A stretch of 64,000 nt of DNA, from assembly GCF_016919705.1 (NCBI RefSeq), contig NZ_CP070369.1:310001-374000 (forward strand), written 5' to 3'. Each line of letters starts with the position of its first letter. Within the stretch, counting starts at the first letter, position 1. A program made the position numbers and the translations under genes. Below the pieces are notes generated by a model, which worked only from the letters and a program-made list of their open reading frames with translations, ran no database searches and was not told the origin of the DNA. This DNA is from Paracoccus methylovorus. Lineage in GTDB: Bacteria; Pseudomonadota; Alphaproteobacteria; Rhodobacterales; Rhodobacteraceae. Positions 1 through 64,000 of this stretch are shown here, one piece after another.

Positions 1-405
1 TATGCGTTCAACAGCTCGCTGTTCTGGTCGGAAGAGGCCATGCGCTATCTGATGATCTGGGTCGTGATGATCGGCGCGGGGCTTAGCTATTCGCGCGGCC
101 AGTTCCTGGGCATGCGTCTGGCGGTGGACCGGCTGCCCGAGCGCCCGCGCCGCATCCTCAACCTGATCTCTGCGGTGCTGGTGCTGGTCTTTCTGGTGAC
201 GATCCTGTGGTTCGGCACGAAATTCGCATGGATGACCCGGTTTCAGTCGGCGACCGCCCTGGGATTTTCGATGTTCTGGGTCCATGGCGCGATCATCGTC
301 GGGGCCGGCCTGCTGGCGATCCATGTCGGGCTAGGCGAATTCTTTGGAATCGGGCGTGAAGTGCGATCCGAAGAGCACCCCATGGGCGCGGAGGAAGCGC
401 TGTGA
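1..405 (+). CDS. TRAP transporter small permease (DctQ-type), 5' end missing
   Basis: The reading frame is open from the first base, so the start lies upstream of the window. The visible 134 residues hold three hydrophobic segments and the DctQ-like pattern WSEEAMRYLMIWVVMIGAG, typical of the small four-helix subunit of tripartite ATP-independent periplasmic importers. It pairs with the large permease, whose GTG start overlaps this stop by four bases. The substrate-binding subunit is not visible and is probably just upstream. TRAP systems import organic acids; the four enzyme genes downstream suggest that the substrate is catabolised, but its identity cannot be read from the sequence. Confidence 0.9.
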   Translation, partial: YAFNSSLFWSEEAMRYLMIWVVMIGAGLSYSRGQFLGMRLAVDRLPERPRRILNLISAVLVLVFLVTILWFGTKFAWMTRFQSATALGFSMFWVHGAIIVGAGLLAIHVGLGEFFGIGREVRSEEHPMGAEEAL

Positions 406-1682
406 TCTGGCTTGGTTCGATCTTCCTATTCACGCTGGTCATCGGCATGCCGATCGCCTTCGTGCTGGGCATCAGCGCGCTTGGCTACTTCGTCTTTACC
501 GGCCAGACCCAGTTCCTGATCGTCTTGCCGCAGCGGATGCTGGCGGGGATGGATATGTTCGTGCTGCTGGCTATCCCGCTGTTCGTGCTGGCGGGTGCGA
601 TCATGGATGTGGGCGGGCTGACGCGGCGCCTGATCGGTTTCGCGAATTCGGTCGTCGGCCGCTTTCGCGGCGGCCTGTCGCTGACCGCCGTCTGGGGATG
701 CTTTCTGTTCGGCGGCGTCAGCGGATCGGCCGCAGCGGATGCGGCAGCCATCGGCACCGTGATGGTGCCCGACATGAAGCGGCAGGGCTATGATGTCGAT
801 TATTCGGCGGCCCTGATCGCCGTGTCTTCGCTGATGGCGCCGCTGGTTCCGCCCTCCATCGCCATGATCATCTATGGCGCGCTGTCGGGCACCTCGATCT
901 CTCAGCTTCTGATCGCGGGGCTGGCGCCGGGCTTCATGCTGGCGGTGTTCCTGTCCGCCTATGCGGTCTGGGTTGCCCATCGCCGGGGCTATCCCAAGGC
1001 CGCCAAGCAGTCGCTGTCCGCAATCATGCACGGTTTCTGGCAGTCCATCCCGGTGATGATGCTGCCCATCATCATCGTTGTCGGTATCCGCGGTGGCATC
1101 TTCACCGCGACCGAGGCGGCGGCCGTCGCCGCGATCTACGCGCTGGTTATCGCAACCGTGGTTTACCGCGCGATGAGTTGGCGGTTTCTGAAGGACGCCT
1201 TTGTCGCCACCGCGATCATCACCTCGGCCATCTACTTTCTTGTCGCGGTCGCCAATGTCGCCGGCTTCATCTTTGCCATCGAGCAATTGCCGCAAAAAGC
1301 CGTCGCGCTGCTGACCGGGGTTTCGGACAACAAATACGTCATCCTGCTGATGGTGAACCTGATCCTGCTGTTTTTGGGCATGTTCCTGGACACCATCGGC
1401 GTGCTGATCCTGACGGTTCCGGCGCTGATGGCAATCGGCAACGTGCTGGGGCTGGAGCCTGTGCATCTGGGCGTCATGGTGGTCTTCAACGTGCTGGTGG
1501 GCTTTGTGACGCCGCCGGTCGGGCTGTGCCTGTTCGTGATCGCTGGCGTCACCGGCCGTCCGATGGAAAAGATCGCCTATCGCGCCCTGCCGATGATCGG
1601 GATCGCGTTGATCGTGCTGGCGCTGATTACGGTGTTTCCCGAAATATCGCTGTTCCTGCCGCGCGTGCTTGGGGCGTCGTGA
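402..1682 (+). CDS. TRAP transporter large permease (DctM-type)
   Basis: A 426-residue, almost wholly hydrophobic protein with about 12 membrane segments, matching the usual DctM length. Family landmarks include the segment around FGGVSGSAAADAAAIGTVM, the run LMAPLVPPSIAMIIYG and the C-terminal VGFVTPPVGLCLFV. It forms the translocation channel with the small permease. Translation starts at GTG 402 inside the stop of the upstream gene, and its own stop overlaps the ATG of the next gene (TGATG), so expression is coupled along the operon. Confidence 0.93.
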   Translation: MIWLGSIFLFTLVIGMPIAFVLGISALGYFVFTGQTQFLIVLPQRMLAGMDMFVLLAIPLFVLAGAIMDVGGLTRRLIGFANSVVGRFRGGLSLTAVWGCFLFGGVSGSAAADAAAIGTVMVPDMKRQGYDVDYSAALIAVSSLMAPLVPPSIAMIIYGALSGTSISQLLIAGLAPGFMLAVFLSAYAVWVAHRRGYPKAAKQSLSAIMHGFWQSIPVMMLPIIIVVGIRGGIFTATEAAAVAAIYALVIATVVYRAMSWRFLKDAFVATAIITSAIYFLVAVANVAGFIFAIEQLPQKAVALLTGVSDNKYVILLMVNLILLFLGMFLDTIGVLILTVPALMAIGNVLGLEPVHLGVMVVFNVLVGFVTPPVGLCLFVIAGVTGRPMEKIAYRALPMIGIALIVLALITVFPEISLFLPRVLGAS

Positions 1683-2743
1683 TGGCGGATCTGTCTGTCA
1701 GTATCGGCAGCATCGGGCTGAAGAACCCCGTTATCGCCGCTTCGGGCGAGCATCTGATCGACGATGGCGGGATCGCCTCGGCCATCGCGGCCGGGGCAGG
1801 GGCGGTGGTGATGAAATCCGCAAACGACTCTGCTGCGGCCCAACGCCAGCTTTTGCAGGCCGAATATGCGGCACTGGATGCTGGCTGGAACCGGGTCGGC
1901 TGGGGACCCGATGCGCCGCGCGATGTAACCTTGCTGACCCGGTCGGGCCTTACCCCGCTGTCGTTCGACGAATGGCTGGCTCAGGCCCGGCGCATGGACG
2001 GGGCGGCGCGGCAGGCGGATTGCGTCCTTATCGCCTCGGTCGTCATGGCCGGGATCGAAGATGCGGTCCTGCGCGCCAAGGCGGTTGAGGATGCCGGGCT
2101 GCGGGTGTTCGAATTCAACATCGGCACCCCCTATGCCACCCAGTCCGCCAAAGGTGCGGTCAGCACCGAGCTTTCGCCGGAACGGGTGGCGGAACTGGTC
2201 GGTCGGGTCACGACCGCCGTGTCGATCCCCGTCTGGGTGAAACTGTCGGGCCAGAGCGAGCGCGTCAGCGATCTGGTCGCCGCCGCCGTCGGCGCGGGTG
2301 CGGAAAGCGCCGTGATCGCCGGCCGGGCCCTGGGCCTTGTGCCCGATCTGGAGACCATGGCGCCGATGCTGGGCACAAGCTGCGGCATCGGCGGATACTG
2401 GAACCTGCCGCTGACCTGTCATTGGCTGGCCACGACCCGCGCCCGAATGGGGGGCCACCAGCCGCTGATCGGGATCAACGGCGCGACATCCGGCCACGAC
2501 GTCGCGCGCATGATACTGGCGGGCGCATCGGCGGTGGGGCTGTCCTCGGCCGTCATGCTGAGGGGCTGGGACGTCATCCGCGACGCCGTTGCCGATCTTG
2601 ATGCCTATTGCGCGAAACAGGGCCTGCCCGCCCGCGAGCTGATCGGGCGCGCGGCCGATGCGCGCCGCAGCTTTGCCGAAATGCCGGTCCTGGATCAGGT
2701 CTGGCGCAACCATATTCCCGCGCCATCGGTGCCGGGCGAATAA
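1682..2743 (+). CDS. dihydroorotate dehydrogenase-like FMN protein
   Basis: A 353-residue TIM-barrel protein of the DHOD/PreA flavoprotein family. It has the N-terminal motif LKNPVIAASGE, a central VWVKLSG strand and the C-terminal phosphate-binding stretch IGINGATSGHDVARMILAGA. In true dihydroorotate dehydrogenases the segment carrying the catalytic Cys/Ser has the form N-x-S/C-x-P-N. Here it reads EFNIGTPY, with neither, so pyrimidine synthesis is unlikely. It sits in an operon with TRAP permeases, a DUF6282 protein, an aldolase and a cupin, which suggests oxidation or reduction of an imported organic acid. ATG 1682 overlaps the upstream stop; GTG 1679 is an alternative start. Confidence 0.75.
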   Translation: MADLSVSIGSIGLKNPVIAASGEHLIDDGGIASAIAAGAGAVVMKSANDSAAAQRQLLQAEYAALDAGWNRVGWGPDAPRDVTLLTRSGLTPLSFDEWLAQARRMDGAARQADCVLIASVVMAGIEDAVLRAKAVEDAGLRVFEFNIGTPYATQSAKGAVSTELSPERVAELVGRVTTAVSIPVWVKLSGQSERVSDLVAAAVGAGAESAVIAGRALGLVPDLETMAPMLGTSCGIGGYWNLPLTCHWLATTRARMGGHQPLIGINGATSGHDVARMILAGASAVGLSSAVMLRGWDVIRDAVADLDAYCAKQGLPARELIGRAADARRSFAEMPVLDQVWRNHIPAPSVPGE

Positions 2744-2759
2744 TTCAGGAGGAATTCCG

Positions 2760-3659
2760 ATGACTGCCGAACAAAGCCGCATTGACGATCTGATGAAGGG
2801 CGCGGTCGACCTGCATATCCATTCCGGCCCCTCGCTGCATCCGCGCAAGCTGGACCATATCGCCGCGCTTCGCGAGGCGGACGAGGCCGGAATGGCAGCC
2901 GTGCTGCTGAAGGATCATTACTATCCCACCATGCCGATCACGACGCTGATCAACCAGAACCTGGGTTTCAGGACCAAGGCCATCGGCTCGATCGTGCTGA
3001 ACAACCCGCTGGGGGGGCTGAACCCGTCCGCGGTGGACTACGCCCTGAAGCAAGGGGCCCGTGTCGTCTGGATGGCGACGGCGCATGCCAAGAACCACAT
3101 GGATCACGAGGCCGAAAAACCCGGCTTCAAGTTCCCGCAAAACAGCAAGAAGACCGTCGCCCCCATCCCGCTGACCCTGACCAACGAGGCGGGCGTCGTG
3201 CGCGACGAGGTCAAGCATATCCTTGATCTGATCGCCGAGGCCGATGCCGTCGTATCCGGCGGCCACCACCATGCGCGCGAACTTTTCCCGTTTTATGAAG
3301 AGGCGAAATCGCGCGGGGTAAAGCGCCTGTTCCTGAACCACCCGACCTATGTGAACGATTGCAGCTTGCAGGATGTCGCCTCGCTGGTCGGGATGGGCGT
3401 GAAGATGGAGCATTCGGTCTGCATGTTCATCCCTTCGACCTTCAAACTGTTCGATGAGGACCACCTGCGCGCGGTCATTGACGCGGCAGGCGTCGACAAC
3501 ACGTTTTTCGGCACCGATCTGGGCCAGAATGGCAACCCCAACCCGGTCGATGGCATGCGCCAGATGATCGCCATGCTGATCGGTCTGGGTTATTCGGACG
3601 ACGATATCCGCAAGATGACCTCGACCATCGGGGCCGAACTGGTCGGGCTTGAAGCATGA
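2760..3659 (+). CDS. DUF6282 family protein (amidohydrolase-like)
   Basis: A 299-residue protein that I recognise as DUF6282, a group related to metal-dependent amidohydrolases. Likely metal-binding residues occur in order: VDLHIHSGPSLHP near residues 17-29, LLKDHYYPT, SGGHHHARE, LNHPTYV and FGTDLGQNGNP. This pattern of His at beta-strand ends and a late Asp is typical of the superfamily. The start is ATG 2760 after a strong AGGAGG site. It overlaps the aldolase gene downstream by four bases. The substrate is unknown; hydrolysis or decarboxylation of a ring compound would fit the fold, but this is inference. Confidence 0.75.
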   Translation: MTAEQSRIDDLMKGAVDLHIHSGPSLHPRKLDHIAALREADEAGMAAVLLKDHYYPTMPITTLINQNLGFRTKAIGSIVLNNPLGGLNPSAVDYALKQGARVVWMATAHAKNHMDHEAEKPGFKFPQNSKKTVAPIPLTLTNEAGVVRDEVKHILDLIAEADAVVSGGHHHARELFPFYEEAKSRGVKRLFLNHPTYVNDCSLQDVASLVGMGVKMEHSVCMFIPSTFKLFDEDHLRAVIDAAGVDNTFFGTDLGQNGNPNPVDGMRQMIAMLIGLGYSDDDIRKMTSTIGAELVGLEA

Positions 3660-4405
3660 GCGGACTGAAGGCGCGGATCAACGCCGGCGAGACGGTCCTT
3701 GGCACGTTCGTCAAAACTCCTGCCCCCCATGTCATCGAGTTGCTGGGGATCGCCGGGCTGGATTTCGCGGTGGCGGATCAGGAACACGCCCCGCTAGACC
3801 TTGGCGCAATGGACCAGCTTGCGCTGGCCGCGCGCGCAGTGGGGCTGCCGCTAGTCGCACGCTGCTGGGGACAGTCGCCGGCGCGTATCTCGCCCTTGCT
3901 GGATCTGGGCTGCACGGGCGTGATGGTGCCCCATGTCGCCGACAGCGAAACCGCCGAAAACGTCGTGGCCGCCGTCAAGTTCGGGCCGGGCAAGCGTGGA
4001 TTGTCGCCCTCGCCCCGGGCGGGGAATTACGGAACCATGGGCGCTGCGGCCTATACCGCGAAAAGCGACGCGGAATCGGTGGTGATGGTCCAGATCGAGG
4101 ACGCCGAAGCGCTGGATCGTCTGGACATGATCGCCAGCGTTCCGGGCGTAGACGTGCTGTTCGTCGGCCCTGCGGATCTGTCGCAATCGCTGGGCTGCGG
4201 CTTCCCCTCGGCCCAGCTTGACGCGGCAATCGTCCGCGTGATCCAGGCCGCGCGGCACGCGAATGTCGCCGCCGGGCTGTTCGTCGGCGACGAAAGCCAG
4301 ATCGCCGCATGGCGCGAACGTGGTGTCAGCGTCTTTGTCTGCGGCTCGGATCAGGGGCTGGTGATAAAGGGCGCGCGCCGGATCGCAGAGGCGGGCAGGG
4401 CCTGA
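3656..4405 (+). CDS. HpcH/HpaI aldolase family protein
   Basis: A 249-residue class II pyruvate-type aldolase. The family pattern is complete: KTPAPHVIELLGIAGLDFAVADQEHAP near the N-terminus with the acid/base His, ARCWG for the substrate-binding Arg, QIEDAEA for the metal-ligand Glu and VGPADLSQSLG for the metal-ligand Asp. Such enzymes split 2-keto-3-deoxy or 4-hydroxy-2-oxo acids into pyruvate and an aldehyde. Its position after the DUF6282 gene and before a cupin suggests that it performs the carbon-carbon cleavage step of this operon. ATG overlaps the upstream TGA. Confidence 0.85.
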   Translation: MSGLKARINAGETVLGTFVKTPAPHVIELLGIAGLDFAVADQEHAPLDLGAMDQLALAARAVGLPLVARCWGQSPARISPLLDLGCTGVMVPHVADSETAENVVAAVKFGPGKRGLSPSPRAGNYGTMGAAAYTAKSDAESVVMVQIEDAEALDRLDMIASVPGVDVLFVGPADLSQSLGCGFPSAQLDAAIVRVIQAARHANVAAGLFVGDESQIAAWRERGVSVFVCGSDQGLVIKGARRIAEAGRA

Positions 4406-4431
4406 CGCCCGCAACCCGGAAAGGATTTCAG

Positions 4432-5334
4432 ATGTATAAAGACAAAGACCCTCGCGCCGCGATCTTTGCCGCGGCATCGACCCCACCGCGCACCGGCCTG
4501 ATCGCCGAAGAGCAACTGGCCGAGTTCGACAAGACCCCTCCGCAAGAGGATGCCGAGGGCCGCAAGATCTGGTATCAGCGCGGCTGCAATTTCGTGCTGG
4601 CCTATGCCGAAGCGCAGCCCGGCGCGGCTTTCGCGCGCACGGCGCAGCCCGACGAATATGTCCTGCTGCTGCCCGACAGCCCGGCCGTGATCGAGGCGAA
4701 CGGCGAAACCGTCACGGTCGCAGCCAATTCCATCGCCTTCGTGCCGCCCGGCAACAGCCGTGTCACGCTGCCCCAAGGCGGCCGCTTCGTGCGGCTGTTC
4801 ACCAGCGCCTCGTCCGATCTGGTCGCGCTTTGCCCCAATGCCGGTGCCTATGCGGCGGGCCGCAGCCATATCCCGCACTTCGCGGCATGGCCGGAACCGG
4901 TCGGAGGCTTCAAGATCCGCACCTACAGCCTTGATGTGGCGCCGCAGGAAGGGCGCTTTGGCCGGATCTTCCGCTGCACCACCTTCATGGTGAACTTTCT
5001 GGACGTGCAGAAAGGCCCGCGCGATCCCAAGAAGCTTTCCCCCCATCACCACGACGATTTCGAGCAATGTTCGCTGGCCCTTGGCGGCAGTTTCACCCAC
5101 CATCTGCGCTGGCCCTGGACGGTTGATCGGGGCGACTGGCGCGAGGACCGGCACATCGCCGTCGGCTCGCCCTCATCCTTGGTGATCCCGCCGCCGGTCA
5201 TTCACACGACCGAGGCCAGCGGCCCGGAAACGAACGCGCTTGTGGACATTTTCTGCCCGCCGCGTCTGGATTTTTCGCTGCAGGACGGATGGGTGCTGAA
5301 CGAAGCCGATTACCCCATGCCAGAGAGTTCCTGA
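4432..5334 (+). CDS. bicupin-like protein of unknown function
   Basis: A 300-residue soluble protein with two cupin-like halves. The first half (about residues 50-140) contains VIEANGETVTVAANSIAFVPPG. The second (about residues 200-285) contains the probable metal cluster SPHHHDDFEQCSLALGG followed by VIPPPVIHTTEA, matching cupin motifs 1 and 2. The start is ATG 4432 behind GGAAAGGA. It is the last gene of the operon that begins with the TRAP permeases. It could be an isomerase, dioxygenase or decarboxylase for the pathway intermediate; no specific family was recognised. Confidence 0.6.
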   Translation: MYKDKDPRAAIFAAASTPPRTGLIAEEQLAEFDKTPPQEDAEGRKIWYQRGCNFVLAYAEAQPGAAFARTAQPDEYVLLLPDSPAVIEANGETVTVAANSIAFVPPGNSRVTLPQGGRFVRLFTSASSDLVALCPNAGAYAAGRSHIPHFAAWPEPVGGFKIRTYSLDVAPQEGRFGRIFRCTTFMVNFLDVQKGPRDPKKLSPHHHDDFEQCSLALGGSFTHHLRWPWTVDRGDWREDRHIAVGSPSSLVIPPPVIHTTEASGPETNALVDIFCPPRLDFSLQDGWVLNEADYPMPESS

Positions 5335-5434
5335 CCGCCCATCGAGCACAGCGCGGCAGCCGACAGGGGCTGGCGCGCTGTCGCCGATTTTCTCACAAGC
5401 GGCCCGGTGGGGAACAGGCTTGTCACGCATCACC

Positions 5435-5455
5435 ATGCGCATATATGATGTGCAT
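5435..5455 (+). promoter_or_regulatory. candidate CcdAB operator, near-palindrome
   Basis: Two copies of ATGCRCAT (ATGCGCAT and ATGTGCAT) face each other around an AT-rich centre, 17 bases before the ccdA start. The site would overlap the promoter of the toxin-antitoxin operon. CcdA/CcdB complexes are known to repress their own promoters, so autoregulation is the simplest reading. Confidence 0.55.
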
Positions 5456-5471
5456 AAAGCGAGGTAAGATC

Positions 5472-5708
5472 ATGCACGCCCATACTGCCCCCCGGAAACC
5501 CACGAACCTGACGCTGGATTCGTCGCTGCTGACCGAGGCCAGATCGTTCGGGGTGAACCTGTCCCAGGCGGCCGAGGCCGGCCTGCGACATGCCGTGGCC
5601 GAGGCAAAGGCAAAAGCCTGGCAGCAGGAAAACGCCGCCGCCCTTGCCAGCTCGAACGCATGGGTGGATGCGCACGGCCTGCCTCTGGACCAGTATCGGC
5701 AGTTCTGA
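5472..5708 (+). CDS. ccdA: type II antitoxin CcdA
   Basis: A 78-residue protein with the CcdA pattern: an N-terminal ribbon-helix-helix segment (KPTNLTLDSSLLTEARSFG, about residues 9-27) for DNA binding, and a charged C-terminal tail ending in WVDAHGLPLDQYRQF that normally wraps the toxin. ATG 5472 follows GAGGTAAG. Its stop overlaps the toxin start (TGATG), the usual coupling in these modules. The pair stands alone between unrelated operons, so it may be a chromosomal module or a relic of a plasmid. Confidence 0.9.
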   Translation: MHAHTAPRKPTNLTLDSSLLTEARSFGVNLSQAAEAGLRHAVAEAKAKAWQQENAAALASSNAWVDAHGLPLDQYRQF

Positions 5709-6007
5709 TGGCGCGTTTCGACGTCTACGCCAACCCCAGCGCAGTGGGCTATGTGCTGGATGTTCAGGCGGATGTGCTGAGCGGATTGAACACGCGCATC
5801 GTGGTGCCGCTGATGCCTTTGGCGCAAGCTCCGGTTCCAGCCAAGCGTCTCAACCCGTTGTTCGTGATCGGGGACGTGCCGCATGTGATGGTCACGCAGT
5901 TCATGGCCGCGATCCCCCGCGCCCTGTTGCGCAGCCCGGTCACCAACCTGTCGGGGCAGGACAGCGAGATCATGGCGGCGCTGGACATGGTTCTGGTCGG
6001 GTTCTGA
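5708..6007 (+). CDS. ccdB: CcdB family toxin (gyrase poison)
   Basis: A 99-residue protein that aligns by eye with F-plasmid CcdB along its length, including YVLDVQADVL, RIVVPLMPL, LNPLFVIGDVPHVMVTQ and the final hydrophobic helix. CcdB traps DNA gyrase on cleaved DNA. In the F protein the last three residues (Trp-Gly-Ile) are needed for killing; here the end is Val-Gly-Phe, so the gyrase-contacting Trp is absent. Activity therefore cannot be assumed. ATG 5708 overlaps the ccdA stop. Confidence 0.88.
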   Translation: MARFDVYANPSAVGYVLDVQADVLSGLNTRIVVPLMPLAQAPVPAKRLNPLFVIGDVPHVMVTQFMAAIPRALLRSPVTNLSGQDSEIMAALDMVLVGF

Positions 6008-6068
6008 CGCGGTCGGGCTACCCTCCGCATCAGAAAAACCGCGCGCAGATGCAGCGCCGTGATGTCGG

Positions 6069-7175
6069 TTATACGCCGGCCCCCACCATCGCGACCGCCT
6101 GCAAAAAGATATCGTTCTCTGCCGGGGTCGAGATCGTGACGCGTGCCCAATCAAGGAACGGCTCTTCCTGCCAAGCCTTGATCAGCACGCCCTGACGACG
6201 CAATGCCTCGACGAAATCGGCGGCTTTGCCCGGCGTGCGGAAGAACAGAAAGTTCGCCTCGCTTGGCGCGACCTCATGCCCGGCCTGATGCAAGGCCTGG
6301 GCGACCCGGCTGCGTTCCGCAACGGTCAAGGCGACGTTGCGCTGAAGATGGTCGCGGTCTTGCAGCGCCGCCAGCGCGGCGGCCCCTGCCAAGGCGTTGA
6401 CCGCAAAAGGATTGCGGGTCTTGCGCAGTGCCTGCGTCAGCGCCGGGTCCGAGCAGATGCCATAGCCCACCCGCGCGCCCGCCAACCCGTAGGCCTTGGA
6501 AAACGTCCGCAGCGAAATCCAGCTCAGCCCCGCATCGCGCAACATCGCCAGCGCGTCAAAGGACGCATCGCCTGCCAGATATTCGCGGTAAGCCTCGTCG
6601 AAAACCACAAGCACATGCGGGGGCACGCCGGCGATCAGCCGGGTGAACTCATCCCGCGTTATCGCCGGTCCGGCGGGGTTCGAGGGCGAGGAAAAGATCA
6701 GCACCCGCGTCCTTGTCCCCATCGCGCGCACCAGCCCATCCACCGGAAAGGACCAGTCCGGCAGAAAGGCGATCTTGTGGACCAACGCCCCGACCGCCTG
6801 CGCGCCGAATTCGTGCAGGCCGAAACTGGGACAGATCGTCACCACCTCGTCCCCCGCCCGCAGGACCGTGCGGAAAATGGCGTTGATCAGGTCTTCCGAG
6901 CCGTTGCCAAGGATCACGGCCTCGGGGGGAGTGTCGTTTTCCGCCCCGATCGCATCGCGCAGCGCCTGATCGGAGGCGTCGGGATAGCGCCCGGTCCCCG
7001 CGGCCGCATGCCGGATCGCCTCGACCGCGGCGGGCGAGGGGCCAAGCGGGCTTTCGTTGCTGTCCAGCTTGGCACGGGCCTCGATGCCATAGATCGCGCG
7101 GAACCGGTCCAGCGCCAGACCGGCATTGTAATCCGGCAGGGCGGCCACTTCGGGCCGTATCAGATCGCTTGTCAT
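6069..7175 (-). CDS. histidinol-phosphate aminotransferase-like PLP enzyme
   Basis: A 368-residue class I/II aminotransferase of the HisC type. It shows KLDSNESPLGPSP near the N-terminus, NGSEDLINAI, the FDEAYREY segment that binds the PLP pyridine nitrogen, and the Schiff-base lysine in RTFSKAYGLAGARVGYG (about residue 225). It is not with other histidine genes. It precedes an FAD-linked hydroxyacid oxidase and an ABC binding protein on the same strand. A role in transaminating an imported amino compound, with the FAD enzyme acting on the keto or hydroxy product, is plausible but inferred. It is last in this minus-strand run. Confidence 0.85.
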   Translation of the reverse strand: MTSDLIRPEVAALPDYNAGLALDRFRAIYGIEARAKLDSNESPLGPSPAAVEAIRHAAAGTGRYPDASDQALRDAIGAENDTPPEAVILGNGSEDLINAIFRTVLRAGDEVVTICPSFGLHEFGAQAVGALVHKIAFLPDWSFPVDGLVRAMGTRTRVLIFSSPSNPAGPAITRDEFTRLIAGVPPHVLVVFDEAYREYLAGDASFDALAMLRDAGLSWISLRTFSKAYGLAGARVGYGICSDPALTQALRKTRNPFAVNALAGAAALAALQDRDHLQRNVALTVAERSRVAQALHQAGHEVAPSEANFLFFRTPGKAADFVEALRRQGVLIKAWQEEPFLDWARVTISTPAENDIFLQAVAMVGAGV

Positions 7176-7187
7176 GTCGTTACGCCT

Positions 7188-8597
7188 TCACAGATCGAAA
7201 ATCTTGCCGGGGTTCATGATCCCCGACGGATCAACGGCGCATTTCAACCGCCGCATCAGGTCCAGCGCCGGGCCATGTTCGGCCTGCATATAGGGCTTCT
7301 TGCCCAAGCCAACCCCGTGTTCCCCTGTTGCCGTGCCCCCCATCGACAGGGCCAGCTCGACCAGCTTGCGGCTGATGGCCATCCCGGTTTCAAGCTCGGC
7401 GGGATTCGCCGGATCGAACAGCAGCACCAGATGGAAATTGCCGTCCCCGACATGACCCATCAGCGGCGCCATCAGGCCGGTGTGCGCGATTTCGGCCTTG
7501 ATCGCGGCGATGCAGGCAGGCAGTTGCGACAGCGGCACGCAGACATCGGTCGACAACCCCTTGATGCCCGGCCGCAGCGCCCGCGCCGCATAAAGGGCGT
7601 CATGGCGGATGCGCCACAGCCGCGCGGTGTCGTCGGGCGTCGTAGCCAGTTCGACCCGCACCGCCCCGGCATCCTGCGCCAGATCCTGAAACAGGGCGAT
7701 GTCGTGGGCGACCGCCGGGGCAGAGCCGGTGATCTCCACCCACAGCGTCGGGCCGACCGGCAGATCGGTGCCGCAATAGCCGTTGATCGCCTGCATCTGC
7801 AAATCGTCGGCCAGTTCGATCCGGTTCAACCCCAGACCGAATTGCAGCGCCTCGACCACGCAGCCGGTCGCGGCATCCAGATCGGCAAAGCTGCACAGAA
7901 CCGTCTGCGAAGCCGCAGGGATACCGAACAGCCGCAGGGTGACTTCGGTAATCACGCCAAGCGTGCCCTCGGCCCCCACGAACAGATGCGTCAGGTCATA
8001 GCCCGAGGCGGATTTGCGTGCCCGCCCGCCGGTGCGAATGATCTGGCCGTCCGGCAGCACCACCGTCAACCCCAGCACAAGTTCGCGCATCGAGCCATAG
8101 CGCACCGTCGTGGTGCCCGATGCCCGGGTCGAGGCCATGCCGCCAAGTGTCGCATGCGCCCCCAGATCGACCGGAAAGAACAGCCCGGCGTCCCGCAGTT
8201 CCTCGTTCAGCCGCTGGCGGGTGACACCGCATTGAACGGTGCAATCCATATCCTCGGCCCCGATGCGCAGCACCTGGTCCATCGCGGACAGGTCAAGGGT
8301 GATCCCGCCTTCGGGGGCCAGAACCTGCCCCTCGATCGAGGACCCCGCGCCAAAGGGAACGACCGGCGCGCCGTGGCGGTTGCAGATGGCCAGGACCTGC
8401 GCGACCTCTTGGGTCGAGCGGACCTTGACGACCGCATCGGGCAGCGCGGCGGAAATCCAGCTTTCCGCCGCGCCGTAATGTTCACGGGCCGAGGCCGAGA
8501 CCAGAAGCCGGTCCCGAAAGACCGGCGCCAGCTCTTGCATTGCCGCACGCACGGCGGGACGGATCGCCCCGCCGTCGATCTTTGCCGCCTGCGTCAC
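7188..8597 (-). CDS. FAD-linked oxidase, D-lactate/glycolate dehydrogenase type (GlcD/DLD)
   Basis: A 469-residue flavoprotein. The FAD-binding PP-loop VVPFGAGSSIEGQ and the VGAEGTLGVITEVTLRL segment mark the PCMH domain. The C-terminal cap has GHVGDGNFH and GEHGVGLGKKPYM, the metal and substrate residues of the D-2-hydroxyacid dehydrogenase group. It oxidises a D-2-hydroxyacid, passing electrons to cytochrome c or quinone. I chose GTG 8597 because it overlaps the stop of the upstream gene by four bases; GTG 8609 would add four residues. The substrate is probably a breakdown product of what the adjacent ABC system imports. Confidence 0.87.
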   Translation of the reverse strand: MTQAAKIDGGAIRPAVRAAMQELAPVFRDRLLVSASAREHYGAAESWISAALPDAVVKVRSTQEVAQVLAICNRHGAPVVPFGAGSSIEGQVLAPEGGITLDLSAMDQVLRIGAEDMDCTVQCGVTRQRLNEELRDAGLFFPVDLGAHATLGGMASTRASGTTTVRYGSMRELVLGLTVVLPDGQIIRTGGRARKSASGYDLTHLFVGAEGTLGVITEVTLRLFGIPAASQTVLCSFADLDAATGCVVEALQFGLGLNRIELADDLQMQAINGYCGTDLPVGPTLWVEITGSAPAVAHDIALFQDLAQDAGAVRVELATTPDDTARLWRIRHDALYAARALRPGIKGLSTDVCVPLSQLPACIAAIKAEIAHTGLMAPLMGHVGDGNFHLVLLFDPANPAELETGMAISRKLVELALSMGGTATGEHGVGLGKKPYMQAEHGPALDLMRRLKCAVDPSGIMNPGKIFDL

Positions 8598-10150
8598 TCG
8601 GTGAACCACCAGCGTTCGCCGGCGCGCGCGCCGTCAAGCTCCCAGTCGTTGGCCAGTTCGCCATGCGCGACCTTGTCCGACACCGCATCAAGGAAATCGG
8701 CCCAGAGCGGGGCAACCATGCCGCCATCCGTGCTGATCAGCGACTGGCATTCCCAGTAAAGCTGCTTGCGCTTTGCCTCGTCCTTTTCGCCGCGTGCTGC
8801 GACCAGCTTTGCGTTGAATTCGTCGTTGTCCCAGCCGGTCTCATTCCAACTGCCGATGCTTTCGCGCGAATAGGCCAGGCTCAGCATCAGGTCCTCGTTG
8901 ACGCGGCCGGACCATTTGGTGGCAAACATCGGGCGCTTGCCCCAGATATTCGACCAGTAGCCGTCATCGGGTTCGCGGCGCACGTCGATGGTGATACCCG
9001 CGCGGCTGGCCTGTTCGGCATAAAGCTGTGCCATGTCGGTGGCGCCGGTAAAGGGCGCTTCGGCCACATGCAGCGGCACCCGCAGCCCCGATACTCCGGC
9101 CTTTTCCAACAGCGCGCGCGCCTGATCCGGGTCATAGCTGTGCTGGGGAATATCCGGGTTGTGATATTCATAGGCTTCGGAAATCGGCTGGTCATTGGCG
9201 ATCGAGCCAAAGCCCGACAGCACCTTGTCCAGCATCTCTTGCCGGTCCATCGCCAGTTTCATCGCCAGGCGCACATTCGGATCGACGAACAGCGGGTCGC
9301 GGGTGTCCATGCTGAAGGCGTAATGCTGCTTGCCCTTGGTCTGCAGCAGCTTGATGCTGGGCATCGCGGTCAGCAGCATCGCGGTCGCGGTATCGACCCC
9401 GCCCATCGCGTCGATCTGGCCGGTTTGCAACGCCGTGGTGCGGGCGTTCACATCGGCGATGCAGCGCGTCTCGATGGCGTCGAAATGCGCACGCCCTTCC
9501 TTCCAGTAGTTCGGGAAACGCACCACGCGGGCGCTGACGCCGGGTTCGAACGACTCCAGCGTATAGCCACCGGTGCCGATGCCCTTGTCAAAGTCGCGGT
9601 CGTCGGCCGGCACGATCACCATCGTGACCATCGCCATCAGCGCGGGGAAGCTGGCGTTGGGTGCCTCCAGCGTGACCTTGACCTCATCGGGGGCAACCGC
9701 CTGCACGTCGGTGATCTGCAACATCAGCGCCCGGGTTTCCGAAACGGTATCGGGTCCGCGATGCAGGTTGATCGAAAAGACCACGTCATTGGCATCCAGC
9801 GTCTTGCCGTTGTGGAACTCGACCCCCTGACGCAGCTTGAACGTCCACTCGGTCAGGTCGTCGTTGGCGCCCCATTCCGTCGCCAGCTCAGGGATCAGCG
9901 TCCCGCCCGGCCCGACCTCGATCAGGGCGTTGCGCAGTTGATACTGCACATGCATGGTAAAGCGGGTTTCATTAAGCTGCGGGTCCAGCGTGTCGGCAAT
10001 GTCGAAATCTGCGATTGCCACCCGGAAGGTGCCGCCCTTGCGCGGCGCAGCCTGCGCCATCAGGGGCGAGGGGCGCAGCCCCAGCGAGGATGCGACGGCC
10101 AAAGCGCCGCCCCCCAAAAGCAACGAACGGCGATTGAAAATGAGCGCCAT
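8594..10150 (-). CDS. ABC transporter substrate-binding protein, family 5 (dipeptide/opine type)
   Basis: A 518-residue periplasmic binding protein. The N-terminus NRRSLLLGGGALAVASSLG followed by an AQA cleavage site looks like a Tat signal. Family 5 landmarks are LIPELATEWG, FHNGKTLDANDVVFS and the C-terminal DGYWSNIW region. It resembles the binding protein at 51538-53106 closely (shared DGYWSN and DKVAHGE motifs), so the two are paralogues. Its permease and ATPase partners are probably the block at 14633-18061, separated by the LysR, Rieske and deacylase genes. The substrate is unknown. Confidence 0.9.
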   Translation of the reverse strand: MALIFNRRSLLLGGGALAVASSLGLRPSPLMAQAAPRKGGTFRVAIADFDIADTLDPQLNETRFTMHVQYQLRNALIEVGPGGTLIPELATEWGANDDLTEWTFKLRQGVEFHNGKTLDANDVVFSINLHRGPDTVSETRALMLQITDVQAVAPDEVKVTLEAPNASFPALMAMVTMVIVPADDRDFDKGIGTGGYTLESFEPGVSARVVRFPNYWKEGRAHFDAIETRCIADVNARTTALQTGQIDAMGGVDTATAMLLTAMPSIKLLQTKGKQHYAFSMDTRDPLFVDPNVRLAMKLAMDRQEMLDKVLSGFGSIANDQPISEAYEYHNPDIPQHSYDPDQARALLEKAGVSGLRVPLHVAEAPFTGATDMAQLYAEQASRAGITIDVRREPDDGYWSNIWGKRPMFATKWSGRVNEDLMLSLAYSRESIGSWNETGWDNDEFNAKLVAARGEKDEAKRKQLYWECQSLISTDGGMVAPLWADFLDAVSDKVAHGELANDWELDGARAGERWWFTE

Positions 10151-10322
10151 ATAGCGTGTCTCCCTTGCTGATCTTCCGGTTGGCCGGTTGACAAGACTGT
10201 TGTCGTTTTTTTTATGTCTAGGCTAAAATAGGATACGTCGTGACGTGCAGACAATGCAGTTTGCCTGCTGGACCGGACAGGCAGGCTAAAATGACAGGCC
10301 GGTAGAAAACGGAGCCGCCACC
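10151..10322. promoter_or_regulatory. divergent promoter region with repeated AGGCTAAAA boxes
   Basis: This 172-base gap separates the minus-strand binding-protein gene from the plus-strand LysR gene. It holds two copies of AGGCTAAAAT (10221-10230 and 10283-10292) and an unusual run of eight T. A third box lies in inverted orientation upstream of the Rieske gene at 11270-11279. Shared boxes in both intergenic regions around a LysR gene suggest operator sites, or a common promoter element, for that regulator. Confidence 0.45.
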
Positions 10323-11255
10323 TTGAAAACCTTGCTGCCACCCCTGCGCGCCTTGCAGGCCTTCGAGGCGTTTGGCCGACTGGGCTCAGTCAACGCTGCG
10401 GCCAGCGCGCTTGGCGTCACCTCTGGCGCCATCAGCCAGCAATTGCGCCTGCTGGAAGAGCATGTGGGCGCCGTGTTGCTGGTAAAAGACGGCCGGCGGG
10501 CGACGCTGACGCCGGCGGCCCGCACCTATCATGGATTGATTTCGCAGGGTTTCGGGCGCCTGATGCTGGCGCAGGACTATATCCTGTCCCATCGGCAAAG
10601 CGAGGAACTGACGGTTTCCGGATTTCCGACAATGATGTCGCATTTCCTGAATCCGCGCTTGGCCGAATTTCAGACAATGCACAAGAAAGTCGCAATCCGC
10701 GTTATCGCGACCCATCAGGAAGCCGATCCCTCCATGCTGGAAAACACCTTCCGGCTGACCTATGGCGAGGCATCGCAGCAATATACCCACTCGCGCGTCC
10801 TCTATACGGATCATTGTTTTCCGGTCTGCTCACCTGCTTTTCTCGATCGCTATCCCCAGGCGCGTGATCCCGCAAAACTGATCGACCTGCCGCTGATCGG
10901 TATCGACTGGGGTAAAAGCTACACCACCGAACCGCATTGGCGGGACTGGTTTACGGCGCAGGGGTCAGAGGATCCGCCCGCGATTCGGCAGGCCGCGGTC
11001 TATTCGGTGTCGGGGTTGGCGTTACAGGCAGCAATCGCAGGGCAGGGGGCGGTGCTGGGGCAGGCGTCATTCGTCCGCGAAGACCTGCGGACCGGGCGGC
11101 TGATCCGCCTGTCCGACGACAGTTTGTCGATGCCCGACCCCTATCACATCTGCTGGGGCGCGACGACGCTGGAGCAGCCGGTGGCGCGCGACTTTCTCAA
11201 CTGGCTGGTTCTGATCACCAAGCCCCTGCGCAGCGCAAACCCTCAGCAGGACTAA
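10323..11255 (+). CDS. LysR-family regulator (GcvA-like)
   Basis: A 310-residue LysR protein. The winged helix-turn-helix spans about residues 5-64 (LRALQAFEAFGRLGSVNAAASALGVT, with the recognition helix SGAISQQLRLLEE), and a periplasmic-binding-like effector domain follows. The N-terminal signature LPPLRALQAFEA is typical of the GcvA branch. The start is TTG 10323, with a GGAG site eight bases before it; no ATG fits the family N-terminus. It lies between the binding-protein operon and the Rieske oxygenase, so it probably controls one or both. Confidence 0.9.
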   Translation: MKTLLPPLRALQAFEAFGRLGSVNAAASALGVTSGAISQQLRLLEEHVGAVLLVKDGRRATLTPAARTYHGLISQGFGRLMLAQDYILSHRQSEELTVSGFPTMMSHFLNPRLAEFQTMHKKVAIRVIATHQEADPSMLENTFRLTYGEASQQYTHSRVLYTDHCFPVCSPAFLDRYPQARDPAKLIDLPLIGIDWGKSYTTEPHWRDWFTAQGSEDPPAIRQAAVYSVSGLALQAAIAGQGAVLGQASFVREDLRTGRLIRLSDDSLSMPDPYHICWGATTLEQPVARDFLNWLVLITKPLRSANPQQD

Positions 11256-11269
11256 ACAATCCACTGTTT

Positions 11270-11279
11270 CTTTTAGCCT
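11270..11279 (-). promoter_or_regulatory. third AGGCTAAAA box, before the Rieske gene
   Basis: The inverted copy AGGCTAAAAG lies in the 80-base gap between the LysR gene and the Rieske oxygenase start at 11336. It matches the two boxes in the region upstream of the LysR gene. It is a candidate site for co-regulation of the oxygenase with the ABC binding protein. Confidence 0.4.
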
Positions 11280-11335
11280 GAACTATTCCCGTTACGCCTA
11301 TACATTTGGCCAAACAGCCACAAATAGGTGCAGCC

Positions 11336-12376
11336 ATGTTTCTTAAGAACGCCTGGTATGTCGCGGCCTGGAGCCACGAGGTCACGAATAGCCTGCAGCA
11401 GATCATCGTCCTTGGCGAGAAGATCTGCGTTTTCCGCAACTCCGATGATGAGGTGATCGCGCTAGAGGATGCCTGCCCGCATCGCAAGCTGCCGCTGTCC
11501 AAGGGTCGGATCAAGGGCGACAATGTCGAATGCGGCTATCACGGGCTGACCTTCGACTGCGCGGGACAATGCGTCTGGGCGCCGGGCGGGGGGCGCATCC
11601 CCTCGGCCGCCAAGGTCCGGCCCTATCCGGTGCACGAAAAATACGGCCTTGTCTGGATCTGGATGGGCAATGCCGCCATCGCCGACCCCGACGACATCAT
11701 CGACATCCCGAATTTCGACAGCCCCGATTGGGGCATCAATCGCGGCGCGGCGATGGAGTTGAAATGCAACTACCTGCTGATGTGCGACAACCTGCTTGAC
11801 CCCACCCATGTCGCATGGGTCCATGAAAGCAGCTTTGCGCAGGCAGCGACCAAAGATACCCCGCTGAAGGTCACCCGCACCGAAAACGGCGTGATCGTCC
11901 ACCGCTGGATGATGGGTGTCGAGCCGGCGCCCTTTTACAAGAAGATCGTGGAATTCGACGGCGACTGCGACCGGCTTCAGCATTACGAGGTCCGCTATCC
12001 CAGCCATGCGCTGATCCGCGCGGTCTTTACGCCTGCGGGCACCGGCGGGCCGGACGGGCAGTTGCACGAGAAAACCTTTGTCATGGACAGCTACAACTTC
12101 ATGACGCCCACGACCGAATCCGAGACACGCTATTACTGGTTCCAGCTTCGCAATATCCGGCCCGACGACGCGGAACTTTCGCAGATGATGTCCGACGACG
12201 TGCGCAGCGCCTTCGAGGAGGATCGCGCCGTTCTCAACGAGGTGCAGGTCGGCATGACCGCCAAGACCTCGCCGCATATCGACCTGTCCATCGACGCCGG
12301 GCAGTTGCGCTTTCGCCGGCAGTTGGAGGCGATGATCGCGGAAGAGCAGATCGTCGATGAGAAGATGAGGGCCTGA
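11336..12376 (+). CDS. aromatic ring-hydroxylating/O-demethylase Rieske oxygenase (VanA-like)
   Basis: A 346-residue terminal oxygenase. The Rieske [2Fe-2S] ligands are Cys47-Pro-His49 and Cys66-Gly-Tyr-His69. The mononuclear iron site is visible in CDNLLDPTHVAWVHESSF (Asp and two His, about residues 155-172). The N-terminus MFLKNAWYVAAW is classic for VanA-type vanillate O-demethylases and related monooxygenases, so I chose ATG 11336 over TTG 11306. The dedicated reductase gene follows three bases later. The substrate is not necessarily vanillate, since the family also demethylates and hydroxylates other ring compounds. Confidence 0.88.
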   Translation: MFLKNAWYVAAWSHEVTNSLQQIIVLGEKICVFRNSDDEVIALEDACPHRKLPLSKGRIKGDNVECGYHGLTFDCAGQCVWAPGGGRIPSAAKVRPYPVHEKYGLVWIWMGNAAIADPDDIIDIPNFDSPDWGINRGAAMELKCNYLLMCDNLLDPTHVAWVHESSFAQAATKDTPLKVTRTENGVIVHRWMMGVEPAPFYKKIVEFDGDCDRLQHYEVRYPSHALIRAVFTPAGTGGPDGQLHEKTFVMDSYNFMTPTTESETRYYWFQLRNIRPDDAELSQMMSDDVRSAFEEDRAVLNEVQVGMTAKTSPHIDLSIDAGQLRFRRQLEAMIAEEQIVDEKMRA

Positions 12377-12378
12377 CC

Positions 12379-13533
12379 ATGGCCAATGCGTTCCGTCGTT
12401 TTCGGGTTGCGCGCAAGCAACCCGAAAGCAGCGTCATCACCTCTTTTTATCTGGAGCCCGAGGACGGCGGCCCGGTGTGGGTCGCTAAACCCGGCCAATA
12501 TCTGACCTTGCGGATTCCGGGCGCCAACCCGGTGCTGCGCACCTATTCGCTGTCCTGCGCGGTCGATACCGGGCCGCATCACCGCATCAGCGTCAAGCGC
12601 GAGGTGCAGGGGGCCGGCTCGGGCTGGCTGCACGATCATGTGGCCGAGGGTGACGTGATCGAGGTTGCCGCACCGCGCGGCAGCTTTGTTCTGGATGAGA
12701 ACAGCGACCGCCCAGTGCTGCTGCTGGCCGGGGGGGTCGGGCTGACTCCGCTGCTGTCGATGCTGCACCGTCTGGCCGCAACCGACCGCCGCGTGTGGTT
12801 CATCCATGCGGTCGAAAACGGCGATGTCCATGCGCTGCACGACGAGGTGGCGGCGCTGGCCGCGGCATCGCAGGGCCGGATCACCGCGCGCAACGTCTAT
12901 CGCACGCCGACGCAGGCCGACCGCGATGCAGGTCGTTTCGACGCCGAGGGCATCGTGGATCGTGCCCTGCTGCAATCGCTGCTGCCCATCGACAATTATC
13001 AGGTCTATCTCTGCGGGCCGACGCCCTTCATGGTGGCGATGTGGCGGCTGCTGACCGGTCTGGGCATCGCACCGGATCGCATCGCCTATGAGTTCTTCGG
13101 CAAGGGTGGCTCGCTGGCCCGGCTGGCCGAGGAAAAACCGGCGGTGGTCGCGCCCGCGCCGCATTCCCCCGCCCATGCGCCGAAATCGCTGGCCCGGCTG
13201 GAGTTCCTGACCGATCCCGATGCCCGCGCCGTTCCCGAACCGGCACATATCGCCAGCGCGGCAAGCCCCGCTGCGACCGGGGCCGAGGTGGTCTTTGCCC
13301 GCTCGGGCATCACCGCGCCATGGAACAGCGCCAGCCGGACCATTCTTGAACTGGCCGAAGCTGCCGGGCTCGAGCCCGATTTCAGTTGCCGCGAAGGCAT
13401 CTGCAATACCTGTATCTGCGACCTGCGCGAAGGCGAGCTGGAATATATCAGCGATCCGCTGGACCCACCGCCCGCAGGACGGGCGCTGATTTGCTGCTCG
13501 CGTCCCGTGGGACGCGTGGTGCTGGACCTGTAA
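12379..13533 (+). CDS. oxygenase reductase, FNR-type with C-terminal [2Fe-2S] ferredoxin (VanB-like, extended)
   Basis: A 384-residue electron-transfer protein. The N-terminal flavin domain has RTYSLSCAV. The nucleotide-binding domain follows with LLAGGVGLTPLLSML and YLCGPTPFM. A Pro/Ala-rich linker (about residues 255-290) leads to a plant-type ferredoxin with CREGICNTC and a fourth Cys in ICCSRP. It passes electrons from NAD(P)H to the Rieske oxygenase encoded just upstream. The order and linker resemble the flavohaemoglobin-reductase/ferredoxin fusions more than the shorter VanB (about 320 residues). A strong terminator follows. Confidence 0.87.
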   Translation: MANAFRRFRVARKQPESSVITSFYLEPEDGGPVWVAKPGQYLTLRIPGANPVLRTYSLSCAVDTGPHHRISVKREVQGAGSGWLHDHVAEGDVIEVAAPRGSFVLDENSDRPVLLLAGGVGLTPLLSMLHRLAATDRRVWFIHAVENGDVHALHDEVAALAAASQGRITARNVYRTPTQADRDAGRFDAEGIVDRALLQSLLPIDNYQVYLCGPTPFMVAMWRLLTGLGIAPDRIAYEFFGKGGSLARLAEEKPAVVAPAPHSPAHAPKSLARLEFLTDPDARAVPEPAHIASAASPAATGAEVVFARSGITAPWNSASRTILELAEAAGLEPDFSCREGICNTCICDLREGELEYISDPLDPPPAGRALICCSRPVGRVVLDL

Positions 13534-13538
13534 CGACA

Positions 13539-13565
13539 GCGCCGGGCAGACTGCCCGGCGCGTTT
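13539..13565 (+). terminator. rho-independent terminator after the Rieske/reductase pair
   Basis: A GC-rich stem GCGCCGGGC pairs with GCCCGGCGC across a five-base loop and is followed by a short T run (GTTTC). It lies six bases after the reductase stop, between convergent genes, and may act in both directions. Confidence 0.75.
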
Positions 13566-13588
13566 CATTCGCCCACCGGGTCAGCCCG

Positions 13589-14620
13589 TTACGTCAGGGT
13601 ATCGGGTGAGATCCCGGGCGTGATGGTCAGGACGTGATCGCCCGGCTGCACCATGGCCCCCGTTCGGCGGATTGCCACATATCCCGCGACCGGGGCGGTC
13701 AGGGTCAGCCGCTCTGCCCCAAGATCGAACAGCGGGTGCAGCTTGACCACGGGCTGCCCGGCCTCGACATGATCGGCCAGCCCCACCAGCGGCTCGGCCA
13801 GCGCCTGCGTCATCGCGGTCACATGCCGGCTGCCGCCGCCCATATCGACGAAACGCGTATCTTCCGCCTTGACTCGGCCCAGCCTGTCGGCGGCAGCATC
13901 GGTAATGATCCGCTGCGCGGCCAGCAGGCGCAGCGCGCCCTGCCATCCCAACCGCAGCGAGTCGCGCGACAGCGTTCCCATCCCGCCCAACTCGCAAGAG
14001 ATCATCGCGCATCCTGCAGCCAATGCCGCGGAATCCAGATCGCCCCCGGTGCTGCCCATCGGCACCACCATGGTCCAGGGCAGCGCGAAAACTCGGGCCA
14101 GTTCCAGATTGTGCCGGTCGGCCTCGGCATTGCCGGTCAGGGTCAGATAGGTGGCATCCAGATATTCGCTCGTGCCGCCGCCCGAGTGAATGTCCAGCAC
14201 AAGCTGCGCGCGCGGGATCAGGTGACGGGTCACAAAGCCGGCCAGCCCCCGCGTCGGGCCCTGTCCTTCGCCACCGGGAAAGGCGCGGTTCATATTGCCG
14301 CCATCCAGAGGCGAAATGCGGCTGCGGCTCGTCACCGCAGGCATGTTCAGCGCCGGCAGAAAGATTGCGCCGCCCAGCATATCCTCGGGCTGCAATTCGG
14401 CGAACAGCCGGCGGGCGATGATCTGGCCTTCGTATTCATCGCCGTGATTGCCGCCGACGATCAGCGCCACCGGGCCGGACCCCGAGCCGATCCAGCCGAT
14501 GGGGCTGCGAATGGCGCTGTAGGCGTGGATATGGTCGGAATGGGCCAGGTCGACCCAGCCAGAGCGTTTGCCCGCCGCGTTCAGATCCAGCGCGCAAGAG
14601 ATCGTATCGTAATAAAGCAT
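13589..14620 (-). CDS. succinylglutamate desuccinylase/aspartoacylase family deacylase (DoeB-like)
   Basis: A 343-residue zinc-dependent amidohydrolase. The zinc ligands are in GGNHGDEYEG (His and Glu, about residues 57-66) and DIHSGG (His, about residue 144). The conserved PALNMPA and GNMNRAFPG segments match the DoeB group, which deacetylates N-acetyl-diaminobutyrate in ectoine breakdown. No other ectoine gene is present, so the true substrate may be a different N-acyl amino compound. It is the last gene of the ABC permease/ATPase operon, so it probably removes an acyl group from the imported compound. Confidence 0.78.
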   Translation of the reverse strand: MLYYDTISCALDLNAAGKRSGWVDLAHSDHIHAYSAIRSPIGWIGSGSGPVALIVGGNHGDEYEGQIIARRLFAELQPEDMLGGAIFLPALNMPAVTSRSRISPLDGGNMNRAFPGGEGQGPTRGLAGFVTRHLIPRAQLVLDIHSGGGTSEYLDATYLTLTGNAEADRHNLELARVFALPWTMVVPMGSTGGDLDSAALAAGCAMISCELGGMGTLSRDSLRLGWQGALRLLAAQRIITDAAADRLGRVKAEDTRFVDMGGGSRHVTAMTQALAEPLVGLADHVEAGQPVVKLHPLFDLGAERLTLTAPVAGYVAIRRTGAMVQPGDHVLTITPGISPDTLT

Positions 14621-14632
14621 CGTTGATCCTGT

Positions 14633-16243
14633 TCAGACGCTGCGGCGTTCGGCCAGCAGCCGGGTCAGCCAGTTCGGGTCCATTTCGGGAACCGAGGACA
14701 GCAGCTTGTCGGTATAGGGGTGATGGGGTGGGGTGAACATTTCATCCTTTGGCCCTTGCTCGACCACCTGTCCGTTCTGCATCACCACCACCTCGTCGGC
14801 AATCGATCGGACGGTGGCCAGATCGTGGGTGATGAACAGATAGCTAAGGTTCAGTTCGCTTTGCAGCCGGTCCAGAAGCCGCAGGATGCCTTCGGCGACC
14901 AGCTGGTCCAGCGCGCTGGTCACCTCATCGCAGATGATGAATTCCGGCTGGGCCGCCAAGGCGCGGGCAATGCAGATCCGCTGTTTCTGGCCACCCGACA
15001 ACTCGCCCGGCAGGCGGTCGATGAAACGGTCGGGTTCCAGCTCGATCTGGTCCAGCAATTCACGGATGCGCTGTTCCTTTTTTGCGCCGCGCAGGCCAAG
15101 AAAGAACTCCAGCGGACGGCCGATCACATCGCGGATGCGGTGGCGCGGGTTCAGCGCGGTATCGGCCATCTGATGGATCATCTGCAAACGGCGTTGCAGG
15201 TCGCGCGGACGCTTGCGGCCGGTGTCGGGCAGTTCTGCGCCCTCGAATTGCACCCGGCCCTGCGTGGGGGCCAACAGTCCCATGATGACCCGCGCCGTGG
15301 TGGATTTGCCCGATCCGCTTTCACCCACGACCGCGACGGTTCGCCCGCGCGGGACCGAAAAGGACACGTTGTCCAGCACGACATGGCTGCCATAGCCTGC
15401 GGTGATGTTTTCCACCTGCATGATCGGCTGGGGGGCCGGACCCGGAGGACGCGGGGTCGGGCGGAACGCGCGCACGGCCCACAGGCTGCGGGTGTAATCC
15501 TCGCGCGGGGCGGCCAGCATCTCGGGCGTTGGCGCATCCTCGACCTCTTTGCCCTTCAGCAGCACCTTGATGCGGTCGGCCATCTGCGCGACCACCGCCA
15601 GATCATGGGTGATATAGATCGCGGCGGCGTTATATTTGCGCACCACGTCGCGGATCGAGGCCAGAACCTCGATCTGCGTGGTCACGTCCAGCGCCGTGGT
15701 CGGCTCGTCGAAGACGATCAGGTCGGGGTGGCAGGCCAGCGCCATGGCGGTCATCGCCCGCTGCAACTGTCCGCCCGAGACCTGATGCGGAAAGCGCAGT
15801 CCGATCCGTTCGGGTTCCGGCAGGCGCATGTCGCGGTAAAGCTGTTCGGCCTCGGCTGCGGCCTGACGGCGCGACATCAACTCGTGCTGGGTGGGGCCTT
15901 CGCAATACTGGTCGATCAGCCGCCACGCCGGGTTGAAGGCCGCGGCCGAGGATTGCGCCACATAGGCGATGCGGCGACCCCGCAAGCGGCGCAACTGGCT
16001 TTTGCCGGCCTCGACCAGCTCGTGCCCGTCGAAATTGACCGAGCCGCTGCTGATCCGGCATCCCGGCTTGACATAACCCATCGCCGCCAGCCCCAGCGTC
16101 GATTTCCCCGCGCCGGATTCACCGATCAGGCCCAGGATCTCGCCCCGTTTCAGGGTCAGGTCCACGCCTTTGACGATTTCGCTCCATCCCGTGTCGGAAC
16201 GGGCCTCGATGTGCAGATCGCGGATGGTCAGCAGGTTTTCCAT
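14633..16243 (-). CDS. dipeptide-type ABC transporter ATPase, two ATPase domains fused (DppD-DppF)
   Basis: A 536-residue protein with two complete ATPase units. Unit 1 has Walker [10 protein letters not shown] (about residue 41), signature SGGQLQRA and Walker [13 protein letters not shown]. Unit 2 has Walker [10 protein letters not shown] (about residue 305), signature LSGGQKQR and [11 protein letters not shown]. Most Dpp/Opp systems encode these as two genes. The same fusion occurs in the paralogous system at 56380-57981, so it is not a sequencing artefact. It energises the permeases encoded next to it. Confidence 0.92.
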
Positions 16244-16247
16244 GGCG

Positions 16248-17114
16248 TTAATCCTTCAGCCCGCTAGACAGATGCAGCACCCAGTCAACCACCAGATTGA
16301 CCGCCACGGTCAGCATCGCGATCGCCCCAGCCGGCAGCAGCGGCGCAAACCCGAAGGTCGCCGCCTGCCATGACGAGAAGTTGGCAAAGGCGATCAACCG
16401 CGCGCTTTCCCGCACCATCGACCCCCAGTCGGCAGTCGGCGGCTGCAGGCCCAGCCCAAGAAAGGACAGGGCCGAGATGAACAGAAAGACGAAACAGAAC
16501 CGCAGCCCGAACTCGGCGATCAGCGGCGCGCTGGCATTGGGCAGAACCTCGCGGCGGATGACCCAGCCCAGCCCCTCGCCCCGCATCCGCGCGACCTCGA
16601 TATAATCCATGGTCAGGATGCCCTGCGCCACCGCCCGCGACAGGCGAAAGACACGGGTGCTGTCCAGAACCGCGATCACCAGCACCAACGCAATGACCGA
16701 GGTGCCGGTGATGGTCAGGATCAAAAGCGCGAAGATCAGCGAGGGGATCGCCATCAGCACATCGACCACACGCGAGGCCAGCGTATCGAACCAGCCCCCC
16801 ACCGTCGCCGCCAGCAAACCCGTCGTCGTTCCCAGCACAAAAGCCAGAACCGTCGTCAGCAGGGCGATGCCCACGGTATTGCGCGCGCCATAGATCAGCC
16901 GCGACAGCACATCGCGACCCAGAGCATCCGTGCCCAGCCAATGCGGCGCGGCCCAGGGTTGGTACTGGCGCCCGACCGCCGCAGCCTCGGGAAAGGGGGC
17001 CAGCAGCGGCGCAAATATCGCGACCACCGCATAAACGGCGATCACCGTCATGCCAAGCTTGGCCGAAAACGGCGCCTGGGCCGCCTGAGAAAGTATCTGT
17101 TTCACGCGGTTCAC
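16248..17114 (-). CDS. ABC transporter permease (DppC-type)
   Basis: A 288-residue inner-membrane permease with about six membrane segments. It has the DppC N-terminal pattern APHWLGTDALGRDVLSRLIYGAR and the EAA loop around EVARMRGEGLGWVIRREVLPNA that contacts the ATPase. It starts at GTG 17114, overlapping the stop of the DppB-type gene by four bases. It is the second gene in the order permease, permease, ATPase, deacylase. Confidence 0.92.
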   Translation of the reverse strand: MNRVKQILSQAAQAPFSAKLGMTVIAVYAVVAIFAPLLAPFPEAAAVGRQYQPWAAPHWLGTDALGRDVLSRLIYGARNTVGIALLTTVLAFVLGTTTGLLAATVGGWFDTLASRVVDVLMAIPSLIFALLILTITGTSVIALVLVIAVLDSTRVFRLSRAVAQGILTMDYIEVARMRGEGLGWVIRREVLPNASAPLIAEFGLRFCFVFLFISALSFLGLGLQPPTADWGSMVRESARLIAFANFSSWQAATFGFAPLLPAGAIAMLTVAVNLVVDWVLHLSSGLKD

Positions 17115-18061
17115 CTCGGATGCAGCAGGCGTGGATTGGATAGGATGCCCACCACATCGGCGATCAGATTCAGCAGGATATAGGTCGCGGCAAAGATCAG
17201 GCAGGCCGCCTGCACCACGGTCACGTCACGCTTGGCCACGCTGTCCACCAGCAACTGGCCCAGGCCGGGATAGACGAACACCACCTCGACCAGGACCACG
17301 CCGACGATCAGATAGGCAAGGTTCAGCGCCACGACGGTCACGATGGGCGCGACCGCATTCGGCAGTGCATGAACCGCGATGATCCGCCAGCGGCGAAGCC
17401 CCTTCAGCTCGGCCATCTCGATATAGGGCAGGGCCAGCAGGTTGACGATGGCCGCCCGCGTCATCCGCATCATATGCGCCATGACGATCAGCACCATGGT
17501 CAGGGCGGGCAGGAAGGTCGCATAAAGCCGCTCGGACAGTCCCATGCCCGGCGTCACCGCCGCCAGACTGGGAAACCAGCCCAGCCATGCCGCAAAGATC
17601 AGGATCAGGATGTAGGCGACAAAGAACTCTGGGAACGAGATCACCGCCAGCGACGAGGACGAGATGAACCGATCCAGCAGCGACCCCCGGTAAAGCGCCG
17701 AAACCAGCCCTAGCCCGACCGCCAGCGGCACCGCGATCACCGCAGCATAGCCGGCAAGGAAAAACGTATTGGCCGCTCGCTGCCCGATCAGGCTGGCGAT
17801 GGGGCGTTGGTTGGCCAGCGACAGGCCGAAATCCCCCGTCGCCATGCCGCGCAGCCAGTTGACATAGCGCAGCATGGCTGGATCGTTCAGGCCGAACCGT
17901 TCGCGAAACGCGGCAAGGGTTTCGGGTGTGGCGGATTGTCCCAGGACTTCGGTGGCGATATCGCCGGGCAGCAGCTCGATGGCCCAGAAAATCACAATAG
18001 AAACAATGATCAACGTCAGCAGGCCGATGGCAAGACGTCGCAGGATAAGCGTAGCGATCAT
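17111..18061 (-). CDS. ABC transporter permease (DppB-type)
   Basis: A 316-residue permease whose N-terminal block contains the DppB hallmark LLPGDIATEVLGQSATPE, followed by the EAA loop MAELKGLRRWRIIAVHALPN and the C-terminal VEVVFVYPGLGQLLVDSV. It forms the membrane channel with the DppC-type subunit. It is the first gene of this minus-strand operon and is divergent from a GntR regulator gene, which is the likely controller. Confidence 0.92.
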   Translation of the reverse strand: MIATLILRRLAIGLLTLIIVSIVIFWAIELLPGDIATEVLGQSATPETLAAFRERFGLNDPAMLRYVNWLRGMATGDFGLSLANQRPIASLIGQRAANTFFLAGYAAVIAVPLAVGLGLVSALYRGSLLDRFISSSSLAVISFPEFFVAYILILIFAAWLGWFPSLAAVTPGMGLSERLYATFLPALTMVLIVMAHMMRMTRAAIVNLLALPYIEMAELKGLRRWRIIAVHALPNAVAPIVTVVALNLAYLIVGVVLVEVVFVYPGLGQLLVDSVAKRDVTVVQAACLIFAATYILLNLIADVVGILSNPRLLHPR

Positions 18062-18076
18062 GAGTTCCTGGCTTCC

Positions 18077-18186
18077 ATATGGCTGGACTTCATAGGATAT
18101 ATGGCTAGGTATAATCCCGATCAGGGACAGAAGGTCCAGTCATGTCAGATTAGCCAGCCTGCACTATACAGCAGCAATACTGACAT
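18077..18186. promoter_or_regulatory. divergent control region with paired repeats
   Basis: Between the permease operon and the GntR gene there is a direct repeat ATATGGCT at 18077-18084 and 18099-18106 (22 bases apart). There is also an inverted repeat ATGTCAG at 18142-18148 with CTGACAT at 18180-18186. Either is a candidate operator for the GntR protein encoded next to it. Confidence 0.4.
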
Positions 18187-18228
18187 CAGGGTCTCCCATG
18201 CCGCACTAGATTGTCCGCGGAGGCCACG

Positions 18229-18924
18229 ATGAGTTCACCCACTACCTTTCGGGATATAAAGACAGACATAATGCGACGCATTGCCAGTGGCGAATGGGCG
18301 CCCGGATCGCGTCTGCCCAACGAACTGGATCTGGCGCAGAAATTCGGGGCTGCCCGGGCGACCGTCAACCGGGCGATGCGCGAACTGGTCGATGACGGGA
18401 TCGTGGAGCGCAAGCGCAAGGCGGGAACCCATGTTCGCAGTGTCCCCCTGCGGCAGATCCGCCTGCACATACCCGTAGTGCGCGCCGAGATCGAGGAACA
18501 GGGCGCGGACTATCGCTATGCCCTGTTGCACAGCAATATCGGCCGCCCACCTGACTGGCTGCGGGCGCGGCTGTCGCTGCGTCCCCAGGACGAGGTGCGG
18601 CACCTGACCTGCATCCACTTCGCCGACGGCAATCCCTATCAGTTGGAGGATCGCTGGATCAACCTGACCGCCACCCCTTTGGCGCGTGAGGCTGATTTCT
18701 CGCAATCCGGCCCCAGCGAGTGGCTGATCCGACAAGTGCCGTTTTCGGATGTCGAGGTCAGTTTTTCCGCGACCGCCGCCGACACCGAGCAGGCCGAGAA
18801 TATCGGCTGCGGCAAGGGCGATCCGCTGTTTCGGATCGAGCGTCAGACATCATGGCAACATCAGCCGATCACCTTTGTCCGGCTGATCTATCAGCGGGGC
18901 TATCGCCTGACATCGCGCTATTGA
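18229..18924 (+). CDS. GntR-family regulator with UTRA domain (HutC type)
   Basis: A 231-residue regulator. The winged helix-turn-helix occupies about residues 5-68 (SRLPNELDLAQKFGAARATVNRAMRELV). The C-terminal UTRA effector domain starts near residue 90 and has the family pattern PYQLEDRWIN and LFRIERQT. ATG 18229 follows a GCGGAGG site; an upstream TTG at 18211 is possible but lacks one. It resembles HutC, the histidine-utilisation repressor, but no hut genes are present. Divergence from the ABC permease operon suggests local repression relieved by the transported compound. Confidence 0.87.
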   Translation: MSSPTTFRDIKTDIMRRIASGEWAPGSRLPNELDLAQKFGAARATVNRAMRELVDDGIVERKRKAGTHVRSVPLRQIRLHIPVVRAEIEEQGADYRYALLHSNIGRPPDWLRARLSLRPQDEVRHLTCIHFADGNPYQLEDRWINLTATPLAREADFSQSGPSEWLIRQVPFSDVEVSFSATAADTEQAENIGCGKGDPLFRIERQTSWQHQPITFVRLIYQRGYRLTSRY

Positions 18925-19087
18925 CCCGTCGTTGCCGTGCTCATGCACGTTGTATTGCAGTTGATCTTGCGACGATCTGCACGGGACAGGCGAGTCGCTT
19001 CGCGGCTGCGGCAGGCGACCACTATGGCAGCCTTGCCATCGCAAATAAGGAAATCCGGCTTGCCCAAAATGTCGACGCACCCGGACA

Positions 19088-20521
19088 TCAACTTTCCTCA
19101 AAACGAAAAATCGCAAGGCTGCGTTCGCGCTCATTCACGGTCAGTTTGCGGTTGATCGGGGCATGGGCCCGGGCGGGGCAGTTCTGACGCTCGCACAGAT
19201 AGCAGTTCAACCCGATATCGATGGGACGGCTGCGGCCGAGGTCGATCCCGTCGGCATAGATCAGGCGCGGCGCATAGGCGACGTCGCAGCCCAGCCCGAT
19301 GGCAAGCCGCTGCGCGGGTGCGCCATGACTGCCGCCCGCCCGGTGGACGGTGCGTGCGATCGAGAAGTAGCTGGTCCCTTCCGGCATACGGATCACCTGG
19401 GTCTGGACCTGATCCGGCGTCTCGAAAGCGGAATGGATGTTCCACAACGAGCAGGTGCCACCAAAGCGCGAGAACGGAAAACGCCCGGCACTGAAGCGTT
19501 TCGAGATATTCCCGGCCCTGTCCACACGCACGAAGAAGAACGGGATCCCCCGCGCCTGCGGGCGTTGCAGCGTGGACATGCGATGGGCGGTCTGCTCGAA
19601 GCTGGTGCCGAAACGGTGGCTGAGCAATTCCACATCATAACGGGTGCTTTCGCAGGCGGCCAGAAAGCGGCCATAGGGCATCAGCAGCGCGGCAGAGAAA
19701 TAATTGGCCAGACTGACCCGCATCAGGCTTTCCGCTGCCGGATCGGGCAGCGCCGCGCCGGCAACAAGGTTGGCGATGATGTCTTCCGCCTCCAGCCGCG
19801 CCAGCAGAACGCCGATCTGGAAACGCCGGCTGGACTGTCCCAGCAGTTCCGACAGCAGCAGCTCCTTGCGGTGCTGGTCGAAACGGCGCAGCTGGTCGCC
19901 CATCACCGGTGCGGGCAGAATACGAACATGGATGCCATGCGCACCCAGCCTTGCGCTAAGCGCGACATGGGGTTCGTTGCGGTGCAGCGCCAGTTCGCCG
20001 GCCAGCGATTCGGCGGCACGGTCCAGTGCATCGACATGGTTGCCGCGTGCATAGAACCATGCGCGGACCCGCTCGACCGGGCGCGAGGTTTCGGCCAGTG
20101 CCTCGACCTTGTCGCGGTCGGTCATCGGGTTGTCGTCGGCCAGTTGCCGCACCAGCGTCTCGCGGTAACGATCGTGCAGTCGCACGAAGGCCGCAGCGAT
20201 CCGGGGCGATGATTGCAGCACGGCCTCGATCTCGGCGCGCGGCAGGGTTTCAGCAACCACGGGATCCTTCAGCGCCGCAGCGAAATCCGCCGCCAGTTGC
20301 GCATCCGCCGAAGGCGCAAGTTCGGTGATGTCCAGGTTGTAGACTTCGGCCAGGCGCATCAGCAACCGCGCCGAGGCCGGGCGCTGGTCAGCCTCGATCA
20401 GGGTGATGTAGCTGGCCGAAACGCCAAGTTCCGCTGCCATTTGCGCCTGTGTCAGCCCCAGCGATTGCCGCAGCACCCGCAGCCGCTGGCCGATGATCAG
20501 TTTCTCTGCACGCGCTACCAT
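19088..20521 (-). CDS. ramB: XRE-family short-chain acyl-CoA responsive regulator (RamB/ScfR)
   Basis: A 477-residue protein. The N-terminal XRE helix-turn-helix (about residues 12-64, QRLRVLRQSLGLTQAQMAAELGVSASYITL) is followed by a long ScfR/DUF2083 region and a C-terminal Cys cluster NCYLCERQNCPAR. Proteins of this type (RamB in actinobacteria and Paracoccus) control acetate genes. Here it is divergent from aceB and aceA, the genes that RamB is known to govern. I chose ATG 20521; a TTG at 20542 would add seven residues and run into the probable operator. Confidence 0.88.
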   Translation of the reverse strand: MVARAEKLIIGQRLRVLRQSLGLTQAQMAAELGVSASYITLIEADQRPASARLLMRLAEVYNLDITELAPSADAQLAADFAAALKDPVVAETLPRAEIEAVLQSSPRIAAAFVRLHDRYRETLVRQLADDNPMTDRDKVEALAETSRPVERVRAWFYARGNHVDALDRAAESLAGELALHRNEPHVALSARLGAHGIHVRILPAPVMGDQLRRFDQHRKELLLSELLGQSSRRFQIGVLLARLEAEDIIANLVAGAALPDPAAESLMRVSLANYFSAALLMPYGRFLAACESTRYDVELLSHRFGTSFEQTAHRMSTLQRPQARGIPFFFVRVDRAGNISKRFSAGRFPFSRFGGTCSLWNIHSAFETPDQVQTQVIRMPEGTSYFSIARTVHRAGGSHGAPAQRLAIGLGCDVAYAPRLIYADGIDLGRSRPIDIGLNCYLCERQNCPARAHAPINRKLTVNERERSLAIFRFEES

Positions 20522-20534
20522 CCCGGTCGCCTCT

Positions 20535-20550
20535 TGTGACAAAAGTTACA
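20535..20550. promoter_or_regulatory. candidate RamB autoregulatory site
   Basis: TGTGAC and GTTACA face each other across AAAA, an imperfect palindrome 13 bases upstream of the ramB start in the 146-base gap before aceB. A further GTGAC half-site lies in the same gap near 20577. The placement fits a regulator binding between the divergent ramB and aceB promoters. The assignment is by position only. Confidence 0.4.
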
Positions 20551-20667
20551 GATCCTGCCGATGTCATCTGACGGAAGTGACAGGAAAACCCGTTTCTTCA
20601 AAAGATATGCTGCAACAGCAGCATGACATTACTAGCCTGACAATACACGGAATCATCGGAGCCTGCC

Positions 20668-22293
20668 ATGCCCCTGGATCACTCTGCCGCCAAGATTCAA
20701 CAACCCGTCGTCCTGCGCGATGCCCCCGGCGCCGATCACGTCCTGACGGCCGAGGCCCTGGCGTTTATTGCCGAACTGCAGGCCCGGTTCGGCCTGCGGC
20801 GGCAGAGCGCGGTGGTTGCCCGCCAGCGCCGGCAGGAACGCATAGACCGGGGTGAGTTGCCCGATTTCCTGCCCGAGACAAGGGATATCCGGCAAGGCAT
20901 CTGGCAGGCCGCACCGGTGCCGGACGTGCTGGCCGACCGGCGGGTCGAGATCACCGGCCCGGTCGACCGCAAGATGATGATCAACGCGCTGAATTCGGGC
21001 GCGCAGGTCTTCATGGCGGATTTCGAGGATGCGACCTCGCCCACCTTCGCCAATATCATCGCAGGCCATGCGAACATGCTGGACTATCGCGACGGCACGC
21101 TGGAATTCGAGGATCCGAAGACAGGGAAATCCTATCGTGTCGGCGCCAATCCCGCGCTGCTGATCACCCGCCCCCGTGGTCTGCACATGCTGGAATCGAA
21201 CGTGCTGATCGGCGGGCAGCCGGTTTCGGCCGCACTGTTCGATTTCGGGCTAAGCATCTTTCACTGCGGTCGCGCACTGGCGGCCTCGGGGCGCGGACCA
21301 TTCTATTACTTGCCCAAGCTGGAAAGCCATCGCGAGGCGCGGTTCTGGAACGACGTCTTTCTGTTCGCGCAGGAAAGAGTCGGTCTGGCGCCCGGCACGA
21401 TCAAGGCCACGGTGCTGATCGAAACGCTGCCTGCCGCCTTTGAAATGGACGAGATCGTCTGGGAACTGCGCGACCATATCGCCGGGCTGAACTGCGGGCG
21501 TTGGGACTATATCTTCAGCTATATCAAGACACTGAGAAATCACCCCGCCTATCTTCTGCCGGATCGGGCCGAGGTGACGATGGACCGCGCCTTTCTGGCG
21601 ACCTATGCCGCGCGGCTGGTCAAGGTCTGCCACCGCCGGGGCATCCATGCCATGGGCGGCATGGCGGCTGCGATTCCGGTCAGGAACGACGCCGCCGCCA
21701 ATGAAGCCGCCTTTGCCAAGGTCCGTGCCGACAAGCAGCGCGAGATTGAGCTGGGCCATGACGGCACCTGGGTCGCCCATCCCGATCTGGTGCCGGTTGC
21801 GCGCGCCATTTTCGATGCGGCCATGCCTGGTCTCAACCAGATCCGCCGCCCGCGTCAAGATTACCGGATCGAGCCGGCCAAGCTGCTGAGCCCGCATCAG
21901 GGGCAGGTGACCGAGGCCGGGATCCGCAGCAATATCTCGGTCGCTATCGAATATCTGGCACAATGGCTGCAGGGCAGGGGCGCGGTTCCGATCAACCACC
22001 TGATGGAGGACGCCGCCACCGCCGAAATCAGCCGTGCCCAGCTTTGGCAATGGCGGCGGCACAACGCACCGGTGGTGCTGGCCGATGGCAAGGAAGGCCG
22101 CCTGACCGACGAATGGTTCGGGATCTTGGTGCAGGATGAGATCGTCCGCATCCTCGACCGTCTTGGCCCCAACGGCTTCCATCGCGGGCATTACGCCTCG
22201 GCCGCGCGGATCGTGCAGGAGGCGGTCATGGCCGAGGTCCTGCCCGACTTCATCACCACGCCGGCCTGTCAGGTCCTGAACGCCTTGGACTGA
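20668..22293 (+). CDS. aceB: malate synthase A
   Basis: A 541-residue enzyme that condenses glyoxylate with acetyl-CoA to malate in the glyoxylate shunt. The malate synthase signature RDHIAGLNCGRWDYIF (about residues 268-283) is complete, with ADFEDATSPTF upstream and the catalytic-loop NHLMEDAATAEISRAQLW near residue 445. The length matches the A-type rather than the 720-residue G-type enzyme. It is followed by aceA on the same strand after 119 bases and is divergent from ramB. Confidence 0.97.
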   Translation: MPLDHSAAKIQQPVVLRDAPGADHVLTAEALAFIAELQARFGLRRQSAVVARQRRQERIDRGELPDFLPETRDIRQGIWQAAPVPDVLADRRVEITGPVDRKMMINALNSGAQVFMADFEDATSPTFANIIAGHANMLDYRDGTLEFEDPKTGKSYRVGANPALLITRPRGLHMLESNVLIGGQPVSAALFDFGLSIFHCGRALAASGRGPFYYLPKLESHREARFWNDVFLFAQERVGLAPGTIKATVLIETLPAAFEMDEIVWELRDHIAGLNCGRWDYIFSYIKTLRNHPAYLLPDRAEVTMDRAFLATYAARLVKVCHRRGIHAMGGMAAAIPVRNDAAANEAAFAKVRADKQREIELGHDGTWVAHPDLVPVARAIFDAAMPGLNQIRRPRQDYRIEPAKLLSPHQGQVTEAGIRSNISVAIEYLAQWLQGRGAVPINHLMEDAATAEISRAQLWQWRRHNAPVVLADGKEGRLTDEWFGILVQDEIVRILDRLGPNGFHRGHYASAARIVQEAVMAEVLPDFITTPACQVLNALD

Positions 22294-22412
22294 TACCCGC
22301 ATGGACATCATCCGCACGTTTTCCCCGTTTGGCGGTCCGATCCCGGACGAACGCCCCCCGGTCGAGGCCCCGCTGCAAACAACCCGAACCGACCATGCTG
22401 AAAGGAAGCATT

Positions 22413-24023
22413 ATGAAGAACCGAAGGACTTTTTCGGAAATCCGTGCCGAACTCCTGTCCCGCTACCCCTCGGGGACTACGCCGGGCGGCGTTACGGTCG
22501 ATGACATCGTGCAACTGAGGCTGCAGAACACCTATGACACACATCTGGATATCGCCCGCGATATGGCAGGCGTGATGCGGGCCGACATGGCCGCCTATGA
22601 TGCCGACAGCAGCAAATTCACGCAAAGCCTTGGCTGTTGGTCGGGCTTTCACGCCCAGCAGATGATCAAGGCGGTCAAACGCCTGCGCGGCACTGCCAAG
22701 GGCACCTATGTCTATCTGTCGGGCTGGATGGTCGCCGGGTTGCGCAACCGCTGGGGGCATCTGCCGGACCAGTCCATGCATGAAAAGACTGCCGTGGCCG
22801 ATCTGATCCAGGAAATCTATGTTTCGCTGCGGCAAGCCGACGAAGTTGCCCTCAACGACCTGTTCAAGGCATTGAAAGAGGCCGGGACAGAGGCGGAACG
22901 CCAGAAAGCCATCGCGGCCATCGACAATTTCGAGTCCCATGTCGTGCCGATCATCGCCGACATCGACGCCGGTTTCGGCAACGAACATGCGACCTATCTT
23001 CTGGCCAAGGAATTGATCAAGGCCGGCGCATGCGCATTGCAGATCGAAAACCAGGTATCCGATGCCAAGCAATGCGGCCATCAGGACGGCAAGGTGACGG
23101 TGCCGCGAGAGGATTTCATCGAAAAGCTGCGCGCCTGCCGGCTGGCATTTGAGGAGTTGGGCGTGGATGACGGCGTGATCGTCGCGCGCACCGATAGCCT
23201 TGGCGCCGGCCTTACCCAGAAGGTGCCGGTCAGCCAACAGCCCGGCGACCATGCCGCCGAATATATCAAGTGGCTGAAAACCGAACCGATCTCTGACGCC
23301 AATCCGATCCGCGAGGGTGAGCTTGCACTTTATCAGGGTGGTGAGTTCGTCAAGCCCGCCCGCCTGCCGAACGGGCTGTTTCCATTCAGGGAAAATACCG
23401 GCCGGGCCCGCGTGATCGAGGATTGCATCGCCTCGCTGCGCGACGGCGGCGCGGATCTGCTGTGGATCGAAACCGATACGCCGAATGTCGATGAGATCGC
23501 CGGTATGGTAAGCGAAATCCGCAAGGCGGTGCCCGATGCCAAGCTGACCTATAACAACTCGCCCAGCTTCAACTGGACCCTGAACCTGCGCAAACAGGTC
23601 CGCGCGCAGTGGATCGCCGAGGGTCGGATCAAGGGCGGCGACTATCCCGACGGCAACGAACTGATGAAGGCCGATTATGACGATACCGACCTGGGCCACG
23701 AGGCGGATGCACGTCTGCAACGCTTCCAGACCGATATTTCGGCGCGGGCGGGGGTGTTCCACAACCTGATTACCCTGCCCACTTTCCACCTGACCGCGAA
23801 ATCGGTGGATGAACTGAGCCGCGGCTATTTCGGCGAGGAAAAGATGCTGGCCTATGTCAGAACCGTGCAGCGCGAGGAAATCCGTCGCGGCATCAGCGCG
23901 GTCAAGCACCAGCACGAGGTCGGCTCGGATTTGGGTGACAGTTTCAAAGAGATGGTGGCGGGCGAACGGGCGCTGAAGGCCGGCGGCCACGCCAATACCA
24001 TGAACCAGTTTGCCGCCGAATAA
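22413..24023 (+). CDS. aceA: isocitrate lyase
   Basis: A 536-residue enzyme that cleaves isocitrate to succinate and glyoxylate. The catalytic loop reads KQCGH at residues 219-223, instead of the KKCGH of the shorter E. coli enzyme. This variant and the greater length mark the longer subgroup also found in Pseudomonas. Other landmarks are IIADIDAGFGNE and TYNNSPSFNW. ATG 22413 follows AAAGGAAG. With aceB it makes the complete shunt, needed for growth on acetate or on acetoacetate released from carnitine. No aceK is nearby. Confidence 0.96.
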   Translation: MKNRRTFSEIRAELLSRYPSGTTPGGVTVDDIVQLRLQNTYDTHLDIARDMAGVMRADMAAYDADSSKFTQSLGCWSGFHAQQMIKAVKRLRGTAKGTYVYLSGWMVAGLRNRWGHLPDQSMHEKTAVADLIQEIYVSLRQADEVALNDLFKALKEAGTEAERQKAIAAIDNFESHVVPIIADIDAGFGNEHATYLLAKELIKAGACALQIENQVSDAKQCGHQDGKVTVPREDFIEKLRACRLAFEELGVDDGVIVARTDSLGAGLTQKVPVSQQPGDHAAEYIKWLKTEPISDANPIREGELALYQGGEFVKPARLPNGLFPFRENTGRARVIEDCIASLRDGGADLLWIETDTPNVDEIAGMVSEIRKAVPDAKLTYNNSPSFNWTLNLRKQVRAQWIAEGRIKGGDYPDGNELMKADYDDTDLGHEADARLQRFQTDISARAGVFHNLITLPTFHLTAKSVDELSRGYFGEEKMLAYVRTVQREEIRRGISAVKHQHEVGSDLGDSFKEMVAGERALKAGGHANTMNQFAAE

Positions 24024-24033
24024 ACCGGGACAA

Positions 24034-24116
24034 GGCCGGGGGTCGCCTGCCTTTGGTGGATTCGCTCAACGACCCCGGCCTGTCGCGCCGCCCCCGGACC
24101 TTCGGGGGTGGCGTGT
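24034..24116. terminator. two hairpins between convergent aceA and metE
   Basis: The first stem pairs GGCCGGGG at 24034-24041 with the CCCCGGCC ending at 24080. The second is an 11-pair stem, CGCCGCCCCCG at 24086-24096 with CGGGGGTGGCG at 24103-24113, and is followed by TGTTCTGT. Their place in the 104-base gap between convergent stops supports bidirectional termination. Confidence 0.65.
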
Positions 24117-24127
24117 TCTGTGGTCGT

Positions 24128-26464
24128 CTATCCTGTCATTTCCTCGCAAGCACAGGCGGTGTCAGAGTGTCTGCCGCCTTCGACGGGCAATGGTGTCAGG
24201 TCGCCTTTGCGCAGGGCCTTTGCTGCCGCCACAAGATTTTTCAGCGACGCTTCGGTTTCGGCCCAGTCCCGGGTCTTCAGCCCGCAATCGGGGTTTACCC
24301 ACAACCGCTCGGACGCGATCACGCTGGCGGCCTTGCGCAGCAGGGTGATCATGTCCTCTTGGGGTGGCACGCGGGGGGAGTGGATGTCCCAGACCCCCGG
24401 GCCGATCTCATTAGGGTATTCGAAATCGCCAAAAGCCGTCAGCAATTCCATGTCGGAACGCGAGGTTTCGATCGAGATCACGTCGGCATCCATCCGGGCG
24501 ATGGCAGGCATGATGTCGTTGAATTCGGAATAGCACATATGGGTGTGGATCTGGGTTTCGTCACGCACCGGCGACGCGGACAGGCGAAAGCAATCCACCG
24601 CCCATTGCAGATAGCCGTCCCAGTCGGCCCGGCGCAGGGGCAGGCCCTCACGGATCGCCGGCTCATCAATCTGGATGGCCTTGATTCCGGCGGCTTCCAG
24701 ATCGGCAACCTCGTCACGGATCGCCAGCGCGATCTGCTTGCAGGTTTCCGAGCGCGGCTGGTCGTCGCGCACAAAGGACCATTGCAGGATCGTCACCGGG
24801 CCGGTCAGCATCCCCTTGACGGGCCGGTCGGTCAGCGATTGCGCATAGCCCGACCATTCGACCGTCATCGGCTGGGGACGCGACACGTCGCCAAAGATCA
24901 GCGGCGGCTTGACGCAGCGCGAGCCATAGCTTTGCACCCAGCCAAACCGGGTGAAGGCATAGCCGGCAAGCTGTTCGCCGAAGTATTCGACCATGTCGTT
25001 ACGCTCGAACTCGCCATGGACCAGCATGTCGAGGCCAAGGGCCTCTTGCCTGCGGATGCAGCTTTCGGTCTCGCGCTTCAGGAAGGCGTCGTAGTCGGCC
25101 GCTGAAATCCGGCCCTTACGATGATCGGCGCGAGCACGGCGGACTTCGGCGGTCTGCGGAAACGATCCGATGGTGGTGGTCGGAAAGACCGGCAGGTTCA
25201 GTTGCGCGGCCTGTGCCCGCTGCCGCACCTGATAGTGCGATCTGCGGCGCAAGTCATCGGGGCCGACCGAGGCCGAGCGGGACTTTACCTTTGGATCGTG
25301 GATGCGCGACGACGATGCGCGCGATGCGACAAGTGCCGCGTTTGCTGCCAAAGCATCGGCAACGGCGACCTGACCGTCGTTCAGCGCGCGGGTCAATGTC
25401 GCAACTTCAGCCAGTTTCTGGCGCGCAAAGGACAGCCAGCCTTTCAGTTCCGCATCCAGACCGGCCTCGGCATCAAGGTCCACCGGCACATGCAGCAGGG
25501 AACAAGAGGGGGCGATCTGGATGCGGCCCGTGCCGTGCAAGCGTGCTGCCGTCTGCGCCGCATCAAGGGCGCGGGCCAGGTCCGCACGCCAGACATTGCG
25601 CCCGTCGATCAGGCCAAGCGACAACACCTTATCCGGCCCGGCCTCCAGCACCCGTTTGATCTGTTCGGGTGCGCGGATCAGATCCAGATGCAACCCCGCC
25701 ACCGGCAGCGACAGGGCCAGATCCAGATTGTCGTCCAGCGATCCGAAATAGCTGGCGAGCATGAGACGCGGCCCCGCTGTCGCGAGTTCCGCATAGGCGG
25801 TGGACAGTGCCCGGCGCTGTCCGTCCGACAGGTCTGTCACAAGGACCGGCTCGTCGATCTGCACCCAGTCCGCCCCTGCCTCGGCCAAGCGCCGCAGCAC
25901 ATCCGAATAGATCGGCAGGATCGCGGACAACAGGGTCAGCGGGTCCAGCCCCTCGGCCTTGGTCTTGCCCAATGACAGCCAGGTCACCGGCCCGACCAGC
26001 ACCGGGCGTGTGTGGATACCAAGCGCCTTGGCCTCAAGGAAATCCTCGATCGGTTTCAGCGAGGCCAGCCGGAAGCTCTGCCCTTCCTCGAACTCCGGGA
26101 CGATATAGTGATAGTTCGTATCGAACCATTTGGTCATTTCCATCGCCGGCGCCTCAGCCGTGCCGCGCGCCATCGCGAAATATTGCGTGGGCGCAACGTG
26201 ATCCCCAACCGGTCCAAAGCGGCGCGGGACCGCACCCAGAACGGCAGTCATGTCCAGCACATGATCGTAGAAGGAAAAATCGTTCGACGGGATCACCTCG
26301 ATCCCCGCATCGCGCTGCAACTGCCAATGTGCCGCGCGCAACCGCGCCCCTTCTGCGGCCAAATCATCGGCGGACAGGTTGCCTTTCCAATGCGCCTCGA
26401 CGGCAGTCTTCAACTCGCGCCGCGCGCCGATGCGCGGAAATCCAAGGTTTGCTGCTTTCGCCAT
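24128..26464 (-). CDS. metE: cobalamin-independent methionine synthase
   Basis: A 778-residue enzyme that moves a methyl group from methyl-tetrahydrofolate polyglutamate to homocysteine. The C-terminal zinc site is visible: His642 and Cys644 in [11 protein letters not shown] and Cys727 in NPDCGLKTR. The N-terminal domain begins [19 protein letters not shown], and the internal [12 protein letters not shown] starts the second barrel. It is divergent from metR, the arrangement seen in many proteobacteria. The presence of a B12-independent synthase is notable because the right end of the window encodes corrinoid-dependent chemistry. Confidence 0.97.
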
Positions 26465-26557
26465 GTCAGTCTCCTGTTCCGATTACTGCCGGAATAGGGC
26501 TGACAACGCATGAACAGAAATGGTATATTCTCATAGATCAATGAACTGGTGTCATGC
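26465..26557. promoter_or_regulatory. metE-metR divergent promoter region
   Basis: This 93-base gap carries a direct repeat ATGAAC at 26510-26515 and 26541-26546, with AT-rich sequence (GGTATATTCTCAT) between. MetR of enteric bacteria binds TGAA-N5-TTCA; only the TGAA half is repeated here, so a site is possible but not exact. Confidence 0.4.
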
Positions 26558-27448
26558 ATGCTTGAACGTCAACATCTGTCCATTCTGCGCGAGGTGGACC
26601 GGCTGGGCAGCGTGACTGCTGCTGCGGACCGCCTGAACCTGACGCAATCCGCGGTCAGCCACACGATCCGCAAGTTCGAGGACCGCCACGGCATCGCCGT
26701 CTGGCAAAAGGAGGGTCGCGGGCTACGATTGACGCAGGCGGGCGAATACCTGCTGGCGCTGGCGCAGCGGGTTTTGCCGCAGATCGAACATGCCGAAGGG
26801 GTGCTGGCCGATTTTGCCACGGGTCAACGCGGCGCGTTGCGGGTGGGAATGGAATGCCATCCCTGCCAGCAATGGCTGATGCGGGTCGTCGCGCCCTATC
26901 TTGCGGCCTGGCCGGACGTAGATCTGGAGCTACGCAGCGCCTTCCGCTTTGGCGGCATCGCGGCCTTGTTGGGGCATGAGATCGACCTGTTGATCACGCC
27001 TGATCCGCTGGACCTGCCCGGCATCAGCTATCGCGCGGTTTTCGATTACGAACTGGTTCTGGCAGTGCCCAAGGCCCATCCAATAGGAGATATCGCGCTC
27101 CCCGCGGACCTGACCGCCGAGGTGCTGATCACCTATCCGGTCGAGCCGGCGCGACTGGATATCTTCACGCGGTTCCTTGTGCCGGGAAACTGCCTGCCGC
27201 GCCGCCACCGTAGTGTCGAGACCACCGAGATGATGCTGCATTTGGTGGCGGCTGGCAGGGGGGTCAGCGCCGTGCCCGACTGGCTGCTACGCGAAGAGGG
27301 TGCGGGTCTGCCGATCCGCGCGGCCCGGATCGGGGAGGGGCTGCCGAAGTCGATCCATCTGGGCACGCGAAGGGGCGAGGAACAGATCGACTATATCGCA
27401 GGTTTTCTTCGGCTTGCGGCACAAACCCAACCCGCACCGCTGGAATAG
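26558..27448 (+). CDS. metR: LysR-family regulator of methionine synthesis
   Basis: A 296-residue LysR protein with MLERQHLSILREVDRLGSV at the N-terminus, the helix-turn-helix DRLNLTQSAVSHTIRKFE and an effector domain that has the MetR-like segment LRVGMECHPCQQWLM (about residues 93-107). MetR uses homocysteine as co-activator for metE. ATG 26558 gives the family N-terminus; a GTG at 26549 would add three residues. The divergent metE gene is its expected target. Confidence 0.92.
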   Translation: MLERQHLSILREVDRLGSVTAAADRLNLTQSAVSHTIRKFEDRHGIAVWQKEGRGLRLTQAGEYLLALAQRVLPQIEHAEGVLADFATGQRGALRVGMECHPCQQWLMRVVAPYLAAWPDVDLELRSAFRFGGIAALLGHEIDLLITPDPLDLPGISYRAVFDYELVLAVPKAHPIGDIALPADLTAEVLITYPVEPARLDIFTRFLVPGNCLPRRHRSVETTEMMLHLVAAGRGVSAVPDWLLREEGAGLPIRAARIGEGLPKSIHLGTRRGEEQIDYIAGFLRLAAQTQPAPLE

Positions 27449-27677
27449 GGCGCGGAATCATCGGCTTCAAGCCATCCTGTCTATCGTCGCCGCGAGCTTT
27501 GCACGGTTGGCTGCATAAAACCCTGCAGCATTGATACAGTTCGTCTCCAACAGTCCCAGACCTTCCTCTGTGCGGAAAATGTCCATGACATCGGCTGGCG
27601 AAAAGCCTATATTCAGCCGAGACAATGTCTAGGCAAGCGCACCCGCGAATACTTGGCCTTGATCCCCGCTGTCCCGC

Positions 27678-27965
27678 GTGAGGGTTGCCCGGGAACTGGC
27701 GGCCCTATTCGAGGCCCGCAGCAAGCCCCAGACAGTGGTCAGCGACAACAGGACTGAGTTCACCTCGAACGCGATCCCGACCTTTGCTGACAACCACATA
27801 CATCGCATCAGGAAAGCCAACTCGGAACGCCTTCATCGAAAGCTTCAACGACCGCCTGCGGGATGAGCTTCTCAACGAGACCCAGTTCCATCCCTGCATC
27901 ACGCCCGGGCCAATCTGGGAGATCTTGCTGCGCGGCAATACACTTGGGAGCTGCCCTTCACGTAG
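27678..27965 (+). pseudogene. IS3-family transposase (orfB) remnant, frameshifted
   Basis: A degraded piece of the DDE integrase core. It starts [15 protein letters not shown] and continues [17 protein letters not shown], then needs a frame change to read [20 protein letters not shown], then another change back to read HARANLGDL before a stop at 27963. The order matches IS3-family OrfB around its second Asp and the catalytic Glu. The N-terminal half, OrfA and the terminal repeats are not seen. The 229 bases before it hold nothing recognised. It marks the left side of the accessory region. Confidence 0.8.
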
Positions 27966-28031
27966 AATGCAGCGAAACTCGGGCTGTCGAGGACGTGACG
28001 CGGGGCAGAACTGCCGGTCGTAGTTCTCCTT

Positions 28032-29222
28032 TCAGACCGCCATGGTCCCGGCCGCAGCACCGCCGAGAACGACGAGCCACGGTGGTGCTTTCCACGCGAC
28101 CAGTGCCACGAAGCAGGCAAGAGCAACGGCGAAGTCGAGCATCGATACAACCGCGCTGGTGAACACCGGATTATAGAGCGCAGTGCCCAAAATTCCGACC
28201 ACTGCCGCGTTCGCACCCTGCATGGCGGACTGCGCGATGCGGCGCGCGCGAAGCCACCCCCAGAACGGAAGGGCGGCAATCAACAGCAGGAACCCCGGCA
28301 GAAAGAGCGCAAGGAGTGCGATGGTCGCTCCGAAGACCCCATTCGGGGGCAGTGTCATGCTGGCTCCCAGCCAGGCAGCAAAGGTGAAAAGTGGGCCCGG
28401 CACAGCTTGTGTTGCGCCATAGCCGGTCAGGAAAGTACCCGCACTGACCCAGCCGGATTGAACGGTCTCTGCCTCAAGAAGCGGCAGGACGACGTGGCCG
28501 CCACCGAACACCAGCGCCCCTGCTCGGTAAAAGCTGTCGGCCAAGGCCAGCCCCTGGTTCAGGCTGGCAAAGACCGGCAGGGCTGCAAGCAGCGTGGCAA
28601 AGGCCACCAGTGCGGCGGCTCCCAGAGCCTTTGGCACCGGCACGGAGGACCGAGTTTCGTCGACGACCTGTCCGCGCCGCAAAACTGCGCCGGCACCGGT
28701 TCCAAAAAGGATGGCCAGCATCATTCCGACCGACCCGGGTGCAACGGCCAACAGCAGCACGGCCGCGACGGCGATGCTGGCTCGCTCACGGTCCGGGCAA
28801 AGGCTGCGCGACATCCCCAGCACGGCCTGCGCAACGATGGCCACCGCCACGATCTTGAGCCCATGCAGCAGCCCCTGTGCCAGCGGCCCCTCGATGCTTG
28901 TCGCGGTCAGGGCGAGGATGATCAGGAAAACGGCCGAGGGCAGCGTGAATGCCATGAAGGCGGCCAATGCGCCACCCCAACCCGCCCGCATGAGACCGAG
29001 CGCGAACCCGACCTGGCTGGATGTCGGACCGGGAAGAAACTGGCAAAGCGCGACCAGATCGGCATAGGCGACTTCGGACAGCCATCTTCGGCGCAGGACG
29101 AATTCATCCCGGAAATAACCCAGATGCGCGATCGGACCACCGAAGGATGTCACGCCCAGTTTCAGGAACGCGGCGAAGACCTCGCCGACGGAGCCGATGG
29201 ACCGGGTAGGGGGATCAGCCAT
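28032..29222 (-). CDS. chrA: ChrA-family chromate transporter
   Basis: A 396-residue membrane protein made of two homologous CHR halves. The first has FGGPIAHLGYFRDEFV and LCQFLPGPTSSQVGFALG; the second repeats the pattern in FGGGHVVLPLLEAE and TGYGATQAVPGPLFTFAAW. These proteins export chromate. ATG 29222 gives a normal N-terminus (MADPPTRSIGSVGEVFAAF) and avoids an unconserved leader. No chrB regulator is present next to it. It lies between an IS remnant and broken transporter genes, so it was probably acquired or has survived local rearrangement. Confidence 0.9.
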   Translation of the reverse strand: MADPPTRSIGSVGEVFAAFLKLGVTSFGGPIAHLGYFRDEFVLRRRWLSEVAYADLVALCQFLPGPTSSQVGFALGLMRAGWGGALAAFMAFTLPSAVFLIILALTATSIEGPLAQGLLHGLKIVAVAIVAQAVLGMSRSLCPDRERASIAVAAVLLLAVAPGSVGMMLAILFGTGAGAVLRRGQVVDETRSSVPVPKALGAAALVAFATLLAALPVFASLNQGLALADSFYRAGALVFGGGHVVLPLLEAETVQSGWVSAGTFLTGYGATQAVPGPLFTFAAWLGASMTLPPNGVFGATIALLALFLPGFLLLIAALPFWGWLRARRIAQSAMQGANAAVVGILGTALYNPVFTSAVVSMLDFAVALACFVALVAWKAPPWLVVLGGAAAGTMAV

Positions 29223-29374
29223 CTTGCCTGCCTGTCGTAGACTGTGCACACCGTTGCGTGCGTGAGATATCGGATTGATGACAGGCAGGAGAATACCCGT
29301 CGTAGCCGGAGGATAGCCGATGGGATTTCCGACCGGAATGGGTCGCCGACGCCAACCCTGCGCATCAAACCGCA

Positions 29375-29582
29375 ATGACCGAATCCAACCCCGCACAGAC
29401 CCGCCTGGCCTCGCGCCCCGCCATTCCCGGCAACGATCTGGATGCTGCGGATCGCCAGCCTGCTAATGGATGTCTCGTCCGAGATGATCAACGCGCTTTT
29501 GCCGCTGTATCTGGCCGGAGGGTTGGGGGCCTCGGCGCTGGAGGCGTCCGGGCCTGCCAGCCTTACTCTCGCCGCCGAGTGA
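29375..29582 (+). pseudogene. N-terminal fragment of a major facilitator (MFS) transporter, frameshifted
   Basis: A start MTESNPAQTRLASRPAIPGN runs into a frame change near 29436. After it the other frame reads WMLRIASLLMDVSSEMINAL and then LPLYLAGGLGASALE, the first membrane helix of an MFS exporter of the type with SLLMDVSSEMIHSLLP. The frame ends at a stop at 29582, and the remaining 350 or so residues are absent. It is not the same gene as the MFS remnant at 30864-31917. Confidence 0.7.
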
Positions 29583-29900
29583 CGGCTATGGGAACCAGGC
29601 TCGCGGCAGCCTCGCGGACACGCTAAGGTTGAAGCGACGCGACAGCTCTGCGCGACCTGCCTGCCGTTCGTCGTGAGTACGAAGTGGCCGAGGCGTCATC
29701 GCGCAAAATCGTCGGGGAGGGCGAAAGTCATCTAAAGACATCGCCGCATCGCAGTCGAAGCAGCCTGGAGCACCAGACATCCGGGCATCAAGGGGATCCT
29801 CCGGCACCCGGCGCAAGACCAGTAATGCCGGAGAAAATGAACATCGCCCTAAGTTGGGAATTTGTATGCTCACTCTTAGGGCTTTGTCGCGCCGTTTTGG
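29583..29900. other. no recognisable gene
   Basis: Reading frames exist on both strands, but none gave a recognisable protein. The stretch lies between the MFS fragment and the DUF6481 gene and is probably rearranged debris. No clear hairpin terminator for the minus-strand cspA operon was found here. Confidence 0.5.
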
Positions 29901-30269
29901 TCAGGCAGCGGCCATTGCAGCCGCCTTGCGCTTAGCATATCGCAGATCACGCTCTGCCTTGCGGGCGACCTCGTCCGCCACGACCCGGGCAATACGGTCG
30001 TCCATGGCGGATTTCCGAAGCTCAGTCTCGGCCGTCTTGGCCGCACGCTGCGCTGCTGCCTCCGATTCCAGCTGCTGCTGTTCTTCACGCTTTACTTGCT
30101 CGCGTTGCGCGCGCCGCTGGTCACGGGCTTGCGCAACGGCAACACGTTGAGCCAGCTTTGCGGCCTTTTCTGGAGCGGCCGTGGCTTGGGCCGTGCGAAA
30201 AGCATCAAGCATGGTTGCTTTGGCGGTAGCGGCATTTCCGCGACGGTCAGAGAATTCTTTGTTTCGCAT
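29901..30269 (-). CDS. DUF6481 family small basic protein
   Basis: A 122-residue protein made almost entirely of Ala, Arg, Lys, Glu and Gln, predicted to form one long charged helix or coiled coil. It starts MRNKEFSDRRGNAATAKATM and continues with runs such as QRRAQREQVKREEQQQLE. I recognise it as DUF6481, often encoded near cold-shock genes in alphaproteobacteria. It is the third gene of the run cspA, 74-residue protein, DUF6481. RNA or ribosome association is an inference from composition only. Confidence 0.7.
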   Translation of the reverse strand: MRNKEFSDRRGNAATAKATMLDAFRTAQATAAPEKAAKLAQRVAVAQARDQRRAQREQVKREEQQQLESEAAAQRAAKTAETELRKSAMDDRIARVVADEVARKAERDLRYAKRKAAAMAAA

Positions 30270-30312
30270 TTTCTCTCATTGGATGGCCGTGTGTGATGGA
30301 GGTAAACGCGCA

Positions 30313-30537
30313 TCAGGCCTGTTTCACGCATTTCCGCTGATCAATTGCCGAAGCGGCGAGCATATCACTCCGGGTTTTTTCAAGCCGCGCAGTGCGAAGC
30401 CGAAGCGTCTTTTCCGCACGCGCAGTTGTAATACTATCGTGCTCATTAAGTGCACGTTGACGGGCAAGAAACTGGGTCTGGGTTTTTCCAAAAGCTACTT
30501 CCGCCAGTTGTCTTGATTTACTGATTGTCTCGGTCAT
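30313..30537 (-). CDS. small charged helical protein in the cspA operon
   Basis: A 74-residue protein starting MTETISKSRQLAEVAFGKTQ, with an almost continuous amphipathic, charged helix and a single Cys near the end (DQRKCVKQA). No domain is recognised, but similar small proteins lie between cspA and DUF6481 genes in related bacteria, as far as I recall. ATG 30537 is preferred to the upstream ATG at 30624, which adds an unconserved leader. Function unknown; co-transcription with cspA is likely. Confidence 0.6.
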   Translation of the reverse strand: MTETISKSRQLAEVAFGKTQTQFLARQRALNEHDSITTARAEKTLRLRTARLEKTRSDMLAASAIDQRKCVKQA

Positions 30538-30657
30538 GGTCACACTTTCGGAAGGCCAGAAGGCCAGAAAACAAAGAGCCGGACAAAAATGCCCGACCCG
30601 GTGATTTTGGATTTCGCATGTCATGTTTGGGCTGTACGGCGCGAAAGCCCTGCAAAT

Positions 30658-30866
30658 TAAGCCGCTTGCAGATTGCAGGCAGACATTTTGCCTGACTTGC
30701 TGTCGCGCTCAAGATCGTAGCCGATCTTTTGGCCCTCAACGAGATCGTGCATGCCGGATCTTTCAATCGCAGAGATATGTACGAAAGCGTCAGCGCCACC
30801 ATCATCAGGTTGAATAAAGCCGAAACCTTTGGTGGAATTGAACCATTTTACTGTGCCGGTGGTCTC
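30658..30866 (-). pseudogene. cspA: cold-shock protein CspA, start codon lost
   Basis: The frame reads [20 protein letters not shown] and then [11 protein letters not shown], with both RNA-binding motifs (KGFGFI and FVHIS) of a cold-shock domain, and ends [12 protein letters not shown]. The family begins M-A-T-G-T-V-K-W. Here the codon in the place of Met is GAG (30864-30866), and no ATG, GTG or TTG lies in frame near it. Homology to an MFS gene on the other strand begins at exactly this point. The gene has therefore lost its start and promoter by rearrangement, although 67 codons are intact. Confidence 0.8.
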
Positions 30867-31917
30867 TATCCGCTTCTGGGTGTGCCCGGAGTGACCATGC
30901 TGGGCGCCGAGCTGCTGGGACTTGGCGCCGCGGGCTGGGCACTGGCGGCAGAGCCCTGGCAGTTGTTTGCGGCCGTGCTGGCGAGTGGTGCGGGATGGGT
31001 CGGCATGGGGGCGGCTGCAGTGAACGCGCTGATCGCCCCTTGGTTCGTCTTGCGCCGCCCGGCTGCGCTCGGCATGGCCTATAACGGTGCGAGCCTTGGC
31101 GGGGTGATGTTCTCACCGCTGTGGATCGCACTGATCGCAGCTATCGGCTTTGTGCCGGCAGCCCTGGCGGTCGGGGGCGTCATGGTCGCGGCGGTCGTAA
31201 CTCTGTCGGTACTGGTATTCCGGCATACGCCTGAAAGCATGGGGCAAAACCCGGACGGGCGGACCGCCGCCATTCCGCGGATCAGCGCGCCCCAGGCCGG
31301 CGCGCCGGTCTCTCGTATGCTTTTCCGCAACCACAAATTCGTGACGCTGGCCATCGCCATGATGCTGGGTCTCTTCGCCCAGATCGGATTGTTGGCGCAT
31401 CTGTTTTCGCTGCTCGTCCCGGTGCTGGGCGAAAGAGCAGCGGGTCTGACGATGGGATGCGCGACGCTGGCCGCGATCCTCGGGCGTTCAGTTGTTGTGT
31501 GGATGATGCCCGTGGGGGCCGAACCGCCGCCTTGTCGCTTCTTTGAGCTACGGAGTGCAGGTGATGGGATCGCTGCTGTTCGTCCTGGCGGTGGGGAATA
31601 GCGGCCCGTGGCTGTTTCTTGGCATCGCGCTGTTCGGGCTGGGAATCGGCAACGCCACTTCGCTGCCGCCGCTGATCGCACAGCAGGAATTCAGCCCGGT
31701 CGAAGCCGCCCGTATGGTGCCGCTGATCGTCGCCATCGGCCAGGCAGGCTATGCCTTCGCCCCGGCGGTATTCGGGCTGATACGCGGTGTGACCCGATCT
31801 GGCGAGACGGTCGGCCCGGCTCTTCTGTTCGCCTGTGCTGCCGCGATACAACTCGCTGCCATCGGCTGTCTTCTTGCAGGAAGAAGTGGAAGACAAAGAA
31901 AACAGGAGCAGGGATGA
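30864..31917 (+). pseudogene. MFS transporter, 5' truncated and frameshifted
   Basis: From [20 protein letters not shown] onward the sequence matches an MFS permease from about its third helix, with conserved [20 protein letters not shown] single-base shift near 31521-31527 moves the frame from GAE to RRLVASLSYGVQ, after which helices continue to the end (GRSGRQRKQEQG). The first two or three helices are missing because the gene joins the reversed cspA at 30864. A functional product is unlikely. Confidence 0.8.
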
Positions 31918-32224
31918 GTGCTGTTGGGTTCGGCCCCAACCTGTCGGTCATTGTGCAGAGCCATGCTGCGGCGCGACCCCTCAAAGCTGCCCTTCGTGTA
32001 TCGCGCAGCATTTCCGGTGACGGGGGACGACTCGGCGAGTCCTTTCTTGGCGCTCGATACGCTCGCCCGGATTCTGCAGCAATAAGAGCGAGTCGAGAAA
32101 GCCGGAAGACATGCTGGAGTCCTGCCATATGATTCCGCTCCGCGCACAGGCTTTTATGGACTGGATTGGCACGCTGCATCGGCCATGCGAGAGTGGGGGC
32201 AGATGCCCATGACTGGAGGGGCCG
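31918..32224. other. intergenic stretch with a short unexplained frame
   Basis: A 40-codon plus-strand frame at 31963-32085 (starting MLRRDPSKLPFVYRAAFPVT) has coding-like composition and may be the tail of a lost gene, but no family was recognised. Nothing else was identified before the alcohol dehydrogenase start. Confidence 0.4.
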
Positions 32225-33241
32225 ATGACGACAGCGCCGCAGCCTGTTCCCACCGGCAGGATGGGGGCCATGGTCCTGCGCCGGACCGGTGGCCCGCTGG
32301 TCTGGGAGGAACGCCCCCTGCCACAACCGGGTCCGGGCGAGGTTCGGCTGCGCGTCGAGGCCTGCGCCGTCTGCCGCACCGACCTGCATGTCGTGGACGG
32401 CGATTTGCCGGGCGGGCCACTGCCCATCGTGCCGGGGCACGAGATCGTCGGCCGTGTCGAGGCGGCGGGGCCGGGCGTCACTCTTGCGGCCGGCACCCGC
32501 GTCGGCGTTGCGTGGCTGGGCCATAGCTGCGGCCATTGCCCCTATTGCGCCGAGGGGCGTGAAAACCTCTGCGACGCGCCGCAATTTACCGGCTTCACCC
32601 GCGACGGCGGCTTCGCCACCCATGTCCTTGCCGAGGCCGCCTACGCTTTCCCGCTGCAGGGTTTCAACGATCCGGTGGCCATTGCGCCGCTGATGTGTGC
32701 GGGGCTGATCGGCTGGCGCTCACTGAGGATGGCGGGCGAGGGACAGCGGATTGGGCTTTATGGCTTCGGCGCGGCCGCGCATTTGCTGGCGCAGGTGCTC
32801 CGCTGGCAGGGGCGCGAGGTTTACGCCTTCACCCGCGCGGGCGACGTGGCCGCGCAGGCCATGGCGCGGCAGTTGGGGGCCGCCTGGGCCGGGACGTCCG
32901 AGGAGATGCCGCCGGAACCGCTGGACGCCGCGATCCTGTTCGCGCCGGTCGGCGCGCTGGTCCCGCTGGCGCTGCGAGCGGTGCGGAAAGGCGGTCGGGT
33001 GGTCTGCGGCGGCATCCACATGAGCGACATCCCGTCATTCCCCTATGATATCCTGTGGGAGGAGAGGCAGATCATTTCGGTCGCCAACCTGACCCGCGCT
33101 GACGCGGTCGAATTCCTTGCCCTTGCGCCCAAGGCGGGCATCCGTGCCGAGACCACGACCTATCCCCTGGCCCACGCCAACGAGGCGCTGGAGGATCTGC
33201 GCCATGGTCGTTTCCAGGGTGCGGCGGTGCTGGTGCCGTGA
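32225..33241 (+). CDS. zinc-dependent alcohol dehydrogenase
   Basis: A 338-residue medium-chain dehydrogenase. The catalytic zinc residues are in CAVCRTDLH and GHEIVGRV, and the structural zinc Cys cluster is SCGHCPYCAEGRENLC (about residues 100-115). The nucleotide-binding motif reads GLYGFGAAAHLLAQ. It converts an alcohol and aldehyde with NAD(P). The closest type is the zinc ADH group of heavy-metal and stress islands. It is followed by a DUF4186 gene through a GTGA overlap. Confidence 0.9.
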   Translation: MTTAPQPVPTGRMGAMVLRRTGGPLVWEERPLPQPGPGEVRLRVEACAVCRTDLHVVDGDLPGGPLPIVPGHEIVGRVEAAGPGVTLAAGTRVGVAWLGHSCGHCPYCAEGRENLCDAPQFTGFTRDGGFATHVLAEAAYAFPLQGFNDPVAIAPLMCAGLIGWRSLRMAGEGQRIGLYGFGAAAHLLAQVLRWQGREVYAFTRAGDVAAQAMARQLGAAWAGTSEEMPPEPLDAAILFAPVGALVPLALRAVRKGGRVVCGGIHMSDIPSFPYDILWEERQIISVANLTRADAVEFLALAPKAGIRAETTTYPLAHANEALEDLRHGRFQGAAVLVP

Positions 33242-33597
33242 CCGGGGACGCGCTTTTCGCCCGTCTCGCCCGGTCGGATTTCCGCCGCCGGTTCCGGCTG
33301 GGACCGAGGGAGCGCGCCTATCTGGCCGCGAAGGGCACGGGGACGATCCGCAGCCACGCCGCGGATTTTATCGCAGCAAGGCTGGCACCGGCCCTGCCAA
33401 AGAACGATGGCAGGCAGACCCCGATGCGCGGCCATCCGGTGTTCATCGCCCAGCACGCCACCGCGACCTGCTGCCGATCCTGTCTTGCGAAATGGCACGC
33501 CATCCCGCCGGGTCGGGCGCTGACCGAGGCCGAACAGGCCCGGATCGTCGATATCCTCATGCGCTGGATCGAGCAGGGCGGGCTGCAAGACCGCTGA
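33238..33597 (+). CDS. DUF4186 family protein
   Basis: A 119-residue protein recognised as DUF4186 by FRRRFRLGPRERAYLAAKG, the middle segment MRGHPVFIAQHATATCCRSC and the following KWHAIPPGRALT. The His and the Cys-Cys-x2-Cys group suggest metal binding. Its function is unknown. GTG 33238 overlaps the alcohol dehydrogenase stop by four bases, so the two are translationally coupled. Confidence 0.8.
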   Translation: MTGDALFARLARSDFRRRFRLGPRERAYLAAKGTGTIRSHAADFIAARLAPALPKNDGRQTPMRGHPVFIAQHATATCCRSCLAKWHAIPPGRALTEAEQARIVDILMRWIEQGGLQDR

Positions 33598-33617
33598 TGG
33601 AAACGAAAGGAAGCATC

Positions 33618-34160
33618 ATGCAGGAACTGCCGCTGGGCCGCGCCTTTACCCTGATCGAGCCGGGACCGGTAACCCTGATCACCACGAATGATGGCCGGCG
33701 GGACAACGTCATGACCATTACCTGGACCATGGTGATGGATTTCACGCCCCGTTTCGCCATCGCCACAGGCCATTGGAATCATTCCTGGACCGCGCTCAGC
33801 GCGTCCGGGGAATGCGTCATCGCCATCCCGACGATGGACATGATCGACACGGTGATCGGTATCGGCACCTGCTCGGGCGCGGAAGTGGACAAGTTTGAAC
33901 GGTTCGGCTTGTCACGCTGTCCCGGGACGCATGTCCGCGCGCCGCTGCTCCGCGACTGCCTCGCCAATGTCGAATGCCGGGTGGTCGACATCATCGAGCC
34001 GCACGGCATCGTGGTGCTGGATGGACTGGCGGCATGGTTCGACGGCGACCGCAGCGAAAAGCGAACCTTGCATGCGGTGGGCGATGGCAGCTTTGTCGTC
34101 GATGGAGACAGGCTCGACCGCAGAGACGCGATGCGCTCGAAGCTACCCGAGGGGATATAG
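33618..34160 (+). CDS. flavin reductase-like FMN-binding protein
   Basis: A 180-residue protein of the flavin reductase-like domain family: VTLITTNDGRRDNVMTITWT near the N-terminus for FMN binding, CVIAIPTMDM in the core and CLANVECRVVD near residue 115. ATG 33618 follows GAAAGGAAG; an ATG at 33597 overlapping the upstream stop would add seven residues (METKGSI). It is third in the operon with the alcohol dehydrogenase and DUF4186, which suggests a redox stress function. The substrate is not known. Confidence 0.82.
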   Translation: MQELPLGRAFTLIEPGPVTLITTNDGRRDNVMTITWTMVMDFTPRFAIATGHWNHSWTALSASGECVIAIPTMDMIDTVIGIGTCSGAEVDKFERFGLSRCPGTHVRAPLLRDCLANVECRVVDIIEPHGIVVLDGLAAWFDGDRSEKRTLHAVGDGSFVVDGDRLDRRDAMRSKLPEGI

Positions 34161-34266
34161 ACCCAGTTGCGTGGAGTCAGCCGGACCAGCGCTGGCAAGA
34201 GGGCAAGGGAGCCATCTGTGCAATAATCCCGCAAGGCAAGGCTTGCATCAGCCAGCTATCGCGCCC

Positions 34267-35313
34267 ATGCAGGTCATCGTGACCCATTCATCAGATCAGG
34301 CATCCATGGCGTTGACGGCCCTCGGGTGGTCGGCGTTTTTCGACGACCAACTGGAACCAGAGGAGACAGGCCTCGCCCGCATGCGCATCGCGACGGTCCA
34401 TCGGGCCAGATTGACCGCGGAATCCACGTCCGGTCCGGTGAGGCTGACCCTTTCCGCCCTAGCCAATACGGCGGATTATGCCGTGGGAGACTGGGTTCTG
34501 GTCGAGTCCGGCACCCGGATGCTTGTGCGTCGACTGGACCGCAAGACCGTGCTGCAACGGCGCACCGAAGGGGGGCGGGTCCCGCAACTGATCGCGGCAA
34601 ATGTCGACACGCTCTTCATCGTCTCTTCCTGCAATGACGACCTGAACCTTGCGCGGCTGGAGCGGTATCTGGCCCTTGCCAATGAGGCCGGGACGACGCC
34701 GGTGATCGTCCTGACCAAGGCTGACCAGGTCGCGGATGCCGGACCCTGGCGGGATCGGGCGGCAGACCTGCAACGCGGGCTGGAGGTCGTCACGCTGAAT
34801 GCAAGGGCGCCGGATGCGGTCAAGGCGCTGGCCCGCTGGTGCGCAGCAGGACAGACTGTTGCCCTTGTGGGCTCGTCCGGGGTGGGAAAGTCCTCGCTGC
34901 TGAATACGCTCGCGGCCAAGGCGCCGGAAGAGGCTCAACTGACCGGCAGCATCCGCGAAGCCGACGCCAAAGGGCGTCACACAACCACATCTCGCTCGCT
35001 CCATGCGATTTCCGGTGGTGGCTGGGTGATCGATACGCCCGGCATCCGAACGCTGCATGTCAGCGACATTTCAACTGGACTGGACCAGTTGTTCGCCGAA
35101 ATCGCCGAACTTGCGCCCGAGTGCCGCTTCAGGAACTGCACCCATGCCCATGAACCGGGATGCGCGGTCCGGGCGGCCGTTGCGGCTGGAACGCTTGATC
35201 AGGTGCGTGTTGAACGGTGGCGCAAACTTCTGGCGGAGAACCGGAGCAATACCCCTGTCCAGTCCGGGCCGCGTGGGAACAAGACGACGAAAACCCGCAG
35301 TAAACGAGGCTGA
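34267..35313 (+). CDS. rsgA: ribosome small subunit-dependent GTPase A
   Basis: A 348-residue circularly permuted GTPase that helps 30S subunit maturation. The order is an N-terminal OB fold, then G4 (LTKAD), G1 (GSSGVGKSSLLN) and G3 (DTPGIR), followed by the zinc site CRFRNCTHAHEPGC. The C-terminal tail is Lys/Arg-rich. ATG 34267 is chosen because it gives a normal N-terminus. Many alphaproteobacteria encode one rsgA elsewhere, so this could be a second copy carried by the accessory region; that cannot be tested here. Confidence 0.92.
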   Translation: MQVIVTHSSDQASMALTALGWSAFFDDQLEPEETGLARMRIATVHRARLTAESTSGPVRLTLSALANTADYAVGDWVLVESGTRMLVRRLDRKTVLQRRTEGGRVPQLIAANVDTLFIVSSCNDDLNLARLERYLALANEAGTTPVIVLTKADQVADAGPWRDRAADLQRGLEVVTLNARAPDAVKALARWCAAGQTVALVGSSGVGKSSLLNTLAAKAPEEAQLTGSIREADAKGRHTTTSRSLHAISGGGWVIDTPGIRTLHVSDISTGLDQLFAEIAELAPECRFRNCTHAHEPGCAVRAAVAAGTLDQVRVERWRKLLAENRSNTPVQSGPRGNKTTKTRSKRG

Positions 35314-35413
35314 ACCGCGCAAGTAGGAAAGGGATCCCGGCCCATTGTCGACCGTAGAGGGTGCGGCGACGCAGAAGCTCCCGTCGACGGGGCCGTGATG
35401 CGGGACATTGCCG

Positions 35414-36090
35414 TCATTCCCCAAGATGAATCGTTCTGTCCGGTGCGAGCGATATAGGGAATGCTTCGTCGTGGCTGATAACCAGCACCGCACCGTCATA
35501 CGCATTCAGCGCGGCCTCCAGTGCAGCGATGTCGGCCAGATCAAGGTGATTGGTCGGCTCGTCCAGGATCAACAATCCAGGCGGCATGGCCTTAAGGGCA
35601 CAGGCGAGACCGGCGCGCAAGCCTCGGTTCACCCGCCCGGCGCAAGGCATCTGCCGCACGGAAAGCAAACCGGGCCAGTAGCCGCATGGGCCGTGTGCAT
35701 ACCGCCCGAGGCTGCGGCCCGGCCCTTGGCGGCGTCCATCAGGATTGTCGGCTGCTCGCCCTTGGCCCGTGCCCGGCGCCCGGCACCGTCCTCGCGCGCC
35801 GCGCAGCATCAACGCGGGTCTTTTCCGCATGGGCAGGCGCTATAATTCCCGCCGTATCGGGTCGCTCCAAGCAAGGTCAGTTCGACAATGGCGTCCATTT
35901 CCTCCAGAAGCTCACGATCATGGCTGACGATGATCGCTCCACCTGTCCAGCCCGGATAAGGTCGATCACCGCCCTGCGCCCATCACGGTCAAGATTGTTT
36001 GTCGGCTCGTCCAGCAACAGAAAATCCGGCTCCGCAAAGATCAGGATCGCAAGAGCGGCGCGGCTGCCGATTTCGGCCCTTTACCACCGG
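35414..36090 (-). pseudogene. ABC-F ATPase remnant
   Basis: The minus strand reads RAALAILIFAEPDFLLLDEP and then TNNLDRDGRRAVIDLIRAG, the signature end and Walker B of the first ATPase domain. A frame change follows to AIIVSHDRELLEEMDAIVEL. After a deleted middle it ends with [20 protein letters not shown] and [10 protein letters not shown], the second Walker B and switch. Walker A motifs and most of both domains are missing, so the gene is dead. The order matches Uup/EttA-like ABC-F proteins of translation or antibiotic protection. Confidence 0.8.
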
Positions 36091-36345
36091 GCGGCGCATC
36101 AAAGTGCTGCGCTGCAGTTTGCAGAAAGTTGCCATTCAAACATGTGCGGCGATCCCCCTTCGATATAGAAAGCAATGTGGGACCAAGCGGAGTTAATCCT
36201 GCCAAGCCCGACACCGAAGGATTTTCTGCCGACCTGATGGAGGTCACGGTCCGCTATTGATCGAGCTATCTATAGCAACTGCAATTCACTGAAATTGCGT
36301 ATGTATCCGCGACTCAAAGTGAACCCGACACATCGGCGCAACTCC

Positions 36346-36876
36346 TCAGGCGAGAACGTAGGTCAACCTGATCACGTCCTTGCCAATTCGATCGCTGGCC
36401 ACAAGGCGCAGCGGTGGCTGCGGACCCGCGAAGAACGGCTTGCCGTGACCGAGCACGACGGGATGAATGTACAGTCGATACTCGTCGACAAGACCAGAAT
36501 CGGTCAGGCTCTGCGCCAACTCTGGTCCGGCAACTTCAATCTTGCCGTCAAGCTGAGTTTTCAGTCCGCGTATCGTGGCCTCGATATCGTGCTTAATGAG
36601 CGTGGCGTTTGGCCCAACGGATTTCAACGAGCGCGATACGACCCATTTTGGTTGGCTCCGCCACGCCGCCGCGTAATCACGTTCCGCCGCGTCCCATTCC
36701 GAACGATCTTCGTCCCAATACCGCATCACCTCGTACATGCGGCGACCATACACCATGCCTGTCAGACTGCGCACATCGTCGATGAAATGCCGAAAGAGGA
36801 CGGGATCGGGCGCAAACTCCGTGTGGTCGATATACCCATCCAAGGACTGGTTCAGGGCGTAGACGAGTTTTGCCAT
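36346..36876 (-). CDS. dihydrofolate reductase family protein (RibD C-terminal type)
   Basis: A 176-residue protein with the DHFR-like fold of the YwjB/RibD-C group: LVYALNQSLDGYID at the N-terminus, GMVYGRRMYEVM and, near residue 145, the pattern GLVDEYRLYIHPVVLGHGKP. These proteins bind NADPH; their substrates are mostly unknown and they are not the housekeeping folA enzyme. It stands alone between a broken ABC-F gene and the ars operon. ATG 36876 is preferred. Confidence 0.88.
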   Translation of the reverse strand: MAKLVYALNQSLDGYIDHTEFAPDPVLFRHFIDDVRSLTGMVYGRRMYEVMRYWDEDRSEWDAAERDYAAAWRSQPKWVVSRSLKSVGPNATLIKHDIEATIRGLKTQLDGKIEVAGPELAQSLTDSGLVDEYRLYIHPVVLGHGKPFFAGPQPPLRLVASDRIGKDVIRLTYVLA

Positions 36877-37231
36877 GCCGGATCTCCTCCCCGGATTCCT
36901 CGGAAAAGCTGGTAGCGATGGTATGTAGAAAGGAGGTTCGTGACAATCAGGATGCTGCTTTGTCGGTGTGACCCAGCGAAGCGCAAACCGTCAGTCTCCG
37001 TCATTGCGAACGTAGGATTGGCTTAAGTTCGGTGCCGGCCTGCAGCCTTGCCGTGGACCCTGTGCCCGAAGGGCGGGCCGGCACCTCAGGTGTAACTTTC
37101 GCTGTGTGGTAGCTTCTCGATAGCAGCCGCTCGGGTCTGGCGCGACACCAGGTTGACCGTCACTGGGCTGAACCCTTGCCTTTCACTCAGCAGGTTATGG
37201 CTTGTCGCGAGCATTCAGCTCCGTTAGTATT
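36877..37231. other. non-coding stretch before the ars operon
   Basis: No gene was recognised. The stretch contains a perfect 10-base inverted repeat (37031-37040 with 37076-37085), annotated separately. It may include the debris of an insertion. Confidence 0.5.
37031..37085. repeat. inverted repeat with 35-base spacer
   Basis: GGTGCCGGCC at 37031-37040 is the exact reverse complement of GGCCGGCACC at 37076-37085. The intervening bases include a smaller CCCGAAGGGCGG hairpin. It could be a structured RNA element, a recombination-site relic or the end of a lost mobile element. No promoter or poly-T tract makes it a clear terminator. Confidence 0.5.
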
Positions 37232-37257
37232 AATCAACAACTATTGAGATGTTGATT
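37232..37257 (+). promoter_or_regulatory. ArsR operator
   Basis: AATCAACA at 37232-37239 and TGTTGATT at 37250-37257 form a perfect 8-base inverted repeat three bases before the arsR start. The ArsR/SmtB family recognises ATCAA-N-TTGAT-like repeats. This placement would block the arsR-arsC-acr3 promoter until arsenite binds the repressor. Confidence 0.75.
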
Positions 37258-37259
37258 CG

Positions 37260-37619
37260 ATGTTGGAACCAGAAGCTCTATCCGCCTTCGCTGCCCTTTC
37301 CCAAGAAACCCGGCTCCGCATTGTGCGGCTGCTTGTCCAGGCCGGGCCGGAAGGCATGGCAGCCGGAGCTGTCGGTGAGGCCATCGGGGGCGCAACCACC
37401 TCGCGGCTTTCGTTCCACCTGACCCATCTGGAACATGCCGGGCTTGTGCAGTCTCGCCGCGACGGGCGCTTCATCATCTACACCGCCGTCTATCCGGCGT
37501 TGGCAGGTCTCGTGGAGTTCCTGATGCGCGACTGTTGTCAGGGCCATCCTGAAATCTGCGCGCCGGTCATGACTGCCCTGGTCTGCGACTGCGATCCCTC
37601 CGTTATCGAAAAGGCATGA
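37260..37619 (+). CDS. arsR: ArsR-family arsenite-responsive repressor
   Basis: A 119-residue winged-helix repressor. The DNA-binding helices are in VGEAIGGATTSRLSFHLTHLEHAGLV (about residues 38-63). The ELCVCDL metal box of plasmid ArsR is absent. Instead Cys92, Cys93 and Cys100 near the C-terminus form a CC-x6-C cluster like the arsenite site of the Acidithiobacillus-type repressor, followed by Cys109 and Cys111. It heads the operon arsR-arsC-acr3, whose genes overlap or lie close together. Confidence 0.92.
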   Translation: MLEPEALSAFAALSQETRLRIVRLLVQAGPEGMAAGAVGEAIGGATTSRLSFHLTHLEHAGLVQSRRDGRFIIYTAVYPALAGLVEFLMRDCCQGHPEICAPVMTALVCDCDPSVIEKA

Positions 37620-38047
37620 CCATGGATGTCGTGATCTATCACAATCCCGCCTGCGGCACGTCCCGCAACGCGCTCGCCATGATCCGCAACGCCGGTGTCG
37701 AGCCACATGTGATCGAGTATCTGAAATGCCCGCCGTCCCGTCAGATGCTGGTGCAGCTTATCGAGCGCATGGGAATTACGCCCCGCGCCCTGCTGCGCGA
37801 GAAGGACACCCCCTATGCAGAACTGGGACTGGGGGACGAGACGTTGAGCGATGACACCCTGATCGCTGCGATGACGGAGCATCCGATCCTGATCAACCGT
37901 CCCATCGTTGTCAGCCCCAAAGGCGCCCGCCTGTGCCGCCCCTCGGATGCTGTTCTGGATCTGCTGCCGCCCCAACAGGCCGCGTTCAGCAAAGAAGACG
38001 GCGAGCGGGTCCTGGACGATCACGGCAACCGCATCCGTTCCGCCTGA
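37616..38047 (+). CDS. arsC: glutaredoxin-coupled arsenate reductase
   Basis: A 143-residue enzyme that reduces arsenate to arsenite using glutaredoxin and glutathione. The catalytic Cys13 lies in [11 protein letters not shown]. The arginines that bind arsenate include the one in LINRPIVV (about residue 95) and the one after KGARLCRP. The length and motif match the E. coli R773 ArsC group rather than the thioredoxin-linked type. The ATG overlaps the arsR stop, and acr3 follows after 14 bases. Confidence 0.95.
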
Positions 38048-38061
38048 TAGGGGGAAACACC

Positions 38062-39138
38062 ATGACCAGCATTGCTCCGGCCCGCCGGCTGTCCTTTCTT
38101 GACCGCTATCTGACGGTGTGGATTTTTGCTGCAATGGCTTTCGGTATCTTGCTTGGGACGGTCTTTATCGGACTGCCCGAGGCGCTGAACGCCATGTCCG
38201 TCGGCTCCACCAATATTCCTATCGCCATCGGGCTGATCCTGATGATGTACCCGCCGCTGGCAAAGGTGCGGTATGAAGAACTGCCGCAGGTCTTTGCCGA
38301 CAAGCCTGTGCTGATCCTGTCGCTGGTGCAGAACTGGATCATCGGCCCGGTGCTGATGTTTGCTCTGGCTGTAATCTTTCTGCGCGATCAGCCGGAATAC
38401 ATGACCGGCCTGATCCTGATCGGTCTGGCCCGGTGTATCGCCATGGTGCTGGTCTGGAACCAGCTTGCACGGGGCGACAACCAGTATGTTGCAGGGCTGG
38501 TGGCCTTTAATTCGATCTTCCAGATCCTGTTCTTCTCGACCTACGCATGGCTGTTCCTCACGCTTCTGCCGCCCCTGTTCGGATTGGAAGGCAGCGTGGT
38601 CGATGTGGGCTTCTGGACGGTGACCGAGGCCGTGTTGATCTATCTCGGCATGCCCTTCCTTGCAGGGTTCCTGACGCGGCGCGCCCTGATCGCACGGAAG
38701 GGGGCCGCGTGGTATCGGGACGTTTTCTTACCCAAAATCAGCCCGGTCACGTTGATTGCGCTGCTGTTCACCATTGTCGCCATGTTCAGCCTGAAGGGCG
38801 GTGATGTGCTGCGCCTGCCGTTTGATGCGCTCAGGATCGCGGTGCCCCTGACTCTCTATTTCGCCATCCAGTTTATGGTGAGTTTTGCAATGGGGCGCTG
38901 GATCGCACGGGATTATCCCCGCACCACGGCCATCGCCTTCACCGCTGCCGGCAATAACTTCGAACTGGCGATTGCCGTTGCCATTGCAGCCTATGGCTTG
39001 GCCTCGCCTGTCGCCTTTGCCGCCGTCATTGGCCCGCTGGTCGAAGTGCCAGTGCTGATCGCGCTGGTGCATGTGGCGCTCCGCCTTGGATCGCGCTGGT
39101 TTCCCGATAATGCTGTCCTGAAGGAGATCCGCACGTGA
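38062..39138 (+). CDS. acr3: arsenite efflux permease Acr3
   Basis: A 358-residue membrane protein with ten membrane segments. The conserved arsenite-binding Cys is Cys125 in [16 protein letters not shown], and the essential Glu lies in [10 protein letters not shown] near the C-terminus. It exports the arsenite made by ArsC. ATG 38062 follows a GGGGG site. Its stop overlaps a GTG that opens a truncated arsH-like frame. Confidence 0.95.
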
Positions 39139-39428
39139 TCCCCGATCTGCCCAATCTGACTGCCGATGCCCTGCGCCTGCCCAAGATCGACGGGCACCCG
39201 CGATCCCTCCCGACCGTGCCAGGCGCGCACTGCGGGAAAGATGCCTCGGATTCCGATCAAGGCCATCATCGCTTTATACTGTATGCAAGGGCGTTCAGCG
39301 CCAATTCCGTCTTCGCATTTTCGGCACTCTGGTCAGCAAACAGGTCGCACCCATCATCCCTTGACGATACCAAGGGATGCTTGAAAAAGCGGCAAATTGC
39401 TTGCCGCTCCTGCCAAATATGGGTGTGA
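39135..39428 (+). pseudogene. truncated arsH-like start (organoarsenical oxidase)
   Basis: A GTG at 39135 overlaps the acr3 stop and opens [19 protein letters not shown], which resembles the ArsH N-terminus (LPNL...RLP). The similarity fades after about residue 20-25. The frame continues for 97 codons without ArsH motifs. ArsH commonly closes ars operons of this type. The break was probably made by the event that joined the ars operon to the TRAP operon; the alternative is a short unrelated frame. Confidence 0.45.
39384..39407 (-). terminator. rho-independent terminator of the TRAP operon
   Basis: Read on the minus strand, GCGGCAA pairs with TTGCCGC across a five-base loop and is followed by TTTTTC. 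It lies 30 bases after the stop of the binding-protein gene at 39437, the last gene of the minus-strand operon. Confidence 0.85.
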
Positions 39429-39436
39429 CCGTAATC

Positions 39437-40555
39437 CTATTGCTGATTTGCCGCCTGCGCACCGAAGACATAGCTGTCATAGGAGAATTCAGCGACACGG
39501 AACCATTCAAATCCCTCTTCGCGGAATTTTTTCCAGTCAGGATAGATCTTGGCCCATGCCGGGCTCTTTTGCGAATATTCCTCGTACAGCGCAAAAGCTT
39601 GCTTATATGCTTCATCCATCACATCACGCGGCAGCGGGCGCAATTGTGCGCCCTTTCCGACGAGTGATCGAATGGCAGTCGTATTTTTCACATCGTAAAG
39701 CGCCTGCATGTTGATATTCGCTGCATGGAAGGCAGTATCGAGAGCCGCCTTATACTCTTCTGGCAGCTTTTCCCATTCTCCGGGATTTATAAAGAAATGG
39801 ATGGTCAGCCCACCCTCCCAGAAGGAGGGATAATAGTAATATGGTGCAATCTGATAGAAGCCGAGCCGTTCGTCATCATAAGGTCCGACCCACTCCGCTG
39901 CATCAATCGTACCGCGTTCGAGTGCTGGATAAATGTCCCCTCCGGGAAGCTGCTGTGGCACTACGCCAAGTCGTGACATCACATCGCCAGCGACACCGGC
40001 GATCCGCATTTTAATCCCTTTAAGATCCTGAAGAGAGTTGATTTCCTTTCGAAACCAACCGCCCATCTGGCTGCCGGTCGCACCGCCTGGGCGCGCCATC
40101 ACCCCGTGGTCCTTAAGGAAATCGTCATAAGCTTCATTCCCGCCGGCGTGATAGAGCCACGCATTCTGGAGCCGTGAGTTCAAACCGAAGGGAATGGCCG
40201 AGCCGATGGCAAAAGCCGGGTCCTTGCCTGTAAAGTAATAGCCGCAGGTATGCGCGATCTCCACAGTATTTCCGGCCACAGCATCCAGCGCCTGCCCACC
40301 CGGAACAATCTCACCGGCCTGAAAAACCTGTATTTCGAATTTTCCGCCAGTCATCGCCTTGACACGCTCGGCCGCGAAAACGGCGCCGCCGTAAATCGTA
40401 TCGAGGTTGTTTGGGAAACCTGAAGTCAAGCGCCAGCGGATGTTCGGCGCGGATTGGGCGATAGCAGGTGCGGCAAGCGTACCCGCTGCCGCGGCACCAA
40501 GCCCAAGGGTCGCAGATCTCTTAAGAAATCCGCGGCGTTCAATATTATCAGTCAT
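39437..40555 (-). CDS. TRAP transporter substrate-binding protein (DctP-type)
   Basis: A 372-residue periplasmic protein with a twin-arginine signal ERRGFLKRSATLGLGAAAAG ending at an AIAQS site. The body follows the TakP-like DctP pattern, including VFQAGEIVPGGQALDAV and a run AAEWVGPYDDERLG that usually holds the carboxylate-binding Arg. TakP binds 2-oxo acids as a dimer, so an oxo acid or similar carboxylate is the best guess. The last gene of dctQ-dctM-dctP, preceded by GGAGGAAAGG. Confidence 0.9.
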   Translation of the reverse strand: MTDNIERRGFLKRSATLGLGAAAAGTLAAPAIAQSAPNIRWRLTSGFPNNLDTIYGGAVFAAERVKAMTGGKFEIQVFQAGEIVPGGQALDAVAGNTVEIAHTCGYYFTGKDPAFAIGSAIPFGLNSRLQNAWLYHAGGNEAYDDFLKDHGVMARPGGATGSQMGGWFRKEINSLQDLKGIKMRIAGVAGDVMSRLGVVPQQLPGGDIYPALERGTIDAAEWVGPYDDERLGFYQIAPYYYYPSFWEGGLTIHFFINPGEWEKLPEEYKAALDTAFHAANINMQALYDVKNTTAIRSLVGKGAQLRPLPRDVMDEAYKQAFALYEEYSQKSPAWAKIYPDWKKFREEGFEWFRVAEFSYDSYVFGAQAANQQ

Positions 40556-40603
40556 CCTCTTTTCCTTTCCTCCCGTGATATTGTGCTTATTGGTGATGGC
40601 GAA

Positions 40604-42241
40604 TTATTGTCCGAAGGTTGGTGGCGGTGGGATCTGACTTTCAGGATTGCCAAAGCTGGGCGCCGGTGGGGTTTGATCTGTCGGCGCATCAATACTTGGC
40701 GGCGGGGTTTGACCTGTCGTTGCGCCAAAACCCGGCGGCGCGGGGGTTTGCCCGGCGGTTCCCCCGAAAGTGGGCGGCGCAGCGCCAAAGCTTGGCGGAG
40801 CACCCCAAGGCGCAGTGTCGCCGCCTCCGCCCGGCAGGTTCAGCCTGACAGTTGCGGGATCAAATTCGACGGCATCGCCTTTGTAATGCATGACAAGCTG
40901 CGGAAATGAGGCCACGATCAGCACCATGATAAGCTGGATCCCAAGGTAGGGAATGGCCCCGAGATAGATCTGGTTAGACGTTATCGGTTGGATCAGTTCC
41001 CCCGTCACCTTATCGCGATACTGTCGCGCCGGTGCGACCGACCTCAGAAAGAAGAGAGAGAAGCCAAAGGGAGGATGCATGAACGAGGTTTGCATGTTGA
41101 TCGCAAGCATGACCCCGAACCACACCAGATCGATCCCCAGCGACTGGGCCGCCGGCGCCAGCAGCGGGATGATGATAAAGGCGAGCTCAAAGTAATCCAA
41201 AAAGAACGCGAGAAAGAAAACCAGAAGGTTTGCTGCGATCAGAAAGCCCAACGTGCCGCCGGGGATCGAAGTCATCAGATGCTCGACCCAGATGTGACCG
41301 TCTACGCCATAGAAGGTTAATGAGAACGCCCGCGCACCCAGAAGGATCGCCAAGACGAAGGCAGAAAGCTTTGCTGTTGCGTAGATCGAGTCACGCAGCA
41401 GCGGCAGGGTCAATTTGCGCTTGATGAGCGCGAGGACAAGCGCACCCATGGCGCCCATCGCGCCGCCTTCGGTCGGGGTAGCGATGCCGAGAAAGATGGT
41501 GCCCAGAACCAAGAACACCAAAATAAGGGGCGGTATAAGCGAGGTCACGACCCGCAACAGCAGCCGGGCACCCCGGAGCGTGCGCGCTTCCAAGGGTAGC
41601 GCGGGGACCTTATGCGGCCAGATGATCGAGACTGCGACGATATAAAGCATGTAGAACCCGACCAGCACCAAGGCCGGAATCATCGCACCCTTGTACATAT
41701 CGCCGACGGACCGCCCAAGCTGGTCGGCCAGAACGATCAGGACCAGCGACGGCGGCACGATCTGCGCCAGCGTTCCCGAGGCTGCGATCGTCCCCGCCGC
41801 AACCTTCCGGTCATAACCATAGCGCAGCATGATCGGCAGCGAGATCAGCCCCATCGAGATCACCGAAGCTGCAACGACACCTGTCGTTGCACCCAACAGC
41901 GCCCCGACCGCGATCACCGCGAATGCAATGCCGCCGCGCACCGGCCCGAAAAGCTGGCCGATGGTGTCCAGCAAATCCTCGGCCATCCCCGATCTTTCAA
42001 GGATCAGGCCCATGAATGTGAAGAAGGGGATCGCGAGCATCGTCTCGTTCCCCATCTGGCCGAAGATACGGTCAGGTATGGCGTGAAAGAGGTTAACCGG
42101 CAGCAGTCCAAGCTCTATCCCGAAAAGACCGAACGCAAGCCCGGTAAAGGCAAGTGCGAAGGCCACCGGGTAGCCGAACAACAGGATTACGATCAGACCC
42201 ACGAACATCAGCGGGGCCATGTTTTCGACAATGAATTGCAT
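40604..42241 (-). CDS. TRAP transporter large permease (DctM-type) with proline-rich tail
   Basis: A 545-residue protein. About 470 residues form the DctM channel (for example FGYPVAFALAFTGLAFGLFG and the C-terminal FMHPPFGFSLFFLRSVAP). The last 75 or so residues are unlike the family and consist of degenerate repeats of Thr/Pro/Gly-Phe-Gly, such as GQTPAPPGFGATTGQTPPP. The tail would be soluble, on whichever side the last helix ends. DctM proteins are normally about 425-450 residues, so both the insert-rich core and the tail are long. Confidence 0.88.
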   Translation of the reverse strand: MQFIVENMAPLMFVGLIVILLFGYPVAFALAFTGLAFGLFGIELGLLPVNLFHAIPDRIFGQMGNETMLAIPFFTFMGLILERSGMAEDLLDTIGQLFGPVRGGIAFAVIAVGALLGATTGVVAASVISMGLISLPIMLRYGYDRKVAAGTIAASGTLAQIVPPSLVLIVLADQLGRSVGDMYKGAMIPALVLVGFYMLYIVAVSIIWPHKVPALPLEARTLRGARLLLRVVTSLIPPLILVFLVLGTIFLGIATPTEGGAMGAMGALVLALIKRKLTLPLLRDSIYATAKLSAFVLAILLGARAFSLTFYGVDGHIWVEHLMTSIPGGTLGFLIAANLLVFFLAFFLDYFELAFIIIPLLAPAAQSLGIDLVWFGVMLAINMQTSFMHPPFGFSLFFLRSVAPARQYRDKVTGELIQPITSNQIYLGAIPYLGIQLIMVLIVASFPQLVMHYKGDAVEFDPATVRLNLPGGGGDTAPWGAPPSFGAAPPTFGGTAGQTPAPPGFGATTGQTPPPSIDAPTDQTPPAPSFGNPESQIPPPPTFGQ

Positions 42242-42249
42242 GCGGGCCC

Positions 42250-42798
42250 TTACAGTTCTGCGGCGTCGGCGTCGGCCACCAGCACGGGATCGGGCAGATC
42301 CCCCCGGAGCCAGGCAATACGCTTGATGAGTTCAGAGATGCCTTGAAGGCCGAGCGACGTATACCCGATGGGAATCAGCATCCAGGCGGGCCACAGCACC
42401 AACCCGCCCGTATTGTTCGAGGTCTCGCCCGACGCCAGCTTGGCCATGAAGACAGGCCACGAAAGCCAGACGACAATCACGCAGAATGGCAACAGGAACA
42501 GGACGGTTCCGATGATGTCGACGTAGATCTGTCCGCGCCGTTTCATGCGGCTATATAGCAGATCGACGCGGACATGTTCATTGCTCATCAACGTCCAGGC
42601 TGATGCAAGCAGGAAGGCGGCAGAAAAAAGGTACCACTGGGCCTCAAGCCAGGCGTTTGAGCTGAGGCTGAATGCCTTTCGCGACACGGCGTTGGTCGCC
42701 GATATGACGATTGACGCGAGTATCAGCCAGGCGACGGCTTTTCCGATGAGTTCATTCACTCTGTCGATGGCGCGGGATAATGAGATGAGTGCCGTCAA
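42250..42798 (-). CDS. TRAP transporter small permease (DctQ-type)
   Basis: A 182-residue, four-helix protein. Family residues are in WLEAQWYLFSAAFLLASAWT and the following HVRVDLLYSRM. It is the first gene of the minus-strand dctQ-dctM-dctP operon. No ATG fits; TTG 42798 follows GGAGTAAGG at a good distance and gives a standard N-terminus (MTALISLSRAIDRVNEL). It works as a complex with the large permease. Confidence 0.85.
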   Translation of the reverse strand: MTALISLSRAIDRVNELIGKAVAWLILASIVISATNAVSRKAFSLSSNAWLEAQWYLFSAAFLLASAWTLMSNEHVRVDLLYSRMKRRGQIYVDIIGTVLFLLPFCVIVVWLSWPVFMAKLASGETSNNTGGLVLWPAWMLIPIGYTSLGLQGISELIKRIAWLRGDLPDPVLVADADAAEL

Positions 42799-43352
42799 AC
42801 CTTACTCCGTTCAGGTCATGCGCGAGGCGTACATCCGACACAGTAATTTTCCCGCCGCAGATACGACAAGTTTTTTCAACGCCGAGACTAAGAAAATTTC
42901 ATCGGAGCCCGTGTCGAACTCTGCAAAAACGACCACATTTTATCGTAACATATTTAAATTTAAAGAAAAAATATTTCCTGTGCCGGCAAGAAGGCCGAGC
43001 TCCTGCGACAATACCTTCTGTGGAGAGCTGGAACCGGCCCGCAACCCAAAGGACAAGGCTACACTGGCTGAGGCGCAGCCTTTCCGCAAAAGCGTTCCTG
43101 GGCGGCCGACAGGTTCGGGGAACGACACGACGGTCAGTCGGTGTGAGAGTCAGACCACCTAGGAACTGGCTCCCATGGCGGATTCAACCGGTCGTCGCAA
43201 CATCTTCGATCATAAGGAATACGCGTGCGTCATCCCAGCGCAGGCGGCTCGCATTACGATTTCCGATTTCGGAAACCGGATTACGGCTATTGGTGGCTTT
43301 ATTCATCGAAGTAGAAAACCACCTTTAACTGAAGCGAACAAGGAGCAAAGCA
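42799..43352. promoter_or_regulatory. divergent gap with AT-rich tract and palindrome
   Basis: No gene was recognised in these 554 bases. Around 42949-42977 is a strongly AT-rich tract (TATTTAAATTTAAAG and AAAAAATATTT), unusual in this GC-rich sequence and a likely promoter for the TRAP operon. Near the aldo/keto reductase start, TTTCCGATTTCGGAAA at 43260-43275 is a near-perfect palindrome and a candidate regulator site. Confidence 0.4.
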
Positions 43353-44336
43353 ATGCAACATCGAATGCTTGGCACTGACCTTTCGGTATCCGCCATCGGT
43401 CTGGGGTGCATGGGAATGAGCGAGTTCTACGGCCCGCGCGACGATGCAGAGTCGCTGGCGGTTCTGCGACGTTCCGTCGATCTTGGCCTCGACTTTCTCG
43501 ATACCGCCGACACCTATGGCCCGCACCATAACGAGGAACTGATCGGCCGTTTCCTTGCCGACAGCCGTGCGGACGTGAAGATCGCCACAAAGTTCGGCAT
43601 TGTACGCAAGCCCGGCGAATACACCCGCACCATCGACAACAGCGCCGACTATATGCGCCGCGCCTGTGAAGGATCGCTTAAACGGCTGGGGGTGGACCAG
43701 ATCGACCTGTATTACGTTCACCGCATCAATCGCGAACGTCCCATCGAGGAGACGATGGAGGCGCTGGCTGCGCTGAAACGTGAGGGCAAGATCGGCCATA
43801 TCGGGCTTTGCGAGGTCAGTGCCGAAACGCTGCGCCGTGCCCATGCCGTTCATCCGGTGACGGCGGTGCAGACCGAATACTCGCTCTGGACCCGCGATGT
43901 GGAAGCCGAAATCCTGCCGACCTGCCGTGAGCTGGGCATCGGCTTCGTCGCCTATTCCCCGCTTGGCCGCGGATTCCTGACAGGCCGGTTTCAGGCAGGA
44001 TCGCAGTTCGAAGAGGGCGATTTCCGTGCAACCCTGCCGCGCTTCGCACCGGAAAATGCCGCAACCAACGGTGCGCTGGTCGATGTCGTGCGCGGTATTG
44101 CCGCCGAGAAAGGCTGCACTCCGGCGCAGGTTGCGCTGGCATGGCTGCTGGCCAAGGGCGACGACATTGTGCCGATCCCCGGCACGAGGCAGATCAAGTA
44201 TCTCGAAGAAAACGCTGCTGCAGCGTCAATCGAACTTGGAGAGGCAGAGCGCATCGCTCTCGAACAGGCCCTGTCCGGGCTGCCTGTTTCCGGAGAGCGC
44301 TACACCGCCGAAGGCATGAAGGGCGTCAACGCATGA
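43353..44336 (+). CDS. aldo/keto reductase
   Basis: A 327-residue NADPH-dependent oxidoreductase. The catalytic set is visible: Asp in FLDTADTYGPHHNEEL, the same segment's Tyr, Lys in IATKFG and His in YYVHRIN. The pattern matches the AKR group near YhdN/tyrosine-A types. ATG 43353 follows AAGGAGC. It is a single gene and its substrate is unknown. The 260 bases after it hold nothing recognised. Confidence 0.92.
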   Translation: MQHRMLGTDLSVSAIGLGCMGMSEFYGPRDDAESLAVLRRSVDLGLDFLDTADTYGPHHNEELIGRFLADSRADVKIATKFGIVRKPGEYTRTIDNSADYMRRACEGSLKRLGVDQIDLYYVHRINRERPIEETMEALAALKREGKIGHIGLCEVSAETLRRAHAVHPVTAVQTEYSLWTRDVEAEILPTCRELGIGFVAYSPLGRGFLTGRFQAGSQFEEGDFRATLPRFAPENAATNGALVDVVRGIAAEKGCTPAQVALAWLLAKGDDIVPIPGTRQIKYLEENAAAASIELGEAERIALEQALSGLPVSGERYTAEGMKGVNA

Positions 44337-44596
44337 GTGCCCTGGGACAAGATGCGATCGTTCGCATGACCGGCGTAGGCGGTGGCGAAAACTCAAAGCT
44401 CTCGGCATTTCGCCTGAACCAGCAACTCCCGGCACGGTTCGTGGCGGTGTAGGGGCGAATTTCATCGACATCTGTGCGTCGGCCTTTACCCGCTTACCAT
44501 CCTTGCCAGATCCCATCAGGCCGCTGCTGAAGATGGGCCGCACGGCCTTGCCACACGTCAGATGCAGGACCGGCCTTCGCAAGGCGGATCGTGCTG

Positions 44597-45559
44597 TCAG
44601 CCGTTGCGCAGAGATGATGGCGTACAACCGAATTCCTGCCGGAAGGCGCGGCTCATCGCCGAGGCGTCGGCGTAGCCGCAACGGGTCGCAATTTCGGGGA
44701 TGCTCTGCTTTGTGTGCGTGGCCAGCCTGCGGGCCTCGCGCAGCCTCAGGGTCTTGTAAAGCAGTTGTGGCGTGGTGCCCACCTCGGCCCGAAACAGCGC
44801 TTCCAATCCTTTGCGCCCAAGGCCCATTTCGGCGGCGATCTGGGGAATGGTCAGGGGAGCCTCGATATTGCGGCGCATCAGGGCGACAGCGGCGTGAATC
44901 GCAGCATCCGCATTCGCAAAGCTTTTCAAGGGCGGATCGCTGGTGCCATGCATGAACAGCGCCGCCACCTCGAGCGACAGCATCGGGCCGTGTTGTTCGC
45001 GGATCAAGTGCAGGATCAGCTCAAAACTTGTCGTAACTCCGCCGCAGCTCAGCCGGTCGCCGTCGACGATGAAGCGGTCGGGCCGGACCTCGACCTCGGG
45101 AAAGGCCTCGGCCATGGCGTCCAACTCATCCCAGTGTATCGTCGCTCGCCGCCTGTCCAGCAGACCTGCGGCGGCCAGGAGCCAGCTACCGGTATCCATG
45201 CCAACCAGTGCCTGGTAGCGCCGCTGTGCCGCCACCCGCAGAGCACGCAGGTTGGCGGCGCTGGCATGCTTGCGAAAGTCATAGCTGGGCATCACCGCCA
45301 GATAATCGCCGCCCTCGCTGCGGGGCAGGGCGATTTCGGGCACCACCGGCAGCCCGCTGGATGAAACGACAGGCATGCCGTCGATACTGAGAAAGCGCCA
45401 ACGATACAGCGGTTTGCGCGAAAGCGTGTTGGCTGCCCGCAGGGGCTCGACCGCATTGGCAAGGCAATGATTTGAAAATTGGTCGAACAGCAGGATGTCC
45501 ACCTGTCGCGATCTTTCGCTTTGCTTCCATTTTTGCATGGTGATTGGACAACCCTGCAT
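44597..45559 (-). CDS. GlxA-type AraC-family regulator (DJ-1/PfpI plus AraC)
   Basis: A 320-residue regulator. The N-terminal DJ-1/PfpI-like domain contains DILLFDQFSNHCLANAVEPL and VGMDTGSWLLAAAGLL. The C-terminal AraC domain (about residues 215-315) has two helix-turn-helix units, IPQIAAEMGLGRKGLEALFR and IPEIATRCGYADASAMSRAFR. Regulators of this group (CdhR, GbdR) control carnitine and glycine betaine catabolism in Pseudomonas. It is divergent from the acyl-CoA dehydrogenase of the predicted gamma-butyrobetaine branch, so a role in inducing it fits. ATG 45538 is an alternative start. Confidence 0.87.
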   Translation of the reverse strand: MQGCPITMQKWKQSERSRQVDILLFDQFSNHCLANAVEPLRAANTLSRKPLYRWRFLSIDGMPVVSSSGLPVVPEIALPRSEGGDYLAVMPSYDFRKHASAANLRALRVAAQRRYQALVGMDTGSWLLAAAGLLDRRRATIHWDELDAMAEAFPEVEVRPDRFIVDGDRLSCGGVTTSFELILHLIREQHGPMLSLEVAALFMHGTSDPPLKSFANADAAIHAAVALMRRNIEAPLTIPQIAAEMGLGRKGLEALFRAEVGTTPQLLYKTLRLREARRLATHTKQSIPEIATRCGYADASAMSRAFRQEFGCTPSSLRNG

Positions 45560-45614
45560 GACCTGCCTGTCCGATCTGTTCCATCCTCTGCAAGAATCAG
45601 CAAGAGGAAGCGCG

Positions 45615-46775
45615 ATGGATTTCGGGCTGAACGAAGAACAGCAGATGATCGTCTCGACGGTGCGCAGTTTCGTGGAAAACGAAATCTACCCGCATGAGGC
45701 GCTGATCGAACGTACGGGCCAAGTGCCCCATGAGCTGGGCAACGAGATCAAACGCAAAGTAATTGATCTTGGCTTTTACGCCTGCAACTTTCCCGAAGAT
45801 GTGGGCGGCGCGGGACTGTCGCATCTGGACGTAACGCTGGTCGAACGCGAACTGGGCCGGGGATCCATGGCGCTGACCCATTTCTTTGGCCGCCCCCAGA
45901 ACATCCTGATGGCCTGCACGGGCGACCAGCGCGAACGCTATCTGCTGCCGGCTGTGCGGGGCGAGCGCATGGATGCGCTGGCGATGACCGAACCCGACGC
46001 GGGCTCGGATGTGCGCGGCATGAAATGTCAAGCTTTGCGCGACGGAGGTGATTGGGTCGTCAACGGCTCCAAGCATTTCATTTCCGGCGCCGAACATGCC
46101 GATTTCTTCATCGTTTTCGTGGCGACCGGGACCGATGACACGCCGCAGGGGCCAAAGCGACGGATCACATGTTTTCTGGTCGATCGCGACACGCAGGGGT
46201 TTGAGGTGCGGGACGGCTATAACTCTGTCTCGCATCGCGGCTATCGCAACTACACGCTGTATTTCGACAACTGCCGTCTGCCCGATGCACAGGTGCTGGG
46301 CGAGGTCGATGGCGGTTTCAAGGTCATGAACGACTGGCTTTACGCCACCCGCCTGACGGTGGCTGCCTTTTGCGTGGGCCGTGCGCGGCGCTGCTTCAAT
46401 CATGCCTTGCACTATGCCGCTGAGCGTCGCCAGTTCGGCCAGCCTATCGCGCGATTTCAAGGCATCGGGTTTCAGGTTGCCGACATGATCACCGAAATCG
46501 ACGCCGCCGACTGGCTGACCTTGTCCGGCGCGTGGCGTCTGGACAAGAACCTGCCCGCCAACCGCGAGATCGCCAGCGCCAAGCTGTTTGCCTCGGAAAT
46601 GCTGGCGCGAGTGACAGATGCGACGCTGCAGATCCACGGCGGCATGGGGTTGATGGACGATTTCCCGATCGAACGGTTCTGGCGCGACGCCCGCGTCGAA
46701 CGCATCTGGGACGGCACATCCGAAATCCAGCGCCATATCATCAGCCGCGACCTGTTCCGGCCCTTGGGTGTGTGA
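45615..46775 (+). CDS. acyl-CoA dehydrogenase, predicted gamma-butyrobetainyl-CoA dehydrogenase
   Basis: A 386-residue flavoprotein of the acyl-CoA dehydrogenase family. FAD-binding and substrate motifs AMTEPDAGSDVRGMKC and WVVNGSKHFISGAEHADFF are present, and the C-terminal IERFWRDARVERIWDGTSEI carries the catalytic-loop region. The next two genes encode an ADP-forming acyl-CoA ligase and a CaiD-like hydratase. Together they match the known rhizobial route gamma-butyrobetaine to its CoA ester, to crotonobetainyl-CoA, to carnitinyl-CoA. The substrate is assigned from context. ATG 45615 follows AGAGGAAG; the stop overlaps the ligase start (TGATG). Confidence 0.85.
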   Translation: MDFGLNEEQQMIVSTVRSFVENEIYPHEALIERTGQVPHELGNEIKRKVIDLGFYACNFPEDVGGAGLSHLDVTLVERELGRGSMALTHFFGRPQNILMACTGDQRERYLLPAVRGERMDALAMTEPDAGSDVRGMKCQALRDGGDWVVNGSKHFISGAEHADFFIVFVATGTDDTPQGPKRRITCFLVDRDTQGFEVRDGYNSVSHRGYRNYTLYFDNCRLPDAQVLGEVDGGFKVMNDWLYATRLTVAAFCVGRARRCFNHALHYAAERRQFGQPIARFQGIGFQVADMITEIDAADWLTLSGAWRLDKNLPANREIASAKLFASEMLARVTDATLQIHGGMGLMDDFPIERFWRDARVERIWDGTSEIQRHIISRDLFRPLGV

Positions 46776-48823
46776 TGGCCGGGGAACCCATGGAAAGGCT
46801 GCTTCGTCCCCGGTCGATCGCTGCCGTGGGGGGCAGCGGCTGGTGCGGCAATATCGTCCGTGCCTGCCAGCGCATCGGCTATCAGGGGCAGCTCTGGCCG
46901 GTTCATCCCTCACAACCCCAGATCGGCGGCCTGCCTGCCTTTGCGCGGTTGGCCGATCTACCCGAAACCCCCGATGCGGTTTTCATTGGCGTGAACCGCG
47001 ATGCTGCGCTGGGTGTCATGGCTGATCTGGCCGCGATGGGGGCCGGCGGCGCGGTCTGTTTTGCAGCAGGCTTTAGCGAGGCCGCAGCCGAACTGACGGA
47101 CGGGGCCGCGATGCAGGACAGGCTTGTCATGGCGGCGGGGTCGATGCCCTTTCTGGGGCCGAATTGCTACGGTTTCATCAATGCGTTGGACGGTGCCGCG
47201 CTCTGGCCCGACCAGCACGGTTGCGACAGGGTTGATCGCGGCGTGGCCATCATCACGCAAAGCTCGAACATCGCGCTGAACCTGACGATGCAGCGACGCG
47301 GTTTGCCCCTTGGCTACGTGGTGACGCTGGGCAATCAGGCGCGGGTGGGCTTTGCCGAGGTCGGGCAGGCCCTGCTGGCCGATCCGCGCGTGACCGCCCT
47401 TGGGCTGCATATCGAGGGCATTGGCGATCTGCCCGGTTTCGAGGCATTGGCAGCGACCGCCCGCCATCTGGGCAAGCGCATCGTCGCGCTGAAGGTCGGG
47501 GTGTCCGATCAGGCAAGGGCGGCTACGGTGTCACATACGGCCTCGCTGGCCGGATCGGATGCGGCGGGGCGGGCGCTGCTGCGGCGCCTTGGCATAGCGC
47601 AGGTTGACAGCCTGCCGGTGCTGCTTGAAACCCTGAAACTCCTGCATGTCGCCGGTTCCTTGTCCTCGAACCGCATCGCGTCTCTGTCCTGTTCGGGGGG
47701 TGAGGCCAGCCTGATGGCGGATGCGGGGCTGGCGCATGGTGTCGATTATCCGGCGCTGAACCGGGCGCAACTCGATGCGCTACGTCATGCCTTGGGTCCC
47801 AGGGTCGCGCTGTCCAACCCTTTGGATTACCACACCTATATCTGGGGGGATCGCGAGGCGATGACGAATTGCTTTCGCGCCATCGCCGACCCGTCGCTGG
47901 CCATGACCTGTCTGGTGCTGGACTTTCCGCGGATCGACCGCTGCACGGCACAAGAGTGGGATGACGTGGTGACCGCGTTGGAATCTTCCCGCATCGGCAG
48001 CCCTGCGCCCGCGATGCCGCTTGGCCTGATTGCGACCTTGCCCGAAAACATACCTGAAGACATTGCATGGCGATGTGTCATGCAAGGAATCGTCCCGTTT
48101 TGCGGCATTTCGGAAGCAATGGCCGCGATTGCGGTCGCGGCAAGCCCTGTTCCGGTGGACGATCCAGCGCCGGTCTGGCCGCTTGGGCCCGAACCCGCTG
48201 TCCCGATCCTGCTGACGGAGGTGCAGGCCAAGGCTGAACTGGGGGCCCATGGCCTGCGCATCCCCAAAGCAAGCCCCGCGCGAACCGCCGATCAGGCTGC
48301 CGAAACTGCCGAACGGATCGGCTTTCCGGTCGTGCTGAAAGGTGAGGGCTTTGCCCACAAGACCGAAGCCGGGGCGGTGGTGTTGGATCTGTCCGGCACC
48401 GACACTGTCCGCGATGCCGCCCTACAGATGCAGGCGCCGTCCTTCCTGATCGAGGAAATGGTGACTGGCGGCATCGCCGAGCTTCTGATCGGCGTGACCC
48501 GCGACCCCCCTCATGGCTGGCTGCTGACCATTGGCGCGGGCGGCGTGCTGACTGAACTGCTGCGCGACAGCGCCGCATTGCTGCTGCCGGTGACGCGTGC
48601 CGATATTGAACAGGCGGTACGTGGCCTGAACATCTGGCCGCTTCTTCAGGGCTGGCGTGGTGCGCCTGCCGCCAGCCTTGACGCCATCACTGCCACTGTC
48701 ATGGCGGTGCAGGATTATGTCCATACGACACCCCGTCTTGTCGAAGTCGAAATCAACCCGCTCATTTGTCGCACCGATGATGCCGTCGCGGTCGACGCGC
48801 TGATCCGAAGGGAAAATACATGA
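46775..48823 (+). CDS. acyl-CoA ligase, ADP-forming type (fused subunits), predicted betaine-CoA ligase
   Basis: A 682-residue NDP-forming acyl-CoA synthetase. It has the CoA-binding domain (LLRPRSIAAVGGSGWCGNIV), the ligase segments GPNCYGF and VSHTASLAGSD, and a C-terminal ATP-grasp domain (VVLKGEGFAHKTEAGAVVLD). This type makes acyl-CoA from acid, CoA and ATP, releasing ADP and phosphate. In the usual carnitine route an AMP-forming CaiC ligase or a CaiB CoA transferase does this; here the ADP-forming type appears to replace them. The substrate, gamma-butyrobetaine, crotonobetaine or carnitine, is inferred. Confidence 0.8.
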   Translation: MAGEPMERLLRPRSIAAVGGSGWCGNIVRACQRIGYQGQLWPVHPSQPQIGGLPAFARLADLPETPDAVFIGVNRDAALGVMADLAAMGAGGAVCFAAGFSEAAAELTDGAAMQDRLVMAAGSMPFLGPNCYGFINALDGAALWPDQHGCDRVDRGVAIITQSSNIALNLTMQRRGLPLGYVVTLGNQARVGFAEVGQALLADPRVTALGLHIEGIGDLPGFEALAATARHLGKRIVALKVGVSDQARAATVSHTASLAGSDAAGRALLRRLGIAQVDSLPVLLETLKLLHVAGSLSSNRIASLSCSGGEASLMADAGLAHGVDYPALNRAQLDALRHALGPRVALSNPLDYHTYIWGDREAMTNCFRAIADPSLAMTCLVLDFPRIDRCTAQEWDDVVTALESSRIGSPAPAMPLGLIATLPENIPEDIAWRCVMQGIVPFCGISEAMAAIAVAASPVPVDDPAPVWPLGPEPAVPILLTEVQAKAELGAHGLRIPKASPARTADQAAETAERIGFPVVLKGEGFAHKTEAGAVVLDLSGTDTVRDAALQMQAPSFLIEEMVTGGIAELLIGVTRDPPHGWLLTIGAGGVLTELLRDSAALLLPVTRADIEQAVRGLNIWPLLQGWRGAPAASLDAITATVMAVQDYVHTTPRLVEVEINPLICRTDDAVAVDALIRRENT

Positions 48824-49599
48824 ACCCGATCCGAACCGAAATCCGTGGCCATGTCTTCGAGGTTACTCTGGACCGCCCCAATGCCAATGCCATCGACCTC
48901 GCCACCAGCCGCATCATGGGCGAGGTCTTTACCTGTTTTCGTGACGACCCCGAATTGCGCGTTGCCATCCTGACCGGCTCAGGCGAGAAATTCTTTTGCC
49001 CCGGATGGGACCTGAAGGCGGCGGCGGGCGGCGATGCGGTCGACAGCGACTATGGTGTCGGCGGATTTGGCGGCTTGCAGGAATTGCGGGGGCTGAACAA
49101 GCCCGTCATTGTCGCCGTGAACGGCATCTGTTGCGGTGGCGGGCTGGAACTGGCCCTGTCGGGCGACATTATCCTGGCCGCCGATCATGCGACTTTCGCC
49201 CTGCCGGAAATCAGGTCGGGCACGGTTGCCGACGCTGCCTCGATCAAGCTGCCCAAGCGCATCCCCTATCACATCGCGATGGAAATGCTGTTGACCGGCC
49301 GCTGGATTGACGCGCCCGAAGCCGCGCGTTGGGGATTGGTGAACCGCATCCTGCCCTCCGACCGCCTGATGACCGCCGCGCGAGCACTGGCTGACGAACT
49401 GGCCTCTGGCCCTCCGCTGGTTTTTGCGGCGATCAAGGAAATTGTCCGCGAGGCCGAGGACATGAAGTTTCAGGACGCCCTGAACCGCATCACCAAAAGC
49501 CAGTTCGAAACCGTCGAAAAGCTTTACCGATCCGAGGACCAGATCGAAGGTGCGCGCGCCTTTGCGGAAAAGCGCGATCCGGTCTGGACGGGGCGCTAA
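48820..49599 (+). CDS. caiD: crotonobetainyl-CoA hydratase (CaiD-like)
   Basis: A 259-residue enoyl-CoA hydratase. It matches E. coli CaiD in many places by eye: TLDRPNANAIDLATSRIMGE, GEKFFCPGWDLKAAA, VAVNGICCGGGLELALSGDI and the ending AFAEKRDPVWTGR, a CaiD hallmark. CaiD hydrates crotonobetainyl-CoA to L-carnitinyl-CoA. The ATG overlaps the ligase stop. It ends in a four-base overlap with the stop of the convergent regulator gene (49596-49599). Confidence 0.88.
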   Translation: MNPIRTEIRGHVFEVTLDRPNANAIDLATSRIMGEVFTCFRDDPELRVAILTGSGEKFFCPGWDLKAAAGGDAVDSDYGVGGFGGLQELRGLNKPVIVAVNGICCGGGLELALSGDIILAADHATFALPEIRSGTVADAASIKLPKRIPYHIAMEMLLTGRWIDAPEAARWGLVNRILPSDRLMTAARALADELASGPPLVFAAIKEIVREAEDMKFQDALNRITKSQFETVEKLYRSEDQIEGARAFAEKRDPVWTGR

Positions 49600-50537
49600 C
49601 CCCTCTGTGTTCCCCTGATGGTTTCTCCGAAATGCGCCCGATAGGCCCGCGCCAAGGTCGAGGCCGATGAAAAGCCCGTGCGAGAGGCGATCTCGTCCAG
49701 TGGCTGAGCGGAATCGATAGCCAGGGCACGGGCGTGAGACAGGCGGATCTGCCGGTAATATCCACCCGCAGCCATGCCCAGATGGGCGCGGAACAGCCTG
49801 TCCATGGTGCGCGTCGACAAGGCCGCCCGGGCCGCGATGGCCACCAGCGGCAAGGGGTGTTCGGCACTTTCGCGCATCGCCAGAATAGCGCGTTGCAAAG
49901 GGGCGGGCAGAGCGCGGTCGATCATGCGGGCCTGTCCGGCCATCGCGGGGTCCATATGGGTGCGACCGAACATATTGCCGACATCATAGCGTAAAGCGTC
50001 GTCGGCCCTTTGCCCGATCAGGTCCAGCGACCAGGATAAAACCCCCTGTGCGCCGCCCGCCGTGACGGTATTGCCGTCGGTGACCCAAGGGGCCGAGATG
50101 ACCTCGACTTCGGGGAATGCCTCGGCCAACGCTTCATGTTCCATCCAGTGGATTGTGGCGCGACGACCGGCCAGCAACCCCGCCTCGGCTAGCATCCATG
50201 CGCCCGTGTCGATGCCGCCGACCAAGGGCAGTCCGCGGCCCTTTTGCAACACCTGCTGCAAGGTCACCCGGCGCAGATGATCACGCACACCATAGCCCGC
50301 GACCACGATCAACGCGTCCGTTGCGCCAACGCGGGGCAAGGCGATGTCGACTCCGATCGACAATCGCGAGGAACTGGTCACTACCGCTCCGTTAGGCGAG
50401 GCGATCTGCCACGAAAACAGCCGCTTTCCGCTAAGGTCCCGGGCCGCGCGCAATGGCTCGATCGCATTGGCCAACACCATGTTGGAAAAGCCGTCAAGCA
50501 GGAGGAATGTCAGATGAAAGGCTGAAAATGGCTGCAT
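49596..50537 (-). CDS. GlxA-type AraC-family regulator, probable carnitine regulator (CdhR-like)
   Basis: A 313-residue regulator with a DJ-1/PfpI-like domain (FLLLDGFSNMVLANAIEPLR; VGGIDTGAWMLAEAGLL) and a C-terminal AraC domain (about residues 215-310; RTMDRLFRAHLGMAAGGYYR, LDEIASRTGFSSASTLARAYR). CdhR in Pseudomonas, of the same architecture, activates carnitine degradation. It is divergent from the BKACE gene of the carnitine operon, its probable target. ATG 50537 is used; TTG 50543 would add two residues. It is related to, but distinct from, the regulator at 44597-45559. Confidence 0.87.
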   Translation of the reverse strand: MQPFSAFHLTFLLLDGFSNMVLANAIEPLRAARDLSGKRLFSWQIASPNGAVVTSSSRLSIGVDIALPRVGATDALIVVAGYGVRDHLRRVTLQQVLQKGRGLPLVGGIDTGAWMLAEAGLLAGRRATIHWMEHEALAEAFPEVEVISAPWVTDGNTVTAGGAQGVLSWSLDLIGQRADDALRYDVGNMFGRTHMDPAMAGQARMIDRALPAPLQRAILAMRESAEHPLPLVAIAARAALSTRTMDRLFRAHLGMAAGGYYRQIRLSHARALAIDSAQPLDEIASRTGFSSASTLARAYRAHFGETIRGTQRG

Positions 50538-50618
50538 AGGCAAAGATTATGGCCGAATATGCATAACACACCAAGCAAATCCTCGTAACCTGAAAGGATC
50601 ACCTATCCGAGGATTCCG

Positions 50619-51506
50619 ATGAACCACGATGTATTCATCACCTGCGCCGTTACCGGATCAGGACAAAGCCACAAGAAATCCGACCTTGTGCCGGTCACCC
50701 CCAAGCAGATCGCCGATGCCTGTATCGAAGCCGCGAATGCCGGCGCCGCCATCGCCCATGTGCATGTCCGCGACCCCGAAACCGGCGCGCCGTCCCGCGA
50801 TCCGGCGCTATATCGCGAGGTCGTGGACCGGGTACGCTCGTCCGATGTCGATGTTGTCCTGAACCTGACTGCCGGGATGGGTGGCGACATCGTGCTGGGT
50901 TCGGCCGAGGCGCCTTTGCCGCTTTCCCCCCAATCCGACATCGTCGGCGCGACCGAGCGGCTGGTTCATGTCGAGGAACTGCTGCCCGAGATCTGCACCC
51001 TCGACTGCGGCACGATGAACTTTGCCGAAGCCGATTATGTCATGACCAACACGCCGGGCACGCTTCGCGCCATGGCCGCGCGCATTCAGGCGGCAGGCGT
51101 GCGCCCGGAAATCGAGGTTTTTGACACCGGCCATCTGTGGCTGGCGAAAACGCTGGTGGATGAAGGTCTTATCGACGATCCTGTGATGATCCAGCTTTGC
51201 ATGGGTATCCCTTACGGTGCCCCGAATGATCCCAACAGCCTGATGGCGATGGTGAACAATATCCCGGCGGGATGGGTCTATTCCATGTTTTCCATCGGGC
51301 GGATGCAGATGCCCTATGTCGCTCAGGCCGCACTTGCGGGCGGCAATGTCCGTGTGGGGCTTGAGGACAACATCTGGCTGGATCGCGGGGTTCTGGCCCG
51401 CAACGGCGATCTTGTCGAACGCGCCTCGACAATTCTGAATGCCATGGGCTGCCGCATTCTTGGCCCGGCAGAGGTGCGCGAAAAACTGAAGCTGACCCGC
51501 CGCTGA
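50619..51506 (+). CDS. cdhC: beta-keto acid cleavage enzyme (BKACE), predicted dehydrocarnitine cleavage enzyme
   Basis: A 295-residue TIM-barrel enzyme of the BKACE family. The zinc ligands His47 and His49 lie in [13 protein letters not shown], and a Glu in [14 protein letters not shown] is in the third ligand position. In carnitine degradation this family joins 3-dehydrocarnitine with acetyl-CoA, yielding betainyl-CoA and acetoacetate. The carnitine dehydrogenase two genes downstream supports that role. ATG 50619 follows GAGGATT. It is the first gene of the operon that carries the ABC importer. Confidence 0.9.
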
Positions 51507-51537
51507 ACGGCAGGGCGCCACAACAGGGAGAAAGAAT

Positions 51538-53106
51538 ATGACGATTCGCAACGGAATCTCGCGCCGCGGTCTGCTGGCCGGGGCTGCCGGCATGACCGCG
51601 ACAGGCATCATGGCGGGTGGACTGATCCTGCCGCGCGGCGCCTTGGCGCAATCGGCACCGCAAAAGGGCGGCCAGTTCCGCATCGGCCATTCCGGGGGCG
51701 CGACCTCGGACACGATCGACCCGGCGACCTTTGCCGCCGGTCCGGTGGTGACGGCGATGCTGGCCGTTTGCAACAACCTGATCGAGATCGACGCCAAGGG
51801 GCAGGCTGTTCCCGAACTGGCGGAAAGCTATGAACCCGACGCCGAGGCTCGCATCTGGACCTTTCGCATCCGCGATGCGCAATTCGGTGACGGGCGCAAG
51901 GTGACGGCGAATGATGTCGTCGCATCCTTCAACCACCATCGGGGAGACAACACGGTCTCGGGGGCCAAGGGCGCTCTGGCGCAGGTCAGGGATATCCGCG
52001 CGGATGGCGACAATGTCGTGATGTTTGAACTGGAAAGCGGCAATGCCGATTTCGCCTATCTGACCTCGGATTACCATTTCATCATCATGCCTGCCAATAG
52101 CGACGGCACGCTGAACTGGCAGTCGGGGTTGGGCACGGGTGGCTATACGCTGGTTGATCACGAGCCCGGCGTCCGCATCACGCTGAAGCGCCGCGACGAT
52201 TACTGGAAGCCCGACCGGGCGTGGTTCGACGATGTCACGCTGATGACCATCAACGACCCGACCGCGCGCCAGAACGCCTTGATGACCGGCGAGGTCGATG
52301 CCGTCAACGGCCCCGACCTGTCCACGATCCACCTGCTGCAACGCCGTCCAGGCATCACGCTGGTCGAAACTACCGGCACCGCACATTACACCATGCCGGC
52401 GTTCTGTGATGTCGCCCCCTTCAATGACGTCAATGTCCGGTTGGCGCTGAAACATGCGATCAACCGCCAGGAAATCATCGAAAAGGTGCTGCGCGGCTAT
52501 GGCCAGGTGGCCAATGACAGCCCGATTGCGCCGGCGAACCGCTATTATGCGGCCGACCTGCCGCAAAACAGCTATGACCCCGACAAGGCGAAACATTACC
52601 TGCAAAAGGCGGGGCTCAGCGACCTGACGGTGGAGCTGTCGACCTCGAACGCTGCCTTTACTGGCGCTGTCGATGCGGCGCAGTTGTTTCAGCAGTCGGC
52701 CAAGGCGGCGGGCATCAATATCAATGTCAAACGTGAGCCCGAGGACGGTTACTGGTCGAACGTCTGGCTGAAAAAGCCGTTCTGTGTCGGCTATTGGAAC
52801 GGCCGTCCGACCGAGGACGACATGTTCAGCCTGGTCTATTCCAAGGGCGCGGAATGGAACGAAAGCCATTGGGACAACGCCCACTTCAATGAACTGCTGC
52901 TGAAGGCGCGGGCCGAGCTGGACGATAACCTGCGCCGCGAAATGTATACCGAAATGCAGGGCCTTGTCAGTCAGGACGGTGGCACGATCATTCCGGTCTT
53001 CGTCAATTACGTCGATGCGCATAACGACAAGGTCGCGCATGGCGAGGTCGCGGGCGATCGCTTCTTCGATGGCTGGAAACTGGTTGAAAGGTGGTATGCG
53101 GCATGA
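51538..53106 (+). CDS. ABC transporter substrate-binding protein, family 5, predicted carnitine/acylcarnitine binder
   Basis: A 522-residue periplasmic protein with a Tat-type signal (ISRRGLLAGAAGMTATGIMA, cleavage near ALAQS). Family 5 motifs include VPELAESYEPDAEARIW and DGYWSNVWLKKPF. It is closely related to the binding protein at 8594-10150. Family 5 proteins usually bind peptides or sugars, but its place inside the carnitine operon, between cdhC and the carnitine dehydrogenase, suggests carnitine, an acylcarnitine or a related betaine. It starts at ATG 51538 after AGGGAGAAAG. Confidence 0.85.
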   Translation: MTIRNGISRRGLLAGAAGMTATGIMAGGLILPRGALAQSAPQKGGQFRIGHSGGATSDTIDPATFAAGPVVTAMLAVCNNLIEIDAKGQAVPELAESYEPDAEARIWTFRIRDAQFGDGRKVTANDVVASFNHHRGDNTVSGAKGALAQVRDIRADGDNVVMFELESGNADFAYLTSDYHFIIMPANSDGTLNWQSGLGTGGYTLVDHEPGVRITLKRRDDYWKPDRAWFDDVTLMTINDPTARQNALMTGEVDAVNGPDLSTIHLLQRRPGITLVETTGTAHYTMPAFCDVAPFNDVNVRLALKHAINRQEIIEKVLRGYGQVANDSPIAPANRYYAADLPQNSYDPDKAKHYLQKAGLSDLTVELSTSNAAFTGAVDAAQLFQQSAKAAGININVKREPEDGYWSNVWLKKPFCVGYWNGRPTEDDMFSLVYSKGAEWNESHWDNAHFNELLLKARAELDDNLRREMYTEMQGLVSQDGGTIIPVFVNYVDAHNDKVAHGEVAGDRFFDGWKLVERWYAA

Positions 53107-54554
53107 AGATCGCAGCAATCGGTGGCGGCGTGATTGGCGGGGGCTGGATCGCGCGGTTCATCCTGAACGGCCATGATGTCAGCATCTTCGACCCGCACCC
53201 GGAAGCGCAGCGAATTGTAGGCGAGGTGATGGCGAATGCCTCGCGCGCCTATGACAAGCTGTTTCAGGCCCCCTTGCCGGAGCCCGGTCGCCTGATCTGG
53301 ACCAGTTCCATTGCCGAGGCGGTGGCGGGTATGGATTACATTCAGGAAAGCGTTTCTGAACGGCTGGATCTCAAGCATCGCATCATTGCGGAAATCGAGG
53401 CGGCGGCGCCGAAGGATGCAATCATCGGCTCGTCGACGTCGGGTTTCAAACCGTCGGAACTGCGGCAGGGCGCGAAGCATCCGGACCGCATCCTTGTCAC
53501 CCATCCATTCAACCCGGTCTACCTGCTTCCGGTAGTCGAGGTCGTGGGCGGCGGAAAGGCGGCGGATCGGGCCTCGGCGCTGTTGTCGCAGGTCGGCATG
53601 AAACCCGTGACCATCGCCCGCGAAATCGACGCCCATATCGGCGACCGCCTGCTGGAGGCCGTTTGGCGCGAAGCGTTGTGGTTGGTCAAGGACGGCATCG
53701 CCTCGACACAAGAAATCGACGATGTCATCCGCTACGGCTTTGGCTTGCGTTGGGCGCAGATGGGCCTGTTCGAGACCTATCGCATCGCCGGTGGCGAGGC
53801 AGGGATGAGACATTTCCTGGCGCAATTCGGACCTGCGCTGAAATGGCCCTGGACCAAGCTGATGGATGTTCCCGATCTGGACGATGCGCTGATCGACCAG
53901 ATCGCCAGCCAATCCGATGCGCAATCGGGTGCCTATTCCATCCGTGAACTGGAGCGCATCCGCGACGACAATCTGGTCGGCATCTTTCACGCGCTGAAGG
54001 CCAACGACTGGGGCGCGGGCCAGCCCCTGCGCGAGGCCGAAAACCGTTTCTACAAACGCAAGGTTGCGGCACCGTCGACCTATCCCTTGATGCTGCATCA
54101 GGCGCGGGTCGGCGCGTCGTGGGTCGATTACAACGGCCATATGACCGAATTCCGCTATTTGCAGGTTTTCGGCGATGCGACGGACGCATTCCTTATCCAT
54201 ATGGGACTGGACGAGTCCTGGATCGCCAAGGGCTTCTCGGCCTACACGGTCGAAACCCACATCCGCCATCTGGCCGAGGTGAAGGCTGGTGAGAAACTGC
54301 GCGTTGAAACCCGTCTGCTGGGCCATGACGCCAAGCGCTTTCGCTTGCATCACCATATCCTGCGCGACAATGGCGACGAGGTTGCGACCGGCGAACACAT
54401 GCTGGTCTTTGTCGATACGGCCAAGGGTCGCTCGACCTCCATGCCCCACCAGTTTCAGCACCGTCTGGAGGAGATCGCCCGGAAGGAAACCGGCCCCCTG
54501 CCTGACCATGCCGGAGCGGGGATCCGCACCCTTTGCACGCAGGGGGCGGAATGA
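53103..54554 (+). CDS. carnitine 3-dehydrogenase fused to betainyl-CoA thioesterase (CdhA-CdhB)
   Basis: A 483-residue two-domain enzyme. Residues 1-310 are a 3-hydroxyacyl-CoA-dehydrogenase-like NAD enzyme: glycine loop IGGGVIGGGW (residues 6-15), SSTSGFKPSEL and THPFNPVYLLPVVEVV. Residues 330-483 are a hot-dog thioesterase (VGASWVDYNGHMTEFRYLQV, with the family Asp/Asn). Domain 1 oxidises L-carnitine to 3-dehydrocarnitine; domain 2 hydrolyses the betainyl-CoA from CdhC to glycine betaine. In Pseudomonas these are separate genes; the fusion is known in rhizobia and Rhodobacteraceae. ATG overlaps the upstream stop. Confidence 0.93.
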   Translation: MKIAAIGGGVIGGGWIARFILNGHDVSIFDPHPEAQRIVGEVMANASRAYDKLFQAPLPEPGRLIWTSSIAEAVAGMDYIQESVSERLDLKHRIIAEIEAAAPKDAIIGSSTSGFKPSELRQGAKHPDRILVTHPFNPVYLLPVVEVVGGGKAADRASALLSQVGMKPVTIAREIDAHIGDRLLEAVWREALWLVKDGIASTQEIDDVIRYGFGLRWAQMGLFETYRIAGGEAGMRHFLAQFGPALKWPWTKLMDVPDLDDALIDQIASQSDAQSGAYSIRELERIRDDNLVGIFHALKANDWGAGQPLREAENRFYKRKVAAPSTYPLMLHQARVGASWVDYNGHMTEFRYLQVFGDATDAFLIHMGLDESWIAKGFSAYTVETHIRHLAEVKAGEKLRVETRLLGHDAKRFRLHHHILRDNGDEVATGEHMLVFVDTAKGRSTSMPHQFQHRLEEIARKETGPLPDHAGAGIRTLCTQGAE

Positions 54555-55516
54555 GCACAAGTTCCCCCCTGACCCGCATGATCGTGTCACGGCTCGCCAT
54601 TGGTCTCTTCACGCTCTTCATCATATCGATTCTCGTCTTTCTGGCGGTCAGCTTGCTGCCGGGCGATATCGCGCAGCAGATCCTTGGTCAGTCCGCCACT
54701 GAGGAAACGGTGGCCGCGCTGCGTCGTGACCTTGGGCTGGACCAGCCGCTGGTCACCCGATATTTCGACTGGATCAGCGGCATCCTGACCGGCGATTTCG
54801 GCACATCGCTGGCGAATGGCCGGCCGATCTCGGACCTGCTGGCGGCGCGGCTGGGCAATACGATGTTTCTGGCCGCTTATGCGGCAGTGATCGCGGTGCC
54901 TATCGCAGTCCTCCTTGGACTGCTTGCGGCACTGTGGCGCGGAACATGGTTTGATCGCATCGCCAACGTGGCAACGCTGTCCGCGATCTCGTTTCCTGAA
55001 TTCTTTATCGCTTATATCCTGATGTTCTGGCTGTCGGTGCAGATGGGCTGGTTTCCGTCCATCGCCGATCCCGGCGTCGATCCGGGGCTGGGCGAGATGC
55101 TGTCGCGAGCCTTCTTGCCCGCGCTGACGCTGGTGCTGGTTGTTACCGCCCACATGATGCGGATGACGCGGGCGGCCGTCGTCAACGTCCTTGGCGCGCC
55201 CTATGTCGCCATGGCCCGGCTGAAGGGCGCGTCGCGCTGGCGCATCGTAACCCACCATGCGCTGCCCAATACCCTGGCACCGATCATCAACGTGATCGCG
55301 CTGAACATCGCATGGCTGATCACCGGCGTCGTCATCGTCGAGGTGGTCTTTGTCTATCCAGGCCTTGGCCAACTGATGGTCGACAGCGTCAGCAACCGCG
55401 ACATACCGGTCGTGCAGGCCTGCGCACTGATCTTTGCGGCGGTCTATATCCTGCTCAACATCATCGCGGACGTGCTGGCGATCGCCACCAATCCGCGACT
55501 GCTGCATGCGAGGTAG
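54551..55516 (+). CDS. ABC transporter permease (DppB-type), carnitine operon
   Basis: A 321-residue permease with the DppB hallmark LLPGDIAQQILGQSATEETV and the EAA loop MARLKGASRWRIVTHHALPN. It closely parallels the permease at 17111-18061. It overlaps the dehydrogenase stop by four bases and is followed after four bases by the DppC-type subunit. It makes the channel for the operon's importer. Confidence 0.92.
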   Translation: MSTSSPLTRMIVSRLAIGLFTLFIISILVFLAVSLLPGDIAQQILGQSATEETVAALRRDLGLDQPLVTRYFDWISGILTGDFGTSLANGRPISDLLAARLGNTMFLAAYAAVIAVPIAVLLGLLAALWRGTWFDRIANVATLSAISFPEFFIAYILMFWLSVQMGWFPSIADPGVDPGLGEMLSRAFLPALTLVLVVTAHMMRMTRAAVVNVLGAPYVAMARLKGASRWRIVTHHALPNTLAPIINVIALNIAWLITGVVIVEVVFVYPGLGQLMVDSVSNRDIPVVQACALIFAAVYILLNIIADVLAIATNPRLLHAR

Positions 55517-55520
55517 GACG

Positions 55521-56375
55521 ATGGTGACCGCCCCCCCTCGCAGATTAGGCACCTCAGCTTGGCGCTTGGTCCGGACGATACCGATCACGGCCATGCTTGG
55601 GATTGCGATCATCGCCGCCTACGCCGTGATCGCGATCTTTGCACCGCTGCTGGCACCCCATGGCGAGGCCGAAATCGTCGGCGCCCAGTTTGAGCCCTGG
55701 GGCAGCAACTATCTGCTGGGCACCGACAACCTAGGCCGCGATCTGGCATCCCGACTGATCTGGGGGGCAAGGAACACCGTCGGCGTCGCGCTGGCCACAA
55801 CCGTGCTGGCCTTTGTGATCGGTGCGACCACCGGGCTGCTGGCCGCGGCGCTTGGCGGCTGGCCCGACATGATCCTGTCGCGCATCGTTGATATCCTGAT
55901 GGCCGTTCCCGCACTGATCTTTACCCTGCTGGCGCTGTCCGCGCTTGGCCCGGGCATCTGGAACCTGATCATCGTCATCGCCGTTCTGGATGCGACGCGG
56001 GTTTACCGGCTGACCCGCGCCACCGGGATGAACGTCATCGTCATGGATTACGTCGAGGCCGCCCGCCTGCGTGGCGAAGGCACATGGTGGATCATTCGCC
56101 ACGAGGTGCTGCCCAACATCGCCGCGCCGCTGATCGCGGAATTCGGCCTGCGCTTCTGCTTTGTCTTTCTGACGATTTCCGCGCTCAGCTTCCTTGGGCT
56201 TGGCCTGCCGCCGCCGATGGCGGACTGGGGTGGCATGGTGCGCGACAATGCGGCGCTGATCGCCTTTGGTGATTCCACGCCCCTGCTGCCCGCGGCCTGC
56301 ATCGCGGTGCTGACCGTTGCCGTCAACTTTGTCGTGGACTGGATGCTGCACCACGCCTCTGGCCTGAAGGACTGA
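55521..56375 (+). CDS. ABC transporter permease (DppC-type), carnitine operon
   Basis: A 284-residue permease. The N-terminal pattern YLLGTDNLGRDLASRLIWGA is typical of DppC, and the EAA loop is EAARLRGEGTWWIIRHEVLPN. The C-terminal half has GLGLPPPMADWGGMVRDNA, as in the paralogue at 16248-17114. It begins at ATG 55521, four bases after the DppB stop, and is followed by the ATPase gene. Confidence 0.92.
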   Translation: MVTAPPRRLGTSAWRLVRTIPITAMLGIAIIAAYAVIAIFAPLLAPHGEAEIVGAQFEPWGSNYLLGTDNLGRDLASRLIWGARNTVGVALATTVLAFVIGATTGLLAAALGGWPDMILSRIVDILMAVPALIFTLLALSALGPGIWNLIIVIAVLDATRVYRLTRATGMNVIVMDYVEAARLRGEGTWWIIRHEVLPNIAAPLIAEFGLRFCFVFLTISALSFLGLGLPPPMADWGGMVRDNAALIAFGDSTPLLPAACIAVLTVAVNFVVDWMLHHASGLKD

Positions 56376-56379
56376 CGCC

Positions 56380-57981
56380 ATGCTGCTTGATATCCAGAAC
56401 CTCAAGATCGAGGCACGAACCGACGACGGCTGGACCCCGATCCTGCACGGCGTCGATCTGCAGGTCGCCAAGGGCGAGGTCGTCGGGTTGATCGGCGAAT
56501 CCGGGGCGGGGAAATCGACGCTTGGACTGGCCTCGATGGGCTATGCCGCGCCGGGACTGCGGTTTGCCGGCGGCAAGGTCGTATTCGACGGCACCGACCT
56601 GCTGGCGCTGCCCGATTCCCGACGCAACGCCTTTCGCGGGTGTCGCATCGCCTATGTCGCGCAATCGGCGGCAGCGAGCTTCAATCCCGCATGGCGGCTG
56701 ATCGGACAGTTCTGCGAAGGCCCGAAAATTCACCATACGGCCAAGCGCGCAGAAGCAGAGGCCTTTGCCCGGCAGCTTTACGCCCAGATGCACTTGCCCG
56801 ACCCCGACCATTTTGGCCTGCGCTTTCCGCATCAGGTCTCGGGCGGGCAGTTGCAGCGGGCGATGGTCGCAATGGCGATGGCCTGCCGCCCCGACCTTAT
56901 CGTCTTTGACGAACCGACGACCGCACTGGACGTGACGACGCAGATCGGCGTGCTGGCCGCGATCCGGCAGGCGGTGGAAAACTTCGGTACGGCGGCGATC
57001 TATATCACCCACGACCTTGCCGTCGTCGCCCAGATGGCCGACCGCATCAAGATCATGCGCCACGGCCGCGAGGTCGAAGAGGCGCCGACCCGCCAGATAA
57101 TGCAGGCCCCGCGCGAAGATTATTCTCGTTCGTTGTGGGCTGTGCGCGACTTCCAGAGGCCCGAGCGCGCGCTGCCGCAATCCAGCCACGCGGCGATCCG
57201 CATCGCGGATGTCACGGCGGGCTATGGTTCGGCGCTGGTGCTGAAGGATGTCGAGTTTTCGTTGCCGAAAGGGGCAACGGTGGCGGTCGTCGGCGAATCC
57301 GGTTCGGGAAAATCGACCACGGCGCGCGTCATTACCGGCCTGTTGCCCCCGATCAAGGGCCGGGTCGAGCTGAATGGCCAGACCCTGCCCCCGCGCTTTT
57401 CCGACCGCAGCCGCGAACAGTTGCGGCAGGTGCAGATGATCTATCAAATGGCCGATACCGCACTAAACCCGCGCCAGACCGTCCGCCAGATCCTGTCGCG
57501 CCCGCTGAGCTTTTATACCGACCTGACCGGGCGGGCGCGCGACGAACGGCTGGCGCAGCTTCTGGACCAGATAGAGTTGGATCCCAAGCGTTTCCTCGAC
57601 CGTCTGCCCGGCGAATTGTCGGGGGGACAAAAGCAGCGCATCGGCATTGCCCGCGCGCTGGCAGCCAACCCCGAGGTCATCATCTGCGACGAGGTAACAA
57701 GTGCGTTGGATCAACTGGTATCCGAGGGAATCCTTCGCCTTCTCAGCCGATTGCAGGATGAACAAGGGCTGACCTATATGTTCATCACTCATGACATCTC
57801 CACTGTCCGGGCCATCGCGGACGAGGTTGTCGTCATGCGCCAGGGAGAGGTCATGGATCGTGGTGGCAAGGCCGAGGTCCTGGACCCGCCGCGCCATCCC
57901 TATACGGTCGAACTGCTGGCATCGGTGCCCCAACCCGACCCCGACTGGCTGACCCGCCGCATCGCCGAAGGTGTCGCATGA
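56380..57981 (+). CDS. dipeptide-type ABC transporter ATPase, fused DppD-DppF, carnitine operon
   Basis: A 533-residue double ATPase. Walker A motifs are GESGAGKST (about residue 40) and GESGSGKST (about residue 306). The matching Walker B segments are [12 protein letters not shown] and [11 protein letters not shown], with a signature SGGQ in each half ([15 protein letters not shown]). It parallels the fused ATPase at 14633-16243 along its whole length, which indicates a duplication of the entire importer. It energises the permeases just upstream. Confidence 0.92.
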   Translation: MLLDIQNLKIEARTDDGWTPILHGVDLQVAKGEVVGLIGESGAGKSTLGLASMGYAAPGLRFAGGKVVFDGTDLLALPDSRRNAFRGCRIAYVAQSAAASFNPAWRLIGQFCEGPKIHHTAKRAEAEAFARQLYAQMHLPDPDHFGLRFPHQVSGGQLQRAMVAMAMACRPDLIVFDEPTTALDVTTQIGVLAAIRQAVENFGTAAIYITHDLAVVAQMADRIKIMRHGREVEEAPTRQIMQAPREDYSRSLWAVRDFQRPERALPQSSHAAIRIADVTAGYGSALVLKDVEFSLPKGATVAVVGESGSGKSTTARVITGLLPPIKGRVELNGQTLPPRFSDRSREQLRQVQMIYQMADTALNPRQTVRQILSRPLSFYTDLTGRARDERLAQLLDQIELDPKRFLDRLPGELSGGQKQRIGIARALAANPEVIICDEVTSALDQLVSEGILRLLSRLQDEQGLTYMFITHDISTVRAIADEVVVMRQGEVMDRGGKAEVLDPPRHPYTVELLASVPQPDPDWLTRRIAEGVA

Positions 57982-58862
57982 TCAGCGACCCGCAAGTGCT
58001 GGATTTCATCGCCGCAACAGAAGCCGCCTATCCGGCCGAGGCGAATGGTGCAGGCCCCGATGACAACCGCCGCCATTACGATGCGATGTGCGCAGTGTTT
58101 CGCGGACCGCGTCCAGATGGGCTTCAGGTCGCAGACCACAATATCGGCGGTGTGCGCTGCCGTGTCTATGGGGCGGAAACGCCGGTTTTCGTGCTTTATC
58201 TGCATGGCGGCGGCTTTGTGGTCGGCGGGCTGGATAGTCATGACGACGTCTGTGCGGACATAGCCGATGCGACCGGGTTGCAGGTGATAGCGGTGGATTA
58301 CCGGCTTGCGCCTGAACACCGCTGGCCCGCGCAGCTTGACGATGCCCGCGCAGTCTGGCGGGCTTTGTCCCGGCCGGGCATCGTCGTGGGCGACAGTGCG
58401 GGTGGGGCGCTGACGGCGGCGCTTTGCCTGTCGGAACGGGGGCGCCACGCACCACTTGGGCAGGTGCTGATCTATCCCGGGCTTGGCGGCGACGGCCACG
58501 CGCCGTCCTATACCGAAAATGCCGAGGCCCCGCTGCTAAGAAGCGTGGATATCCTTACCTATCACCGGCTGCTGCATGGTGAGCGTCCGGTCACGGACCC
58601 GCTGGCTCGTCCGTTGCAGGTGGCGGATCTGTCCTGTCTGCCGCCTGCCTTCATAGTGACAGCGGATATCGATCCGCTGCGCGATGACGGGCGCGACTAT
58701 GCTGCCCGGCTGCGCAAGGCGGGCAATACCGTGCATCTGCGCAACGAGGCCGAGTTGCCCCACGGCTACCTGCGCGCGCGCCGCAGCAGCGACAGGGCAA
58801 GGCGCAGCTTTCAGGCGGTTATTGCAAAGATCGCGACCTTGGCCGCGCTGGATCCGCCCTGA
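57978..58862 (+). CDS. alpha/beta hydrolase (HSL family), possible acylcarnitine esterase
   Basis: A 294-residue hydrolase of the hormone-sensitive lipase group. The oxyanion-hole motif is HGGG at residues 76-79, the nucleophile is Ser140 in GDSAGG, and the likely Asp and His lie in VTADIDPLRDDG and ELPHGYLRA. It is the last gene of the carnitine operon, with a four-base overlap to the ATPase. Hydrolysis of O-acylcarnitine esters after uptake would explain both its place and the dipeptide-type (larger-ligand) importer. This is inference. A partial hairpin near 58866-58895 may end the transcript. Confidence 0.8.
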   Translation: MISDPQVLDFIAATEAAYPAEANGAGPDDNRRHYDAMCAVFRGPRPDGLQVADHNIGGVRCRVYGAETPVFVLYLHGGGFVVGGLDSHDDVCADIADATGLQVIAVDYRLAPEHRWPAQLDDARAVWRALSRPGIVVGDSAGGALTAALCLSERGRHAPLGQVLIYPGLGGDGHAPSYTENAEAPLLRSVDILTYHRLLHGERPVTDPLARPLQVADLSCLPPAFIVTADIDPLRDDGRDYAARLRKAGNTVHLRNEAELPHGYLRARRSSDRARRSFQAVIAKIATLAALDPP

Positions 58863-59036
58863 GCTGCTGCCATCCAGCAGTCAAGCAGACAGCCGGATGG
58901 CGCTCTTGATCGTTTGGAACTGGAGGTCCAGTCTATCTTGGCCGGGCCCGCAGATGGGCGTTGCGGCGGCCTGCGACCAGCCTTTCCGGCTTGCGGATCG
59001 GAGGTTTTCTATAATGAAGACGCGCAAGCAGCAGTG

Positions 59037-61100
59037 TCAGCGGCGCCAGCGCGGGGTCGGACGCTTCTTGCGGCCGGGGCGGCGATGCATGCTGTCCGCA
59101 CAGCCGTCGTTCGCTTCATTATGCGGCGGCAGCCTTACCTCTTTCACGAGGTTGGGAAACGAATCGACCTTGTGTGGCAAAGTCATGGCATCGACGAAAA
59201 GCTGCTGGAAATGCGGCTCCAAGGCGGTCTCGATCTTCTCGATACGCTGGACCGTCTGGACGATCTCGCGGCGGCAGTCGCGGTTCAGCAGCGCCATCAT
59301 CGCACCGGTGCCGGCGGCATTGCCGACCGCCCGGACCTCGGACAGGTCGCAGTCGGGGATCAGGCCCAGCACCATCGCATATTTCGGATCGATGAAAGAG
59401 CCGAACGCGCCGGCCAGCCGGATCATATCCACGGCAGCCACGCCCTGCTTTTCCATCAGCAACCGGATGCCGGCATAAAGTGCGGCCTTGGCAAGCTGGA
59501 CCGCGCGTACGTCGTTTTGCGTGACGGTGATCTGTGGGCAACCGTCGTGCAGCAGGTAGGAGAAAGTCCGGCCGTTCGCGACGATGCGCGGGCTGCGCGC
59601 GGCCAGCGCGCCGTCGATGGCACCGTCTTCCGAGACAATGCCGCAAAGATACAGCTCGGCCACCACCTCGACGATTGCCGAACCGCAGGTCCCGGTAACG
59701 CCCAGCCTTACCGCATCCTCCGGGAAACCCGGCTGATCCGACCACAGTTCCGAACCGATGATACGGAAACGAGGCTCCAGCGTTTCGCGGTCGATCCTGA
59801 CCCGCTCGATCGCGCCGGGGGCGGCGCGCTGGCCGGACGAGATTTCCGCGCCCTCGAAAGCCGGGCCGGTGGGTGACGAGGCGGTGATGACACGCTGGCC
59901 GTTGCCAAGGACGATCTCGGCATTGGTGCCGATATCGATAAGAAGCATCATCCGATCCTGCCGGTGCGGGCCCTCGGCCAGCGTGGCTGCGGCGGCATCA
60001 GCCCCGACATGGCCGGCGATGCAGGGCAGCAGGTAGACATGCGCGCCCTCATTGGCCTGCAAGCCGAGTTCGGCTGCCGAAGCATGGATCGCGCCAGAAA
60101 CGGCCAGTGCGAAAGGTGCCTGCCCCAGTTCGGTCGGGTCGATGCCAAGAAACAGGTGATGCATGATCGGGTTGGCCACGAAAACGGCATCAAGGATGTC
60201 GCCCGCGTCCACGCCGCTTTCAGTGCAAACTTGGCCGATCAACCCGTTGACGGCCTCGCGCACGGCCAGGGCCATCGCCTCGCAACCACCCGGGTTCATC
60301 ATCACATAGGAAACGCGGCTCATCAGATCCTCACCGAGACGGATCTGCGGGTTCGATACACCCGAGGATGCGACCACGCGGCCCGACAGCAGCGATAACA
60401 GATGCAGCGCTATGGTGGTCGAGCCGATGTCGCAGGCGATGCCGTAAGCCTTGTTGTGCAGGCCCGGCCAGATGGCGAGAATTTCGGGACGCGCCCCGTT
60501 GTCGTCGTGATGGATCGCGACCGTGACGCCCCAGTTCTTCTTGCGCAGGATCTTCTGGAGCTGCGGCAGCAGCCGCAGCGGCACGGCGGGGTCGTGAATG
60601 CCCCAATCCCTGGTCAGCATTGCCTTCAGCCGGTCAAGATCGCCCAGCGGCTTGTGCATGTCGGGCTTGTCCACCTCGACATAGCATAACCTCACCGCGG
60701 GGTTGCGCTCGATCAGGCGGTCGCTGGCGGCCTTGCGCACCACCTGTGCGTTGACGACCGCATCTTGCGGCACCGCGACCACGAGATCGCCCTGAATGGT
60801 GGCCGAGCAGGAAAGCCGCCTGCCTACCGGCAGGCTGCGTATGCTTTCATAGCGCGCTTCCCGGCCACTCTTGGGCGATATGTGGTCGCAGGAGGAGACG
60901 ATGCCGTGTTTGGCGAAGCCGCCCTCCTGCACCTCGATCTGGCAGCGCCCGCAGGTGGCGCGGCCGCCGCAGACGCTTTCGATATTGACGCCCAGCAGGC
61001 GTGCCGCCTCAAGCAGATTGGTGCCGACCGGAAAGCGCCCGCGCTTGCCCGACGGCATGAACAGGACCAGCGGATCCGTGGGATCAGAGGCGTTGGCCAT
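59037..61100 (-). CDS. corrinoid-protein reductive activase (ASKHA/DUF4445, with N-terminal ferredoxin)
   Basis: A 687-residue protein. An N-terminal [2Fe-2S] ferredoxin domain has Cys44, Cys50, Cys53 and Cys98 (VCGGRATCGRC ... RRLSCSA). The C-terminal ASKHA ATPase half shows the phosphate loops DIGSTTIALHLLSL and LLIDIGTNAEIVLGNG, and AGAFGSFIDPKYAM. These proteins (RamA-related, DUF4445) use ATP to reduce inactive cob(II)alamin on corrinoid proteins of methyltransferase systems. It implies that a corrinoid protein works with this cluster, although none is encoded in the window. It is last of the four-gene minus-strand run. Confidence 0.9.
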   Translation of the reverse strand: MANASDPTDPLVLFMPSGKRGRFPVGTNLLEAARLLGVNIESVCGGRATCGRCQIEVQEGGFAKHGIVSSCDHISPKSGREARYESIRSLPVGRRLSCSATIQGDLVVAVPQDAVVNAQVVRKAASDRLIERNPAVRLCYVEVDKPDMHKPLGDLDRLKAMLTRDWGIHDPAVPLRLLPQLQKILRKKNWGVTVAIHHDDNGARPEILAIWPGLHNKAYGIACDIGSTTIALHLLSLLSGRVVASSGVSNPQIRLGEDLMSRVSYVMMNPGGCEAMALAVREAVNGLIGQVCTESGVDAGDILDAVFVANPIMHHLFLGIDPTELGQAPFALAVSGAIHASAAELGLQANEGAHVYLLPCIAGHVGADAAAATLAEGPHRQDRMMLLIDIGTNAEIVLGNGQRVITASSPTGPAFEGAEISSGQRAAPGAIERVRIDRETLEPRFRIIGSELWSDQPGFPEDAVRLGVTGTCGSAIVEVVAELYLCGIVSEDGAIDGALAARSPRIVANGRTFSYLLHDGCPQITVTQNDVRAVQLAKAALYAGIRLLMEKQGVAAVDMIRLAGAFGSFIDPKYAMVLGLIPDCDLSEVRAVGNAAGTGAMMALLNRDCRREIVQTVQRIEKIETALEPHFQQLFVDAMTLPHKVDSFPNLVKEVRLPPHNEANDGCADSMHRRPGRKKRPTPRWRR

Positions 61101-61115
61101 GGCGTCGGATCACCT

Positions 61116-62063
61116 TCAGCCCTGTGCGCCCAAGCGCGCCCCGCGGCCGCCGCGCCTGCCGCCACCCGCCGCTGGAACCGATGCAGGTGCCGCATGTTCG
61201 CCGGGCCGCAAATCCCTGTAGGTGCGGATCCATGTCGCGCAATCCCGGTCGACACCGGCAAGCACGTCGGCAGAGCGCACGGCCTCCATCTCTTGCGGGC
61301 GGCAAGGGTTCATGATGGCGCTTGTCATGCCCGCGCCGATGACCATGGGGATGAAGCCGGCATTGATAGCGTGGCGATGGGGCAGACCGAATGAGATGTT
61401 GGACAGGCCGCAGGTCGTGTTTACCTTCAGTTCGTCGCGCAGGCGCCGCACCAGCGCGAAAACCTGAAGTCCGGCGTCGCCCAGTGCACCGATCGGCATC
61501 ACCAGCGGATCGACCACCACGTCCTCGGGCTTGATGCCATGATCCATGGCACGCCGGACGATCTTCTGTGCCACCGCGAAACGCACGTCCGGATCCATCG
61601 AGATGCCGGTTTCGTCGTTGGAAATGGCGACGACCGGAACGTCGTATTTCCGCGCCAGCGGCAGGATGGCTTCAAGTTTTTCCTCCTCGCCGGTGACGGA
61701 ATTGATCAAAGGCCGGCCTTTGGCGACCTTTAGCCCGGCCTCGATGGCTGCCGTGACCGAGGAATCGATGGCCAGCGGGACATCGACGAGATCCTGCACG
61801 ATCTGCAACGTCCGGACCATCAGGTCCGGTTCGGTTGCATTGGGATCGACGGCTGTGACGCCGGCATTGATGTCAAGCATGGTCGCACCCGCCGCCACCT
61901 GTTCCAGCGCATCCTTGATGACCGTCTCGAAATTGCCCTCGACCATCTCGGCGGCCAGCTTCTTGCGCCCCGTGGGGTTGATGCGTTCGCCGATGACGCA
62001 GAACGGCCGGTCGAAGCCGATGGCGATTTCCCTTGTCGCAGACGCGACGATGGTGCGGGTCAT
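61116..62063 (-). CDS. methyltetrahydrofolate:corrinoid methyltransferase (pterin-binding, AcsE/MtgA-like)
   Basis: A 315-residue TIM barrel of the pterin-binding family. Motifs are FCVIGERINPTGRKKLA at the N-terminus, MLDINAG near residue 60, PLVMPIGALGD and TCGLSNISFGLP; the Asp and Asn residues in them bind the pterin. It moves methyl between a corrinoid protein and tetrahydrofolate, like AcsE in acetogens and MtgA in glycine betaine users. It is longer than AcsE (about 262) because of a Gly/Arg/Ala-rich C-terminal tail of about 45 residues. ATG 62063 follows GGAGGAAAG. Confidence 0.9.
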   Translation of the reverse strand: MTRTIVASATREIAIGFDRPFCVIGERINPTGRKKLAAEMVEGNFETVIKDALEQVAAGATMLDINAGVTAVDPNATEPDLMVRTLQIVQDLVDVPLAIDSSVTAAIEAGLKVAKGRPLINSVTGEEEKLEAILPLARKYDVPVVAISNDETGISMDPDVRFAVAQKIVRRAMDHGIKPEDVVVDPLVMPIGALGDAGLQVFALVRRLRDELKVNTTCGLSNISFGLPHRHAINAGFIPMVIGAGMTSAIMNPCRPQEMEAVRSADVLAGVDRDCATWIRTYRDLRPGEHAAPASVPAAGGGRRGGRGARLGAQG

Positions 62064-62094
62064 AAATCTTTCCTCCAGAATGTATGAGGCTGCT

Positions 62095-63261
62095 TCATGT
62101 GGTGGGTGCCGAGGGGCCGGGCCCGGCCGCCGCGTCCTCATCCCTGCTGCCGATGTCGCGCAGGATCTGCTGCGGCGTTTCCAGCCGGGTGTCGTGAAGA
62201 ATGTGGTCTAGCCGCCCGGCCATCAGGGCGTCGTCGGCCTTGGGTTCGCGCCGCCATGGCCTGCGGCCTTTCAGGATGCCCGATTCATGGACAATCTCGG
62301 CGACATATTCCTCCTGCCGGTAGGCCATGACGTGAATGCCCGCCACGCCCTCGATCTCTTTCACCTCGTCGATGATGTCGATGCACAGCCGTTTGCCCTC
62401 GCGCTTCTGGTCCACCGCGCCTTCCAGCCGCGCGATCACCGCATCGGGGATATGCACGCCCGGCACGTTGGCGCGCATCCACCGCGCGGTTCTGGCCGAG
62501 GTCAGCGGCCCCACGCCGCACATGATGAAGCATTGCCGGTGCAGGCCCAGATCGCGGACGCGGGCCATGTAGTCGCGAAACATCGAAACGTCGAAACAAT
62601 ACTGGCTCTGCACGAACTGCGCCCCGGCGTCGATCTTCTTGGCGAGCCGCAGCGGCCGGAATTCCCGGGGTGGCGCGAACGGATTGATCGCCGCGCCAAG
62701 GAACATCGCCGGGGGGGTCGTCAGCTTGCGGCCCGACAGGAACCGTTGCCCGTCGCGCATGGTGCGCACGGTTTCCAGCAGTGACATGCAATCGAGGTCG
62801 AAAACCGGCTTGGCACCCGGCTGATCACCCGCCTGTACGCCGTCGCCGGTCAGGCACAGCACGTTCTGCACGCCCATGGCCGCCGCGCCCAGCACGTCGC
62901 CCTGGATCGCAATACGGTTCCGGTCGCGGCACGATATCTGATAGACGGGGGCATAGCCCATGCGGGTTAGTAGCGCGCAGATGCCGACCGACGACATATG
63001 GCAGTTGGCGCCCGAGGCATCGACGGCGTTGATCCCGTCCACCCAGCCGTCGAACACCTTTGCCCGTTCGTAAACGTCTTCCGGATTGGCACTGTCGGGC
63101 GGGTTCAGCTCGGTCGTGACGGCAAATTCGCCGCGCCGCAACACCCTTTCAAGACGCCCGCGCGAGGAATGACCCGGTAGCGGATCAAGCGGCAGATGTG
63201 CGCCGACCGGGTTTTCGTCCTGCTGCGGCAGGTTTTCCCGATCATGTTGCAAGGGCTTCAT
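62095..63261 (-). CDS. metF: 5,10-methylenetetrahydrofolate reductase (MetF family)
   Basis: A 388-residue enzyme: E. coli MetF is about 296. An extra leader of about 50 residues precedes the barrel. The catalytic Glu lies in AVTTELNPPDS, and FAD and folate residues are in SCRDRNRIAIQGDVLGA, FVQSQYCFDVSMF and FIMCGVGPLTS. In methylotrophic clusters it can oxidise methyl-THF back to methylene-THF. ATG 63261 overlaps the stop of the Cys-rich upstream gene by four bases, so the two are a translational pair. Confidence 0.9.
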   Translation of the reverse strand: MKPLQHDRENLPQQDENPVGAHLPLDPLPGHSSRGRLERVLRRGEFAVTTELNPPDSANPEDVYERAKVFDGWVDGINAVDASGANCHMSSVGICALLTRMGYAPVYQISCRDRNRIAIQGDVLGAAAMGVQNVLCLTGDGVQAGDQPGAKPVFDLDCMSLLETVRTMRDGQRFLSGRKLTTPPAMFLGAAINPFAPPREFRPLRLAKKIDAGAQFVQSQYCFDVSMFRDYMARVRDLGLHRQCFIMCGVGPLTSARTARWMRANVPGVHIPDAVIARLEGAVDQKREGKRLCIDIIDEVKEIEGVAGIHVMAYRQEEYVAEIVHESGILKGRRPWRREPKADDALMAGRLDHILHDTRLETPQQILRDIGSRDEDAAAGPGPSAPTT

Positions 63262-63848
63262 GCCGTATCCCCCATCCGGGACCTGTCCTGTTCGGCCGCG
63301 GCTTTTGCGGTCGTACGCAACCATGACGAAGTTTCGAAAAGCGACTGATCAACCGGCTTCTGAACCCGCAATATCAGGTCGCCATGCGTCATATTGCGCG
63401 AGCCCTCCCACGCCTTGACCCAAACGCAGGGCATATCGGGCCTTACCTCGCAATGGCCGCCGGCACGGACGCCGCCGCAGGGACCGTTGCGCAACTGCTT
63501 GGGGCAGTTCATCGGGCAGGACATGCCGGTCGAAGACAGGATGCATTGTCCGCACATGCGGCAGTCGAACAGAACACCCTTTACTCGTTTTTCGATGAAC
63601 CCGATTGGCCTTTCGGCGCGTGAATATCCAATCCTCCCCCATAATGGGTGAAGCGTCAGGAAGACTTTGGCGAAAACGCGATACAATCGTTCAAGGCCAC
63701 GCGAATGACGTACCGACCAAAGGCGTAGCGACCAGCACAGGGGTTGGTGCTTTTGTGGCCAGGGCACCGGAGGCTTGCCGGTATTTGCAGCCGTGATTTG
63801 TCTTTGGCGCGTTGCCGGGACAATCGCAATATTCGTTTTGTCGGTCAT
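63258..63848 (-). CDS. methylenetetrahydrofolate reductase C-terminal domain protein (MetV-like)
   Basis: A 196-residue Cys-rich protein. The conserved block reads CRMCGQCILSSTGMSCPMNC, then CGGVRAGGHCE and MPCVWVKAW, eleven Cys in about 60 residues, probably binding zinc or iron-sulfur. It belongs to the MTHFR C-terminal family (MetV in acetogens), which works with MetF. It is encoded just upstream of metF with a four-base overlap. The start is uncertain: ATG 63848 is used, but an ATG at 63983 would add 45 residues of low confidence. The window ends 152 bases upstream. Confidence 0.85.
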   Translation of the reverse strand: MTDKTNIAIVPATRQRQITAANTGKPPVPWPQKHQPLCWSLRLWSVRHSRGLERLYRVFAKVFLTLHPLWGRIGYSRAERPIGFIEKRVKGVLFDCRMCGQCILSSTGMSCPMNCPKQLRNGPCGGVRAGGHCEVRPDMPCVWVKAWEGSRNMTHGDLILRVQKPVDQSLFETSSWLRTTAKAAAEQDRSRMGDTA

Positions 63849-64000
63849 CCTTTTCCCGCCTGCTGCGATAAGCGCCCTCCGGCGCCCGTGTGAGTGTTCC
63901 CGGTCGGGTAGCTGCAACCGCTTTAGCGGCCTTGGCATTATCCCGGCCATCGGGATCGGCCTTTCCCCATATATCCGGAGCATCGCCGCAAGCGTGTTCG

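Follow-up and report, generated by a model that had tools for sequence, protein, structure and literature searches.

Among the closest described systems is the caiX-cdhCAB-hocS operon of Pseudomonas aeruginosa with its divergent cdhR, which contains an acylcarnitine hydrolase (PMC5806209). For Ruegeria pomeroyi, another report describes higher levels of CdhABC, MtgC, MtgD, MetF2, RamA and DUF1638 protein when N-osmolytes are supplied (carnitine, choline and glycine betaine were tested), together with the glycine betaine demethylase MtgBCD and a colocated set in Sinorhizobium meliloti (PMC12478193). Rhizobial clusters (for example Ensifer/Sinorhizobium L027 and L042; Shinella L023, L024, L026, L028 and L031; Rhizobium plasmids L188, L189 and L191) hold genes for a regulator, a BKACE enzyme, a fused dehydrogenase, an acyl-CoA dehydrogenase, a ligase, a CaiD-like enzyme and an Opp-type ABC system in ~13-14 kb. 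We analysed a stretch of 64,000 nucleotides from Paracoccus methylovorus (hereafter the window) that probably carries an island of genes for the catabolism of quaternary amines of the carnitine type. It consists of block 1 (44597-49599) and block 2 (49596-58862), and a mtgBCD-type cobalamin block adjoins the latter convergently and runs past the end of the window. The features, in window coordinates and with model scores in bits, are:

44597-45559, minus: GlxA/AraC regulator 1 (GbdR-like), divergent from block 1; GbdR model 208, cut-off 480
45615-46775, plus: acyl-CoA dehydrogenase, candidate gamma-butyrobetainyl-CoA dehydrogenase; Acyl-CoA_dh_1 162
46775-48823, plus: ADP-forming acyl-CoA ligase, candidate gamma-butyrobetaine/carnitine:CoA ligase; CoA_binding_2, Succ_CoA_lig (104) and ATP-grasp_5 (157)
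48820-49599, plus: CaiD-like crotonobetainyl-CoA hydratase; NF002936 322, cut-off 500
49596-50543, minus: GlxA/AraC regulator 2 (GbdR-like), divergent from block 2; GbdR model 183, cut-off 480
50619-51506, plus: BKACE; PF05853 328, cut-off 24.8
51538-53106, plus: family-5 solute-binding protein of the importer; SBP_bac_5 261, cut-off 32.4
53103-54554, plus: carnitine 3-dehydrogenase carrying a fused hot-dog thioesterase; NF005716 794, cut-off 592
54551-55516, plus: Opp/Dpp-type permease B; BPD_transp_1 (permeases B and C: 113 and 114)
55521-56375, plus: Opp/Dpp-type permease C; BPD_transp_1, as above
56380-57981, plus: fused two-domain ABC ATPase; ABC_tran 190
57978-58862, plus: alpha/beta hydrolase of the hormone-sensitive-lipase type, a candidate for an intracellular esterase of O-acylcarnitines; Abhydrolase_3
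59037-61100, minus: RACo/RamA-like corrinoid reactivase, convergent with block 2; RACo_C_ter 284
61116-62141, minus: MtgD-like methyl-corrinoid:tetrahydrofolate methyltransferase; NF005719 (domain model) 385, cut-off 259
62095-63324, minus: MetF2-like methylenetetrahydrofolate reductase; family match
63258-64000, minus: DUF5981 (MTHFR C-terminal-like) gene, continuing beyond the window; family match
Beyond the window, up to C2:378908 (L009 8045-12908): DUF1638, an MtgC-like corrinoid protein, an MTTB protein and a further GlxA regulator, the third

The genes named in the original prediction are all there, as long open frames with strong family matches. Of the eight within-block junctions, five are overlaps of 1 or 4 bases, two are 4-base gaps and one is a 31-base gap (starts at 45615, 46775, 53103, 54551 and 55521 were set from the junction DNA, some starts in the open-reading-frame list being too early). 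The alpha/beta hydrolase that closes the span, at 57978-58862, had gone unnamed in that prediction. Like the Pseudomonas operon, block 2 combines a divergent regulator with genes for BKACE (CdhC), the carnitine dehydrogenase, a thioesterase, a binding protein and a hydrolase; unlike it, the dehydrogenase and thioesterase are fused, genes for gamma-butyrobetaine are added, and a family-5 binding protein with its own permeases and ATPase stands where Pseudomonas has CaiX with CbcWV. The rhizobial clusters place BKACE and dehydrogenase first and the ABC genes last, whereas in the window block 1 comes before block 2, in which the binding-protein gene lies between those of BKACE and the dehydrogenase.

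In the pathway that we propose, the family-5 ABC importer would bring in carnitine or an O-acyl derivative, and the hydrolase would release carnitine from the ester. Carnitine 3-dehydrogenase would then form 3-dehydrocarnitine, BKACE would cleave this with acetyl-CoA to give acetoacetate and betainyl-CoA, from which the fused thioesterase would release glycine betaine. Gamma-butyrobetaine would be activated by the ADP-forming ligase of block 1, oxidised by the acyl-CoA dehydrogenase to crotonobetainyl-CoA and hydrated by the CaiD-like enzyme to L-carnitinyl-CoA; either the ligase, working in reverse, or a thioesterase would then free the carnitine, which would enter block 2. Finally, the adjoining cobalamin system may pass a methyl group of glycine betaine to tetrahydrofolate. 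A route from gamma-butyrobetaine through carnitine to glycine betaine, with an importer and two putative regulators, is thus well supported at family level, but the word "complete" that had been attached to it goes slightly too far: in neither block is there a dedicated gene for freeing L-carnitine from L-carnitinyl-CoA, which counts against the catabolic reading as a whole.

How well the individual names hold varies. In blocks 1 and 2, NCBIfam equivalog cut-offs are passed only by the carnitine dehydrogenase, whose NF005716 match spans residues 5-479 and covers both its 3HCDH_N and 4HBT_2 domains, and by the ATPase, which passes models for NikE and NikD; the remaining functional names rest on context. 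The CaiD-like hydratase falls short of its model, yet CaiD is the top of 73 families, and the acyl-CoA dehydrogenase fails the CaiA model NF002885 (178 bits against a cut-off of 540) and has Asp366, an unusual candidate base, at a position that is Glu in the five solved relatives shown. Such scores weigh against the catabolic reading, but key residues are kept wherever they can be read: Glu110 and Glu130 of the CaiD-like protein, which we take to be the two catalytic glutamates, in 46/46 readable loci (two are unreadable); both key His positions of the ligase in 43/43; His47, His49 and Glu249 of BKACE, presumably metal ligands, in 99/99; and the Ser-Asp-His triad of the hydrolase in 21/21. These counts cover the loci where a position is readable, and some loci are the same genome twice.

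Conservation of the arrangement also argues for the catabolic reading. Block 2 is kept as a unit in congeners, and it recurs gene for gene, hydrolase included, on plasmid 1 of P. denitrificans PD1222 and plasmid At of Agrobacterium fabrum C58, where, unlike in the window, block 1 is absent beside it in the stretches read; regulator 2 has the same place in relatives. The PD1222 counterparts of the binding protein and the hydrolase are WP_011751290.1 and WP_011751295.1. BKACE is present at 73 of 80 carnitine-dehydrogenase loci, and a four-part ABC system of the Opp type at 41. The same comparison disposes of the idea that uniting the two branches makes the locus special, since the five pathway enzymes lie together within 6.3-7.2 kb in 42 of the 80 loci, 33 of which also have the Opp-type importer, and the three annotated Rhizobium plasmids (L188, L189, L191) carry the same joint set. 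With its parts already known and joint clusters found in many related bacteria, the pathway, though well assembled, is for the most part an ordinary one.

The assignment of the importer to carnitine compounds is putative. The binding protein has a twin-arginine-like leader and belongs to SBP_bac_5, not to the OpuAC-type family in which we place CaiX. A fold search placed it at family level only, with 17-24% identity among the 50 matches listed, which bind peptides, opines, nickel and sialic acid and the nearest of which include DppA- and NikZ-type proteins; a literature search on 8YQJ found no paper. The ATPase passes the NikE (TIGR02769, 387 against 333) and NikD (TIGR02770, 358 against 319) cut-offs, each score being the sum for its two fused halves; for the binding protein and permeases, the top models are nickel and Opp types. 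Taken at face value, such matches would make the system a genuine peptide or metal-chelate importer that sits in the operon by chance, but this we regard as very improbable. The binding protein and permeases stay under the cut-offs of their best models, for which reason the importer is not filed as a nickel importer, and the ABC genes are interleaved with those of BKACE and carnitine dehydrogenase. Moreover, at the position of E. coli DppA Asp436 (replaced by Arg in entry 8z1z), which with Arg383 presumably lines the peptide-binding pocket, the window's protein has Arg423. That position is Arg in 30/30 carnitine-linked binding proteins, while the site that matches DppA Arg383 holds N, E, D or S in all 30 and never Arg (the alignment is locally weak), and a DppA-like paralogue (L169) keeps the Asp. 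As a carnitine-specific signature Arg423 is nevertheless weakened: of 17 further SBP_bac_5 matches in the genome, a number that itself tempers the catabolic reading, three (L173, L174 and L177) share it, and it thus marks a clade of family-5 proteins. Nor was the prediction borne out that an Opp-type importer replaces the usual carriers, as a single BCCT carrier and four proteins of the OpuAC type, ChoX among them, are also encoded in the genome.

The hydrolase offers a hint of the substrate. Its gene overlaps that of the ATPase, by 4 bases here as in PD1222 and by 11 in A. fabrum, and it follows the ATPase gene in 12 of the 13 close congeneric loci read (from 13 of 15 such genomes). The place after the ATPase is visible in 8 of the 41 ABC loci, falling beyond the stretch covered in the other 33, and a homologue lies nearby in five of the eight. 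On the three Rhizobium plasmids that carry all the enzymes, a homologue with 45-46% identity follows, there ~2 kb past the ATPase, on the opposite strand and after a CocE/NonD-type (Peptidase_S15) hydrolase. The presence of a homologue near the importer even in rhizobial clusters suggests acylcarnitine use. Judged from these short overlaps, the recurrent neighbourhood and the conserved triad, block 2 may well be an O-acylcarnitine operon, for which we see slightly better than even chances: the importer would bind acylcarnitines and the hydrolase would cleave them in the cytoplasm, like HocS in Pseudomonas, whose operon likewise includes an acylcarnitine hydrolase (PMC5806209). The likeness to HocS consists in an alpha/beta hydrolase within the operon, the window's member being a candidate acylcarnitine hydrolase only. 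Acylcarnitines are larger than free carnitine. Against an acylcarnitine operon, there is no hydrolase at L034 and L037, nor at L158 and L013, which are probably one genome, although the place after the ATPase is visible at all of them. ABC systems like those of L013, L034 and L037 would fit an importer of free carnitine or gamma-butyrobetaine with the hydrolase as a general esterase carried along, and the hydrolase does come from a broad esterase family; we hold this to be rather unlikely, since the gene stands next to the importer repeatedly, from Paracoccus to Agrobacterium and Rhizobium and in varied orientations.

The mtg block and the third GlxA regulator had been missed earlier, the span described having stopped one block short. 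As in Ruegeria and S. meliloti (PMC12478193), candidates for MtgB, MtgC, MtgD, RamA, DUF1638 and MetF2 are present and clustered, and those for MtgB, MtgC and MtgD are encoded together; unlike those sets, the one here lies beside a carnitine island, in a genome that also has a MetH-length frame (C1:739434), MetE (24128-26464 in the window), a Bhmt/MtgE-like gene and GbcAB homologues. The MTTB protein, our MtgB candidate, scores 781 bits and is the only MTTB in the genome; the MtgC candidate reaches 216 bits against a cut-off of 370, and that for MtgD passes NF005719. In a structure search the MTTB protein best matched 4yyc, a putative trimethylamine methyltransferase (935 bits), with 9yce, a glycine betaine methyltransferase, at 400 bits. 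Given the MetH-length frame and MetE, the block is unlikely to be the only methionine route, as it is in Ruegeria, and with the Bhmt/MtgE-like gene and GbcAB homologues it need not be the sole betaine route either; these homologues, the BCCT carrier and the OpuAC-type proteins leave other candidate routes in place. A literature search found no paper uniting carnitine, glycine betaine, Paracoccus and corrinoid.

Whether the block continues the carnitine pathway is less certain. The rise of both CdhABC and mtg-set proteins on N-osmolytes in Ruegeria (PMC12478193) favours the catabolic reading, but the adjacency is not conserved and GbcAB provide a second candidate route of demethylation. An MTTB protein and a carnitine dehydrogenase occur together in 15 congeneric genomes (several of them drafts); their genes are linked in two, the window's genome and P. 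aminovorans plasmid IV, and not close in the other 13. If both genes usually shared one 600-kb replicon, two in 15 would be unsurprising (17%). There is close to an even chance, though somewhat short of it, that the block is an independent neighbour, placed there by an accident of replicon assembly, and not a functional continuation. Counted within the close MTTB (MtgB) clade only, two of five genomes are linked, with a chance of 0.0006 in 4 Mb and 0.02 on a 600-kb replicon; the carnitine-dehydrogenase clades of the two linked cases differ, and one block is predicted to make what the other consumes, all of which speaks against an accident. As a selected arrangement, the linkage is weakened by the 2/15 count and by co-occurrence of MTTB protein and carnitine dehydrogenase at Fisher p 0.065 (close clade only, 5/6 vs 52/115, p 0.10, with two of five linked).

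Overall, the island is a compact system for joint tests of import, ester cleavage, oxidation as far as glycine betaine and demethylation by way of cobalamin, and the conserved hydrolase makes the acylcarnitine reading directly testable in P. denitrificans PD1222. Tentatively, and with some doubt, block 2 may stand for a distinct alphaproteobacterial type of acylcarnitine-scavenging operon, in which a family-5 importer with an inverted-charge pocket, a cytoplasmic esterase of the hormone-sensitive-lipase type and the onward path to glycine betaine and its cobalamin-dependent demethylation all lie in one replicon segment. If so, that one segment would convert acylcarnitine or gamma-butyrobetaine to dimethylglycine, acetoacetate and methyl-tetrahydrofolate. 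Should the importer bind acylcarnitines, this would be a new function for family-5 ABC importers and would explain how alphaproteobacteria gain access to the acylcarnitines of eukaryotic matter.

All the genes named in the original prediction are present in the window as open frames with family matches, on a contig (C2) of 460,652 bases in a genome of 4.38 Mb. They fall into two blocks, block 1 with candidate genes from gamma-butyrobetaine to carnitine and block 2 with the importer and the candidate genes from carnitine to glycine betaine, and are followed by an mtg block that the original prediction had left unnamed:

44597-45559, divergent from block 1: GlxA/AraC regulator of block 1
45615 to 49599, + strand: block 1, acyl-CoA dehydrogenase, ADP-forming acyl-CoA ligase and CaiD-like hydratase
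49596-50543, divergent from block 2: second GlxA/AraC regulator
50619 to 58862: block 2, BKACE (predicted to cleave 3-dehydrocarnitine with acetyl-CoA), family-5 binding protein, fusion protein (carnitine 3-dehydrogenase and thioesterase), two permeases, fused ATPase and alpha/beta hydrolase (57978-58862)
59037-61100, - strand, convergent with block 2: RACo
to the window end, - strand: MtgD-like pterin methyltransferase, MetF2-like reductase, DUF5981
past the window end: DUF1638, MtgC-like corrinoid protein, divergent MTTB protein (C2:375678-377249, without in-frame stop) and third GlxA regulator

Of the eight junctions within blocks 1 and 2, five are overlaps of 1 or 4 bases and three are gaps of 4, 4 and 31 bases; both blocks are therefore likely to be single operons. 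Directly upstream of block 1 are TRAP transporter genes (DctP, 39437-40555; DctM, 40604-42241) and an aldo-keto reductase (43353-44336).

The fusion protein passes its NCBIfam model by a wide margin (794 bits, cut-off 592). Several other proteins are relatives below the cut-offs: the CaiD-like enzyme scores 322 bits against 500, the acyl-CoA dehydrogenase 178 against 540 for CaiA and 299 against 640 for its best model, and the GlxA regulators 208 and 183 against 480 for GbdR. The predicted enzyme roles follow from gene context and from kept positions that we take to be catalytic: two His in the ligase (43 of 43 loci in which both sites can be read; in four further loci one or none can), two Glu in the hydratase (46 of 46; 2 unreadable), His-His-Glu in BKACE (99 of 99) and Ser-Asp-His in the hydrolase (21 of 21), the same genome contributing some loci twice. 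The path from gamma-butyrobetaine to glycine betaine would thus have a candidate for every step but one, the freeing of L-carnitine from its CoA ester, and this the reversible ligase or the thioesterase could perform. In the acyl-CoA dehydrogenase (45615-46775), residue 366, in the W-x-GTSEIQR motif, is Asp (WDGTSEIQR); the five solved relatives shown, out of 54 listed, carry Glu at this position, presumably the usual catalytic base. Asp is found in 46 of 47 readable carnitine-cluster homologues (locus L085 has Glu; three more are unreadable) and in all 120 database homologues listed, the best of 7992 and all at least 85% identical, and may mark gamma-butyrobetainyl-CoA dehydrogenases.

Searching public species genomes with the fusion protein yielded at least 590 relatives (best named match P. 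denitrificans DSM 413, 79% identity). We analysed the best 80 loci, judging each part present by identity thresholds; 61 of them are at least 19 kb long, most others being cut by contig ends. Among these best 80 of at least 590, all five enzymes occur in 42 (span 6.3-7.2 kb), the five enzymes with all four importer parts in 33, BKACE in 73 and a regulator in 57. Rhizobium, Shinella, Ensifer, Sinorhizobium and relatives supply most of the full sets, and the same set is present on three annotated Rhizobium plasmids; the branches are therefore already joined there, and an Opp-type importer is usual. The pathway as originally predicted is mostly right, but its claimed novelty, the joining of both branches in one locus, is not borne out, the joint set being common in relatives.

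The eight genes of block 2 recur in identical order on P. denitrificans PD1222 plasmid 1 (WP_011751288 to WP_011751295) and A. fabrum C58 plasmid At (WP_010974595 to WP_010974602; one permease WP_162180367). Fifteen congeneric genomes have a close carnitine dehydrogenase (74-89%); in the 13 loci examined the order of block 2 is constant wherever the contig reaches, the hydrolase is absent from one (L158) and block 1 lies upstream of block 2 in three (L146/L147, L151 and L157). The P. aeruginosa operon caiX-cdhCAB-hocS, with divergent cdhR, encodes a binding protein, BKACE, dehydrogenase, thioesterase and short-chain acylcarnitine hydrolase (PMC5806209; single gene roles presumed in part), and HocS is also described as an esterase acting on acetyl- and butylcarnitine (PMC5979481). 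Since the parts list is alike and the importer differs, block 2 reads as an alphaproteobacterial counterpart of that operon. A possible operator lies upstream of BKACE: when window 50509-50618 is compared with 13 homologous stretches, a TGGCnnCAT element is present in 13 of the 14 sequences, which range from Paracoccus to A. fabrum. Another element, resembling CATnATGCCA, is frequent among the Paracoccus sequences, but the window and A. fabrum lack it.

The MTTB protein of the neighbouring mtg block, the MtgB candidate, is the sole one in the genome, and its nearest structures are 4yyc (935 bits), presumably an S. meliloti protein, 2qne (402) and 9yce, a glycine betaine methyltransferase (400). 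PMC12478193 reports that in Ruegeria pomeroyi growth on glycine betaine and methionine synthesis need MtgC and MtgD, as mutants show, that two MTTB-type proteins, RamA, DUF1638 and MetF2 increase there on N-osmolytes, and that mtg-system genes are colocated in S. meliloti. The mtg block thus resembles a known system whose substrate, glycine betaine, is the predicted product of block 2. All four congeners that have a close MTTB protein and sufficient flanking sequence (G206, G159, G195 and G240) keep the cluster; in a fifth, G189, the contig end cuts it off. In four genomes whose MTTB protein is 65-66% identical, the cluster was not found in the stretches examined. Across 121 congeneric genomes, MTTB has a match in 23 (41-100% identity), carnitine dehydrogenase in 57 (38-100%, some partial) and both in 15 (Fisher p 0.065). 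Only two of these 15, several of the compared genomes being drafts with the two genes on different contigs, have them close together: they lie 11 kb apart in this genome and 12 kb apart on P. aminovorans plasmid IV, which differs in its carnitine-dehydrogenase clade and in the genes in between; in the close MTTB clade, two of five genomes with the dehydrogenase are linked. The chance of at least two pairs within 15 kb is 0.006 (15 pairs) or 0.0006 (5 pairs) for 4 Mb, and 0.17 or 0.02 for one 600-kb replicon. Functional clustering is a plausible reading of the adjacency, which is not a conserved unit.

Neither importer nor mtg block need be the sole route, judging from other genes of the genome: homologues of GbcA (525 bits, cut-off 670) and GbcB (388, cut-off 500), a Bhmt/MtgE-like protein (524, cut-off 338), a MetH-length frame with methyltransferase domain, MetE (24128-26464 in the window), one BCCT carrier and four OpuAC proteins, including one ChoX (432 bits, cut-off 379). 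Two FAO_M/GcvT frames are presumably of the dimethylglycine/sarcosine dehydrogenase type. The window stretch 19088-26464 also holds malate synthase (20668-22293) and a divergent ScfR-type short-chain fatty-acyl-CoA regulator (19088-20542).

As for the ligand of the importer, the ATPase exceeds the cut-offs of two nickel models, NikE and NikD, with scores that sum both fused halves, and the binding protein and permeases fall below nickel and Opp cut-offs. The AlphaFold2 model of the binding protein (alignment of 30 of the 62 sequences found; mean pLDDT 83) adopts the family-5 fold, sharing about 20% identity with peptide, opine, nickel-complex and sialic acid proteins; with ligands so varied, the fold names none. 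The E. coli DppA entry 8z1z bears in its title the changes R383D and D436R, at residues that we take to hold the carboxylate and amino ends of the peptide. Position 436 aligns with Arg423 of the window protein, Arg in all 30 carnitine-linked proteins, and position 383 lies where the alignment is weak, at or next to residue 371, which is N, E, D or S in all 30; these aligned residues speak against dipeptides as the ligand. Among 18 family-5 matches in the genome (one of them the window protein itself, another without a residue at that position), a DppA-like paralogue (L169) has Asp there and three paralogues (L173, L174 and L177) share the Arg, which rules out Arg423 as a carnitine-specific signature and makes it, by alignment, the marker of a family-5 clade.

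Two related importers occur elsewhere in the genome. A second Opp-type set in the window (6069-18061; ATPase 14633-16243, permeases 16248-18061) has a binding protein of the Arg-signature clade (8594-10150; 528 bits against the carnitine binding-protein profile), and its genes surround a LysR regulator, a VanA-like Rieske oxygenase with reductase, an AstE/AspA-like protein, an aminotransferase and an FAD-linked oxidase. The third (L187, G000:C4:1126001-1146000) has a tandem pair of Arg-signature binding proteins (42-43% identity to that of block 2), permeases and ATPase at 54-56% identity, and a ligase homologue (31%) about 3 kb away.

The hydrolase beside the block 2 importer belongs to the hormone-sensitive-lipase type (203 bits with the LipP1 model, cut-off 350); a close solved relative is 8yqj, 'Lipase' (469 bits over 288 residues), for which a literature search by code found no paper. 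It was seen in 5 of the best 80 carnitine loci (of at least 590), the site after the ATPase lying outside the stretch examined in 33 of 41 ABC-bearing loci; with at least 1.1 kb visible past the ATPase (8 loci), it is nearby in 5 and absent in 3. Four further plasmids were picked from 60 listed of 226 records. Three from Rhizobium (L188, L189 and L191), with the full enzyme set, carry directly after the ATPase a CocE/NonD-type hydrolase (the one tested has Peptidase_S15 and PepX_C domains) and then, convergent on the opposite strand, an Abhydrolase_3 protein that shares 45-46% identity with the window hydrolase. The fourth, Shinella sumterensis plasmid unnamed4 (L190), has no homologue of it in the stretch examined; a related importer there adjoins a BKACE homologue and two proteins like carnitine dehydrogenase (49-50%), together with GcvT, a distant ligase and another binding protein, perhaps a pathway for a different quaternary amine. 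Because ester hydrolases accompany this importer in several orientations, we favour, by inference, the import of acylesters. The gene island is of a known type, and its most interesting part is the candidate acylcarnitine importer-esterase pair.
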